Origin: Myxococcales bacterium
GTDB taxonomy: Bacteria > Myxococcota > UBA4151
Assembly (NCBI GenBank): GCA_002722845.1
Contig: PBND01000021.1
Coordinates: 1 to 45,726, forward strand
Direction of reading: 5' to 3'
DNA length: 45,726 bases
Below, piece by piece: positions 1 through 45,726 of this stretch. Position 1 is the stretch's first letter, and each line of letters starts with the position of its first letter. The notes under the pieces were generated by a model, which did no database searches, had not been told where the DNA came from, and saw nothing but the letters and a program-made list of their open reading frames with translations. The position numbers and the translations under genes are program-made.

Positions 1-22
1 ACTACACATTCGGAGCCCTCGG

Positions 23-583
23 GTGAACGAGAAACAAGACCGTCCCTCAAAACATTTGGCCTGGATCGACCTGGAAATGACCGGCCTCGACCCCCAGGAG
101 CACCGCATCATCGAGATCGCCTGTGTGGTGACCGATAACGAGTTGAACGTGGTCGCTGAAGGCCCCAACTTGGTCATCCATCAACCGGAAGAAGAGCTGG
201 CGAAGATGGACGCTTGGTGCGTGGCCCATCACGGCGCCAGCGGGCTGACAGAGCGGGTGCGAAACAGCCCCCTTAGCCCGGAAGAAGCCGAGCAGGAATC
301 GATCCGCTTCTTTCGCCAATACATGGAGGTGGGCGAAGCACCGCTGTGTGGCAACTCCATCGGCCAGGACCGGAAATTCCTCGAAACCTGGATGCCGGAG
401 CTCGGTGCCCTCTTCCATTATCGAAGCATCGATGTGAGCACCCTGAAAGAATTGGCCAAACGCTGGCGCCCCGAACTTCCACCACTGGAGAAGAAGGGCA
501 GCCATCGCGCCCTCGATGACATCCTCGAATCCATCGAGGAGCTCCGTTACTATCGCAAACATCTGATGAAGGAGTCCCCATGA
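23..583 (+). CDS. orn: Oligoribonuclease (DEDDh 3'-5' exonuclease)
   Basis: This 186-residue protein matches oligoribonuclease, the cytoplasmic exonuclease that degrades 2-5 nt RNAs and pGpG to mononucleotides. The DEDDh residues are visible: D16 and E18 in the WIDLEMTG motif, D116 in SIGQDRKF, and H161 and D166 in GSHRALDDI. The length is typical for the family (about 180 residues). The start is GTG at 23, with GGAG at 12-15 as a Shine-Dalgarno seven bases upstream. The last codons overlap the next gene by 4 nt (ATGA), so translation of the following exported barrel protein is probably coupled to it, although no functional link is obvious. Family assignment is very secure. Confidence 0.96.
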
Positions 584-2097
584 GCCTGCTGCTGCCGTTG
601 TTGCTCGCAAGCACGCCGACCACGCCGGCTACCGAACCGCTGACGGTTGGGGGCCGATGGCTCTTCGAGAGTGCGAGAATGTCTGATCTTCCCCTGGGCC
701 TCAGCAAGAGCGGCGAGCAAGTCGTCGCAACCGAGAATCGCCCCAGCAGCAATCACTTCCGAGCCCAGCTACAGGGAAACCTCTTCTCGTCCTTGTCCCT
801 CCAGGCTGCATTGGATTTGTACCAATGGTCTGAACCCGGCGACCTCGACCGAACAGCCTCTGAACTCAGCCCCTTCGACCTACGTACGCTCAACCTATCT
901 TGGACCACGTCCTACGGCAGGCTGAAGCTCGGCCGGGCGGAGAACCGCTGGGGATTAGGGCTTGTCGCCGGCGGGCGAAGCGCCAGTCCCTCCTGGACCT
1001 ACCCTTTCGACCAACCGGCCCGAGGCGACAACGTTCTGTTGCTGGCCTACGGCGCCAAAATGGGTGCCTTCACCCTCGGGCTCTCGGGGCAACAAGTCCT
1101 CGACGATGAGAACGCCTCGACCCCGGCTCTGAGCGCATTGAGTCGAGATCTAGAAGGCAAAGACGAGGCCTACCAGACGGTCCTCGCCCTGCGCTGGTCC
1201 CCAGAAAAGACCCGCAAGATGGGTCTTTACGGAGCCTACCGGCAGCAGCGGGACGGCGACGGCAGTCATTTGAACGTGGTCCTGCTCGATGGACTCATCG
1301 ACTGGGAGGGGCAGCTTGGCTTGGCAGACCGCTGGCGCTTGGCCCTCGAGTTTGCACTGGTCACGGGCAGCACCAACCGCATGGTCACGGAAGCTGGCCT
1401 GCAAAACACCCTCGCCGAAGGGGATGCGCTGAGCAACACCCAACTGGGAATCCAGTCATTTGGTCTTGTCGGCATCGGTGGTTTGCGCCTGCGGGACGGT
1501 CGGCTCAACCTCGAGTTCGAAGGCGGCTATGCCAGCGGTGACGCCCACAGTGAAGACGATCAACTGAATCGATTCTCCTTTGATTCCCAGTATCAAGTCG
1601 GCTTGGTCTTGGTGCCCTGGTTCTGGCGAAACATCACCGAAGAAACCTGGCGTCGAGCCTCGGATCCGGCTCTGGCCGGTGAACCCCCGAAAGGGATTGG
1701 ACACTACCGTAGCCGTGGCCAAGTCAGCGGTCTCGCCTACCTCAACCCCAGGGCCAGCTGGAAAAGTCAGCGCAACAAGGGGCTGGGTCTCCATCTAGGC
1801 CTGCTGGTGGTGGCCTTACCGGAGGGCGGAGCGGATCCATTTTGGAGCTTTCGCCGTGGCACAGCGACCAACGCTTTTGGTGGCGCAGGCGACAGCCACC
1901 TCCTTGGCAGTGAAGTGAATGTCGGCCTCAGTCTGACCAGTACCCACCGCAAAGGCCGCTATGCCTCCCGCCTAGGCTTTGAATGGGGGGTGGCGAGCCC
2001 AGGTGTGGGGATGGCCGATGCCAACGGGCAGGGCCCGGACACCCTCTGGTTAAGCCGCTTAGCCTTTGACCTCCGAGCAAAGGAGTTGTTCCAATGA
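580..2097 (+). CDS. Outer-membrane beta-barrel protein, family unknown
   Basis: This 505-residue protein starts with a short hydrophobic N-terminus ([11 protein letters not shown]), which looks like a minimal signal peptide without the usual basic residues. The rest alternates polar and hydrophobic residues with many Gly, Trp and Tyr positions ([22 protein letters not shown], for example, in two strands), as in porin-like barrels, and it ends in a strand finishing [12 protein letters not shown]. It resembles alginate-export-like or Myxococcus TIGR04551-type outer-membrane proteins, but I cannot assign it to either. It overlaps orn by 4 nt upstream and the lipase-like lipoprotein by 4 nt downstream. 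That makes it a candidate partner in displaying or exporting the lipoprotein. Confidence 0.7.
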
Positions 2098-5000
2098 AAA
2101 AAAGCATCGTTCTCATCCCGTTGCTGAGCGGGACCCTGGCCTGCGACCTGCGAGGTCTGCCCCAAGGCATTGCGGAGACTCCGGCCGGCGAGGGGGCCAG
2201 CGTCGTCTTCGATCTGGATGCTTCGCCCCTTCCCGAGATCCCCTTTCCTAACGACCTGGCGACACGGATCGATGGGACCTCCCCGACCGGTCGGCGACTC
2301 AACATCACCAAAGAGGCATCCACCGAAGTGGAGCGAGAGGTGCGGGAAAAAGCCGATCAACTGGATGGATTTGGCACCTACTCGCCCATCTCCGTGGGCT
2401 TTGAAAAGCCCCTCGATCTTTGCGAGATCGTTACCCGTCACCATGGCGAAGACGACTTCACCAATGATGCGGTCTATGTGGTGGATCTCGAGACCGGTGA
2501 GCCTGCGCTGCTCGATCTCAACCGGGGCTTCTTTCCCTATCTCCTGCCCGGCCGGAACAACAACGACAGCCCCGATCAGGTCAGCAATCGGTACTACGGC
2601 AACGATCCGCGGGCCGAGGCGAGCACCATCGTCTTCGATGATCACCCAGAAGCACCCGGTGAAGACAGCGACGGCGACGGCATACAAGACGCTCGATTCA
2701 ACCTACCGGATTGCGGCGAAGCCCATTGGCGCTACCCCGAAAACACCATCTGGGAGGCGGAAACCAATACGCTCCTCATCCGGCCCATTCGCCCACTTCA
2801 ACCGGGCAAAACCTACGCTGTCGTGCTCACCAACCGGCTCAAAGACAGCGATGGGCAGGCGGTACGAAGCCCCTTTCCTTGGATCAATCATCCCCGCCAA
2901 ACGGCCGCTTTGGGCCCCCTGGAGGGGCATCTTGCCAACCTAGGGCTCAGTCTCTCGGATCTCAGCTTTGCCTGGACCTTCACGACCCAGTCAGGACGGG
3001 ATGACCTCAAGGTGATTCGGGCCGGCATGTACGGTAGCGGCCCCCTCAAGGCCCTACACGATCAATTCCCACCGGATCTCCAGAGCTTGCATGCCTTCTT
3101 CACAGATCCCGGAACTGCGGGAAGCCCCTTCGTCACCCAACCCCACCTCGCCAGTGGTGCCCACATTGCGCGGGTCGTCGCCGAGGTGAACCGGACCGAA
3201 GAGCTGATCGAAGAGGGCAGCGCTGGCCGCTCCCTTTTGGCTTCGATGGAGAACATCAGTCACTTCATCTCCGGCAGCTTCATTTCGCCCAACTTTCTCG
3301 TCGATAAGGATGGGCTGGCCGGCGAAGGCTGCGCCACACCGCTTCCTCCCCACGGAACCGGCGCACCGGCTACCAAGGAATGCGAAGTGCCCCACGACGA
3401 CGATGAAAATTTCATCGTCGATCGTTTCAGCGGCGAGATGGTCGTGGGCGAGGGTCGAGTCACCTTCTGGTGCGCCATCCCCCATGCTCGATTCAAGCGG
3501 GACGGTGACGCTGCCTTTCCCGTGAGCATCTACGGCCATGGCTACGGCAGTACCCGCTTTGAAATGCTCGGCTTTGCCGGCTTCCACGCCCGCTTTGGCA
3601 TCGCGACCTGTAGCACCGATGTCTTTGGTCACGGTTTGGCCATTCCCCCGGCTCTGCTCGGTGTGCTCAACCAGATCACCGAAGATGTGCACGCTGAAGG
3701 GCTCTTGGCGGCCCTCACCGACGGCCGGGCGCGAGACCTCAACAACGATGGTGAAAAGGACAGTGGTGGAGACTACTGGACAGCAGACACCTTTCACACG
3801 CGTGACGTCGTTCGTCAGAGCGTCGTCGACTGGATGCATCTCGTGCGTTTGCTCCGGGCCTTTGACGGTCAGCGACGCATGACGGTCTCCGTCCTCAATC
3901 CCGATGGCAGCCAAGGGCAGCTCGATGGCATCGCCGGTGACTTCGATGGCGATGGTACGGTCGATATCGGTGGCCCCAACAGTCAGTACTTTGCCTGGGG
4001 GCAGAGCATGGGGGGCATCATCTCCGGCAGCTTTGCCGGCGTTGAGCAGGCCTTGACCGCCGCAGCCCCGACAGCCGGGGCTGGCGGCCTCCTCGATGTG
4101 GGTGTTCGCAGCATTCAAGGAGGTGTCAAAGAAGCGGTCCACCTGCGCTTCATGGCCGTCCTGCTTGAGGGGACGCCGCACAGAGAGAACCTGACAAGGC
4201 TGCGGTTCTGGGTACCCAACGTCAATGACGACGAGCGCATCGAAGTGGCCGAAGTGGCCGATATCGCCGCCGGTGACCGGGTGCGTATCACCAATCTGGC
4301 CAATGGGGATTTCGACGAAGTCTTCGCCCGAGATCGGGGCGATGGCCGGGTCATTTTCAGAGCCCACGTGGCTGCGGATGCCATGCGGGCGGTGGACCGC
4401 CGCAAGGCTTTTGCCTTGGACCCAGGCCCCTCGGGCTTGGTGGAACCCTACATCCTCAACGACGACAGTTTCCCCGAGGGGCTCACCCTTGAAACCCTTG
4501 GTGACCCTCTTGTTATCGAGATCCTTGATGCCGAGGGCCAGGTGAAAACCACCATCGACCGCTTTGGTTCCCTCACCGACGACAACGGCTCAACGCTGGC
4601 CCTTCGGGCTGCCTTTCAGGGGCTAATCTACGATGAAGGGCTCACGCTGCACGCGCCGGGCCGGGGGCTTGGCAAGTACCGCTCCACACCGGACTATCGC
4701 CGCTTCGTCGCCATATCCCAGACCATTCTAGACCCCGCAGACCCCATCAACTTTGCGCCCCTTTATCTGGGCGAAGCCACCGACTACGACGACGCAGACC
4801 CCGGAACAGCGGTCATGGTCATCCCAACGGCCGGCGATATGAATGTGCCGGTCAACGCAGCCTTCGCCATGGCGACAGCGGCAGGTATTTTGCCCCTGAC
4901 CGAGGCAGAAGCGCCGGAGGCCTATGCCCACTACGGGCGCAGCCCGGCCCAGGCCGTTGCCGATGCCTTCGCTATGGAAGCGGTGGTCCGCAAGCGCCGC

Positions 5001-5741
5001 TGGACCCAGGGCGACCGGGGGGCTCGCCCCCTCTGGACGGCCGAGACCAACCCCAATGGAATCCAGTTCGACGTGGACAACTTGGACATGCGCCGGGACA
5101 GCTTCCATGCGCCAGACTTCGAAGAGCTCGGCCAACTGTGTAAGGGGGGCTCGGACCACCCGAGTTGTCGCTATGCCTGGCCCTGTGGGGGGGAAGATGA
5201 TCCCTGCAAACCCTTATGGGAGTTCACCGGTCACCAACTGGCCGACGGGCGTAGGGGGGCGCTGCGCGTTCCCATGCTCAATGTGGAAGGGCAGCACGGC
5301 TTCCTGTATCCTGAACCAGACCGGCGATTAAACGGGGGCTTCGATACCTATGGCTTCATGGTCAACCTCACCGGGTCCTTCTTTGCCAGTGGCGGCAAGA
5401 CGCTGCGGCAAGAGGTCTGCATGAATGTCGTTCCGGCCACCATTGTCTCCACCTGTGTGTTTCCCTTGGTTTGCGAAGATGGAGGCGCAGCCTGCGACGA
5501 ACCGGGTCCGGACGGATGCGGTGAGGGGAACGCTTGCCTACAGGCCGAGGAAGGCACCTGTTCGACAGGGGCCAGTGTGGCTGAAGAGCCGGTGACCTGC
5601 GCTGATGACACGACTTGCGCCCAATCTTTTCCCTATGGTGTCCTTGACCCCGAAGATCCGGCCCAATCGCCAGTGGGTGCGGACCAAGAGTCGATCGACA
5701 ACCATGTTTGTGATTGGATTCAAGAACGAGGAGCGCCCTGA
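2094..5741 (+). CDS. Large lipase-like lipoprotein (VolA / virulence-factor-lipase type)
   Basis: This 1215-residue exported lipoprotein has a signal peptide ending SGTLAC with C17 as the likely lipidated residue. Near the N-terminus, IPFPNDLATRIDG resembles the start of the bacterial virulence-factor lipase N-terminal family, known from the surface lysophospholipase VolA. The middle has an alpha/beta-hydrolase core: IYGHGYGS is a possible oxyanion strand and loop, and GQSMGG places the predicted nucleophile at S638. Acidic motifs of the form DxDGDG (DSDGDGIQD, DFDGDGTVD, DLNNDGEKD) suggest calcium binding. The final 120 residues are Cys-rich. The protein is larger than typical VolA. Substrate is unknown; lipid or ester hydrolysis at the cell surface is inference. 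It is coupled to the barrel gene before it and the MYXO-CTERM gene after it. Confidence 0.72.
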   Translation: MKKSIVLIPLLSGTLACDLRGLPQGIAETPAGEGASVVFDLDASPLPEIPFPNDLATRIDGTSPTGRRLNITKEASTEVEREVREKADQLDGFGTYSPISVGFEKPLDLCEIVTRHHGEDDFTNDAVYVVDLETGEPALLDLNRGFFPYLLPGRNNNDSPDQVSNRYYGNDPRAEASTIVFDDHPEAPGEDSDGDGIQDARFNLPDCGEAHWRYPENTIWEAETNTLLIRPIRPLQPGKTYAVVLTNRLKDSDGQAVRSPFPWINHPRQTAALGPLEGHLANLGLSLSDLSFAWTFTTQSGRDDLKVIRAGMYGSGPLKALHDQFPPDLQSLHAFFTDPGTAGSPFVTQPHLASGAHIARVVAEVNRTEELIEEGSAGRSLLASMENISHFISGSFISPNFLVDKDGLAGEGCATPLPPHGTGAPATKECEVPHDDDENFIVDRFSGEMVVGEGRVTFWCAIPHARFKRDGDAAFPVSIYGHGYGSTRFEMLGFAGFHARFGIATCSTDVFGHGLAIPPALLGVLNQITEDVHAEGLLAALTDGRARDLNNDGEKDSGGDYWTADTFHTRDVVRQSVVDWMHLVRLLRAFDGQRRMTVSVLNPDGSQGQLDGIAGDFDGDGTVDIGGPNSQYFAWGQSMGGIISGSFAGVEQALTAAAPTAGAGGLLDVGVRSIQGGVKEAVHLRFMAVLLEGTPHRENLTRLRFWVPNVNDDERIEVAEVADIAAGDRVRITNLANGDFDEVFARDRGDGRVIFRAHVAADAMRAVDRRKAFALDPGPSGLVEPYILNDDSFPEGLTLETLGDPLVIEILDAEGQVKTTIDRFGSLTDDNGSTLALRAAFQGLIYDEGLTLHAPGRGLGKYRSTPDYRRFVAISQTILDPADPINFAPLYLGEATDYDDADPGTAVMVIPTAGDMNVPVNAAFAMATAAGILPLTEAEAPEAYAHYGRSPAQAVADAFAMEAVVRKRRWTQGDRGARPLWTAETNPNGIQFDVDNLDMRRDSFHAPDFEELGQLCKGGSDHPSCRYAWPCGGEDDPCKPLWEFTGHQLADGRRGALRVPMLNVEGQHGFLYPEPDRRLNGGFDTYGFMVNLTGSFFASGGKTLRQEVCMNVVPATIVSTCVFPLVCEDGGAACDEPGPDGCGEGNACLQAEEGTCSTGASVAEEPVTCADDTTCAQSFPYGVLDPEDPAQSPVGADQESIDNHVCDWIQERGAP

Positions 5742-6688
5742 TGCCCGTGACCGTGCGTACCGCCCTGCTTTCTCTCCTCTTCATCAGCGCACCAGCAGCA
5801 GCGCAAAATGCTCAAGAGCCCCGCGAGATGATCGCCTGCCCGGACACAAGGGCTTGGCCCAACGACCAAGTGACCTTTGGCAATGAACTCCCCTTTAACG
5901 TCATCGTCTGGCTACCGCCCATCGATCCCAGTTTCGCCTACAACATCTGCCGCAATGAATTCGTCAATGGCAGCCGAACCGGCCGGTGTATCCGGCTCCT
6001 CCCCGTGGAAGACCTTGAGCCGCTTCCCTGGAACTCAACATTAAGCCTACAGGCTGGCGTACCCGTCACTGCCCACGAGTTGGAACGAGATCAGGTCACC
6101 CTCGATGATGAGGCCTGGCAACAACTCCTAAGGGAGGGCTGCTGGCAGATTCAGGCCATGGGAGACAATGGCCCCGTCGATTTTCTAGGCAGCCTGTGCG
6201 CGGGCGGCCCCGCAGATACCGAGGCGCCCACCGAACCGGAGATCTCGGCTTTTTTGGAGCGACCCGTCTGGGGGACCGGTTCACCGAGTCGGGGCGAGGG
6301 CATGCCCCTTATCGATACCTCCTGTAACCCACTCTCAGGCCAAGCGGGCAGCGGACAACTTCGGCTTCATTTGCGCGCAGAGGAAAGCGGCCCAAGCCTC
6401 ATTCATGTCCAGGTCTTCGCCGGTGACGACCTCCTCCTCGATATGGCTCGTCCTATGACAGACCGCTTGGTCCTCAACGTCGACATTGGTTCCCGGTCGC
6501 CGGACAGCCTGCGAGCCCAAGCGCGGCTGATCGATATGGCCGGTCAGTTCAGTGGCTGGTCCGAAGCGACAGAGGTCGTCGACGAACGGGTTGCGGGCTG
6601 TGATTGTACGGCGGCCGACCCATGGGGTTTGGGCCTGCTCGCCTTGGGGCTCCTTAGACTTCGCCGACGTCGGCATCACCGGCCCTGA
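5741..6688 (+). CDS. Secreted protein with MYXO-CTERM-like tail
   Basis: The start is taken at the ATG at 5741, which shares a base with the preceding stop (TGATG) and gives a clean signal peptide (MPVTVRTALLSLLFISAPAAAQ). An upstream in-frame start at 5714 would put charged residues before the signal and is less likely. The 315-residue product has a Cys-containing beta-rich body with no family I recognise. It ends with CDCTAADPWG, a hydrophobic helix and RRRR, the tripartite arrangement of MYXO-CTERM sorting signals, which are processed by myxosortase and followed by surface anchoring. Its place behind the lipase-like gene suggests a shared surface function. Its 3' end overlaps the convergent ttcA gene by 35 bp. 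Confidence 0.72.
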   Translation: MPVTVRTALLSLLFISAPAAAQNAQEPREMIACPDTRAWPNDQVTFGNELPFNVIVWLPPIDPSFAYNICRNEFVNGSRTGRCIRLLPVEDLEPLPWNSTLSLQAGVPVTAHELERDQVTLDDEAWQQLLREGCWQIQAMGDNGPVDFLGSLCAGGPADTEAPTEPEISAFLERPVWGTGSPSRGEGMPLIDTSCNPLSGQAGSGQLRLHLRAEESGPSLIHVQVFAGDDLLLDMARPMTDRLVLNVDIGSRSPDSLRAQARLIDMAGQFSGWSEATEVVDERVAGCDCTAADPWGLGLLALGLLRLRRRRHHRP

Positions 6689-7481
6689 ACTGCTGCCAGG
6701 CTTGATATAACTCGGGCTGGTGGAGATGACTGGGTCGGACGTTGGCCAGGGCCGCCGCAATGTTGCCGGGCACCTTCTCGTTCTCGGTCGTCAGCACCTG
6801 CAGCATCTGCTTCATCCGTTGCCGTTTTAAGCCCTCTTGGGAGCCACACAGATTGCAGGGCAGGATCGGAAAGCCCATGCGCTGCGCATAGTCTGCGATC
6901 TCGTCTTCGGCACATTGCATCAGAGGGCGAATCACGGTGTTGCGACCGTCATCACTGTGCAGCAAGGGGGGCATCGATTTGAGTTGCCCTGAATAGAACA
7001 GGTTCAGCAGCAGCGTTTCCGCGGCATCATCGCGATGATGACCAAGGGCGATTTTGTTGCAGCCCAATGCCTCTGCTTGATCATAGAGAATCCCTCGCCT
7101 CAGTCGGGAACATAGGCTGCAATAGGTACTTCCCTCCGCAATTTTGTCCGTCACCACCGAATAGGTGTCCTGGGCGTGAATGCGGTGCTCAACCCCATAG
7201 TTTTTGAGCCAGCGCTCTAGGGGCTCACCGTCATAACCCGGCTGGCGCTGGTCGAGATGAAAAGCGATCAACTCAACCCTCGGGCCTGGGAGACGACGTC
7301 GGAAGCGATCCATTAAGGTCAATAACGCGTAGGAGTCTTTCCCGCCGCTCATGGCCACGAGAACCCGGTCACCGGGCTCGATCAATTGAAAGGTCTCGAT
7401 GGTTCGGCCCATCTTCCGGCAGAGACGGGCCTCAAGGCGACCCAGCTCGCCGGCCCGGTCGGGTCCAGGCAGCGCTTGCAT
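6654..7481 (-). CDS. ttcA: tRNA 2-thiocytidine biosynthesis protein TtcA
   Basis: This 275-residue PP-loop ATPase matches TtcA, the cytoplasmic Fe-S enzyme that converts C32 of certain tRNAs to 2-thiocytidine. The PP-loop SGGKDS lies at residues 45-50. Cluster-binding cysteines are C121 and C124 (CSLC), with a second pair CNLC (C209, C212) later in the protein. ALGHHRDDAAET is also characteristic. The ATG at 7481 shares one base with the stop of the upstream lipoprotein gene (TGATG), so the two are cotranscribed. The 3' end runs 35 bp into the convergent MYXO-CTERM gene. The C-terminal tail after ANVRPSHL resembles other TtcA proteins. Confidence 0.93.
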   Translation of the reverse strand: MQALPGPDRAGELGRLEARLCRKMGRTIETFQLIEPGDRVLVAMSGGKDSYALLTLMDRFRRRLPGPRVELIAFHLDQRQPGYDGEPLERWLKNYGVEHRIHAQDTYSVVTDKIAEGSTYCSLCSRLRRGILYDQAEALGCNKIALGHHRDDAAETLLLNLFYSGQLKSMPPLLHSDDGRNTVIRPLMQCAEDEIADYAQRMGFPILPCNLCGSQEGLKRQRMKQMLQVLTTENEKVPGNIAAALANVRPSHLHQPELYQAWQQFRAGDADVGEV

Positions 7482-7951
7482 CAGTCGGAAGGCCCAAGCC
7501 GAAAAGCTGCCCTCACGTGCCGGGTTTCCCCTCCCGTGCTGACGAGTTCTGCGGAGACCATCCCCAAGAGCTCCTGACCTTCACGACTTGCGATCGCCAG
7601 AGTCCCCGTATGATCTGCATCCGTCATCCATGTCCCCCCGCTGTCGTTGAAGAGAATCGAATCGTTCTCCCGATCCAAATGACGGCAGACCGGTAGGCCG
7701 ACGACCAAGGCATCATCAAAGCTCGGCTCATCGGCACCATCAGAGCGCACATTGACGGTAAAGGTTCCCGCACTGATGCGACCGTTCCGAATCGTGTGGT
7801 TGTAACTCCCCCCGACAAGCCGGCGCCCATCTTCAAAAATTATTTCACCCAAAGCCGGATCCTCGCCACTCCAAGACAGATTGCACGCGTCGTAGGGGCT
7901 GCCTGCGCAGGCCCCAACCAAGCTGAGTAAGACCAGGAAGTGGCGCATCAT
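7481..7951 (-). CDS. Small putative lipoprotein, function unknown
   Basis: This 156-residue protein has a signal peptide with a lipobox (SLVGAC, C15 from the first ATG; a second ATG directly follows). The mature part is rich in beta-strand pattern and Gly/Asp, with FEDGRRLVGGSYNHTIRNG and a pair of Cys residues, consistent with a small periplasmic or outer-membrane lipoprotein of beta-sandwich type. I recognise no family. It is the first gene of a two-gene transcription unit with ttcA, to which it is joined by a TGATG overlap; the pairing has no evident functional logic. Confidence 0.68.
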   Translation of the reverse strand: MMRHFLVLLSLVGACAGSPYDACNLSWSGEDPALGEIIFEDGRRLVGGSYNHTIRNGRISAGTFTVNVRSDGADEPSFDDALVVGLPVCRHLDRENDSILFNDSGGTWMTDADHTGTLAIASREGQELLGMVSAELVSTGGETRHVRAAFRLGPSD

Positions 7952-8054
7952 CCGGCTCCTTAAAAGGCAGGGCTAGCTAACCGGGGGCGAGTTCACCTGC
8001 AAGGCAAAGGCAGTGCTGTCCAAGCTGGCCTTCGAAGTGTACGGCTTAGCGGCG

Positions 8055-9641
8055 ATGACGATGCGAACGAAAATCCTGTTTGCGGTGGTGGCCTTAGGAC
8101 TCCTCTGGCCCTTTCCTTATTTTAACTCTCAAAGCCGCCATGGCTCCATCAACAATCCCAATGAAATGATCCGTGTGTACGCCGTCGCCGCCCTGGTCGA
8201 AGACGGCGATTGGTCCATCGACAAGCCCCTAAAACGATGGGGCTGGGTCGACGACAAGGCTGAACGAGACGGGAAGATGTACTCCTCCAAAGCGCCGGGC
8301 ACCACCTTGATCGGTGCGCCCATTTACGGGCTGGTTCACCTCGTCACGGGTCCCTTGGACAAGATCACCCTCACCTGGCTCCTGCGGGTGAGTACCGGAA
8401 TCCCCTGTCTGTTGTTGCTACTGTGGTGGCTTCGACGAGAAGTCCTGCGCCTCGGCAGCGACGAGGACTTGGCTGACGGTCTCGTCCTCGGCATGGGCCT
8501 GGGCTCGATGCTCTACGCCTACGCTCTTCTCTTTACAGGGCACCTGCAGGCGGCCCTTTTCGCTTTTGGCGCTTGGCATTTTGGCCGGCGGCGGGATCGC
8601 CGCGGGCTACTCCTTTTTGGTCTGTGCGCCGCAGCGACACCGGCCATGGAGTACCCCCATGCCCTGATTATCCTGCCCCTCGGCTTACGTTTTCTCTGGG
8701 CTGAGGGATGGGGCGGTCCCACCCTGATCCGACGTACGGGCTGGGCGTTGGCCGGTGGCCTGGTGCCCATCGGCCTGACCTGTTGGGCCCAAAGCGAAAT
8801 GTTCGGGCGCTTTTGGCGAACCGGCTACTCGTTTCTCGAAAACCAAAGCTACAAGACCCTTCACGCCGAAGGATTTTTTGGCCTCCATTTGCCCCAGCCT
8901 GCCCGCCTCGCCAACGCGCTCTTCGCCGCGGACCTCGGCCTCTTTTTCTTCTGCCCTGTTCTCCTGTTGGGGCTCTTCGCTTGGATCCATGCATGGCGTC
9001 AGTCGAAGCAAGAGGCTGGATGGATCTTGGCTCTATTGGCACTGGAGCTGCTTTTCATCACGGCCCATGCCGGCTGGCGGGGTGGCTGGTCCGTTGGCCC
9101 GCGCTATATTCTCCCGATCGTTCCTTTCCTAGCCCTCGGCCTCGCCTTGATCCCCCTCGGTCGGCGGTGGTTACTCGCGGGGCTTCTTGGCCTGGGTCTG
9201 TTCTCGTCCGGGCTACCCTCGGCCCTTTATCCCCATCTCAGCGACGTCTTTACCAATCCCTGGAATAGCTTCCTGCTGCCGGCCTTGCGCAGCGGGCTGG
9301 TCTCTTACCAGCCAGGACCAACCCTCCTTGCGGTGAACCTGGGCAACGCACCTTTACTCATCGGTCTCGGGATCGCAGCGGTCTTCACAGCCCGTTTGGT
9401 GGCTCGAGCCGAGGGGGTCGCCGCCCTCTTCGTCGCACTCTTTTGCTTTACCGCCCTGGTCGTGCATCTGCCGGAGCGCGCCCCCGAAGCAGCCGCCAGT
9501 GAGCGATGCCGGCTCTATCGTCTGTGGGAGCCTGCCCCCCCCCAGCCGGACACGCCTCAAGCCCTGGGTCACTACCACGCCTTGCGTTGTGAGCCGAAAG
9601 CCGCTCTGAAGGCCTACGGGCTCAGCCAGGAGAAACGATGA
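8055..9641 (+). CDS. Polytopic membrane protein, GT-C glycosyltransferase-like
   Basis: The protein of about 528 residues has roughly ten hydrophobic segments. After the first membrane helix comes a periplasmic-type loop with NPNEMIRVY, VEDGDWSID and KMYSSKAPGT. This resembles the first loop of GT-C (PMT/ArnT-like, GT39/GT83) membrane glycosyltransferases that use polyprenyl-phosphate sugars, and similar proteins are common in Myxococcota. The acidic residues in that loop would be the expected catalytic or binding site. The start is uncertain: GTG 8013, ATG 8055 and ATG 8061 are in frame and none has a strong ribosome site; 8055 puts a short basic stretch before helix 1. The gene overlaps the next one by 4 nt. 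The substrate is unknown. Confidence 0.7.
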   Translation: MTMRTKILFAVVALGLLWPFPYFNSQSRHGSINNPNEMIRVYAVAALVEDGDWSIDKPLKRWGWVDDKAERDGKMYSSKAPGTTLIGAPIYGLVHLVTGPLDKITLTWLLRVSTGIPCLLLLLWWLRREVLRLGSDEDLADGLVLGMGLGSMLYAYALLFTGHLQAALFAFGAWHFGRRRDRRGLLLFGLCAAATPAMEYPHALIILPLGLRFLWAEGWGGPTLIRRTGWALAGGLVPIGLTCWAQSEMFGRFWRTGYSFLENQSYKTLHAEGFFGLHLPQPARLANALFAADLGLFFFCPVLLLGLFAWIHAWRQSKQEAGWILALLALELLFITAHAGWRGGWSVGPRYILPIVPFLALGLALIPLGRRWLLAGLLGLGLFSSGLPSALYPHLSDVFTNPWNSFLLPALRSGLVSYQPGPTLLAVNLGNAPLLIGLGIAAVFTARLVARAEGVAALFVALFCFTALVVHLPERAPEAAASERCRLYRLWEPAPPQPDTPQALGHYHALRCEPKAALKAYGLSQEKR

Positions 9642-10516
9642 CCAAAAAGGCACTTCCCTGGGTGGTCACCCTGGCCTTGGTTGGAACGGCTTTCTTCGTC
9701 CACCGGACACCGTCCTGGCTTCAACCGCTGTTTCGAGCCATCGGCGACCAGAGCTTCCTCGTGGTGATCGATGAAGAGATCGCTGTGGACCCAAATCACC
9801 TAAAAGGCCTGGTCTGGATCTCGAGAGATCGGCTCAAGCGAAAACACCTCAAAGACCTCGACCAAGTCTTCTGGCTGCGGCCCAGGGGCTCCACTCGGGC
9901 CGGACTCTTCGGCCTGCAGGCCAACGAATGCCGAGATGAAGGCCCAGTTCAACTCTGTCTTGTGAAGTTGGACGCATGGAATCCCTGGCGACTGAGCAAA
10001 AAGGGTCGGGGCATCTCCGTGGCCAGCCAAGCCATGACCTGCAAGGTCAAAGACCTGCGAAAGAAATGCTTCTACGGCCATCAGGGCTGGGAATATCTGC
10101 GCCGAGAGCAGCATCAATTTGCTGGTGACCGACGCCCCTGCCTCTGGACCCACCCCATGAAAGATGAAGCGGTCACCGTGACGGTCGACGCCTTGCCGCC
10201 CGGCGACTACCGATTGATCGCCGGCTTGGACGACTCGGCCGTCCGAGGCGACCTCTCGGCCGTCGAGGTGTCGGTTGCTCAAAAGGGAAGCAAAGGCTGG
10301 CGAAAGAACCTCACCGTACCCGACCGCAAGGGGCTCCACCTTTTGCCGCTCCCCGAACTTCGCCCAGGGGAAGCGCTCCAGATCGAAGTCCGGGCCAAAG
10401 AAACCGGCGCCCGTTTCTTTTGCTGGGATCTGGAACGCTCAGGGTCATTGCACCCGCCCAAGAGAGAGGATAAGGAGCCCCCCGCCAAATCAAAATCGAT
10501 GGAGACCTCGCCATGA
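9638..10516 (+). CDS. Membrane-anchored extracytoplasmic protein, function unknown
   Basis: This 292-residue protein begins MTKKALPWVVTLALVGTAFFVH, a signal anchor with no clear cleavage site. The outside part is basic and contains scattered Cys residues (ANECRDEG, QLCLVK, MTCKVKDLRKKCF, FFCWD). The C-terminal half reads as a beta-sandwich (VTVTVDALPPGDYRLIAGLDDSA, LQIEVRAKETGARFFCW), similar in style to carbohydrate-binding modules, followed by a Lys/Pro-rich tail. It sits between a GT-C-like protein and thioredoxin with 4-nt overlaps at both ends. A role with the glycosyltransferase in envelope glycan transfer is a reasonable guess. No family is recognised. Confidence 0.62.
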   Translation: MTKKALPWVVTLALVGTAFFVHRTPSWLQPLFRAIGDQSFLVVIDEEIAVDPNHLKGLVWISRDRLKRKHLKDLDQVFWLRPRGSTRAGLFGLQANECRDEGPVQLCLVKLDAWNPWRLSKKGRGISVASQAMTCKVKDLRKKCFYGHQGWEYLRREQHQFAGDRRPCLWTHPMKDEAVTVTVDALPPGDYRLIAGLDDSAVRGDLSAVEVSVAQKGSKGWRKNLTVPDRKGLHLLPLPELRPGEALQIEVRAKETGARFFCWDLERSGSLHPPKREDKEPPAKSKSMETSP

Positions 10517-10839
10517 GCAACGCCCCTTTGGTGATCACTGACGCTAGTTTCGAAACGGACGTTTTGAACGCCGACAAGCCTGTCCTTGTGGACTTCTGGG
10601 CCACTTGGTGCGGCCCCTGCCGGGCCCTGGCGCCGGTCATCGACGAGTTAGCGACAGACTTCCAAGGCCGAGCAGCCATCGCCAAGATGGATGTGGACGC
10701 CAATCGAGAGACCCCCTCCAAGTTTGGCATCCGCGGCATCCCCGCCCTGCTGCTCTTCAAGGACGGTCAGGTGGTGGGTCAGTTAGTGGGCGCCCAGCCG
10801 AAAGCCAAGATCAGCGAGTTGATCGAAAAGCACGTCTAA
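10513..10839 (+). CDS. trxA: Thioredoxin
   Basis: This 108-residue cytoplasmic thioredoxin has the WCGPC redox site (C33, C36), the preceding VDFWATW strand, and the cis-proline at P77 in GIRGIPALLLF. No signal peptide is present, so it is a cytosolic disulfide reductase and not an exported TlpA-type protein. It overlaps the upstream Cys-containing membrane-anchored gene by 4 nt. A G/C-rich hairpin follows at 10850-10864. Whether this is the main thioredoxin of the cell cannot be told from one copy. Confidence 0.95.
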   Translation: MSNAPLVITDASFETDVLNADKPVLVDFWATWCGPCRALAPVIDELATDFQGRAAIAKMDVDANRETPSKFGIRGIPALLLFKDGQVVGQLVGAQPKAKISELIEKHV

Positions 10840-10849
10840 GCTGGTGGCA

Positions 10850-10864
10850 GCCCCCTTTGGGGGC
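10850..10864. terminator. Possible bidirectional hairpin between trxA and rodA
   Basis: GCCCCC, loop TTT and GGGGGC form a perfect 6-bp stem in the 37 bp between the convergent trxA and rodA ends. There is no U-tract on either strand, so Rho-independent activity is doubtful. Position is the main argument. Confidence 0.35.
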
Positions 10865-10876
10865 CCGGCCTTCCAA

Positions 10877-12127
10877 CTAGGCTAAGCCGGCCCGCCGAGA
10901 GCGGGCGTGGATCATCAGGCCCAGTGCGAAGGATAAGCTCAATAGGGATGAGCCTCCGTAACTGAACAAAGGCAATGTCATGCCCACGACGGGCAGCACG
11001 CCACTCACCATGCCCACGTTGACGACCACCTGACAGCTAAACAGGGTGGCGATGCCGTAACCACAGAGCTCCAAGAACCGGCTTTGGCTATTCTGGGCCC
11101 CATCGATGATGAGCAGGACGATGGTGGCGAGGAGCGCCAAGACCAAAAGACTGCCGATCAGGCCCCACTCTTCGGCTAAGACGGCAAAGATGAAGTCGGT
11201 ATGGTGTTCGGGAAGTCTCGCTGTCTGGCTCTGGGCGCCGGCGCCGATTCCCTGACCCAACACCCCCCCATTGGCGATGGCGTTGACGGACTGAATCGTG
11301 TGGTAGCCGATATCCTGCGCACCGGCCTTGGGATTGATCACCCCGAGAATTCGCATCTTCTGATACGGCAGCAACATGAAATTCCAAGCGAACCAGGCGG
11401 CTGCGCCAAGAATCGGCATGGCGGCGACACTCCAACGCCAACTCGGGGCTCGAATGCCCGCCCCCCAAAAGACGCCCGCACCACAGGCGAGAATGACCAA
11501 CGACGTTCCGAGATCGGGTTCGATATAGACCAGAGCGGCGGGAAGCAGCACCAGATCGACGGGCGCGATGAGACGCTGCCGGATCCCTCCCCGAGCAGCC
11601 ACCACCACGGCGACCACAATCCACAACACAGCCACGATCGCCAGGGGCCAATAGCCCGGGCCGAGCCGGTCGCCCCGGACCAGCAACAGCCCGACGATCG
11701 CAATGGGCCTGCTCACATTGAGGGGCATGATCAATTCTGAAATGCGCCAGGACTCGTCGTGGCGTTTACGCTCCGACATGAACTTGGCCGTCAGTAGGAT
11801 CACCGCCAGCTTGGCAAACTCACTGGGTTGGACTCGTAGTCCTCCCAAAGCAAGCCAACGCCTCGACCCGTTGACCACCGGTCCAAAGAACAAGACGGCA
11901 ATCAAAAGACCGAGCACAGCAATCCACATCCACAAGGACAGTCGCTCCCACAGTTTCGTGGGCGTATAGACCAGAACGAGAATGACGATGGTGGCGAGTC
12001 CCAAGAAGATCACTTGTTTGTTGAAATCCGTGGGTCGCAGGCTGGTGGCCGACTTGAGGTTTGCCAGCGCGATCGCCAGCGTCAGCGCCAGCACGATCGG
12101 CAGCGCTCTATCGATGCGCAGATTCAT
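10877..12127 (-). CDS. rodA: Peptidoglycan polymerase RodA (SEDS family)
   Basis: This 416-residue polytopic SEDS protein polymerises glycan strands from lipid II during cell elongation, together with the class B PBP encoded just upstream. Family motifs are visible: NGSRRWLALGGLRVQPSEFAK, GTSLVILACGAGV, QSVNAIANGG, EHHTDFIFAVLAEEWG and PLFSYGGSSLL. It is somewhat longer than the usual ~370 residues because of a larger loop around residues 150-190. The ATG overlaps the mrdA stop by 4 nt. It is the last gene of the mre operon. Confidence 0.95.
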   Translation of the reverse strand: MNLRIDRALPIVLALTLAIALANLKSATSLRPTDFNKQVIFLGLATIVILVLVYTPTKLWERLSLWMWIAVLGLLIAVLFFGPVVNGSRRWLALGGLRVQPSEFAKLAVILLTAKFMSERKRHDESWRISELIMPLNVSRPIAIVGLLLVRGDRLGPGYWPLAIVAVLWIVVAVVVAARGGIRQRLIAPVDLVLLPAALVYIEPDLGTSLVILACGAGVFWGAGIRAPSWRWSVAAMPILGAAAWFAWNFMLLPYQKMRILGVINPKAGAQDIGYHTIQSVNAIANGGVLGQGIGAGAQSQTARLPEHHTDFIFAVLAEEWGLIGSLLVLALLATIVLLIIDGAQNSQSRFLELCGYGIATLFSCQVVVNVGMVSGVLPVVGMTLPLFSYGGSSLLSLSFALGLMIHARSRRAGLA

Positions 12128-14244
12128 CCCCGCTCCTCGGGCACCAGCACACTGGCGAGAATCTCAAAGGCGATCGGGGCTGCAGCCTTACCACCGCTCC
12201 CCCCATGCTCGACAAAAACAGCCACGGCGACCACGGGATCCTTCGCCGGGGCAAAGCCGGCAAACCAAGCGTGGTCCTGACTGGCATAATCATCGGTCCG
12301 AATCTTGAAACCATACCGGTCTCGCCTGAGTTTGCGCACCTGGGCGGTTCCCGTCTTTCCAGCGACCTCGATACCAGCCTGGCGTAACCGAACCGCTCCC
12401 GGACTCGCACCCTCGAGGTGGAACGCTCGATAAGCGGTACCACGCTCATCATTCACCACCTGACGGAGGCCTTCTCGAACGATTTGCAGGTGGGCCTCAG
12501 GAATCTCGAGTCGCGGCGGCTCAACCTCCCGGTTGTCCACCAGCTGCTCGCCATCCTCTGTGACCACTCGGCGAACGATGCGGGCCTGAATCGAGTTGCC
12601 CGACGCGATGCGGGCATAGGCCAGGGCTAACTGATAGGGCGTTGTCGTGACAAAGCCCTGACCGATACTGGCATTGATCGCATCACCCAGGGTGCAGGAG
12701 AGCGGGTGCTTACGACCCCGCTCGTCGATCCAATACTTTCGACTTCGGCAATAGCTGTCCGTGGGCAGGACCCCATTCACTTCAGGCCCCAAAGAAAGGC
12801 CGGCCATCTCACCAAAGCCCAGCACGCGGGCCGTATCGACGATGGGCTCCATGCCCATCCGTTCGGCCAACTTGTAGAAGAACACATTGCAGGAATGACG
12901 CATGGCACCGACCACATCGAGGGGACCATGGCCGGGCCGATGCCAACAGGCCCAGGTGGTTTCCCCCAAACTGAAGCTCCCAGGGCAGTAGGCGCCGTGC
13001 TGAGGCCGAATGGTGCCCTCCCGGAGGCCAGCCAGCGCGGTGACCACCTTAAAGGTCGAGGCCGGAGCGAAGTGGTCTGCGAGCACCCGATTCACCAGGG
13101 GTTTATCCCCATGAGTGATCACCGCTCGGTTGTAGGCGCTTTGACGGATGCGATTGGGATCCGGGGTCGGAAAACTCGCCATGGCCAAAACCTCGCCATT
13201 GCGAACATCCATGACGACCACCGCACCACGGCGCCCGGTGAAGGCCTTTTCGGAGGCCTGTTGGACCTCCAACTCGAGGGTCAACTCCACATCATGCCCA
13301 CTGCGTGGCTCCAAGCGATGGGTGTCGCCAAGCAGTTCCTCGGCCCACTGTCCTTTCACCGGATTACCCCGACTGTCCCGCACCACATAGCGGATGCCAT
13401 CCGTCCCCCGAAGATAGGACTCCATGCGACGTTCGGTCCCCGTCCGCCCGATGAGTTCGCCGGTTTTAAAAATACCGGCTCCGAGCTTCAACTCCTCCTC
13501 GGTGACCTCGTTCATATAGCCCAGCACATGGTAGGCCAGCCGGTCATGGCGGTAAGCCCGTCGGCGGCCTTGTCGTACGATGATGCCTTTGAGTCTTCCC
13601 ACGCTGACTTCGGCAGCGATCGCATGCCAGGCCCCCATGGGGATATCGCTCACGAGGAGCCGCTCCCGACTGCCGGCATATTCGATCCGGTTGGCCAGCA
13701 GGCGACGGCGCCGGAGGCTCAAGTTGAGGTAACGATGCAGGCGATAGACCAGTCGTTCGGAACTGGGGAACTCCAGCGGGTCGATGAAGACCGACTCCCG
13801 ATCGGCCCGAACCCCCGGAAGATAACTCACCTGGGTGGACGATACCGGTCGCCCCAAGACCACCTCAACCTCCTCCGGATTGCCGGTCAATGCTCGGGTC
13901 GCTAGGATCTTCCTCGGCCCGTCGAAGGCCTTAGGGGCCACACCCAGGCGTCGGCTTAGGCGCCGGAGCCGAGGTCCCGTCTGCAGAGCTCGCTTCCCGT
14001 CGACCCACAGGTCGATGGCCGGCATGGAGTTTACGATAACCCGCCGGTTTCGGTCGAGAATCCGTCCCCGCTCATGGGGAATCGGCTCTTCGGTGATGAC
14101 CTGGCGGTTGATCGCTTCCGACGCGCCCTCGTGGGCGACCAAGGCCAACCAAGCGACCCGCCCCGCAAGCAAGGTGAAGACCAGCAGCACCCCACCGCCG
14201 AAGACCAGAGCCCGAAATTCCCGATCCTGGCGGCTCATGTCCAT
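12124..14244 (-). CDS. mrdA: Penicillin-binding protein 2 (elongation transpeptidase)
   Basis: This 706-residue class B PBP has one N-terminal membrane helix (residues about 10-32), a dimerisation/pedestal region and a C-terminal transpeptidase domain. The catalytic SxxK is S396-TFK399, the SxN motif is in RHSCNVFFYKLAE, and KTG is K630 in GKTGTAQ. It cross-links the glycan made by RodA. M3 is an alternative start. The gene overlaps mreD by 10 nt upstream and rodA by 4 nt downstream, the usual elongasome order. Confidence 0.96.
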   Translation of the reverse strand: MDMSRQDREFRALVFGGGVLLVFTLLAGRVAWLALVAHEGASEAINRQVITEEPIPHERGRILDRNRRVIVNSMPAIDLWVDGKRALQTGPRLRRLSRRLGVAPKAFDGPRKILATRALTGNPEEVEVVLGRPVSSTQVSYLPGVRADRESVFIDPLEFPSSERLVYRLHRYLNLSLRRRRLLANRIEYAGSRERLLVSDIPMGAWHAIAAEVSVGRLKGIIVRQGRRRAYRHDRLAYHVLGYMNEVTEEELKLGAGIFKTGELIGRTGTERRMESYLRGTDGIRYVVRDSRGNPVKGQWAEELLGDTHRLEPRSGHDVELTLELEVQQASEKAFTGRRGAVVVMDVRNGEVLAMASFPTPDPNRIRQSAYNRAVITHGDKPLVNRVLADHFAPASTFKVVTALAGLREGTIRPQHGAYCPGSFSLGETTWACWHRPGHGPLDVVGAMRHSCNVFFYKLAERMGMEPIVDTARVLGFGEMAGLSLGPEVNGVLPTDSYCRSRKYWIDERGRKHPLSCTLGDAINASIGQGFVTTTPYQLALAYARIASGNSIQARIVRRVVTEDGEQLVDNREVEPPRLEIPEAHLQIVREGLRQVVNDERGTAYRAFHLEGASPGAVRLRQAGIEVAGKTGTAQVRKLRRDRYGFKIRTDDYASQDHAWFAGFAPAKDPVVAVAVFVEHGGSGGKAAAPIAFEILASVLVPEERG

Positions 14245-14702
14245 GACCTCCCGCCCTCTTCACCCAGCAGGTAAAGGGCGATCGGCCGACTCAAGACCAA
14301 ACCGGTCACGAGAAAGGAGGCAGAGGCAGCCAGGGACGGCAGATTGGGGGGCACCGCCGAGAGCAGGCTTAAGGCGAAGCTCGTGATGATGCCCAAAATG
14401 GTGATCGGCATCCCGGCAAAAAAACAGTCTGACCAGTCGGGGGGGCCCTGACGCATGACCTGGCGCAGCAGCAAGACGGCCAAGCCGCCCCCCATCGCCC
14501 AAGCCCCCGGCGGCAAACCGAAGGCCAGTTCACCGAAGCCGATGCAACAGGTCGCTCCCATCATTGCCGATGGGGCTTCTCGCAAGAAACTACAGGCGAT
14601 AGCACCGGCCAAGGGCAGTCCCAACCAAGGCTCCAGTTGGAAACTCCCCAACAAAAAACACAGGGCAAATACCCCCGTCCAAAGCAGAACCAAGCGCTTC
14701 AA
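14235..14702 (-). CDS. mreD: Rod-shape determining protein MreD (divergent)
   Basis: This 155-residue protein has four to five hydrophobic segments. Sequence identity to MreD is not obvious, but the size, topology and position between mreC and mrdA make MreD by far the best call. It overlaps mreC by 4 nt and mrdA by 10 nt. MreD helps couple MreB filaments to the periplasmic elongation enzymes. The Gly/Ala/Leu-rich segment PLAGAIACSFLREAPSAMMG contains a charged pair that may be functionally important. Confidence 0.8.
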   Translation of the reverse strand: MKRLVLLWTGVFALCFLLGSFQLEPWLGLPLAGAIACSFLREAPSAMMGATCCIGFGELAFGLPPGAWAMGGGLAVLLLRQVMRQGPPDWSDCFFAGMPITILGIITSFALSLLSAVPPNLPSLAASASFLVTGLVLSRPIALYLLGEEGGRSWT

Positions 14703-15553
14703 GGCACCTGACCTAGGACCCGCGGCGGGACGGGACGAAAGCCCTGGAAGGGGCGTGGGTCGGTGGCCACCATGAGGAGATCCGCCTCTCGGGGATGGCG
14801 GATGGGCTCAACACCAACGAGAAGGCGCCCCTCCCCTGGCTCCATTTCAAGCCAGATTACCCGGCCGATGGGCAAGCCTTCGGGCAGGGGGCTTTCCAGG
14901 GAACGTGTGACCAGCATCTCCCCCTGTTCTGGGGGCGTCGAGGGATCGGCGCCAATGCAGACCAAACCGCCGCTCCCGTCGCCATGAATCATCCCAATAC
15001 TGCCACTGCGGGCCCCTTCGAAGCCGACGGCGCTGCGCGGGTGGGTCAAGGGCATGACCTCGGAACTGCCAACGGTGACCTGGCGAATACGACCGAGAAC
15101 ACCCCGGTCGTCGACCACCAAGTCGCCGACTCGCACACCATGGTCCCGACCGACACTGGCCACCAGGCGGGGGAAATCTTCACCGATTCCCGCGAAGACG
15201 ATCTCGCCGCTTACCCAGGCCACGGCCGGCGATGCTTGTTTGAGTTGTAATAGCCTCTCGAGCCGGTCAGAGCGCCGGAGCCTCGCCTTCAGGCGCATGA
15301 GATCCAGGCGCAGACGGCGGTTTTCCTGCCAGGTATCGTACGCATCTTGACGGGCGGTGGCTAAGCTCCGGCGTTCGGCCCACCAGTCGGCGACCATCGC
15401 ATGGGACCAGTGCAAACCCTTCGCAATCGGCCCCGTGACCACAAGGACGATGCGATCAAGCGGGCCCGGCTGCTCGGCTCGAACATGGGCCAAATACACC
15501 ACTGGCCAGGCAAGGATCAGGAAGCCCAAAATCACCCAGGAGCGAGTCTTCAA
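14699..15553 (-). CDS. mreC: Rod-shape determining protein MreC
   Basis: This 284-residue protein has one N-terminal membrane helix, a coiled-coil (residues about 60-100, with RLRLDLMRLKARLRRSDRLERLLQL) and a beta-rich periplasmic domain containing VVDDRGVLGRI and LTHPRSAVG, which are typical of MreC. MreC forms periplasmic assemblies that activate PBP2-RodA. It overlaps mreB and mreD by 4 nt each. Confidence 0.93.
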   Translation of the reverse strand: MKTRSWVILGFLILAWPVVYLAHVRAEQPGPLDRIVLVVTGPIAKGLHWSHAMVADWWAERRSLATARQDAYDTWQENRRLRLDLMRLKARLRRSDRLERLLQLKQASPAVAWVSGEIVFAGIGEDFPRLVASVGRDHGVRVGDLVVDDRGVLGRIRQVTVGSSEVMPLTHPRSAVGFEGARSGSIGMIHGDGSGGLVCIGADPSTPPEQGEMLVTRSLESPLPEGLPIGRVIWLEMEPGEGRLLVGVEPIRHPREADLLMVATDPRPFQGFRPVPPRVLGQVP

Positions 15554-16560
15554 AGGGCCGCCCGTCGGTCCAGTTGCTCTGCGAATTCAATGAATCTACC
15601 GGCCCCCTCCACAACGCATGTGTGGGGGTTTTCCGCCCGGAAAACCGGCAGGTCAGTCCGCTCTCGGAGCGCGGTGTCCAAGCCTTGAAGTAGCGAGCCC
15701 CCACCGGCCAGCACGATGCCCCGATCAAGAAGGTCCGCGCTCAACTCCGGCGGGGTTTCCGCCAAGGTCTCAGCGACCGCGGCACAGATGCGCTCGATGA
15801 CCGGACCTAATGCCGCTGCCGCCTCAAGACTACTGATGGAGGCGCTCCGAGGAATGCCGGTCAGAGCGCAGCGCCCCCGAACATCGAGGACACCACTAGG
15901 GGGGTCGGGAATGGCCCAGCCGACCTCTTTTTTTAGCCGCTCGGCGCTGGCCGGTCCAATGATGAGATCATGGTGACCCCGAACGTATTCGATCAAAGCC
16001 CGATCCATTGCATCGCCGGCCCAGTTCAGGCTCGTCGACACCGCGATGTCCCCAAGGGTGATCACGGCGATATCCGTGGTCCCGCCGCCAATATCCACCA
16101 CCATCGATGCGCCGGCCATGGCCACGGGGAGCCCGGCGCCAATGGCCGCTGCCAAGGGTTCTTCGATGAGATACACGTTGCCCGCACCAGCAGCCTTCGT
16201 GGTCGAGACCATGGCCCGCTCCACCAACTGACTGATACGAGCAGGAATGCACACGGCAACGCGGGGCCGCCCAATCCAGAGGCCGCGACGGATTTGGCCG
16301 ACCAAGTTTTTGAGTAACTCCAAAGCCAAGGAGTCATCGGCGATCACGCCATCTTGAATGGGGCGCATGGCCGTAATCCCACTGGGTGTCCGGCCCAGCA
16401 TCCGATAGGCCTCCGCGCCGACGCTGAGGACCCGGCGTCTTCCCTGGCTGTCCGTCCCCACGGCAACAACCGATGGCTCTTGGATCACAACCCCTTCACC
16501 CTTGACCCAAACCAGGGTGTTCGCAGTGCCGAGATCAATGGCGATATCTGGTGCTCTCAC
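15550..16560 (-). CDS. mreB: Actin-like cell-shape protein MreB
   Basis: MreB polymerises on the inner membrane and organises elongation. The 336-residue product has the actin-fold nucleotide motifs: IDLGTANTLV (phosphate 1), EEPLAAAIGAG, MVVDIGGGTTDIAVI (phosphate 2) and LAGGGSLLQGLD (adenosine). I choose the GTG at 16560, not the longer frame start at 16638. The GTG overlaps the preceding kinase stop as GTGA and has GAGGAG six bases upstream, and the extra 26 residues would not resemble MreB. With this start the protein begins four residues before the first beta-strand, so the N-terminal amphipathic helix found in many Gram-negative MreBs is missing; membrane attachment may rely on the hydrophobic loop alone. 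Confidence 0.95.
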   Translation of the reverse strand: MRAPDIAIDLGTANTLVWVKGEGVVIQEPSVVAVGTDSQGRRRVLSVGAEAYRMLGRTPSGITAMRPIQDGVIADDSLALELLKNLVGQIRRGLWIGRPRVAVCIPARISQLVERAMVSTTKAAGAGNVYLIEEPLAAAIGAGLPVAMAGASMVVDIGGGTTDIAVITLGDIAVSTSLNWAGDAMDRALIEYVRGHHDLIIGPASAERLKKEVGWAIPDPPSGVLDVRGRCALTGIPRSASISSLEAAAALGPVIERICAAVAETLAETPPELSADLLDRGIVLAGGGSLLQGLDTALRERTDLPVFRAENPHTCVVEGAGRFIEFAEQLDRRAAL

Positions 16561-17876
16561 GCCGACTCCTCGGGCTTGGTAAAGCCCAACCGATCCCTTG
16601 CAAGATTCATGGCTAAGTGACGTGCATCCACCCGGCAACGCCCAGTATGTAAAAGTCCCCGCAGGCCAACCAGTACCCGTAGATACACCAGCGCCTCAGG
16701 AGGCGGTACCATTCGGGCGAACTCAAGGTTCTCTAAAAGGAAGCCTTGAACCCCTTCGCGCAAAGGCCATTGGGCGAAGTCAAAAGGACCTTCGTGAAGA
16801 AATGGTGTCAGGCCCACCTCGCCAAAAGCCCGCAGAACGTCTGGGCGTTGTTTCACCTGGCCACGGCCAAAGCCCAAATCCGAGTAAAGCTGGGGCAAAT
16901 CATCGTAGCGCTCCTCCCAAGTGGCGACGAGCAACTTCAGAAAGCCGTCGGTCATGGCCGGCTCAAACCGCCGCACGCAACCGAAATCCAAAAGCCCCAG
17001 GCGGCCATCCTCTAAGTATATAAAGTTGCCTGGATGGGTATCGCCATGAACGAACTGATGCAGGTGAAAGCTACCGCTCCACGTGAGCACCAGGGTTTCA
17101 CCGATCCGATCCCGCTCTTCCTGCGTCATGGTCTCGAAGGCATCGAGCAAGGGTATCCCATCCAATTGCTCCATGGCGAGGACTCGGTCGGTTGTGAGTT
17201 CCGGAATGCCCTTGGGAACCACCAGGTCGGGAATAAAGGCCAGCAGTTCCGCTCCCGCCTCAAGGTTCTTTAGTTCCTCAAGATAATCGCTTTCGAGAAG
17301 GAAGCGCTCGCGGAGCTCCTCCACATAGGCTCCAGCCTGCTTGCGGATGTTTGCCACGGGGTTGATGGACAAGAGGCGCTTCAAGTGGCCGAGGTCGGCT
17401 TCGAGACTGTCCCGCACGCCCGGATACTGAACCTTCAAAGCCACCCGGCGACCGTCATGGAGTCGCCCCTTGTGCACTTGACCCAAGCTGGCAGCCCCTA
17501 AAGGCTCCGCCTCGATCTCAGCGAATAAATCCAGCCGCTCAGGCCCCCAGTCCTCTTCCAGAATTTGCTGAACCTTTGAAAAGGGCATGGGCGGCGCTTG
17601 GCGCTGCAAGACGGTGAGCGCTTTGGCCATCTCCGGCGGCAACAACTCGGGATCCGACGAGAGGATTTGCCCCAGTTTCATGGCGGCACCTTTGAGATCG
17701 CCTAAAGCCGCGGCCATCTCCTGACCGGCCCGCAGTAAACGCTGGCGCCGCGCTTCTTCTTTTGCCCCCTGAGCGCGAAAACCATCGAGAAGAAGGTCAC
17801 CCACGTAGCGCCCTGAGGCGCCAAGCGCTGAACTTCCCATCCGCCGCAAACGCGACCACCCCTTCTTCTCGACCAA
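16557..17876 (-). CDS. ABC1/UbiB-family atypical kinase-like protein
   Basis: This 439-residue protein has the signature features of the ABC1/ADCK/UbiB family. These are the KxGQ motif (AAMKLGQ) with PPEMAKAL following, an invariant-Lys strand (VALKVQYPGV), the catalytic-loop equivalent HGDTHPGNF and the metal-binding LLDFG. In ubiquinone pathways UbiB-type ATPases assist membrane-bound lipid intermediates. No ubiquinone or other quinone gene is nearby. It is the first gene of the mreB-mreC-mreD-mrdA-rodA unit and overlaps mreB by 4 nt, which is unusual. There is no C-terminal membrane anchor of the UbiB type visible. A role in handling a polyprenyl lipid for the elongasome is speculation. 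Confidence 0.9.
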   Translation of the reverse strand: MVEKKGWSRLRRMGSSALGASGRYVGDLLLDGFRAQGAKEEARRQRLLRAGQEMAAALGDLKGAAMKLGQILSSDPELLPPEMAKALTVLQRQAPPMPFSKVQQILEEDWGPERLDLFAEIEAEPLGAASLGQVHKGRLHDGRRVALKVQYPGVRDSLEADLGHLKRLLSINPVANIRKQAGAYVEELRERFLLESDYLEELKNLEAGAELLAFIPDLVVPKGIPELTTDRVLAMEQLDGIPLLDAFETMTQEERDRIGETLVLTWSGSFHLHQFVHGDTHPGNFIYLEDGRLGLLDFGCVRRFEPAMTDGFLKLLVATWEERYDDLPQLYSDLGFGRGQVKQRPDVLRAFGEVGLTPFLHEGPFDFAQWPLREGVQGFLLENLEFARMVPPPEALVYLRVLVGLRGLLHTGRCRVDARHLAMNLARDRLGFTKPEESA

Positions 17877-17920
17877 GGCCTACTCCGGGTTTTGCCTCCG
17901 GGCCCCCCTACACTATGCTG

Positions 17921-17947
17921 GGCTCAGCCTGAAGCACAGGCTGAGCC
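17921..17947. other. Perfect 11-bp hairpin in divergent ubiB-like/M23 intergenic region
   Basis: GGCTCAGCCTG, loop AAGCA and CAGGCTGAGCC form a perfect inverted repeat. It is centred about 58 bp from the start codon of the minus-strand kinase and 55 bp from the plus-strand peptidase, in a 112-bp divergent gap. It could be an operator or a leader hairpin. No U-tract follows, so termination is unlikely. Confidence 0.6.
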
Positions 17948-17988
17948 GCCCACGGACACTGGGAAGAACGAGGAGAGGAAAAGCACCC

Positions 17989-19110
17989 ATGGGCCTGACC
18001 TCATTGATCCTCGCCAGTTCTCTTGCTGCCCCTTTAAGGGATTGCGACACCGCTCCCTGCTACCCAACAGCCTACGTGGATCAAGGCAATCGGGACTGGG
18101 CCTGCCGAGGGCTCACTTTTGCAAACCACTCCGGATCCGATTTTGGCATCGGTGGGTTTGAGGAAATGGATCGAGGGCGTGCTGTTTATGCGGCCGCCGG
18201 TGGCCAAATCATCCAAGTGGAAGACGGTCACTTCGATCGCTGCGTCAGTGGTCAGTGCGAAGGTGGCGATGGCTACGGCAACCATATCATCATCGATCAT
18301 GGCGACGGCCGACAGAGCCTCTATGCCCATCTGCGAAATGGATCGGTGGTCGTGGAAGTCGGTGAGCCAGTGGACTGTGGCGCGGCCATCGGCCTGGTCG
18401 GTAGCTCAGGCTTTTCCACTGGGGCCCACCTTCATTTTGAGTGGCGGGTGGATGGAGCGTCCATCGACCCCTTCGCCGGCCCCTGTGGCGAGCCAAATAC
18501 CGCTTGGGTCGAACAAGGCCCTCACGGTGCCCTGCCCGCCCGTCTTTGTGCAGGCGAGGGGCCGGCTGCGGGAGAAGACAACAGCCGAATCCTTGAAGAA
18601 CCCGCGCCGGGGGAAATCGTCGCCGCTCGCGGCACCGAGGTCTCTTATTGTTGGCGCGTTGAAAATAGCGGCTCACGAACCTGGGAGCCAGAGATGGTCA
18701 ATGGGGTGCTCGTCAGTGGCGAGCGCCTGGGCCAGGCTGGAACCTTGGGCCTCTCAGAGACCGTCTTACCGGGCGCTTCGACTCAGGTTTGCGCTGAACT
18801 CACAATGGATGCGCCGGCCGGTGAGCGGAGCCGGGCGAGTTGGCGTCTGGCCCGGGCGGGCAGTGTCTTTGGCGCCATGCTGATCCTGCGCGTCGACGTG
18901 GTGGAACCAAGAGATGCCGGCCCAACCACTGCCGACGGAGGGTCCTTCCAGCCTGATCCGGATGGAGGTGTTCTGCCTCGACCCGATGGGGGCGATCATC
19001 CTGATCACCCGACGGGGTGCGGCTGTGTGGCCGCTAGCCCCCTCAACCTCTGGTTGCTCTTGCTCTTCTTTGTCGGCCGGCGGCCCTATCGAGCGGGGAC
19101 GCTGAACTGA
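17989..19110 (+). CDS. M23 (LytM-type) endopeptidase with NBR1-like domain and MYXO-CTERM tail
   Basis: The 373-residue secreted protein has a weak N-terminal signal (MGLTSLILASSLAAP) and a LytM/M23 metallopeptidase domain. Zinc ligands are H47 and D51 (HSGSD) and H149 in HLHFE, with H114 in YAHL and H147 as further active-site residues, so it should be an active peptidoglycan cross-bridge hydrolase. Residues about 200-300 resemble the Ig-like domain next to BRCA1 (VSYCWRVENSGSRTWEP, then SRASWRLARAGSVFG). A DGG/PDG-rich linker leads to GCGCVAAS, a hydrophobic helix and RR, a MYXO-CTERM-like signal. It is transcribed divergently from the elongasome operon, which fits a role in wall remodelling. 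Its 3' end overlaps the convergent gene by 25 bp. Confidence 0.85.
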   Translation: MGLTSLILASSLAAPLRDCDTAPCYPTAYVDQGNRDWACRGLTFANHSGSDFGIGGFEEMDRGRAVYAAAGGQIIQVEDGHFDRCVSGQCEGGDGYGNHIIIDHGDGRQSLYAHLRNGSVVVEVGEPVDCGAAIGLVGSSGFSTGAHLHFEWRVDGASIDPFAGPCGEPNTAWVEQGPHGALPARLCAGEGPAAGEDNSRILEEPAPGEIVAARGTEVSYCWRVENSGSRTWEPEMVNGVLVSGERLGQAGTLGLSETVLPGASTQVCAELTMDAPAGERSRASWRLARAGSVFGAMLILRVDVVEPRDAGPTTADGGSFQPDPDGGVLPRPDGGDHPDHPTGCGCVAASPLNLWLLLLFFVGRRPYRAGTLN

Positions 19111-20147
19111 GCCATGATTCCCCCATCGGCGGGGGAGATCAATTGCACCTCGATGACCTGCTGGCCGCGCCGTGTGAGAATCGTACCGGTCAACACCGCA
19201 TCGGTCTTCTTCGCCATGCGCTTCTTTCGCCCGTCACTCATGTCGGCAAACTTTTTGATCGGTTGTTTTTTGGCGACCGTGCAACCCGCAGCGCCGGATT
19301 TGAGTTGGTCGATCACCTGCTTGGCAGCCTTTCGGCCGTCGAGGCCGCTGGCGCCCCGACTGGTGAACTCAGCCACCGAGATCCGCAAGGGCCCTGGGCG
19401 TACAGGCTGTCCCTTTTTCGCGCCACCAAAGGTGTCGCCCAGGTGGGTATAACTGCCCTTCGAACTGCTGGCTTTGACCTCGTACACTTCGATCTCGCCG
19501 ACGGCGTCACCGCCCTTCATCACCTGGAGTTTGCTCCCCTCACCAATGCCGTGGCCTCGCCCTAAGGAGACCGTGATCTCACCAGCGATATGGGCCGTGA
19601 TGCGCCCCCGGACACTGTTTCGTGGAGCACAGGCATGGCGATTCAATTGATGGAAAAGCCGAACGCCAAACTTTGGATCAAGCTCTACGGCTGCTTTGGC
19701 ATCGCCACTGAGTTTTCCCGCCAGACCTTCGAGGAGTTCCTCAAGTAAATCCGGGTTACTCCAGCTCACCCGCTCGGCATGAACGGTGGCAGCCGTATCC
19801 ACATCGACCAGGCGAACATTCAAAATGCGCTTCGAGCCCAACCGCCCAACACTACCAACGAGAAAATAAGCCGCGTGGGCGTAGGCAGCGAGGTCGATAA
19901 AATCGTCATCGCTGGCCGTCACCATCTGCAACTGCTTCTCTTCCATCATTTGGGCCATATGGTTCCGGTCGAGGACTTTATATTTGCCCTTCTGGCTCAG
20001 CATCGTGCCCAACGTGTCGCCGATCTCGTCACCATCCCCTTGGGTGAGACCACCGCCCACCTTGAGGGGCATCAAAGCCAAGGTCTCCTGCTCGGCCATC
20101 GCTGGGCCGGCCACGAGAAGACTCGCAGCAATCGTCAGACGGAACAT
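19086..20147 (-). CDS. Periplasmic CsgG/FlgT-like protein (last gene of ring-module cluster)
   Basis: The 353-residue protein has a cleavable signal (SLLVAGPAMA before E20). The N-terminal half resembles the CsgG/FlgO fold: an initial LALMPLKVGGG strand, DEIGDTLGTMLSQKGKYKVLDRNHM, and then YFLVGSVGRLGSKRILNVRLVDVDTA. Residues about 180-236 resemble the FlgT C-terminal domain (GEITVSLGRGHGIGEGSKLQVMKGG). In Vibrio, FlgT, FlgO and FlgP build the outer-membrane ring around the flagellum; CsgG is the curli secretion pore. Here no flagellar or curli gene is close. It follows a lipoprotein gene with a TGATG overlap and ends tail-to-tail with the M23 gene. Fold-level resemblance only; precise function unknown. 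Confidence 0.7.
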   Translation of the reverse strand: MFRLTIAASLLVAGPAMAEQETLALMPLKVGGGLTQGDGDEIGDTLGTMLSQKGKYKVLDRNHMAQMMEEKQLQMVTASDDDFIDLAAYAHAAYFLVGSVGRLGSKRILNVRLVDVDTAATVHAERVSWSNPDLLEELLEGLAGKLSGDAKAAVELDPKFGVRLFHQLNRHACAPRNSVRGRITAHIAGEITVSLGRGHGIGEGSKLQVMKGGDAVGEIEVYEVKASSSKGSYTHLGDTFGGAKKGQPVRPGPLRISVAEFTSRGASGLDGRKAAKQVIDQLKSGAAGCTVAKKQPIKKFADMSDGRKKRMAKKTDAVLTGTILTRRGQQVIEVQLISPADGGIMAQFSVPAR

Positions 20148-21010
20148 CAGTTCTCCTTCTTTGCCTCTGGCGGCTTATCGGACTCCGGAGGCGTCTTTTT
20201 ATTCGGCGCCTTTGGGCCAATATCGGTTGGTTTCGACCGGCGCTTGATCAAGGGCCGCTTGGCTTTGCCTTTTTGCTCACTGGATTTGGAGGCATTCCCT
20301 GGGGAATCCTTGCTGGTCTTCGGTCCAGGGTTCGGGGGCGCTGACTTGGCATTCGCGGCCTCTGGCTCATCCCTCACGGCGGGCCCGACTGCGGGCTCGG
20401 AAGCCCCTAACTCCAGATCGGGTTCTCCATCCTCTTTGTCCTCTTTGGACTCCGCGGCCAAGAGATCACCTTTCGCCTCGATGACGTGGGTTAGGGGCAG
20501 CGCCTGGCGCATCTCGTCGGGAACCTGAGCCCACTTCAGTTGCATCCAGTCCGGCGCCCTTGGGGTAAAAACCGTGCCGTCCCCCATCCGGCCAGGGAGG
20601 GCCTCTAGGACGGAATCGAGCCGCTCGTCCCCATGCAGCGCCCTACGAATCACCTTGTCCACATCTTCCCATCGTAACTGGACCCGGCTGAAGTGGCTGC
20701 CGTCGGCCGGGTCCACCCAGCGGTCGCTCACCGATGCGACCAGGGCGACCTGAACATAGAGTTCCTTCGCTAGATCCGGCCCCAATGGCGTCAGGGCAGG
20801 GGCCAGCCAGGCGTCGAGTGCACCAGCGAGTTGGGAGGCGGCCATCATATCAGCCCCAGCGATGCCTTCCGCTGCGGGGGCCTCACCGATCGCGACCACG
20901 CCCCGCTTCGCAATGGCCGTCTCCCCGCTCACCCAATCCGGGGCGGGAGCCGGCAAGTAGGCACAAGCGATGCCAAGAAAACCGCCAAGACCGAGGGTTA
21001 GCCATCGCAT
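20147..21010 (-). CDS. Lipoprotein with degenerate LPP20-like domain and Lys/Pro-rich tail
   Basis: The start is set at the ATG at 21010, because a perfect AAGGAGGT lies nine bases upstream; the in-frame GTG at 21016 would leave only three. The 287-residue product has a lipobox (FLGIAC, C16). PDWVSGETAIAKRGVVAIGEAP followed by a helix resembles the beginning of LPP20 domains, but the match is weak. From about residue 185 the chain turns into a low-complexity tail of Lys, Pro, Glu and Ser ending KKEN, probably disordered and perhaps binding peptidoglycan or DNA-like polyanions; that is a guess. It is coupled to the CsgG/FlgT-like gene by TGATG. Confidence 0.65.
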   Translation of the reverse strand: MRWLTLGLGGFLGIACAYLPAPAPDWVSGETAIAKRGVVAIGEAPAAEGIAGADMMAASQLAGALDAWLAPALTPLGPDLAKELYVQVALVASVSDRWVDPADGSHFSRVQLRWEDVDKVIRRALHGDERLDSVLEALPGRMGDGTVFTPRAPDWMQLKWAQVPDEMRQALPLTHVIEAKGDLLAAESKEDKEDGEPDLELGASEPAVGPAVRDEPEAANAKSAPPNPGPKTSKDSPGNASKSSEQKGKAKRPLIKRRSKPTDIGPKAPNKKTPPESDKPPEAKKEN

Positions 21011-21071
21011 CAGCACGACACCTCCTTGCCCAGAGCCTAGCCCAGGGGGCCACCGCTGCCCAGGAAAGGGG

Positions 21072-21527
21072 TCACGGTTTCGGATAAGAATAGAGAAAGT
21101 AGTAAACTCGCCCCTCTTTGCCGGACCATCTTCCGTGGGGGTCGATCCACTCCGCCTCCTGCTTCATTCCCTCGAGCACCGACTTAAAGAGTCGGCTGCT
21201 TTCACTCCGATCGACAGCAAAGTGCCGCTGAATGCCCTCCTTCGATGTCTGATCGGAGCGGGTCACACGGGTGGAGATATCGACGCCAGCGACAGACACG
21301 GTCCCCAGCATGCTCGCCAGGTCACGGGCAGCCCGGTCCTGAGCGATTTTGCGGGCATCGCCCGGCATGCCGGTCGGACCGCCATAGCCCACCACCCAGA
21401 GTCGACTCTCGTCCTGAACGGGCGGCTCACCCGTGGCTTTCCACTGACTCAGCCACGGTGGCGGCTCCGGAACAGGTGGCGTGTGAGCACAGGCCAAAAA
21501 GAGAAGGGATGCGGTGAAACACCGCAT
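21072..21527 (-). CDS. Small LPP20-like lipoprotein
   Basis: The ATG at 21527 gives a lipoprotein signal (MRCFTASLLFLAC, C13) and 151 residues. A longer in-frame start at 21587 lies inside the preceding gene and would place 20 non-signal residues in front, so it is disfavoured. The body has the LPP20 pattern: PPPWLSQW, then LWVVGYGGPTGMPGDARKIAQDRAARDLASMLG, a Gly-rich beta-strand followed by a helix with repeated Ala. The start codon lies inside a perfect 11-bp hairpin (21506-21530) followed by a U-rich run, so expression is likely to be controlled at translation or by attenuation. Confidence 0.7.
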   Translation of the reverse strand: MRCFTASLLFLACAHTPPVPEPPPWLSQWKATGEPPVQDESRLWVVGYGGPTGMPGDARKIAQDRAARDLASMLGTVSVAGVDISTRVTRSDQTSKEGIQRHFAVDRSESSRLFKSVLEGMKQEAEWIDPHGRWSGKEGRVYYFLYSYPKP

Positions 21528-21530
21528 CCC
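21506..21530 (-). promoter_or_regulatory. Hairpin enclosing a start codon, followed by a U-rich tract
   Basis: On the minus strand GGGATGCGGTG, loop TTT and CACCGCATCCC form a perfect 11-bp stem, followed by TTCTCTTTTT. The ATG of the small LPP20-like gene (21527-21525) is inside the 5' arm, and the G-rich part of its ribosome site borders the arm. It could terminate readthrough from the upstream LPP20 gene, sequester the start, or both. Confidence 0.6.
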
Positions 21531-21564
21531 CCTCTTTAGCAGAATCCAACTCAAGGGAACGCTC

Positions 21565-22113
21565 TTAGTTCCCACGAGCCTTTTCAAGTTCCGAATTCAG
21601 GTCATCGAAGTTGCTCTCGGCCCGGGCTCGGATTTGGGCTGCAGCCCGCTTATCCAGGTCGTTCATCTTCTCCAGGTTGTCGCCGAAGGCGTCCAGATTC
21701 AGATAGGCCAGCGAGTAGAGCGTGCCATCTTTGTCTTCCCAGTGATTGATGATGTTCACGCCCACCAACTTCACATCCACCAAACTCTTGGTGATGTCGG
21801 CCGTATAGGCTTCGACGTTTTCTGCCTCGGTATCGGTCACGCTCTCGCGGGAGCTCTTGTAGAGGTTGGTCACGTGCTTACCGAAGATGGCAGCCATCTC
21901 CTTGAAGGCCTCATTATGGGACTGAGTCCGCCGCATGATCTTATCTTTGGAGGTGCCGATCCCGACGGCATAAAATCCCTTGCCGTTGGGTGCATCATAG
22001 GCACCACCCCCACGATGGACCCAGGCGGGGGTTCCGCTGGTGGCCGGTGTGGAGGCACAAGCCATGATCATACCGGCCGCAGCCATAACGGTAAGTGTCT
22101 TCGCAATTCGCAT
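21565..22113 (-). CDS. LPP20/FlgP-family lipoprotein
   Basis: This 182-residue lipoprotein (lipobox MIMAC, C19) is the clearest LPP20-type member of the cluster. TPAWVHRGG and GKGFYAVGIGTSKDKIMRRTQSHNEAFKEMA give the expected Trp-containing entry, Gly-rich strand and Ala-rich helix; it then has VKLVGVNIINHWEDKDGTLYSLAYLNLD and a charged helical end. FlgP, a member of this family, forms a multimeric outer-membrane ring around flagella. The upstream 134-bp gap holds an exact CRP-type palindrome (22197-22212), and AAAGGA precedes the ATG, so this gene may head its own transcript. Confidence 0.83.
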   Translation of the reverse strand: MRIAKTLTVMAAAGMIMACASTPATSGTPAWVHRGGGAYDAPNGKGFYAVGIGTSKDKIMRRTQSHNEAFKEMAAIFGKHVTNLYKSSRESVTDTEAENVEAYTADITKSLVDVKLVGVNIINHWEDKDGTLYSLAYLNLDAFGDNLEKMNDLDKRAAAQIRARAESNFDDLNSELEKARGN

Positions 22114-22194
22114 GTCGTCTTCCTTTCAATAGCCCGACGGGCTGGTCAAAGTTGGGGCTGAGACGAATATCCCCTGTTCCTATTCAATCCATCC

Positions 22195-22214
22195 ACTGTG
22201 ACGTGGTTCACAGT
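22195..22214. promoter_or_regulatory. CRP-type operator: TGTGA-N6-TCACA
   Basis: ACTGTGA, six bases CGTGGT and TCACAGT form a perfect 7-bp inverted repeat whose core (22197-22212) is identical to the E. coli CRP consensus TGTGA-N6-TCACA. It is centred about 91 bp upstream of the LPP20 lipoprotein start on the minus strand, in a non-coding gap. Binding by a CRP/FNR-family protein is inference. Confidence 0.6.
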
Positions 22215-22247
22215 CTTCCTAATGCCTCCATGACAGGCCGACAACCC

Positions 22248-23768
22248 TCAGCGAGAGAGCGCCTGACGCAAGGCCTTCACCAAGCGCTTCCCCACACGCT
22301 TCTCGGCCTGTTCCGTGGCCGAGTCATCGTCGGTTTGCGTCCCCCGCCCGCTTGCGTCGAGTTGGGCCCGCTGGGCTCCCTGCTTGCGTACCGTCAACTG
22401 GGCCCTCACTTTACAGGTCCTGCGCATGCTCAGGTCCTTACAGGTCGCCTCGCCGATGGATAATTCGAGTTCCCAAGCCGCACTTGAATCATCGACCAGG
22501 TCCATACCCAGCTTCTTGGAGAGTCCTTCACGCAGAGCACTCGGCGGCTCACTGCCGGAAAGGCGAACTCGAATCGGCTGCAGATTCAAGGTCATCTGTA
22601 GTCGCAGCCGCGCCACCACACCGGGATGCTTCAGCCGCAACCAACTGTTCTCCCCCTGATCCACGCCCGCAAGCGTTGCCATATCGACGGCGACAACAAC
22701 CTTCGGACGGCGGCCCCAGATTCGCCAGTCTTTCACATGGGCCGTCCCAGCACGGGTCGTGACCAAGTGACTGGGCGACCGGGGCCCCATACGAAGTTTA
22801 AAGCGAACCGGCACGCCGTCCACCGGGCCACCATCGCTGGTGACCTCCGCACTGATCGTCAGCGCCGTTCCCACGGGAGCGGAACCCGGATCCGCCGCAG
22901 ACAACTGGAGGCCTGCTCCAGCTCGAGCGACGAGGTCATTGACCAGGGCCTCTGCCGGCCGGCCCGCGATCTGGAAGGGCACACCGAAGAGATTTCGCAG
23001 GGCGAGGCTGGCCCGCAGACCATGCCCCAAGGCTTTCACCGAATCCCCAGCGGCCAAAGCTTTCTCCGCAGCCTGGACCTGATCGAGCACCACGTCTTGG
23101 AGGGCTGCAAGTTGAGCGGCGATCTTCGCCTCCAGCTCCGCTTTATTGAAACGGCCCAGCACATAGGCATTTTGCTCGTCACTGTACTGATCATGAATCT
23201 CAGCACCCTCTAAGGAGGCATCCACGTGGGCCCGAATGGCCTCATCATAGTTACTTGCGAGGTTTTCACCGGCCTGATCGGTGTAGCTGCTGCGGAAGCT
23301 GTCCGCGACAGACTCCACATGGACCTTCAATTGGGAGCCGATGGCCGCGAAAGCTCGATCGCGAGCCTGGATCCGAGCCTCACCTTCATCGCTCTCGATA
23401 TTGGCCATGCCCATGCCATAGATATAGGTCCCATCAGCGGCCGGCACCTGCATGATCCAGGCAGGCTTCCCCCTTGGCTTTGCAGGTTCTGCAGCCGGCG
23501 CTGGGTCCGGCTTGGTACGGATCGGCGCGGGTGCTGCGGCCTCTTTACGGGGACGAAGCGTCGTCAAATTCGGGGGGTTTTCTTCGATATCCCGAACCCG
23601 CTCCTCTTTCGTCTTCATCTTTCGGCGCTTCTCGAGGTCGAGAAAATTGGCACCCGCCCGGGCCTTGATTCGGTCCCGCTTGGCCTTTGAGAGTCGTTTC
23701 GGCCCTGTTTTCGGCGGTGGCGTGCTCACACAGCCCGCCATCGCCAACAGCAACAATCCCCGTTTCAT
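22248..23768 (-). CDS. Multidomain LPP20-type lipoprotein
   Basis: The 506-residue lipoprotein (LAMAGC lipobox, C13) has a basic helical linker up to about residue 95. An LPP20-like domain at about 100-216 follows (KPAWIMQVPAADGTYIYGMGMANI, then EARIQARDRAFAAIGSQL), then a helical segment (QVQAAEKALAAGDSVKALGHGL). An Ig-like domain lies at about 295-360 (VGTALTISAEVTSDGG), and a C-terminal alpha/beta domain containing MRRTCKVRAQLTVRKQG completes it. GAGGAG precedes the ATG by eight bases. A G/C hairpin lies between it and the upstream 611-residue gene. The LPP20 part suggests ring formation and the Ig part a partner contact; both are inference. Confidence 0.75.
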   Translation of the reverse strand: MKRGLLLLAMAGCVSTPPPKTGPKRLSKAKRDRIKARAGANFLDLEKRRKMKTKEERVRDIEENPPNLTTLRPRKEAAAPAPIRTKPDPAPAAEPAKPRGKPAWIMQVPAADGTYIYGMGMANIESDEGEARIQARDRAFAAIGSQLKVHVESVADSFRSSYTDQAGENLASNYDEAIRAHVDASLEGAEIHDQYSDEQNAYVLGRFNKAELEAKIAAQLAALQDVVLDQVQAAEKALAAGDSVKALGHGLRASLALRNLFGVPFQIAGRPAEALVNDLVARAGAGLQLSAADPGSAPVGTALTISAEVTSDGGPVDGVPVRFKLRMGPRSPSHLVTTRAGTAHVKDWRIWGRRPKVVVAVDMATLAGVDQGENSWLRLKHPGVVARLRLQMTLNLQPIRVRLSGSEPPSALREGLSKKLGMDLVDDSSAAWELELSIGEATCKDLSMRRTCKVRAQLTVRKQGAQRAQLDASGRGTQTDDDSATEQAEKRVGKRLVKALRQALSR

Positions 23769-23787
23769 CCGCTCATCTCCTCGTCAC

Positions 23788-23807
23788 GGGGGGATGGACG
23801 TCCCCCC
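23788..23807 (-). other. Intercistronic G/C hairpin in the ring-module cluster
   Basis: GGGGGGA, a 6-nt loop and TCCCCCC form a perfect 7-bp stem in the 54-bp gap between two minus-strand genes, just ahead of the ribosome site of the 506-residue lipoprotein. There is no U-tract. It may stabilise or process the mRNA and set different levels for the genes on each side. Confidence 0.5.
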
Positions 23808-23822
23808 CGGCCAGACATTCAG

Positions 23823-25658
23823 CTAGTAGTTAAAGATCAACCCGCCCATGAGGGTAGGTAAGCCTGCTTGAAGGCCGGCTCGCCCGTGGATGCCGGCCCA
23901 GCCGGAACCGAGGAAGTAGTCCGCAAAAATATGCGTACCCGGGTGAAGATCTTCTGAGCCCGCATTGACGCCCACATCGAACTGAGCGCCGAAACCCAAG
24001 GCGCCACTGTGCCAGCGCTTTTTGAGGCCAAGGGCACCAAAGCCGGCGAAATCGCCAAGGTCGGCGCTGTAGTTCGTACCAAAGTCTCCCACAAACCAGA
24101 GCTCACTCAAGGCAGAGCTGTTGAATGCGAAGCCTAAACTCTTCGCAAAGCCAAAGGTGACCCCCATGCCACCGGCGATGATGAAGTTCCCACCGTTATC
24201 CCGGTGATCCTCAAGCATCTGATGCCCGAGATCACCCCGGCCGGCGATGAGTTCAGCTTCGGAGCTAACGTCCCGCTTCATACCGTCTTTGCCCGGCTTG
24301 TTATTGGCCACTTTGCGAACCCGAGAGTAGCCGATCTTCTGGCGCTTCATGGCCGTGTTGTATTCAGCCACATAAAAGCCCTGGTCGACGCGAATACCTT
24401 CCCGGCTTCCCAGACCGAAACCAAGGCGGTCACCCACTTTGGAGTTGATGGGCGCCAGCAAGCGGAAGGGCTCAAGGCCTCTCATCTGCTGTTGAACGCT
24501 GCCACCGATACTTGAGGCGGCGCCGCGACAGGCATCACGCAAACGCCGCTGTTGGCTGTTGCCGCTGGCCCGGAGCTTGGCAAAATGCTTCTTGTAAGGG
24601 GGCGCGTGCCGGAGGTGGTGGAAATCAAACTTGGCGCTCAGGCGACACTGCCATTCCGGGTGATAGGGCTTACGGGCGCTCTTGTTGTCCTCACTCGATG
24701 GAAACATACACCGGGCCGGATACTGGGGCTTACTGGGTGCACGCTGTCCCTTTTGGGGATTCTTCTGCCAGGCCTCATACTTTGCCTGCTGCGCCTGAAA
24801 ACGATCCCGTTCCCGTTTCCGCTTCTGCAACCACTGCCCCGCCTTCATCCAGTCGGTTTCACCGGGGACTCGGACTTCGGACTGTCGACTCACTCGACCA
24901 TTCTTGATGAGACCTTCGAGATTGCTGGCCCGCTCACTACGCCACGAGTCGAAACTCTGGCGAACATGAATGCGCTGATTGTTACCGTCGTTTCGAGGCC
25001 GCTTCGAATCGGGAATATCGCAGACAAGGACCCGCTTCACCCCGGCGCCGGTCAAGGTGGGCTGGTAGAAGAAAGCCGAGTTCATGACCCGCTCGAGGTC
25101 CCGACCTTTGATATCGAACTCCTTATACTTCACGTTGAAGTCCGCTTCCGCCTTCGCCTTGTCCATCTTCGAGGCCTTCATGTAGTCGCTGAATGCCTTT
25201 AGATTCTTTTGGTTCGGAGGCACCCCGTAGGGCATATCGACAAAGTCAAAGCGCACCATGCGGGTGGCCCGGCCGATGGCCTTGCCCACCATTTGATTCA
25301 TGGCTTCGAGGGTCCAGGCACCACCAGGAAACCTCTGGCCATAAAATTTGAACCACCTCACCACATGCCAGCCTGGCTTATCCCAGACGGTCTCCGGCGC
25401 GAAGTAGAGCAAGGTCTTGCGACGGTAAGTGGCCGCGCTCTTGTCCTCCTGGCTCATCGCATCTTTGTCCGCGGTCGTCGCGTCCCGATGGTCCACTTTC
25501 GGCGCGGAGGGATCGGCCGCATCGCTAGGCGCCGTCGGACTGGCCGTGGGTCCCGTCGTACTGTCTGCTGCAGTGCCGCCTTCTTTATAATGACTATCCT
25601 GGGCGAGCCCAGGGGCTGCGATGAGGCAAACCGAAAAGAGAATCAGAGATTTCTTCAC
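23823..25658 (-). CDS. Outer-membrane protein with FlgT-C-like domain and C-terminal barrel-like region
   Basis: The start is GTG at 25658, with GAGGAG six bases upstream inside the preceding gene. The 611-residue product has a cleavable signal (LIAAPGLAQ), a Thr/Ser/Ala/Asp-rich linker, and a large basic central part with aromatic clusters (YRRKTLLYFAPETVWDKPGW). Residues about 405-453 read like the FlgT C-terminal SH3-like domain (KVGDRLGFGLGSREGIRV, then GYSRVRKV). The last 140 residues are Gly- and aromatic-rich alternating strands (GMGVTFGFAKSLGFAF) ending GGLIFNY, as expected of an outer-membrane barrel or anchor. It follows the first gene after 3 bp. I know of no described family with this combination. 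Confidence 0.68.
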   Translation of the reverse strand: MKKSLILFSVCLIAAPGLAQDSHYKEGGTAADSTTGPTASPTAPSDAADPSAPKVDHRDATTADKDAMSQEDKSAATYRRKTLLYFAPETVWDKPGWHVVRWFKFYGQRFPGGAWTLEAMNQMVGKAIGRATRMVRFDFVDMPYGVPPNQKNLKAFSDYMKASKMDKAKAEADFNVKYKEFDIKGRDLERVMNSAFFYQPTLTGAGVKRVLVCDIPDSKRPRNDGNNQRIHVRQSFDSWRSERASNLEGLIKNGRVSRQSEVRVPGETDWMKAGQWLQKRKRERDRFQAQQAKYEAWQKNPQKGQRAPSKPQYPARCMFPSSEDNKSARKPYHPEWQCRLSAKFDFHHLRHAPPYKKHFAKLRASGNSQQRRLRDACRGAASSIGGSVQQQMRGLEPFRLLAPINSKVGDRLGFGLGSREGIRVDQGFYVAEYNTAMKRQKIGYSRVRKVANNKPGKDGMKRDVSSEAELIAGRGDLGHQMLEDHRDNGGNFIIAGGMGVTFGFAKSLGFAFNSSALSELWFVGDFGTNYSADLGDFAGFGALGLKKRWHSGALGFGAQFDVGVNAGSEDLHPGTHIFADYFLGSGWAGIHGRAGLQAGLPTLMGGLIFNY

Positions 25659-25661
25659 CTC

Positions 25662-26819
25662 TTACTCCTCACAGGAAATGACGGCCATGGCGCCGCGACT
25701 GGTGGCCACTCGGCAACCCATGCCCTCCACCTGGCTTCCCAAGGAGAACATCAAACCACTGCTGTCGCCCTTCACCTTCACGATGAATTGCATGGTGCCA
25801 TCGGTGGCCAGCGTGTTCTTCGCTTTGCCCAAAGCCTTCATCTGCTGAAAGACTTGGTTCTTCGCCGCGCCACTGCTGAAGTCACCCCGCCAGGTAAAGA
25901 AGAAGTTTTTGCCCTTCTTCGCCTGCTTCTTCCACTTCTTCGTCATCATACCGATCACCTTATTGGCTGCATCGGAGATGGCTTCACTCATGGCCACTTG
26001 AGCCTGGCCCATGGGGCGAGTCGGGCTGTAACCAGTGGCATCAGCAAGAGCCCGGCCTGTGGTGGTTTCGTAGGCCCGGAGTTGGGATTCCACCTTCATG
26101 TTGCTGCCTTGGGTTTGAACCGTGGCGGCATAGGTGATGTAGACCTCAGCGCCGAGGGCCAGCGCCACCTGGGCTGCTTCGTCCTCATCATGACCTGCGA
26201 TCTCGCCAAGCTGACTCACAACTTCCTGCAAATCGCTGATGCCTGTCCGGTTCAGAACATCGAAGTCTCGTTCCTGAAGATACTCGTTGATGCGAGTCTC
26301 GGCGCTGGTTTGAAGCTTCGGGTTACGAAAGGACTTGGATGGCACTGCCACAATACTCGGATTACCGATCGCGTCGGCCACATCCTCGTCATCGGCGACC
26401 ATGCCCTTGGCTTGCAGGCTCTCACGAAGATTCGCCACGTTCACTTCCACCATGGCCGTGTAGGTCACCCGGTTTGCGTCGAGGCGCTTGCTCCCAAGCA
26501 TCTTCTTTTCGGTGGCGAAGCTGTGGGGGTCGATACCGGCAAAGAAGCCTTCACGCATGCCCATGTAGCGCTTCTTCTCATCGGGGCCGTTGGCAATCTT
26601 CTCTTTGATCGCCGCGTCGATGGCCACCTTCATCGAATCCATCTTGGCATTACCACCATCGGCGCCAATGCCGACGGTCTTGTAGGTCACCCGACCCACG
26701 TCTCCGCTTTCGTAAAACTGGGCATCCACCCCCACGGGGTGAGGCGGGTTCGGAACCACCGCCGGAGCGCAAGCGAGCGGCCCGACAAAGAAGAGTGACA
26801 ACAACAGATGCTTATTCAT
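25662..26819 (-). CDS. Lipoprotein with FlgO/CsgG-like region (DUF6175-like), first gene of cluster
   Basis: The 385-residue protein has a lipoprotein-like signal ending PLACAP (C17). Residues about 25-130 have the strand-helix pattern of LPP20/FlgT N-terminal domains (VTYKTVGIGADGG and a long helix rich in Ala/Lys). Residues about 215-290 resemble CsgG/FlgO-type domains (ALALGAEVYITYAATV, then LRAYETTTGRALADATG, then an Ala-rich helix). A C-terminal domain carries three Cys near the end. The overall layout recalls proteins annotated DUF6175; this is from memory. AAGGAG precedes the ATG. The 113-bp gap upstream should hold the cluster promoter, but I see no convincing -35/-10 pair. Confidence 0.7.
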   Translation of the reverse strand: MNKHLLLSLFFVGPLACAPAVVPNPPHPVGVDAQFYESGDVGRVTYKTVGIGADGGNAKMDSMKVAIDAAIKEKIANGPDEKKRYMGMREGFFAGIDPHSFATEKKMLGSKRLDANRVTYTAMVEVNVANLRESLQAKGMVADDEDVADAIGNPSIVAVPSKSFRNPKLQTSAETRINEYLQERDFDVLNRTGISDLQEVVSQLGEIAGHDEDEAAQVALALGAEVYITYAATVQTQGSNMKVESQLRAYETTTGRALADATGYSPTRPMGQAQVAMSEAISDAANKVIGMMTKKWKKQAKKGKNFFFTWRGDFSSGAAKNQVFQQMKALGKAKNTLATDGTMQFIVKVKGDSSGLMFSLGSQVEGMGCRVATSRGAMAVISCEE

Positions 26820-26932
26820 GCGAGCTCCTTGCTCATCAAAAGTAGACGATGTTTTAGGGTATCGGCGGCGTCGACGCTGATCGCTCCCCTTTCATTCACG
26901 GGGGGGACCTTGGATCGTGCTCTGGCTTTCGG

Positions 26933-27772
26933 TCAAGAGGCCAAGCGCTGCGCCAGCCAATCTCTGATGTCGGCTCGAACCACAGCTTGTTCTGGCTCAT
27001 TGAGGATCTCGTGAAACAAGCCCGCATAAAACTTGAGGGTCTTGTCCTTGCTGCTCGCTTTTGCCACCAACTCTTCCGAGCCCGCCGGGACGGCGATCGC
27101 GTCTTCGCTGCCGTGTAAAACCAAGAGGGGGCATTCAATCCCATCAGCCCGGGAGAGGACCTCTTCGCCGATGCCTAAAAGTTGGTGCCCAGAGCGGGCC
27201 GGCACCATGCCGTGATAAACGAGAGGATCGCGCTCATAGGCCCGGACGACCTCGGGGTCCCGCGAGACCCGGTCTGGATCCAACTTCGATGCAGGGAGCC
27301 GGGGGGCGATGGTCCCCAAGACGCCAGCGATCTTTTGCAACAACGGGCTGAGATCTTCGCTTAACTTCAAGGGTGGACCGGTGATGATACAGAGGTCCAT
27401 CCGCTCTGGAGCCTCGGCCGCGGCCAAGGCGGCAAGGGCCCCACCCATGCTGTGACCAAAGAGAATACGCGGCCGGTTCGGTTGCTCCTCCGCAGCCCAC
27501 CGCAGCACACGAATCAACTCGGGCAACAGGCCGCGAAAGCTGCTGATGTAGCCCATTTTGCCACCGGAACGGCCATGGCCCCGCTGATCGTAGGCATAGA
27601 CCGCAATGCCCAGGCTCAGCATCTCCTCGACAAAGGCCTCGTAGCGACCGCAGTGCTCGCCATAGCCATGAACCAAGGTCAGACTGGCCCGGACCTCCCC
27701 CTCAGGAAGCCAGCGACAGCGAAAGATGTCGTCACCATCGACTCCAGTGACCGTTTGCTCTTCGTAGCTCAT
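26933..27772 (-). CDS. Alpha/beta hydrolase, monoacylglycerol-lipase-like
   Basis: This 279-residue protein belongs to the serine aminopeptidase S33/Hydrolase_4 group that includes monoacylglycerol lipases. The triad is predicted as S108 (GHSMGG), D224 (LHGSEDAI) and H254 (GLFHEI). The oxyanion-hole motif is VHGYGEH and the conserved YDQRGHGRSGG follows. There is no signal peptide, so it should be cytoplasmic or peripherally membrane-bound. It lies 32 bp behind the repeat lipoprotein gene on the same strand and may be cotranscribed. Confidence 0.9.
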   Translation of the reverse strand: MSYEEQTVTGVDGDDIFRCRWLPEGEVRASLTLVHGYGEHCGRYEAFVEEMLSLGIAVYAYDQRGHGRSGGKMGYISSFRGLLPELIRVLRWAAEEQPNRPRILFGHSMGGALAALAAAEAPERMDLCIITGPPLKLSEDLSPLLQKIAGVLGTIAPRLPASKLDPDRVSRDPEVVRAYERDPLVYHGMVPARSGHQLLGIGEEVLSRADGIECPLLVLHGSEDAIAVPAGSEELVAKASSKDKTLKFYAGLFHEILNEPEQAVVRADIRDWLAQRLAS

Positions 27773-27804
27773 AGGCCTTCGTTATCTGGCCCCAGCCTTT
27801 CCGG

Positions 27805-28611
27805 CTACCTGTCGCGACAAAAACCCGAGTTAAACGTGGGAACACAGAATCTTCCACCGGCCCGGGGGCCCGTATCTTCGGGCCCGGGGGCATCACTCCC
27901 GATCCCCGCATCATCGAAGGGATCGGGCAGACCACTGTCATTATCACCGGGGCGCCCCCGATCATCGACTGGTGGTAGCCCCCCATCGAACTCGCCGCCG
28001 TCCAGGCCACCATCATGAGCCAGCCCTGTGTCTTCGATCACGCCGCTGTCATTGGGCAGGCCGCCATCGTTGGCCACACCCCCATCGTTGGCCACACCAC
28101 CATCGTTGGCCACACCACCATCGTTGGCCACACCGCCATCGTTGGCCACACCGCCATCGTTGGCCACACCGCCATCGTTGGCCACACCACCGTCGTTGGC
28201 CACACCACCGTCGTTGGCCACACCACCGTCGTTGGCCACACCACCGTCGTTGGCCACACCGCCGTCGTTGGCCGCACCACCGTCGTTGGCCGCACCACCG
28301 TCGTTGGCCGCACCACCGTCGTTCGCTGCGCCGCCATCGTCAGCCACGCCACCATCGTTGGCCACGCCGCCGTCGTTGGCCGCACCGCCATCGCTAGCCA
28401 CGCCACCATCGTTGGTCGCAGCACCGACATCAGCGGCTGGAGCAGGGGAATTTACCGCGGTGGCGCGGGGGCGATGACAGGTGCCTGCGTAACAAAACTG
28501 CCCGAGCGGACAATGGCTGTGCCGCATGCAGTTGATGACGACCTCGCCCGCCTCATCCTCGCCACCGCAGCCAGCAGCGCAGAGAACGGCGACAAAAAAC
28601 AGTGACCTCAT
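27805..28611 (-). CDS. Lipoprotein with twenty-unit [VA]ANDGG hexapeptide repeat
   Basis: The 268-residue lipoprotein has a lipobox (LCAAGC, C15) and a small Cys motif (CMRHSHCPLGQFCYAGTC) of the type frequent in Myxococcota surface lipoproteins. A 120-residue stretch of twenty hexapeptides follows, mostly VANDGG or AANDGG, encoded by 18-bp tandem DNA repeats. The tail is Asp/Gly/Pro-rich and ends with two Cys (FCVPTFNSGFCRDR). The repeat would be a flexible, acidic, possibly calcium-binding stalk that lifts the C-terminal end from the membrane. Its ATG overlaps the stop of the upstream barrel gene by 4 nt. Function unknown. Confidence 0.8.
   Translation of the reverse strand: MRSLFFVAVLCAAGCGGEDEAGEVVINCMRHSHCPLGQFCYAGTCHRPRATAVNSPAPAADVGAATNDGGVASDGGAANDGGVANDGGVADDGGAANDGGAANDGGAANDGGAANDGGVANDGGVANDGGVANDGGVANDGGVANDGGVANDGGVANDGGVANDGGVANDGGVANDGGVANDGGLPNDSGVIEDTGLAHDGGLDGGEFDGGLPPVDDRGRPGDNDSGLPDPFDDAGIGSDAPGPEDTGPRAGGRFCVPTFNSGFCRDR
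28063..28422. repeat. 18-bp tandem repeat, 20 copies
   Basis: Twenty consecutive 18-bp units span exactly 360 bp, with plus-strand consensus RCCRTCGTTGGCCRCACC. Units 1-11 encode VANDGG and 12-15 AANDGG; the remaining five are divergent. Units 1-7 carry CATC and units 8-15 CGTC, so the array has homogeneous blocks, as expected from recent slippage or unequal recombination. There are no unique spacers. Confidence 0.97.
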
Positions 28612-29108
28612 AGCTCGAAGCGTAGACCGAATTGCAGTTGGAGGCGATAGAAGGAGATATCCGTCGGCAAGTCGTTACCGAAAAAGTACAGATCGGTGAC
28701 CAGTCCTACGCTCCCATCGACAATACCGCTGATCTTCGGCCTCCAGGCCAATTCAACGGCGGCACCGTAGAGTGTATAGGGGCTAATAAAGCCCCGCAGC
28801 CCAAGGCCTAACTCGAAGGGCTGACCAAAAACTGGCTTCAGGGGGATCGTGAGACCCGGTGCCAGTCCGAGGGCAACGCGCTGTTGCAACGGAACCACCA
28901 AACCAAGCCGCCAGCGCTTGGTGTAATCCTCTTCCAAGTACGCGGATAACTCCAGGTTCAAGTGGGCCGGTGCCCCAAGCGAGATCACGCCATCAGCGCC
29001 CGTTCCAAAACTGACACCCTTCTCCAGAAGCATCCCAAACTGGGGCTCGACCTGGTCGGCCACCGCACGACTGGAAAACAACAGGGAAGCGAGGAAGAGC
29101 CAGCGCAC
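28608..29108 (-). CDS. Small outer-membrane beta-barrel protein
   Basis: The 166-residue protein has a cleavable signal (FSSRAVADQ). Alternating hydrophobic strands follow (HLNLELSAYLEED, RWRLGLVVPLQ, VALGLAPGLTIPL, ELGLGLRGFISP), and the final strand LQLQFGLRFEL resembles a BAM-type C-terminal signature. This predicts an eight-strand barrel. GGAG precedes the ATG by three bases. It is coupled to the repeat lipoprotein gene by ATGA and lies 58 bp behind the TIG lipoprotein gene, so the three probably work together at the outer membrane. Confidence 0.75.
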   Translation of the reverse strand: MRWLFLASLLFSSRAVADQVEPQFGMLLEKGVSFGTGADGVISLGAPAHLNLELSAYLEEDYTKRWRLGLVVPLQQRVALGLAPGLTIPLKPVFGQPFELGLGLRGFISPYTLYGAAVELAWRPKISGIVDGSVGLVTDLYFFGNDLPTDISFYRLQLQFGLRFEL

Positions 29109-29166
29109 ATGGCCTCCAAACAGGTGACCCCCGGTTTATCGGACCAAATACGCTTGCTACTTAGGC

Positions 29167-32100
29167 CTAGTAGTTCTTCGTGAACAACTCCACGTCCAGC
29201 GTCCATGAACGACGGTTGGCCTGGCTCAGATCACCATAGGTCCAACTCTCGAAATCGAAGTCTGGAATGTAGATGGCCTGCAATGCCCACAGATAGGCCC
29301 CCGGACCGGGCACCGGCGGCTGTTCCGGATTGCCAGTGATCGGCACATGGGGAAGGCGGAACTTCCGCTGATCACCGGGGACGACGAAGTCCCAGCGATG
29401 ATTGGTGACAAGGTTGATGATGATCACCTGATAGACCGTAGGTCGAACACCGGTTTCGGCGGGCTTCCAGCGAAAGTACCCACCCTCGAGCAGCCCATTG
29501 TTCACCGGCGAGGTGATTTCGGGGAACTGGAGAATGGGATCCAAGGTCACGCCAGAGTCGAGACGACCGACACCTTGCTTGAGGGTGACCGAGTAAGGAT
29601 AGCTGTAGATGAACTCACCAGCACAGGCATTGCCTTGCATGGTGGGAACACAGCTCTGCCCAGGCTCGCATTGCGCCGCCGACTCACAGGATGGTCCTGT
29701 GACGTTGTCCGGTTCCCATCGACGGGTAAACGAGCCGCCATAGAAGGTCATGAACTCACCGGGGAATGAGGGCAGTTCTTCCTGCACGATGATGTTGCTG
29801 TCACTGTCGGTATCACCCAGAGGATAGACACCCTCGCCACCAAAATCGATATAGGTCGTGACCCGCTTTTTATTGGGACCCAACTTACCTTCTAGCTGAC
29901 CCGGCGCATCGGGTAGACTGATATTGACGCTCTGCTCGAGGGGGTACTCGAGGTGAATATCGAGGCCGCTATGGATTTCACCGAGCACTGCGGTCACGCC
30001 GCGGCGAACACCTAACTGCCGCAGCTCCACGATCTCTTCCGTGCGGCTGTTGTAGATGCCGGCCCAGGCCAAAAGGGCGTAGCGACCGGGCATGGTGATA
30101 AAGTCGAAGGTTGCATGGTCAGCGAAGACCATGTCGTTGCCCTGGATCACGATGCAGTTGCCCGTGCCTCCCTGACAGGGCTGACCGCCTTCATCCACCG
30201 GAACTTCCCAAATGGTGGCCTTCGGAGTGGGGCTTGAGAATGCATTGCGTTGGGTCAACTGAATCTGGGCAAACGGCACTTCGTCAGGGCCCAAGGTGGC
30301 CGGGTCGAATACGGCCTTTGAAAAGCCACTCACCGTCCCCTGGAGGCGGGGATACAAGGCCGGGGGACGACCACCACCGCCACCGCCGGGCGATGGGGGC
30401 GCCGAGCAGTAGAGGATCAAGGTCACATCGGCGCCTTCAGACTCCACGACCGTGGCACTCGTGCACATGTTCTGCATCGCAGTCACCGTCTGAGGACCAT
30501 GGATATCGGGCCCACTCAGCGTGACTTGGCCGATGGCGTTTGTGTAGCCGAAGTATGGCGTATCCGATTCAAGCCCCAGATAGACCAGCGCCCCCGCTTG
30601 GGGAATCATTTGGCCCATCAGCACCCCGTACACGGTGACGTTGACGGATCCCTCCACATCACCACCATGGGAGCCGCCATTGATGAACGCAGGGTCGAAA
30701 TAGGTGAACGCCATCGGCAACACTTGGGATTCACCCCCAACGCTGATGGTCACATCCACGGTTCCCGGCAGGTTGGGCGGCGTGCGCAGGCTGACCGTAT
30801 TGTCATTGATCACTCGGACGTCGCTGGCAGCCCCCTGACCGACTTGAACGTTCACGGGACCTGCGCTGAAACCGGTCCCCGTCAACACGACATAGGTCCC
30901 ACCGGCCTGCGCCCCGCGATTGGGATGGAGTCCGTTGAGTCGTAATGGAGCCTCATAGGTGAATGCATTGGCCAAGCGGGCCCGCTCTAGCCCCCGCTCA
31001 ACCCGCAACTCCACGGGACCGCCTGCGCCTGGAGGCGTGGTGAAGATGAGGGCATTGCCATCCTGGGTGATCCCTTCGAGCTCCTGGCCTCCGAGCCATG
31101 CTCGCAGCCCCTCACCAAATCCAACACCCTCAACACGGACTTCGGTACCGCCCTCGACGGGCCCCCGACGGGGGTTGAGATTATGGACCGCTAGGGGTGT
31201 TACATACTGAAAGGCACCGGCGCGCTCGGCAAAGCCGGCCGCCGTCTCCACCCGCAGGTCAACAGTTCCTTCGCTACCCTGCGGGGTCGTCACGAGAAGG
31301 CGGTCGCCATCGACCACCAAGTCGGTGGCCTCAACACCACCGAGGAGGACTCGCTGGGGGTCGTCGGTCACCCCGCTGCCGTAGATCGCGAGGCGGGTGC
31401 CGCCCTGAACGGGGCCCCGATCCGGCGCCGACCCGTGGATGGCGAGTGCATCACCAGCGGCTGTGTAGACGAAGGCTGCGGGCCGCTCATAGGCTCCTGT
31501 CGCATCGGTGGCAGTGACCGCGACCGGTCCAACTTCGGCACCGGCCGGCACCGTGCATTCCAAGCGACCGGCATCGATGACCTGCAGATCACCACATTCA
31601 TTGGCGCCAACCTGCACGGTCACCCCGTCGTGAAATCCTTCACCGAGAATTGTGACCGTATAGCCACCGGCAAGATCACCACCACTGGGCTGAGCTTCGT
31701 TCACTCGGAGCGGGGCGTAGTAACGGAAGGCCAGGGGCAGCACCTTGCGTCCGAAGGCGTTGATCACCTCCACGTCAACTTCACCGGGGCTCGCGGCCGG
31801 CGGCACGATACCGGTCATTTCGTTGGCATCGATTCGCTGGATCCCGCGCACCGCTGCGCCACCGATGAGCACCGCTGTCTCATCGCTAAACCCATCGCCA
31901 AGAAGACGGACTTCACTGCCGCCAAGGTAGCTCCCCGAGCCCGGCTCTACGGAGTGAAGCTCAAGAGGGTCGTAATAGGTAAATGCGCCCTCGACCGTCG
32001 CACTGCCGAGACTGTTTTGCACCACGATATCCGCTGGACCTGGGGTCCCCGGCGGGGTGCGGAAGGTGATAATTCGCTCGTTGGTCAGCAGCATATCTAA

Positions 32101-32388
32101 GCCCTGCTCGCCACCGACGAGGACGATGCTATCCGGTGCGAAGCCCGTGCCGCGGACTCGGACTCGCGTCCCCCCCATGGCCGAACCAGACACCGGCGAG
32201 ACCTCTTGAATTTGCACCGGGCCGGGACCGGCATCCTCTGGTGTGGCCGGACCCGCATCTGGGATGAGTACGGAACCCGCATCCTCCACAGGGATCTCAA
32301 CCCCAGCATCTGTGCCCCCTGGGCCCGAATCCGGGCACGCGGCGAGCAGTGCGATTAAAGGAAGAAAAGAAAGGCTGCGTGCCGACAT
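29167..32388 (-). CDS. IPT/TIG-repeat surface lipoprotein
   Basis: The ATG at 32388 is chosen: GGAGGG lies five bases upstream and it starts a lipoprotein signal (SLSFLPLIALLAAC); the frame is open to 32562, but those residues are not signal-like. The 1073-residue product has a DAG-rich linker and then six consecutive IPT/TIG Ig-like domains of about 85 residues, each with a GG(T/S)xVxxxGxGF-like core and a xPPGxxGxVxVxV-like strand. After them come a carboxypeptidase-regulatory-like beta domain, a Gly-rich hinge (PGGGGGGRP) and a long beta-rich C-terminal region containing a Cys motif (CESAAQCEPGQSC). It is probably an adhesin or matrix-contact protein; ligand unknown. Confidence 0.82.
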   Translation of the reverse strand: MSARSLSFLPLIALLAACPDSGPGGTDAGVEIPVEDAGSVLIPDAGPATPEDAGPGPVQIQEVSPVSGSAMGGTRVRVRGTGFAPDSIVLVGGEQGLDMLLTNERIITFRTPPGTPGPADIVVQNSLGSATVEGAFTYYDPLELHSVEPGSGSYLGGSEVRLLGDGFSDETAVLIGGAAVRGIQRIDANEMTGIVPPAASPGEVDVEVINAFGRKVLPLAFRYYAPLRVNEAQPSGGDLAGGYTVTILGEGFHDGVTVQVGANECGDLQVIDAGRLECTVPAGAEVGPVAVTATDATGAYERPAAFVYTAAGDALAIHGSAPDRGPVQGGTRLAIYGSGVTDDPQRVLLGGVEATDLVVDGDRLLVTTPQGSEGTVDLRVETAAGFAERAGAFQYVTPLAVHNLNPRRGPVEGGTEVRVEGVGFGEGLRAWLGGQELEGITQDGNALIFTTPPGAGGPVELRVERGLERARLANAFTYEAPLRLNGLHPNRGAQAGGTYVVLTGTGFSAGPVNVQVGQGAASDVRVINDNTVSLRTPPNLPGTVDVTISVGGESQVLPMAFTYFDPAFINGGSHGGDVEGSVNVTVYGVLMGQMIPQAGALVYLGLESDTPYFGYTNAIGQVTLSGPDIHGPQTVTAMQNMCTSATVVESEGADVTLILYCSAPPSPGGGGGGRPPALYPRLQGTVSGFSKAVFDPATLGPDEVPFAQIQLTQRNAFSSPTPKATIWEVPVDEGGQPCQGGTGNCIVIQGNDMVFADHATFDFITMPGRYALLAWAGIYNSRTEEIVELRQLGVRRGVTAVLGEIHSGLDIHLEYPLEQSVNISLPDAPGQLEGKLGPNKKRVTTYIDFGGEGVYPLGDTDSDSNIIVQEELPSFPGEFMTFYGGSFTRRWEPDNVTGPSCESAAQCEPGQSCVPTMQGNACAGEFIYSYPYSVTLKQGVGRLDSGVTLDPILQFPEITSPVNNGLLEGGYFRWKPAETGVRPTVYQVIIINLVTNHRWDFVVPGDQRKFRLPHVPITGNPEQPPVPGPGAYLWALQAIYIPDFDFESWTYGDLSQANRRSWTLDVELFTKNY

Positions 32389-32401
32389 CGGCCCTCCGCG
32401 C

Positions 32402-32457
32402 CCGCTCGCGAGCGGAACTAATGGCTGTGGGAGCAACCTAGCACCTCCGTGAGGTGC
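32402..32457. other. Two inverted repeats in the divergent TIG/dapD gap
   Basis: CCGCTCGCGAGCGG (32402-32415) is a perfect 14-bp palindrome 14 bp ahead of the TIG gene start. GCACCTC-CGT-GAGGTGC (32441-32457) is a 7-bp hairpin. Both lie in a 134-bp divergent intergenic region that must contain promoters for both directions. They are operator or leader-structure candidates. Confidence 0.45.
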
Positions 32458-32522
32458 CGGCAAAGGCCCTCCGCTTGGCAATGGTCCGGCGACGGGGCAA
32501 GGGGAAGAACAGGAGCCAATCG

Positions 32523-33335
32523 ATGCATGAAAAATGGATTCGAGAAGCCCTCGCCGATCCAAGCCTTGTGGACGGCGAAGGCCCCCACCGAAACGCGGTC
32601 CTAGACACCCTCGCCGAACTGGACGCAGGTCGACTCCGAGTGGCCAGCGATGACACCGGCGAATGGGTCGTGAACGACTGGGTTCAGGGGGCGATCAATC
32701 TCTACTTTCGCGTCGCGCCCATGGCTCGAATCGAGGCTGGAGAGATGAGCTGGTTTGATAAGATCCCGCCCCGGACCGACCACGCCGATCGTGGCTTACG
32801 GGCCGTCCCCCTTTCCCTGGTTCGCTACGGTGCCTTCGTCGAGCCCGGGGCCGTTCTGATGCCTTGCCTGGTCAATATCGGTGCTCGGGTCGGTTCGGGA
32901 TCCATGATCGACACCTGGGCGACCGTGGGCTCCTGTGCTCAGGTGGGACGGGATGTTCATGTGGCCGGCGGGGTGGGCATCGGCGGGGTCCTTGAGCCCC
33001 CTGGGGCTCGTCCTGTGATCATCGAGGATGGCTGCTTTCTAGGCTCTAGATGCATCGTCGTGGAAGGGGTTCACGTGGGCAAGGAAGCGGTGATCGGCGC
33101 TGGTGTGGTTCTGACGGCCTCTACGCCCATCATCGACGTCCGTGGTCCCGAAGCCCAAACCTTGAAAGGCCATGTCCCCCCCCGAAGTGTCGTCATCCCC
33201 GGCATCAGGGAGCGGGACTTCCCCGCCGGCCGCTACGGTCTCCCCTGTGCCCTGATCGTTGGCGAGCGCAAGGCATCGACCGACCGAAAAACCAGCCTCA
33301 ATGCGGCCCTCCGGGACCATGACGTGGCCGTCTGA
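32523..33335 (+). CDS. dapD: 2,3,4,5-tetrahydropyridine-2,6-dicarboxylate N-succinyltransferase
   Basis: DapD succinylates tetrahydrodipicolinate in lysine/diaminopimelate synthesis. The 270-residue protein has the expected N-terminal helical domain and hexapeptide left-handed beta-helix (VNIGARVGSGSMIDTWATVGS, CAQVGRDVHVAGGVGIGGV), with FVEPGAVLMPC and VIPGIRERDFPAGRYGLPC typical of the family. ATG 32523 has AGGAG seven bases upstream and yields the family length (about 274); a longer frame from 32454 is rejected. It is coupled to dapE by TGATG. Confidence 0.95.
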   Translation: MHEKWIREALADPSLVDGEGPHRNAVLDTLAELDAGRLRVASDDTGEWVVNDWVQGAINLYFRVAPMARIEAGEMSWFDKIPPRTDHADRGLRAVPLSLVRYGAFVEPGAVLMPCLVNIGARVGSGSMIDTWATVGSCAQVGRDVHVAGGVGIGGVLEPPGARPVIIEDGCFLGSRCIVVEGVHVGKEAVIGAGVVLTASTPIIDVRGPEAQTLKGHVPPRSVVIPGIRERDFPAGRYGLPCALIVGERKASTDRKTSLNAALRDHDVAV

Positions 33336-34393
33336 TGAGTCTTTCCCCCCTCGAGCAAACCCTGCTCCAACTCCTTGAGATCGAATCACCCACCGGCGGT
33401 GAAGGCCCGATCACCGATTGGATCGAAGCCCAACTCACCGGCTGGGGCTGGCAGGTGGATCGACTCGGCCACGCCCTGTCGGCCCGGCGCCCCCAAGGCA
33501 GTGGCGGCGTGCCCGTGGGTTTGTTTGGCCATACCGACGTGGTCACAGACCTTGAGATGGCCCCCATCAAGGTCGAAGTTGATGAAATCCATGGGCCTGG
33601 AGCCAGCGACATGAAGGGGGGTCTGGCCGTCATGCTGCAATTGGCGAAGACCCTTCAAAATACCAGTCTTGCGAAGGAGCCCACCTTGGTCTTCTACGAT
33701 AAAGAAGAAGGCCCGCTGGCAGACAATGGCCTAGGACCACTCCTCGCAGCCCAGCCACAGTTACACGAACTGGCCCTCGGGCTTTGCCTCGAACCAACAG
33801 ATGGACAGTTGCATCTTGGCTGCGTCGGCTCCCTGCACGTGGAGGTGACCGTACACGGCAAAGCAGGCCACTCCGCCCGTCCCTGGCAAGGCGTGAATGC
33901 CATCACGACCGCCGGCGAACTGCTGCACCGTTTCCACCAGTGGCAGCCCCGGGCGACCGAGATCCAGGGACTGACCTTTCACGATACGGTCACGGTCACC
34001 ACCATTCGCGGTGGGCAGAGCCGAAACTCCGTCCCTGCTGCCTGTACCTTTAACGTCAACCTCCGCTTCGTGCCTGGCCGGACGACGGCCGAGGCCTTGG
34101 CCGATTTGACAGACTTTGTGGGCGAGGATGCGAGCCTCAAGGTCATCGATGCCAGCGGGGGTGCTGACGTGGTCTTGGACCACCCCCTCGTCCAGGATCT
34201 GCTCAAAACAGAGCGCCTGGAGGTAGCCGCCAAACAGGCCTGGACCGATGTGGCTCAATTGCAAACCGTTGGGGTCCCTGGAATCAACTACGGCCCCGGC
34301 GCCACAGGCTGGGCCCATCAAGCAGGTGAGCGACTCGAGCGTACTCGATTGCAAGAGGCCTACGATGTCCTGGAGCGATGGCTGCGCGGCTGA
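33335..34393 (+). CDS. dapE: Succinyl-diaminopimelate desuccinylase
   Basis: This 352-residue M20-family metallopeptidase has the di-zinc site residues: H66 and D68 (GHTD), D92 (GASDMKGG), E124/E125 (DKEEGP), and a final His in GWAHQAGE. Position directly behind dapD supports desuccinylation of N-succinyl-LL-diaminopimelate. DAP feeds both lysine synthesis and the peptidoglycan made by the elongasome genes elsewhere in the window. The 3' end overlaps the next gene by 16 nt, so the ABC importer genes are cotranscribed with it. Confidence 0.93.
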   Translation: MSLSPLEQTLLQLLEIESPTGGEGPITDWIEAQLTGWGWQVDRLGHALSARRPQGSGGVPVGLFGHTDVVTDLEMAPIKVEVDEIHGPGASDMKGGLAVMLQLAKTLQNTSLAKEPTLVFYDKEEGPLADNGLGPLLAAQPQLHELALGLCLEPTDGQLHLGCVGSLHVEVTVHGKAGHSARPWQGVNAITTAGELLHRFHQWQPRATEIQGLTFHDTVTVTTIRGGQSRNSVPAACTFNVNLRFVPGRTTAEALADLTDFVGEDASLKVIDASGGADVVLDHPLVQDLLKTERLEVAAKQAWTDVAQLQTVGVPGINYGPGATGWAHQAGERLERTRLQEAYDVLERWLRG

Positions 34394-35199
34394 GTTTCAT
34401 CCTGATCGTCCTCGCCGCCGGCTGTACGGAGGCGAAGATGCCTCCCGTCACAAAACACCGGGTCATTAGCCTGTCGCCCGCTGCCACCTCCGTGGTCATC
34501 GCCTTGGGGGCCCAGGATCAGCTTGCGGGCATTTCCACCTTCTGCCCTGAAGTACCAAACCATCCAGACCTGCCGCGACTGGGTGGCCTCATCGATCCTA
34601 ATCTGGAGGCGATCGCACTGCTCCAGCCCAGTCTCGTCGTTCTCACCTCCGGTGGAAAGGCAACAGCCCACCGCCTTCAACAACTGGGTATCGACAGCCT
34701 CCAACTGGCCGAAGGGGACCTCGGGGGCGTCATCGACAACTACCGGGTCCTGGGCGCTGCCTTGAATCGCCCGGAAGCGAGCATCCGCTTAAGGACGGAG
34801 TTAGAGAACCTCTTCGCAAAGCAGCCACAAAAGCGCGGAAAGCGAACCCTTCTGGTCTTTGCCCATGAGGGTGAGCGCTATTGGGTCGCCACCCCGAAGG
34901 GCTGGCTGGGCCAGTTAGCCCAGCGGATGGGCCTGCGGGTGGTGCCACCGGGCCAGAAAGGTTTCCAGGCGCTGAGCGCAGAAGCCATCGTCGATCTGGC
35001 CCCGGAGCAAATCCTCGAACTCCGAGGACAGGCACCGGGTGGCGCTTCTTTGTCCGACTTGCGGGCCCGCTGGGCCCGCTTTCCCAGCCTCGCCCAACTC
35101 AAGGACATTCATCTCATCGAGGATGAGGAACTGCTCCAGCCGGGCGCCAGCTTGTTTCGAACAGCGCAAGCCCTTCTCCCCTTTGGCGGGAAGCCATGA
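34378..35199 (+). CDS. BtuF/FepB-type substrate-binding lipoprotein
   Basis: The 273-residue protein has a lipoprotein signal (LIVLAAGC, C16) and a helical-backbone (cluster A/class III) periplasmic binding fold: VISLSPAATSVVIALGAQDQLAGIS, GGLIDPNLEAIALLQPSLVV and a long connecting helix. It matches BtuF-type proteins for cobalamin, or siderophore/haem binders. It overlaps dapE by 16 nt and the ATPase by 4 nt. Cobalamin and ferric chelates cannot be told apart here. No TonB receptor is present. Confidence 0.87.
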   Translation: MAARLSFILIVLAAGCTEAKMPPVTKHRVISLSPAATSVVIALGAQDQLAGISTFCPEVPNHPDLPRLGGLIDPNLEAIALLQPSLVVLTSGGKATAHRLQQLGIDSLQLAEGDLGGVIDNYRVLGAALNRPEASIRLRTELENLFAKQPQKRGKRTLLVFAHEGERYWVATPKGWLGQLAQRMGLRVVPPGQKGFQALSAEAIVDLAPEQILELRGQAPGGASLSDLRARWARFPSLAQLKDIHLIEDEELLQPGASLFRTAQALLPFGGKP

Positions 35200-35960
35200 G
35201 TATCCAGGTCATCGACCTGGCCGTGGGCCGGGGAGCTTCGCCGACTTTAACCCAACTCAACTTTGAACTGCCGGCCGGGGAGTTGGTTGGATTGATCGGC
35301 CCCAACGGCGCCGGCAAGACCAGCCTCTTGCGTGCGCTGGCCGGACTGGATGCTCCCCATGCCGGCCAGTTACCGGCCATCAGCCTCGAGCCGCCGCAAC
35401 TGCGCCGACAGTCCCTTGCCTTTTTACCCCAGCTCGCGCCGCCCGCGCCGGCCTATTCGGTGCGAGAGTTCGTGCTGATGGCCAGTGATGAGCCCTTGCG
35501 ATGGCAGGCCCAATCGACGGCCATCGAGCGGGCAGATGATGCCCTGCTCGCGACGGACCTCAGCGCCCTTGCGCACCGCCCATGCGATCGCCTCAGTGGT
35601 GGTGAATACCGTCGGACTCTACTGGCGGCGACCCTTGCTCAAGGGGCTAGCTTGTTGCTCTTGGATGAGCCCTGTGCTGGCCTCGACCTCCCCCACGCTG
35701 CCCTCGTGATGAGCCACCTGCGGACTTGGTTGACGGGCGCCAAAAACCGGCGAGTGCTCGTGGCCATGCACGACCTCAACTTGACGGCGCAATTTTGCGA
35801 CCAAGTGCTCCTCCTTGGCGAGGGTGAACTCCTAGGTCAGGACAGGCCCAACGCCGTCCTCACACCGAACCTGCTGGATCGAGCCTTTGGACCGGGCTTG
35901 AGTTGCTTCGAACATCCAGAATCGGGCCAGCGAGTGATTCTCGCGAAGGGCGAACGATGA
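35196..35960 (+). CDS. ABC importer ATPase (BtuD/FecE type)
   Basis: This 254-residue ATPase has Walker A GPNGAGKT (residues 35-42), the signature LSGGE preceded by CDR, Walker B LLLLDEP and the switch histidine in MHDLN. It energises uptake through the adjacent permease. It overlaps both the binding-protein gene and the permease gene by 4 nt. Confidence 0.94.
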   Translation: MSIQVIDLAVGRGASPTLTQLNFELPAGELVGLIGPNGAGKTSLLRALAGLDAPHAGQLPAISLEPPQLRRQSLAFLPQLAPPAPAYSVREFVLMASDEPLRWQAQSTAIERADDALLATDLSALAHRPCDRLSGGEYRRTLLAATLAQGASLLLLDEPCAGLDLPHAALVMSHLRTWLTGAKNRRVLVAMHDLNLTAQFCDQVLLLGEGELLGQDRPNAVLTPNLLDRAFGPGLSCFEHPESGQRVILAKGER

Positions 35961-37030
35961 AAGCCTGGGTGATCGTCCTCGCCGTGCTCCTCTTTGCCAG
36001 CGCCGCAGCCCTGTTGGTTGGCCCTGTCAGTCTGGAACACGAACACGCCGCCTGGGTCGTGCTCCAACTGCGACTTCCCCGACTCCTCTTGGCCCTCAGC
36101 GCCGGGGCGAGCCTGGCAGCCTGCGGGATGGTGATGCAATCGCTGCTGCGAAACCCCCTCGCTTCTCCCTACACCCTGGGGCTTGGCTCGGCCTCAGCCC
36201 TGGGCGCGGCCCTGGGTCTGCTCATCCTGCCCGTGCTGCCCAGCCGCCACGGTCTCCTCTGGCTGGCCGTCGTTCCCGGCCTGCTTCTCGCTTACCGCTT
36301 TTGGTCCTATGGCCGCCTCGCCTCCAGCCTGACCCTGATCGCATCCCTTCTCGGCAGCTACGCGCTCTGGCTCCAAGGCCTCATCGAGCCGACCGGCCTG
36401 GGGGCTTTGATCGGCGCCTGCACCGTGGCGTTGATCCTCGAAGCCCTCGATCGCAGCGGCCAAGTCCCCGGTGATGGCTTGCTACTGGCCGGAGTCGCCA
36501 TGGGGCTCAGCTGCGGTGCGGGGGTGATGCTTCTCCACTATCTGGTCGATCAAAGTACCAGCGCATCGATGCTGCGCTGGACCATGGGTAGTTTGGCCGT
36601 GGTCGGGGCGGATAAAGCCCTCCTGATGGGCGGCGTGCTGCTGGCCAGCCTCCCCCTCTTTTTGGTCGCACTCCCAGGCTTGAACCACCTGCAACTAGGC
36701 GAAGCGATCGCTGCCTCACGGGGCGTGGATGTCTCCCGGTTTCGCCGAGACCTCCTCTTTTTTACGGCGCTCTGGACAGGGCTGGTCGTCGCCCTGGTGG
36801 GCCCCCTCGGCTTCATCGGGATCCTCGCCCCCCATGGCGCCCGCCTGCTCTGTGGCGAAGACCAACGCCGAACGGGCCCCCTGGCCCTCCTCCTCGGTGC
36901 CGCGCTGCTGGCCGCTTGCGACGCCCTAGGAAGAGGGCTCCTGGGCAATATGGAACTACCCGTCGGCGTCGTTACCGCCCTCCTGGGCGGCCCTTGCTTT
37001 CTCTTCTTACTGCTGCGCCGCCGGCGCTAA
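35957..37030 (+). CDS. ABC importer permease (BtuC/FecCD type)
   Basis: ATG 35957 overlaps the ATPase stop (ATGA); a longer frame from 35903 is rejected. The 357-residue protein has about ten hydrophobic segments and the FecCD motifs LRLPRLLLALSAGASLAACG, QSLLRNPLASPYTLG and VGPLGFIGILAPH. It completes a single-permease importer of the BtuCDF kind. The gene ends 3 bp from the convergent HEAT lipoprotein gene, leaving no room for a separate terminator. Confidence 0.93.
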   Translation: MKAWVIVLAVLLFASAAALLVGPVSLEHEHAAWVVLQLRLPRLLLALSAGASLAACGMVMQSLLRNPLASPYTLGLGSASALGAALGLLILPVLPSRHGLLWLAVVPGLLLAYRFWSYGRLASSLTLIASLLGSYALWLQGLIEPTGLGALIGACTVALILEALDRSGQVPGDGLLLAGVAMGLSCGAGVMLLHYLVDQSTSASMLRWTMGSLAVVGADKALLMGGVLLASLPLFLVALPGLNHLQLGEAIAASRGVDVSRFRRDLLFFTALWTGLVVALVGPLGFIGILAPHGARLLCGEDQRRTGPLALLLGAALLAACDALGRGLLGNMELPVGVVTALLGGPCFLFLLLRRRR

Positions 37031-37033
37031 GCG

Positions 37034-38650
37034 TTACTTCTTCTTACCCCGCTGGTAACGCATCTTGTCGGCCAGCAAGCGGAACTCGTAGACCAGCCGG
37101 GTATAGTCCCGGTTGCCCTTGTCGCTCTCGATGATCTGCTCGACCGTCGAAAGGCCCTTCGAGCCGCCCAAGCGCCAGAGGGCCCAGAACTTCGCGAAGC
37201 GGCTCTCATTGGTCTTATCAACCTCAGAGCTCAGGGTTTTGAGCAACTGATCTCGACTGCCCTCATCCTTAAGGTAGGCCAGTTCGTAGGCGGCTTTTTC
37301 CCGGATCAACGGGTCATCGCTGCTCAGCAGCTTACGGTAACAGACAGCATCGGCCTGGCACTTGTCATAGACTCGAACCTTGCGCAGATGGCCCTCCATC
37401 ATCATCCGGACTTTCCCATTGGTTTCAGCCTTCACCATCTTCTCAAGTTCAGCGGCCACTCGACCGTCGCCGGCCCGGGTTGCATTTTCGATGGTGAACC
37501 GGCGGATTTCGACCTCACTCTTGTCGCAGTGCTTGGCATCGTAACCCATGCGCTTGCAGTCCCGACGATACTCATTGCGCTCCCCTTGGCGCAGCAATGA
37601 AAGGGCTGCTTGTCGGTCGCCAATGCGTGCGATGGAACGACCGAAGTACTCGCGGACCGTCAGGTTATTGAGTTGCTTCATAATGGTTTTGATGGCGAAG
37701 GACTCGCCGGTCCGCCCCATGGCTTCCACCAGTTTAAAAACCATCGTTTGATTGGCTTTGGGGCTGATGACCTTGTCAAACATCCCCACCTGAGCCTCGG
37801 TCAGGCCGATATCGGATAGAACTTCGCCCACCTTTGAGCGAAGGACCCAACACACTTTCTCTTTTGCATCTTGGCACAGCTTGGAGCCCTGAATGAGCCC
37901 ATTGGCCACCTTGTTCTTGCCTTCGAAGGTGTTCGCCAACTTCTCCACCACGACCGGATGCATACGCATCTGGTACAAAGAGAAGCTCGCCTCAGGGTAA
38001 AAGGAGACTCCACGCTCCTTGAAGAGGTAGGTGATCAGTGTATCTGCCGAACTGGGGTCTCTCAGGTCACCAAGGGCCATGATGGCATTCTTGATAATGA
38101 AGTTGTTGTCATGGTCCTCAATGATATCGAGTAGGACCTTCGTCCCCTTCTTATCTTGCAACATTCCAACCACACGAATGGCGACCAATGCGGTCTGGGC
38201 GTTGCCGGAATTCACGTAAGGAGTCACTTCATCGATCGTCCCGGCGGGAAGCTTCTCTCCCTTGCGGAGCAACTGCTTCAGTCCCGTCAAAATCGAACGA
38301 TTCGCTGCGTTGAGCGCTTCTTCTCTCGAGGTCGCCGGCACCAGACCGCCGGGGTCGAGTCCCTTGAGTAGCGCAGGGACGACTTCCATACCCCAGCCAT
38401 CGGTCAACACAGCCGCCAGGGCCGCTCGATGGGGACCAGGATTTTCAAAGGCCGCGAGCATATCCTCTTTGGCCCCGGGCACTTTTTGAACCAAAAAGAC
38501 CAGGTTACGAAGGGACTCTGCCGCCTTGGCTCGCTCCCTCTCGTCGGCACTGTTCAGTGCCTCTAATGCAACCTTTTCGGGGGCTGGCTCCTCGGGAGCA
38601 CAGGCTCCCAGTGCCAACAGAAGAGTCAAACTGGCCAGGGCAAGACGCAT
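37034..38650 (-). CDS. HEAT-repeat lipoprotein
   Basis: The ATG at 38650 begins a lipoprotein signal (LLLALGAC, C16) and has GGAG upstream; the frame is open to 38761 but that part is not signal-like. The 538-residue product is almost entirely helical with HEAT-like repeats, for example KAAESLRNLV, NAIMALGDLRDPSSADTLITYL, AMGRTGESFAIKTIMKQL and KAAYELAYLKDEGSRDQLLKTL, and a basic end (YQRGKKK). Such superhelices are binding scaffolds. It is the third gene behind the cyclase and may be the periplasmic output or sensor of that module. Confidence 0.78.
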   Translation of the reverse strand: MRLALASLTLLLALGACAPEEPAPEKVALEALNSADERERAKAAESLRNLVFLVQKVPGAKEDMLAAFENPGPHRAALAAVLTDGWGMEVVPALLKGLDPGGLVPATSREEALNAANRSILTGLKQLLRKGEKLPAGTIDEVTPYVNSGNAQTALVAIRVVGMLQDKKGTKVLLDIIEDHDNNFIIKNAIMALGDLRDPSSADTLITYLFKERGVSFYPEASFSLYQMRMHPVVVEKLANTFEGKNKVANGLIQGSKLCQDAKEKVCWVLRSKVGEVLSDIGLTEAQVGMFDKVISPKANQTMVFKLVEAMGRTGESFAIKTIMKQLNNLTVREYFGRSIARIGDRQAALSLLRQGERNEYRRDCKRMGYDAKHCDKSEVEIRRFTIENATRAGDGRVAAELEKMVKAETNGKVRMMMEGHLRKVRVYDKCQADAVCYRKLLSSDDPLIREKAAYELAYLKDEGSRDQLLKTLSSEVDKTNESRFAKFWALWRLGGSKGLSTVEQIIESDKGNRDYTRLVYEFRLLADKMRYQRGKKK

Positions 38651-38687
38651 CAGAGTAGCTCCAGAAAACCGCGGGAAACTGCTACTC

Positions 38688-39353
38688 CTAATGTCCGGTG
38701 CGCGCAACCGCCCGTCGACGGAGCGAGGGCAAGATTCGAAACAGGCCCAGGACTTGGGCAAGGAGTGCCAACGCGGGCAGAAGGGCCCACAAGCTCAATC
38801 GATAGCTCAACTCGGGGGGGATTCCCGGATTCCAAAAGGCGTAGACCATGGCCAGAATGACGAACAAGATGACCATCTGACGCAGCAGGGTCGCCGTGTC
38901 CTGAATTCGGTGGCGCAGGTTTCGTTCGAAGCCGATGAATGCGATCTCCGCGAGGACAAGCAGGAGCAATAGAATGCCGCCGGTTTCAATGCCGGGGACG
39001 GCCTGTTGAAAGCCTGGGGTGGTCACCACGTACCAGGGCAGGAAGAGGGTGACGAAGGTGGCACAGGAGACGACCAACATGCGCACAGACTGACTGTCCA
39101 GCCGAGCGAGCAGACCTTCAAGGTCCTGGACCGCCTGATCCAATTCCTGAACACCGGTCCGGGGCAACCGCAGCGGCGCTTGCAGGGGCGTCCTTGGGTC
39201 GGCCGGCGTCACCTCCGCGGTCAGATCAAAGTCGAGTTGTGCCTCGCCGCCGCCCGGTTGGGTGGCCTCCAAGGTCACATCCTCCGCGTCCCCGCCGGCC
39301 GTGTCCATCTCCAGGATCGGCCGGACGTCTGTCACTTCCTCATCGTCGATCAC
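38688..39353 (-). CDS. Four-helix membrane protein with acidic cytoplasmic N-terminus
   Basis: This 221-residue protein starts at GTG 39353. The first 85 residues are acidic and Pro-rich (DDEEVTDVRPILEMD, FDLTAEVTPADPRTP), then a short coiled stretch (VQELDQAVQDLEGLLARL) leads to about four hydrophobic segments and a basic tail (LRRRAVARTGH). The start overlaps (GTGA) the stop of the 61-codon open stretch that follows the cyclase gene. No family is recognised. A membrane receptor or adaptor for the cyclase is the natural hypothesis. Confidence 0.65.
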   Translation of the reverse strand: MIDDEEVTDVRPILEMDTAGGDAEDVTLEATQPGGGEAQLDFDLTAEVTPADPRTPLQAPLRLPRTGVQELDQAVQDLEGLLARLDSQSVRMLVVSCATFVTLFLPWYVVTTPGFQQAVPGIETGGILLLLLVLAEIAFIGFERNLRHRIQDTATLLRQMVILFVILAMVYAFWNPGIPPELSYRLSLWALLPALALLAQVLGLFRILPSLRRRAVARTGH

Positions 39354-39535
39354 GTGACTTCAGTCCAATGATGGTGGATCTGCGCGTCGAAGAGATCGCC
39401 GCGGACCACGCCAAGGTACGAACCCGCAGCCCGGAGCAACTCCCGATCAAAGCGCCGGGGGAGGCCTTGCAGTTGGTCGACCACATCAAGCCAGGCGGAA
39501 ACATCTCGACTCAGAGCACAAGCGGCCAGAGCAGC
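39350..39535 (-). other. Open 61-codon stretch in frame behind the cyclase stop
   Basis: Directly after the cyclase TAG (39538-39536) the same frame continues open for 61 codons to TGA at 39350. The encoded chain looks protein-like and helical (SAWLDVVDQL, LPRRFDRELLRAAGSYLGVV, IHHHWTEVT). Its stop overlaps the GTG start of the membrane protein, the same junction style used between real genes here. It contains no ATG; GTG or CTG starts are possible. It may be a small coupled gene, a readthrough extension, or a tail lost by a recent nonsense mutation or sequencing error. Confidence 0.42.
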
Positions 39536-42328
39536 CTAACCCTGCTCTGCGTTCTCAGTGATCCGGGCTAATGCAGCGAGGGCCACCGCCCGATCGCCGG
39601 GGGCGCCGGCGGCCTGAGCGGCCTCGAGGAGTTCCATCGCCCGTTGCGCCACATCATCATCCCGGCGGCGACGGTCGACCATCAGGCCGATGCGCTGGGC
39701 CTGGCGGCGCAAGCGCAAAAGCCCCCGTTCGCTGCAGTTTTTGAGCAAGGGTGCCAATAAGGCCCTGGCCTCATCACCTTCCTCCTCAGCGTCTTTGAGT
39801 TGAATCCAGAGCAACTGGAGTCGAAGCTGAAACAACTCGCTTTTGAGGCCTTCGGCCAGTCGAGCACCATTCTCAAGCATCCCATGCGCTTCTTCCACCC
39901 GACCGGCGGCCAACACCAAGGCAACGTGGTCGACCAGAACCTCGAGTCGAAGTGCGGAAGAGTTGGCCGCAGGTAGTTTTTTCTCCGCAGCCTCAAGAAT
40001 TTCCATGGCGAGGCTACTGGCCCCTTGGCGAAAGGCGAGCCGGGCGGTCAGCAAATCACGCTGAACCTGATGAACAGGCTGCAGATCAAACTCACCCATG
40101 CGCTCAAGACAACGGCCAGTCCGCCTGGTGAATCCAAGGGACTCCGCGGCCTCGGCTTGCGTCAGCCAGACAAAGGCTTGCAACTCCGGCGGCGTCTGCG
40201 GGCTCAGGGCATCTCCTGCTTCCCGAGCGACTTCGCTGGCCCCTTTGAGATCATCCTGCTCAAGTAGCAGTTGGGCCCGTAGGGCGAGGCGCTCAGGATG
40301 AGCTTCCGGAGCCCCCTCTAAGACCGCCAAAGCCTGCTTCACGTTGCCATCTTGCAGCCACAGACGCTCCGCTTGGAGCGAGACCTCAAGATCGCCACTC
40401 AGGGTTGGTTGCTGGATGGGCAGCCGATCAACGTCCAAGTTGGGCATCAGTTCTGGTGTTGGACTCTCGGCCGATGCCAACATCAGATGTCGGGCCAATT
40501 GGGACCGCAGCACGGGATGCCGGCCATCGACCCGCGACGCCAACCAGTCGGCGACCCGCTGGTGCAGGGTCTGCCGTAGGACCTGGGGGAGCATCTTTGC
40601 GGCCACCTCAGTCACCATCGTGTTGACGATCTGGTAGGCTTTGGTCTCAGGAAGACTCTTGTCTTGATAGCGCCTCAACCAGCCCTGCTCGATAAGGTAT
40701 TCAAGGGCGGCAGCCACCTCAACGGCATCGCCGATGGCAATACGCTCCGCAACGGGATGCCAAAAGACCCGACCCACCGCTGCACAGCGCTGCAGTAAAT
40801 ACCTGGGCGTCCGCGGGAGTTGGTCGATCCGGGCTTGGAGTAACTCCCGTAGTGAGCCTGGCAGGCTCGCCTCCAACTGCCGGCCCCCGTCTAACTCCCA
40901 TCGGCCCGACTCCGATCGCTGGATCACCCCCTCATGGCGCCAGGCATCAACCAACTCAACGAGGTGGGCTGGCGTTCCCCCGCTCATATCGGAAAGTTGG
41001 GCGAGCAGTTCATCGCTACACTGCCCCAGATTGACCTCGATCCAATCGAGAAAGCCATCGCCGGACAATGGCCCGAGCTCCAAGACCTGGCTCACCTCTA
41101 AATCGGTAATTCCAGCATCTTCAAAGCTCGGCGTCGGCAGGGACGACAGCAGAATAAAACCGGTACCAGATGTCTCTGCCCACATCTGGAGCCAGGCGAT
41201 CGAAGCGATATCAAGTTGGTGCGCCTCTTCGACGATGATGTTCCCGACGGCCATTCTTTTCGTCTCAAGGAGCGCCTTCCATGCTTCCAGTCCAGCGCTT
41301 TGGTCCATGGTCCCCACCGCGCCCGGTAGCCCATGAAGTCTGGCCAAGGGGTCGGCCAAATGGGCGTGCTCGCCCAACCAATAGGTCAGGCTAGCCGTGT
41401 CCGGTATCAGATGGACATCACCGCTAATTTCGGCGGCGAGCAACTGGACCGGTAAGGAGAGGGGAGCCGTCGCGATGATCGGATCCAAACGGAGGTGATG
41501 GTACGTATCACTCAACCCCTCACAAAACACTTCGAGTAAATGCCCGCGCCCAAAACCACGCTGCCCCTCCAAGATGACCACTTGGCGACGGGCCTTTCCC
41601 TCTTCGTAGAAGGCCTGGAGAGCGGCGAGTTCACGATCTCGACCGACGAGGCGCTCCCGGTCGCTGTGTCGTGACGACTCAAAGCGATCCCGAATCCCTA
41701 AGACGAGAAATGATGGCTCCGGTCGATCCCGACCCTTGAGTCGCAATTCTCCAACGGGGGCCAAATCGAAACGGCGGCTCACCTGCTTAGCGGTGGTTTC
41801 CCCCACCATGACCTGCCCGGCGCCAGCGGCACTTTCGAGGCGGGCGGCCACGTTGACGGTGTCCCCAATCACCGTAAACTCTGAAGCCCGGCCTAGGGGC
41901 CCAGCGATCACCTCACCGGTGTTGATGCCAACACGCATCTGCAAATCGAGGCCCATCTGCCCACCGATTTCGGCGACGACCGTATGAATCGCAAGACCAC
42001 ATAAGACCGCTCGCTCTGCGTCATCCCCACTGGCTTTGGGCACACCAAAGAGGGCCATGATGGCGTCACCGATGATCTTATCAACGCTCCCTCCATGGGA
42101 CTCCACCAACTTGCTTAAACGACCAAACAACTGGTTCATCAGTCGCTGAACAATCTCAGCGTCCATACCCTCGGCCATGTTGGTGAATGACTTCACGTCG
42201 GCGAAAAGGACGGTACACCAGCGGCGCTCGACCTGGGAGGAGGTCACCACACTCAGACCGCAATGGTGGCAGTAATTGGCCTCGGCCAAGAGGACTGTCT
42301 GGCAGTTCGTACAGACTCTTTCCGTCAT
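39536..42328 (-). CDS. Class III adenylate cyclase with STAND-like ATPase region
   Basis: The 930-residue protein has an N-terminal zinc ribbon (C6, C9, C20, C23) and a class III cyclase domain (about 36-210) with metal ligands D44 (LFADV) and D88 (IIGDAIMALFG), purine-selecting K84 and T152 as in ATP-specific enzymes, and transition-state N159/R163 (VNVAAR). It should make cAMP. A region like the AAA/STAND ATPases often fused to such cyclases follows, but the P-loop is GQRGFGRGH (255-263), lacking the Lys and Ser/Thr, and Walker B is IIVEEAH. The last 350 residues are TPR-like helices. GAAGGATC precedes the ATG. It heads the cyclase/membrane protein/HEAT lipoprotein unit. Confidence 0.9.
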   Translation of the reverse strand: MTERVCTNCQTVLLAEANYCHHCGLSVVTSSQVERRWCTVLFADVKSFTNMAEGMDAEIVQRLMNQLFGRLSKLVESHGGSVDKIIGDAIMALFGVPKASGDDAERAVLCGLAIHTVVAEIGGQMGLDLQMRVGINTGEVIAGPLGRASEFTVIGDTVNVAARLESAAGAGQVMVGETTAKQVSRRFDLAPVGELRLKGRDRPEPSFLVLGIRDRFESSRHSDRERLVGRDRELAALQAFYEEGKARRQVVILEGQRGFGRGHLLEVFCEGLSDTYHHLRLDPIIATAPLSLPVQLLAAEISGDVHLIPDTASLTYWLGEHAHLADPLARLHGLPGAVGTMDQSAGLEAWKALLETKRMAVGNIIVEEAHQLDIASIAWLQMWAETSGTGFILLSSLPTPSFEDAGITDLEVSQVLELGPLSGDGFLDWIEVNLGQCSDELLAQLSDMSGGTPAHLVELVDAWRHEGVIQRSESGRWELDGGRQLEASLPGSLRELLQARIDQLPRTPRYLLQRCAAVGRVFWHPVAERIAIGDAVEVAAALEYLIEQGWLRRYQDKSLPETKAYQIVNTMVTEVAAKMLPQVLRQTLHQRVADWLASRVDGRHPVLRSQLARHLMLASAESPTPELMPNLDVDRLPIQQPTLSGDLEVSLQAERLWLQDGNVKQALAVLEGAPEAHPERLALRAQLLLEQDDLKGASEVAREAGDALSPQTPPELQAFVWLTQAEAAESLGFTRRTGRCLERMGEFDLQPVHQVQRDLLTARLAFRQGASSLAMEILEAAEKKLPAANSSALRLEVLVDHVALVLAAGRVEEAHGMLENGARLAEGLKSELFQLRLQLLWIQLKDAEEEGDEARALLAPLLKNCSERGLLRLRRQAQRIGLMVDRRRRDDDVAQRAMELLEAAQAAGAPGDRAVALAALARITENAEQG

Positions 42329-42400
42329 GATCCTTCAATACGACGACTCAGCCTGTAACACCAAACTTCGTGCGCCGCGCCCGCGAGGGATACAGGGCGC

Positions 42401-42429
42401 TTGAACCGGCGGCGGGGCTCCTGTACAGC
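42401..42429 (+). promoter_or_regulatory. Weak sigma70-like promoter candidate for the PPIase gene
   Basis: TTGAAC (42401-42406), a 17-bp spacer and TACAGC (42424-42429) lie 25 bp ahead of the PPIase start in the 126-bp gap divergent from the cyclase gene. Matches to consensus are partial (4/6 and 3/6). Confidence 0.25.
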
Positions 42430-42454
42430 CGCCCCCGCCCTGCAGGAGTCGTTC

Positions 42455-43990
42455 ATGAGTACTCTGAACACCTTAGTTGCCAAGATTATGGTCATTGGCA
42501 TCATTCTGGCCTTTATTATCAACTTTGGTCCCCAAGCCGGTACGGCCTGTCAGCCGAACCAAGGGCCAGCGATCGTGGTCAACGGCGAGGAGGTCAGCGC
42601 ACAGGAATACAGTCGCGCCTACACCCAGCAACTTCGCCAACGCACGCAACAGAGCCGGGGCGAGTTCACCATTGAGCAAGCTCAAGCTGAAGGCTTTCCT
42701 AAAAAAGTCGCAGATCTTCTCGTTGAGACTCGCCTCCTTGCGGCCGAAGCGAAACGGCGAGGCCTTGAAGTCGGCGATGTCGAACTCCGTGATGAGTTGA
42801 AGAGGATCTTCGACGGCGTGATGCCAGAGGGAGCCTGGGACCAAGAAGAATACGAGCTGCGGGTGAGGAGCACCGACATGTCGGTGCCAGAGTTTGAAAG
42901 CAGCCTACGGCGTCAACTCAGTGCCCAGAAAGTCACGGATGCCCTCATGTGGGCTGCAGAACCGACTCAAGCCGAACTCAAAGACGCTTACCAACTGAAT
43001 GAGAATCGGGCCCGCTTCCAGATGGTCTTGGTCAAACTGGCTGCCTTTGAAAGTAAGATCGAACAGCCCGATGCCGATGCGGTCCAGGCCTGGGCCGAAG
43101 CGAATGGGGACAAGATTCAAGAGGCTTACGATGGGGACGAGGCCCGCTGGACCCAAAGTGAAGAGGTCAAAGCTCGGCACATCCTGGCCAAGGTCTCAAA
43201 GGGTGCGGACCTAGATGAGAAGAAGAAGGCAAAGGCAAAAATTGAAGCGGTGATCGGCAAGCTCAAAGACGGCGCCGACTTTGTCGAATTGGCGAAAACA
43301 GAAAGCGAAGGCCCCAGCGCCAGCAAGGGCGGCGATCTGGGATGGTTCGGTCGTGGTGCCATGGTCAAACCCTTCGAAGAGGCGGCTTTTGCCCTGGAGC
43401 CTGGTGGCTTGAGCGGCGTGGTTGAAAGCTCCTTTGGGTTTCACGTCATCAAAGTCGAAGAAAAGAAGGCTGCTGGGAAAACCCCTCTCAAAGATGCCCG
43501 CAGCGAGTTGGCCAAAGAGCTGATGACGAAGGCACAAACGAGCGCCCTTGCGCGGGCTGAAGCCGACCGAATTCAGGCCCTCAATACCGCGGAAGGCTTC
43601 GAAGGCCTGGAGAAGACATTCACCGGCACAGCCACCGAAACCAACCCGATGGAACTGAAGGCTTCCGATAGCAATTGGCTCCGATTGGACAGCCGAAGCG
43701 TTCCAGGCCTGGGCAGTTCCCCGGGCTTGGCCCACCGGCTGCTCCAGCAAAAAGACAAGGGCCCATGCCCTCGGGTCTACTCCACCGAAGAGGGCTTTCT
43801 CGTCTGCCAGTTGACCGACCGCAAAGAGGCAGACGATGCCGGCTTCGCTGGGGCCGTCGAGAACCTTCGCTTTGGGCTGAAGTACCCCCGACAGAGTCGG
43901 CTGCGCCAGGAGCTGGTTCAGCGCCTACGACGAGACGCAGAAGTCGAAATCAACTGGGAGATCGTCCGGGTTCCGGGGAGCCGGGGCTAA
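42455..43990 (+). CDS. Membrane-anchored SurA/PpiD-like peptidyl-prolyl isomerase
   Basis: ATG 42455 has AGGAG six bases upstream and begins a signal anchor (residues about 7-24). The 511-residue product has a SurA/PpiD-type N-terminal chaperone region (IVVNGEEVSAQEYSRAY, and VADLLVETRLLAAEAKRRGLEV). A parvulin domain at about 238-343 follows (VKARHILAKV, GGDLGWFGRGAMVKPFEEAAF, GVVESSFGFHVIKVEE), and a C-terminal region that may be a second, degenerate parvulin domain. It should help fold exported and outer-membrane proteins, of which this window has many. Confidence 0.9.
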   Translation: MSTLNTLVAKIMVIGIILAFIINFGPQAGTACQPNQGPAIVVNGEEVSAQEYSRAYTQQLRQRTQQSRGEFTIEQAQAEGFPKKVADLLVETRLLAAEAKRRGLEVGDVELRDELKRIFDGVMPEGAWDQEEYELRVRSTDMSVPEFESSLRRQLSAQKVTDALMWAAEPTQAELKDAYQLNENRARFQMVLVKLAAFESKIEQPDADAVQAWAEANGDKIQEAYDGDEARWTQSEEVKARHILAKVSKGADLDEKKKAKAKIEAVIGKLKDGADFVELAKTESEGPSASKGGDLGWFGRGAMVKPFEEAAFALEPGGLSGVVESSFGFHVIKVEEKKAAGKTPLKDARSELAKELMTKAQTSALARAEADRIQALNTAEGFEGLEKTFTGTATETNPMELKASDSNWLRLDSRSVPGLGSSPGLAHRLLQQKDKGPCPRVYSTEEGFLVCQLTDRKEADDAGFAGAVENLRFGLKYPRQSRLRQELVQRLRRDAEVEINWEIVRVPGSRG

Positions 43991-44042
43991 GCTGCAATCA
44001 GAGGCTTAACCTCAGCACCAACTTCGCGTTAAGGAGTGGCTG

Positions 44043-44729
44043 ATGAATGCCACGCTCCTCCTCCTTATTCTCCTGGGTGAAACGGACCCTTTCGCCAAGG
44101 TCTGGGCCCATCTCGACAAGGCAGAATTTGCGGAGGCTCAAGCCGTTGCGGTCGCTCTGGCTGCCGCTCCCGATGCCCCACCGGCGCAACAACAAAAGGC
44201 TCTAGAGTTAGCCCTCACTGCCGCCTGTAACATCGGCCAGGGGCCCTGCCTTGAAGGCGCCCAGCGCCTGGTCGACTGGAATCCGTCCTGGCGCCCCGAT
44301 AGCCGGGCGCAACCGGCCTTGATCGCCGCGGCAAGACAGGCCCGACTCAGTCAGTCCCAGCGCTTGGATGCCCTTGAGGCCGTCCCTTGGCACAAGACAA
44401 AAGGGTGGTGCAGTCCCCCCGGCACCCAACAAATGATCAAAGGGGTTAACCAGGCCAGCGTCTTGGCCTTGGAGCGCTTGGCCACCCCGTGTGTCACCGC
44501 CAGTGAGCGTACGGGCTTCCTTTTGGCACTCGACGCAAACTTTGCCCCCCTCGCCGCCTACGGAAGCCCTGCTTCACCCCGCCCGCTGGCCCCCCCCCGA
44601 GAGCAGGCTTCTCGGGGCTTGATCTTTGCGGCGGCCGGCGCACTCCTCGCAGGGCTCACCGTCGCCGTATACTTTTTTAGGACCCCCCCCACCGGCGCCC
44701 TCGATGTGCGCCTTGAGGTCAGCCCATGA
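44043..44729 (+). CDS. Membrane-anchored protein, function unknown
   Basis: The 228-residue protein has a short hydrophobic N-terminus (MNATLLLLILLGE), an Ala-rich helical body with four Cys (AACNIGQGPC, WCSPP, TPCV), a Pro-rich linker and one C-terminal membrane helix (GLIFAAAGALLAGLTVAVYFF) followed by about 20 residues (TGALDVRLEVSP). AAGGAG lies six bases ahead of the ATG. It overlaps the next small lipoprotein gene by 4 nt. No family recognised; TPR-like spacing in the helical part suggests protein binding. Confidence 0.65.
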   Translation: MNATLLLLILLGETDPFAKVWAHLDKAEFAEAQAVAVALAAAPDAPPAQQQKALELALTAACNIGQGPCLEGAQRLVDWNPSWRPDSRAQPALIAAARQARLSQSQRLDALEAVPWHKTKGWCSPPGTQQMIKGVNQASVLALERLATPCVTASERTGFLLALDANFAPLAAYGSPASPRPLAPPREQASRGLIFAAAGALLAGLTVAVYFFRTPPTGALDVRLEVSP

Positions 44730-45106
44730 GAAGCCTCCTATGCTTGCTGCTGGCTGGTTGTGGTCCAGCGACAGCATCTCTAACCGTCGGCCTCCCTCTC
44801 CAGGTGACCTCAGGGGCTGACCGCATCCAACTCAGCGTCTTTGAGTCGCAGACCTGCGAGGGGCTATCACTCCCGCTGGACGGGAGCATCGAGGCCTCTT
44901 CTCAACAAGAATTCAGCAGAGGGGCACTGTCCGACACAACGGGCCAGTCAGCTATTCTCAGTCTAGAGAACGTCCCTGCAGAGACGGAATTAACGCTAAC
45001 TGCGGAGGTCTTTGGCCAGGGTGGCTCCTTGCAATTCCAAGGCTGTGAAGAAGGCCTGATGGTTGCATCTGAGGAGCGCAAACCCGTTGTACTGCGCCTT
45101 CACTGA
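44726..45106 (+). CDS. Small putative lipoprotein
   Basis: The 126-residue product has a lipobox (LLLAGC, C12) and a beta-sandwich-like body (ASLTVGLPLQVTSGADRIQLSVFES, ELTLTAEVFGQGG, KPVVLRLH) with two further Cys that could form a disulfide. It is coupled to the upstream membrane-anchored gene by ATGA. The style resembles small Ig-like lipoproteins of Myxococcota. Function unknown. Confidence 0.65.
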   Translation: MRSLLCLLLAGCGPATASLTVGLPLQVTSGADRIQLSVFESQTCEGLSLPLDGSIEASSQQEFSRGALSDTTGQSAILSLENVPAETELTLTAEVFGQGGSLQFQGCEEGLMVASEERKPVVLRLH

Positions 45107-45118
45107 GCCCCTGAGAAA

Positions 45119-45161
45119 GACAAAGAAAAAAAGAAAAACCGCGAACCTAGATTCGCGGTTT
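45119..45161 (-). terminator. Rho-independent terminator behind tRNA-Arg
   Basis: On the minus strand AAACCGCGAA, loop TCTAGG and TTCGCGGTTT form a 10-bp stem, followed by TTCTTTTTTTCTTTGTC. The first stem base is also the last A of the tRNA CCA end, so tRNA and terminator abut without spacer. Confidence 0.9.
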
Positions 45162-45237
45162 GGTGGGCAGGACAGGATTTGAACCTGCGACCCTCGGCTT
45201 CGGAGGCCGATGCTCTATCCAGCTGAGCTACCCGCCC
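45161..45237 (-). tRNA. tRNA-Arg (anticodon CCG)
   Basis: This 77-nt cloverleaf has acceptor GGGCGGG/CCTGCCC, discriminator A and encoded CCA. The anticodon stem TCGGC/GCCGA holds loop CTCCGAA (anticodon CCG, codon CGG). The T-arm is GCAGG-TTCAAAT-CCTGT. It lies downstream of tRNA-Ala on the same strand. Confidence 0.95.
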
Positions 45238-45281
45238 GGGCGAGGCCGCATGTAGCGAATGGGCCCGGGCCTGAAAAGCAG

Positions 45282-45305
45282 GAAAGGCGCCAATCGGCGC
45301 CTTTC
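45282..45305 (-). terminator. Hairpin between the two tRNA genes
   Basis: GAAAGGCGCC, loop GATT (minus strand) and GGCGCCTTTC form a perfect 10-bp stem just after the tRNA-Ala CCA end, followed by CTGCTTTTC. It may terminate or attenuate transcription, or serve as a processing signal between the tRNAs. Confidence 0.6.
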
Positions 45306-45309
45306 TCCG

Positions 45310-45385
45310 TGGTGGAGGTGAGGGGAGTCGAACCCCTGACCCCTTGAATGCCATTCAAGTACTCTACCAACTGAGCTACACCCCC
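45310..45385 (-). tRNA. tRNA-Ala (anticodon GGC)
   Basis: This 76-nt cloverleaf has acceptor GGGGGTG/CACCTCC with one G-U pair, discriminator A and encoded CCA. The anticodon stem CTTGA/TCAAG holds loop ATGGCAT (anticodon GGC, codon GCC). The T-arm is AGGGG-TTCGACT-CCCCT. Confidence 0.95.
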
Positions 45386-45399
45386 ACGGGGCGGGCTCC

Positions 45400-45427
45400 C
45401 TTAAAAGAGGCCTCCCACTGGGGTCAA
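45400..45427 (-). promoter_or_regulatory. Sigma70-type promoter of the tRNA genes
   Basis: On the minus strand TTGACC (45427-45422), a 16-bp spacer and TTTAAG (45405-45400) match the consensus at 5/6 and 4/6 positions. The expected start is a few bases upstream of the mature tRNA-Ala 5' end, leaving a short leader. Confidence 0.7.
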
Positions 45428-45466
45428 GTCCTTTGAATCTTATGACCTTTGAGGCTAACTGAAGCC

Positions 45467-45726
45467 ATGGTGTCATCATACCGAGATAAGCACGGTCGAA
45501 GTCTCGAATACCTGAGGGTATCCGTCACAGATCGGTGCAACTTTCGTTGCCCCTACTGTCGACCAGAAACCGGTGAACTGTATGACCCCCCAGCGGATCA
45601 TTTAAAGGCCAGCGAAATTGCCCGGGTGGTAAAAACCAGTACTCAACTCGGTGTTCGGGCCGTTCGCTTTACGGGGGGTGAGCCCCTGCTCCGTCGGGAC
45701 CTTCCTGAGATCATCGCCGCAGTTCA
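45467..45726 (+). CDS. moaA: GTP 3',8-cyclase MoaA (5' part, runs off the window)
   Basis: The first 86 codons are present. The radical-SAM cluster motif CNFRCPYC lies near residue 24, preceded by LEYLRVSVTDR, and FTGGEPLLRRDL is the SAM-binding GGE motif in the MoaA form. MoaA converts GTP to 3',8-cyclo-GTP in the first step of molybdenum-cofactor synthesis. The ATG at 45467 is followed directly by a GTG that could also start; the ribosome site is weak. Confidence 0.93.
   Translation, partial: MVSSYRDKHGRSLEYLRVSVTDRCNFRCPYCRPETGELYDPPADHLKASEIARVVKTSTQLGVRAVRFTGGEPLLRRDLPEIIAAV

Follow-up and report, generated by a model that had tools for sequence, protein, structure and literature searches.

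FlgO, FlgP and FlgT are parts of flagellar rings. In a stretch of Myxococcales DNA (the window, 45,726 nucleotides), a first-pass annotation had described seven neighbouring genes for exported proteins with modules resembling these, and had proposed that their products build an independent outer-membrane ring, a secretion pore or a stator-like assembly. The question raised by this locus is whether such modules serve an outer-membrane assembly that is independent of the flagellum.

The window corresponds to contig C21 in a draft assembly (G000) of 2.68 Mb and approximately 70% completeness. The cluster consists of seven minus-strand ORFs that fill positions 19086-26819 with intergenic gaps of -1 to 134 nucleotides, which agrees with the close spacing on one strand reported earlier. 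On the minus strand, the order of transcription is g7-g6-g5-g4-g3-g2-g1:

g7, 25662..26819, minus strand: DUF6175 lipoprotein of 385 aa, opening the cluster
g6, 23823..25658, minus strand: exported protein of 611 aa with a likely outer-membrane beta-barrel at its C-terminus
g5, 22248..23768, minus strand: lipoprotein of 506 aa with an LPP20 domain, an Ig-like (Big_1) region and a C-terminal domain
g4, 21565..22113, minus strand: small LPP20 lipoprotein of 182 aa, the proposed major subunit
Terminator-like hairpin, 21504..21532, minus strand: 3′ of g4 and overlapping the g3 start codon, with a 13-pair stem and a T-rich tail
g3, 21072..21527, minus strand: small LPP20-like lipoprotein of approximately 151 aa, counted from an internal ATG
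g2, 20147..21016, minus strand: lipoprotein of 289 aa with a charged, Pro/Lys-rich tail
g1, 19086..20147, minus strand: periplasmic non-lipoprotein of the FlgO/CsgG/LpoB superfamily, 353 aa

The start of g3 should be placed at the internal ATG near position 21527 rather than at the ORF-opening TTG at 21587. All seven products had been credited with a signal peptide and five had been called lipoproteins, and inspection of the N-termini bears this out: g2, g3, g4, g5 and g7 have a lipobox-like cysteine, while g1 and g6 have ordinary-looking signal peptides and no lipobox.

On one side of the cluster, a rod-shape operon (10877-16638, minus strand) encodes MreB, MreC, a small protein in the MreD position, PBP2 and RodA; an M23 peptidase gene (17989-19110, plus strand) and an ABC1-type kinase gene lie between this operon and the cluster. 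Further away, large ORFs at 580-6688 and 8013-10516 (both plus strand) encode proteins of 505, 1215, 324, 542 and 292 aa with no Pfam match at 1e-5. On the other side, a lipoprotein-like ORF (27805-28611, minus strand) contains a long ANDGGV-type repeat run that gives rise to long overlapping ORFs in other frames as well, and a protein of 1131 aa (29167-32562, minus strand) has six IPT/TIG domain matches.

Domains and folds of the cluster proteins

LPP20 was found above the Pfam cut-off in g4 (3.2e-8) and g5 (4.9e-7). All eight g5 orthologues match LPP20, and three of the eight match Big_1 weakly. g2, g3 and g6 of the window have no meaningful Pfam match; among the g3 orthologues, however, four of five members match LPP20 (best 7e-4), and hhalign aligned g4 with g3 at 2.9e-13 and with g5 at 1.6e-12. 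The earlier count of at least three products with LPP20-like modules therefore stands. In a tree of the LPP20 domains, g3, g4 and g5 fall into three separate clades (98/98, 94/60 and 100/99), each of which contains members from more than one family; the branches are long, so relations between the groups are unsure. The separate multi-family clades suggest that these subunits have long been kept apart, as different components of a single assembly would be.

The AF2 model of g4, built with 24 homologues (pLDDT 75, pTM 0.64), contains two strands, a long helix, a second helix, two strands and C-terminal helices. Its top Foldseek matches are Lpp20 and Tip-alpha of Helicobacter pylori (prob 0.92-1.00, E 0.003-0.03), the best being Lpp20 5ok8 (prob 1.00, E 3e-3). 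TM-scores to these proteins are modest (0.3-0.5), and the match is thus support at the family level and not in detail. The SHS2-like fold is common to FlgP, Lpp20 and FlgT, and FlgP builds disks with it on the side of the outer membrane (PMC12222027). Across this family, ring formation goes with an insert placed after the helix and before the second strand; in FlgP this insert is a beta-hairpin (PMC12222027). The corresponding insert of g4 is modelled as helical with moderate confidence and no beta-hairpin is predicted, so that g4 may or may not form rings. A hydrophobic-moment analysis of the LPP20 inserts was discarded because it had mislabelled a modelled helix as a strand.

g1 matches FlgO (PF17680) in Pfam at 1.8e-8 (34.7 bits against a cut-off of 22.6) and CsgG at 3.4e-5, the latter only over positions 37-101 of the 210 in the profile; the two matches span only approximately 65-86 residues. 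Its orthologues match CsgG (best 2.9e-15) and LpoB (5/5, best 4.9e-7) instead of FlgO, and the g1 profile matches the LpoB structure 4q6l at 0.0018. The comparison with the folds of FlgO, FlgP, FlgT and CsgG, proposed earlier, has a split outcome: g1 matches the FlgO/LpoB/CsgG superfamily, and g4 resembles Lpp20 and Tip-alpha (SHS2-like) rather than FlgP or FlgT. CsgG/FlgO parts had been assigned to two proteins; the assignment holds for g1 but was not confirmed for a second protein, as g7 and g1 profiles were related with a probability of only 0.7% and comparison of g6 and of g5 with g1 found nothing. FlgT_C domains, also claimed for two proteins, were not supported (g1, E=0.1; g6, none), and at E<=0.01 neither G000 nor the second family described below has a match. 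The idea that g7 and g6 share FlgO or FlgT_C domains with g1 found no support, the profile comparisons with g1 being blank.

g7 belongs to DUF6175 (PF19672, E=1.9e-11). At E<=0.001, this family was found in seven of 195 genomes of the phylum, every one a carrier of the cluster. In every complete locus g7 is followed by g6, which is a probable outer-membrane barrel according to several indications. Its AF2 model (10 sequences) has an overall pLDDT of 40.5 and was not taken to a fold search; strands are predicted at residues 490-610 with low confidence (pLDDT approximately 55-63 for 521-580). Outer-membrane barrels often terminate in an aromatic residue, and F or Y is the last residue of most g6 orthologues. 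One family member additionally matches OMP_b-brl at 0.0014. These observations favour the barrel-like end that the first-pass annotation had seen in one product. g6 is tandemly duplicated in G020 (L022:6804-10081). For g2, which has no Pfam family, hhalign gave a short and weak match to g4 (prob 56%). Profile searches of the PDB with alignments of g7, g4, g5 and g6 returned no meaningful match.

Conservation of the cluster and the terminator after g4

The nearest relative with the cluster, G001, belongs to the same family and keeps g7-g6-g5-g4-g3 in unchanged order on a contig of 5.4 kb. In f4, a second family of the Myxococcota, the genes form two divergent arms: g7-g6-g5 are read in one direction, and the genes for a small lipoprotein, g1, g4 and g3 in the other; g7 and g1 are back to back wherever the contigs allow (G005, G020, G030, G034, G038 and G041). 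The small lipoprotein has a weak likeness to the g4 profile (about 5e-5 to 8e-5). It is a possible counterpart of g2; the alignment of the two is unconvincing. The set is retained in f4 although the order was rearranged, which strongly indicates a joint function of these genes, and the expectation that they stay together across genomes is thereby confirmed for the core set. This argues for a conserved functional unit of exported proteins, comprising three LPP20-type lipoproteins of separate lineages, a periplasmic protein of the FlgO/LpoB superfamily, a DUF6175 lipoprotein and a probable barrel.

Strong matches to g5 were restricted to the window family and f4 (9 of 195 genomes of the phylum). 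In a non-exhaustive scan of a genome collection with g5, all matches were Myxococcota-type MAGs; every carrier found is a MAG and none is cultured. A plasmid search with g5 and g7 gave no match. The g4 family is more widespread (54/195 Myxococcota genomes): g4 and g3 lie beside a g1-type gene in G007 and G004, and G090 and several f23-family genomes have related arrangements with g1-type genes. Genes for trypsin-like proteases lie close to g4 in three genomes (G004, G037 and G013) and immediately upstream of g7 in G026 (L077, L079, L136 and L017). No paper describing the cluster was found in the open-licence literature, where DUF6175, LPP20 with CsgG and Myxococcota LPP20 were covered.

Of the terminator-like sites in the cluster, the best (21532-21504) lies directly 3′ of g4, over the start codon of g3. 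A comparable hairpin follows g4 at all nine g4-g3 junctions examined in the two families (window, G001, G005, G014, G020, G026, G034, G038 and G041), where its folding energy ranges from -19.5 to -35.4 kcal/mol. Four genomes of other families (G007, G013, G024 and G090) have such a hairpin as well; it is absent at seven other g4 homologues of the sample. Among 22 control junctions 3′ of g1, g3 and g6, only one has an equally stable structure. In a scan for exact stems, a score of 18 was reached by four of 4000 random windows and exceeded by seven of the nine g4 junctions; strong stems were also detected after g5 in two of nine genomes and after g7 in one of eight. A terminator between g4 and the downstream genes suggests overproduction of g4, as would suit a repeated or major subunit, and predicts from sequence that g4 is more abundant than the downstream products. 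Since the hairpin was noticed only after the cluster had been viewed, this is a prediction and not a passed test. In f4 the terminator could simply end the transcript or separate two units, and g3 may have its own promoter there.

Flagella and alternative explanations

We hold with middling confidence, and on the strength of sequence comparisons, that the cluster encodes a flagellum-independent, outer-membrane-anchored lipoprotein assembly. The corresponding earlier proposal is well supported: the set is kept together across genomes, including some that have no flagella. The main competing explanation is that they encode an accessory ring of the organism's own flagellar motor, like FlgO, FlgP and FlgT in Vibrio, although the flagellum is encoded elsewhere in the genome; we consider this doubtful. 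Flagellar genes were not recognised among the window ORFs scanned, which agrees with the first-pass annotation as far as the window goes, but other contigs of the genome carry two flagellin-type and two FlhA-type genes, so that their absence from the window is weak evidence on its own. No LPP20 match of the window genome lies outside the cluster, which would also suit a flagellar ring. Using flagellin as the marker for flagella (FHIPEP alone was dropped because it also counts type III secretion), we found both g4 family and flagellin in 21 of the 195 genomes, g4 only in 33 and flagellin only in 30, a weak positive association when relatedness is ignored (Fisher p=0.017). Against the flagellar ring, 33 of the 54 g4-family carriers are without flagellin; 23 of these reach a completeness of at least 90%, and FHIPEP is lacking as well in 14 of them. 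The full cluster itself is present without flagellin in six of eight f4 genomes (G014, G020, G026, G034, G038 and G041; completeness 90-100%), two of which (G014 and G026) have no FlhA/SctV (FHIPEP) gene whatsoever. The occurrence outside flagellated genomes anticipated earlier is thereby borne out. Among the partly scanned neighbours of the examined loci, no flagellar gene was noticed.

The LpoB matches of g1 and its orthologues, together with the M23 peptidase gene and the mreB-mreC-(mreD position)-PBP2-rodA operon that adjoin the cluster in the window, would fit a regulator of cell-wall synthesis, in which g1 would reach through the peptidoglycan to activate a synthase and the lipoproteins would serve as outer-membrane anchors. 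However, Mre-type neighbours were not noticed beside the f4 clusters or at other loci, g1 is no lipoprotein as LpoB is, and most of the genes have no counterpart in cell-wall systems; from the sequences, we regard such a role as unlikely. A CsgG-like secretion pore with dedicated partners, another of the first-pass proposals, draws on the CsgG matches of g1 and its orthologues and on the barrel protein in the set, but is weakened to the point of being quite improbable by the partial alignment of the window g1 to CsgG, by its missing lipobox, by the absence of CsgF from all 16 genomes searched (an E. coli control was positive) and by the lack of an evident substrate. The suggestion of a stator-like assembly found no support, as Pfam recognised no motor-type gene among those genes of the window that were scanned. 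LPP20 and CsgG-type genes are each common in the phylum, and a loose chance grouping of lipoproteins might be considered; the co-occurrence that survived rearrangement in the second family and the g4-g3-g1 neighbourhoods elsewhere make it very improbable.

Proposed assembly and comparison with known systems

For the flagellum-independent lipoprotein assembly, we infer localisation, stoichiometry and function of the products from their sequences. The lipoproteins would sit at the outer membrane, facing the periplasm, where g4 in excess might assemble into an oligomer or a layer of repeated units. Present in fewer copies, the variants g3, g5 and possibly g2 would cap or connect this layer, g1 would bridge the assembly towards the periplasm, and g6 would be its membrane anchor. 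The product may close into a ring, form a patch or act as a scaffold that surrounds another machine. A more specific version, in which Myxococcota have a flagellum-independent outer-membrane ring or disk machine made from the SHS2/LPP20 and FlgO-type modules that flagellar H-rings and basal disks also use, with g4 as the high-copy ring subunit, is tentative and on present evidence somewhat unlikely. If it is true, it would suggest that flagella and this machine recruited the same outer-membrane ring kit. The conservation of related modules in bacteria without flagella suggests a wider envelope role for FlgO/FlgP/FlgT-type modules and raises the question whether a system of this kind was the source of the outer-membrane rings of flagella. 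The g4 terminator leads to the simple prediction that one subunit far exceeds the others.

Several known systems share features with the cluster. The N-terminal domain of g1 is like LpoB and CsgG; unlike these, g1 is not a lipoprotein and has an extra C-terminal half, and CsgF is absent. Helicobacter Lpp20, with Tip-alpha, is the best fold match of g4 (5ok8), but g4 belongs to a multi-gene set and sequence profiles do not convincingly reach these proteins. The H-ring of Vibrio resembles the cluster in that a FlgO-superfamily protein is encoded together with exported proteins of the LPP20/SHS2 type. In contrast to the H-ring, the cluster has no flagellar context, is found in genomes without flagella, has no FlgT_C match, contains several LPP20 paralogues and adds a barrel and a DUF6175 protein. 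The basal disk of Campylobacter is built from FlgP, with the HtrA-derived PflC beneath it. The ring-forming beta-hairpin of FlgP was not predicted for g4, and the window cluster has no trypsin-like gene. However, g4 is likewise a small outer-membrane lipoprotein of the LPP20 family and likely a repeated unit, and the trypsin-like proteases adjoining g4 in G004, G013 and G037 are reminiscent of PflC under the FlgP disk.

Follow-up and report, generated by a model that had tools for sequence, protein, structure and literature searches.

A predicted operator of a CRP/GlxR-type regulator ahead of an LPP20-domain lipoprotein gene in a Myxococcales genome

The palindrome ACTGTGACGTGGTTCACAGT (ACTGTGA-N6-TCACAGT), at positions 22195-22214 of the window, is probably an operator of the single CRP/GlxR-type regulator encoded in the same genome, as judged from sequence comparison. 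The window is the whole stretch of DNA that was analysed (45,726 nucleotides); it forms contig C21 of an assembly of 2.68 Mb that is 70% complete (referred to as G000). What the analysis shows directly is the exact site, the regulator gene with its conserved recognition helix, and a motif that is enriched across the phylum and located mostly between genes. It is an ordinary type of control element in a little-studied genome. The features of the window are as follows.

19086-20147, minus strand: FlgO/CsgG-like gene at the end of the same-strand run (PF17680, E 1.8e-08; PF03783, E 3.4e-05), probably co-transcribed with the LPP20 gene
20147-21016, minus strand: next same-strand gene (open reading frame), no family found, probably co-transcribed
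21072-21587, minus strand: gene (open reading frame) that overlaps the LPP20 gene at the 3' end of the latter, probably co-transcribed
21565-22113, minus strand: lipoprotein gene with an LPP20 domain, 182 aa, the first gene after the site and its proposed target (PF02169, E 3.2e-08)
22114-22247, minus strand: intergenic gap of 134 bp containing the site, flanked by two LPP20-domain genes (open reading frame map)
22195-22214, no strand assigned: palindrome, proposed CRP-family binding site, with the sole exact core in the genome
22248-23768, minus strand: gene with an LPP20 domain, 506 aa, bordering the gap on its upstream side (PF02169, E 4.9e-07)
39536-42328, minus strand: class III nucleotide cyclase gene (PF00211, E 7e-33)

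An earlier note on this DNA had described a CRP-type palindrome at 22195-22214, in a real gap about 90 bp before the LPP20 gene, and this description was confirmed. The letters and coordinates are exact, the core TGTGACGTGGTTCACA (TGTGA-N6-TCACA) occupies 22197-22212, and within the 134-bp gap the ATG of the LPP20 gene lies 81 bp from the edge of the site and about 91 bp from its centre. A scan of 22050-22400 gave no sigma-70-like promoter in the gap, although the sigma-70 consensus may be a poor description of promoters in this phylum. No terminator, scored as a GC-rich stem with a T-run, was found in the same interval. A reading as a known RNA was rejected after an Rfam search up to E 1 gave no match. 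Just outside the cluster, at 29167-32562 of the window, lies a gene for a 1131-aa protein that contains six TIG-domain stretches.

The window contains one exact core, whereas its dinucleotide shuffles had 0.02 copies on average, with at least one copy in 2 of 100 shuffles. Matches with up to two mismatches are at expectation (12 against 12.6), so that the exact copy alone is notable. The window site is also the only exact TGTGA-N6-TCACA in the whole 2.68-Mb genome; many random copies in coding DNA, an outcome that had been named as speaking against the reading, did not appear. Composition predicts 1.28 exact cores genome-wide and about 0.08 in the intergenic DNA of this genome, and the evidence is therefore the placement of the site and not the count. 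With up to one mismatch allowed, the motif was found in 23 places in the genome, compared to 12 for the mirror-read control. Six of these 23 exact or one-mismatch places are intergenic, against a background of 6.2% (p 0.002), where the background is the share of DNA between genes around the sites in this genome, called with a gene caller retrained on the window genes; when the window site is removed, 5 of 22 remain intergenic (p 0.01). The caller was retrained because the first gene caller left 35% of the genome intergenic, which is too much uncalled DNA. A perfect 7-bp stem within the 134-bp gap was matched by 3.45% of shuffles, making the palindrome in itself modestly unusual. The flanks and spacer of the site score 20.0, in the bottom quarter of the phylum set (lower quartile 20.6).

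The genome contains 13 cNMP-binding domain matches and one match to the CRP-type DNA-binding domain HTH_Crp_2. The two domains are combined in one protein of 235 aa, encoded at 20942-21646 of contig C62, which is the one clear full-length CRP-type regulator in the genome. The earlier note had proposed a search for Crp/Fnr-family regulators, with the lack of any CRP-family protein as the adverse outcome, and this protein answers it. The regulator gene is divergent from a gene that appears from its sequence to encode a DnaK-like protein, and this arrangement (L055, 3915-6650) recurs in the nearest relative, G001 (L178). The PDB sequence relatives closest to the regulator include GlxR-type and Mycobacterium tuberculosis CRP-type regulators (3r6s, which we take to be GlxR, and the 3d0s/3h3u/3i54 group, which we take to be from M. 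tuberculosis). The GE...RSA core of the cyclic-nucleotide pocket is invariant in all seven aligned Myxococcota proteins. Two positions of the C-helix, which are presumably also pocket positions, are S-N in this genome, and the other six proteins have A-D or A-S there. The recognition helix has the sequence SSRETVSR, and the pattern RET(V/I)SR is present in 7/7 of the aligned proteins; in Escherichia coli CRP, the R-E...R residues read TGTGA. The consensus of GlxR is given as 5'-TGTGA-N6-TCACA-3' in the accessible part of one report (PMC7999487). The C62 protein thus has a sequence that fits the role of partner of the site, and it is its likely cognate regulator. The region upstream of the regulator gene itself, in both G000 and G001, had no site at up to two mismatches.

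Across 195 Myxococcota genomes, the exact motif was found 505 times and the mirror-read control 68 times, an approximately sevenfold enrichment, with a maximum of 26 exact copies in a single genome (G024 and G029). Motif density was 0.48/Mb in the 56 genomes where the regulator has a strong ortholog, 0.50/Mb in the 49 with a medium match, and 0.17/Mb in the 90 with a weak match or none, while the control stayed at 0.04-0.07/Mb across the classes. The class limits were chosen after the E-values had been seen, and one genome in which the ortholog is split over two contigs (G058) was placed in the strong class by hand. The difference in density between the strong and the weak or absent class has a Mann-Whitney p of 6e-5, uncorrected for relatedness between genomes. 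Exact sites were also examined for position, taking 30 listed sites of the 505 in the phylum and the 5 exact sites of the family members G001 and G002. Outside called genes were 28 of these 35 sites, compared to 26% of control positions (p 4e-11); both figures come from the first gene caller, and two of the sites (L114 and L115) are near-identical and not independent. In many Myxococcota, TGTGA-N6-TCACA thus appears to serve as a functional regulatory word.

In the family of this genome, G001 has three exact sites and G002 has two, and all five were called intergenic, although in G002 the control pattern (3) outnumbers the motif (2). Exact sites stand just before homologous genes in both genomes (L116 in G001, L119 in G002), which appear LysM-type from their translations; no full-length relative of this gene was found in G000. 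A further exact site in G002 (L117) lies about 200 bp before a gene whose translation appears flagellin-like, which suggests CRP control of motility in the family.

Conservation of the site upstream of orthologous LPP20 genes, which had been proposed as a check, was not found, so that one of the adverse outcomes named in the earlier note, a motif missing from orthologous loci, did arise. In G001, the LPP20 protein is 53% identical, the gene order around it matches, and the place that the overlapping gene (21072-21587) has in the window is taken there by a frame of 154 aa after LPP20. The gap in G001 is 61 bp, and the 250 bp before its LPP20 gene had no site at up to two mismatches; a single two-mismatch match was present on the whole 5.4-kb contig. 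In all, 49 regions upstream of LPP20 genes were scanned, including that of G000, of which 29 had start codons set by rule and 20 were scanned for 500 bp before the start of the match. Excluded were LPP20 matches in frames far longer than a single LPP20, those cut by contig ends (G034 and G044 among them), and weak matches late in the list. The exact core was present in 2 of the 49 regions (the window and G037), a one-mismatch site in none, and 47 of the 48 regions other than the window had no site at zero or one mismatch. In G037, which belongs to another family, the exact site lies 248 bp before the ATG of the LPP20 homolog, where it shares bases with the stop codon of what may be a short frame. 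It heads a series of genes for LPP20, trypsin-like, and LpoB proteins. The chance of one such site among 28 regions is about 0.02, an order-of-magnitude figure worked out manually from the density in the phylum and the intergenic share. The comparison consists of one near relative and distant homologs because only one close relative was found. Many genuine CRP sites are not conserved, so the lack of conservation makes the claim weaker without ruling it out.

The earlier note had also pointed to an adenylate cyclase in the window as a link to the site. The gene is real, its catalytic region aligns with adenylate cyclases, and the claim that it carries residues expected for cAMP production is reasonable. 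Class III cyclase domains number 10 in the genome, this one included, and the gene lies about 17 kb from the palindrome, so its presence in the window is uninformative on the site. The link was discarded as evidence because of this number and of the 13 cNMP-binding matches. The two counts indicate, as an observation apart, a rich cyclic-nucleotide system for an assembly of 2.68 Mb at 70% completeness.

Other explanations of the palindrome were weighed against the operator, chief among them chance and an RNA hairpin. The core may have arisen by chance, one copy being predicted by composition and happening to fall in a gap; the genome-wide count (1 against 1.28 expected) and the missing site in G001 agree with this. 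The 0.08 copies expected in intergenic DNA, and the apparent use of the motif as a functional word at the phylum level, speak against it, and a chance origin is considered unlikely. It is very improbable that the palindrome is instead the operator of some other regulator whose dyad is similar, for example a further cNMP-binding or HTH protein, or a protein whose gene falls in the 30% of the genome absent from the assembly. The assembly is indeed 70% complete, G002 has exact sites and no strong ortholog among its 59% complete contigs, and G024, with 26 sites, is absent among the genomes listed with a regulator match. Motif density is nevertheless higher where the CRP ortholog is present, and the recognition helix of the C62 protein suits the GlxR type.

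The palindrome could also matter as RNA, forming a hairpin between genes of one transcript that acts in mRNA stabilisation, processing, or partial termination, with the stem and not a protein site being what counts. The gap in G001 has a different inverted repeat, 8 bp with a 6-base loop (L056, 4268-4289), which was matched by 0.25% of shuffles and has a fold z of -2.5. Of 28 LPP20 homologs, 6 are preceded by a perfect stem of 7 bp or more (1.4 expected) and 4 by one of 8 bp or more (0.36 expected), the stem sequences being mutually unrelated. The excess of stems and the G001 repeat mean that an intergenic stem is a real feature of some such loci. The stem in the window is, however, weak (-8.7 kcal/mol, z -0.67), with neither a terminator-like T-run nor an Rfam match, and a free RNA stem would not account for arms that spell the exact CRP core, for which the operator reading alone accounts. 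A hairpin in place of a protein site is thus judged rather improbable, and the two could be mutually compatible. The CRP-type reading of the earlier note therefore stands as the best supported one, given the regulator, the phylum-wide enrichment, and the intergenic position; its expectations of conservation and of a cyclase link do not, and the cAMP-CRP-type control of the ring genes that it put forward is a hypothesis.

The site resembles those of CRP/CAP and GlxR in its exact core, its 16-bp dyad with a 6-bp spacer, and its intergenic position upstream of a gene, and a regulator of the same family is encoded in the genome, as in those systems. The known regulators have targets in carbon metabolism, while the window site precedes an LPP20-type lipoprotein gene in a cluster, for which the promoter and ligand are predicted ones. 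The same palindrome is used outside Enterobacteria by CgrA of Rhodospirillum centenum, a CRP homolog footprinted on TGTGA-N6-TCACA according to the part of the report available (PMC4681086). That system belongs to another phylum with other targets, and its binding was footprinted, whereas the window site is known from sequence. Within the phylum of the C62 regulator, MrpC of Myxococcus xanthus is a CRP-like regulator described, in the available text of its report, as having no known ligand and binding without one (PMC8844925). In the available text of the literature searched (Myxococcus CRP sites, Myxococcus cAMP, and Myxococcales CRP regulons), the sites of MrpC were the only CRP-type sites in Myxococcota found described. 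The search on CRP regulons in Myxococcales gave nothing relevant, and a search for LPP20 with Myxococcota gave no papers.

If the palindrome is an operator, a dimer of the regulator would bind both TGTGA half-sites, centred about 91 bp before the ATG, perhaps with cAMP as its ligand. The bound regulator would most likely act on a promoter within the 134-bp gap, and may activate rather than repress. Through such a promoter, the LPP20 gene and the three next genes could be turned on or off independently of the genes further upstream in the cluster. A wider proposal, put forward as doubtful, is that a GlxR-like CRP regulator, widespread in Myxococcota, has put LPP20-type outer-membrane lipoprotein operons under cyclic-nucleotide control. 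In the family of this genome, it would also control wall genes of the LysM type as well as a flagellin gene, and the link to LPP20 would have been recruited separately in the families of G000 and G037. The operator, if correctly predicted, would give a handle on the timing of LPP20-type envelope protein production in an uncultivated lineage. The enrichment of the motif, and its density together with the GlxR-like CRP, would permit regulon prediction in Myxococcota.
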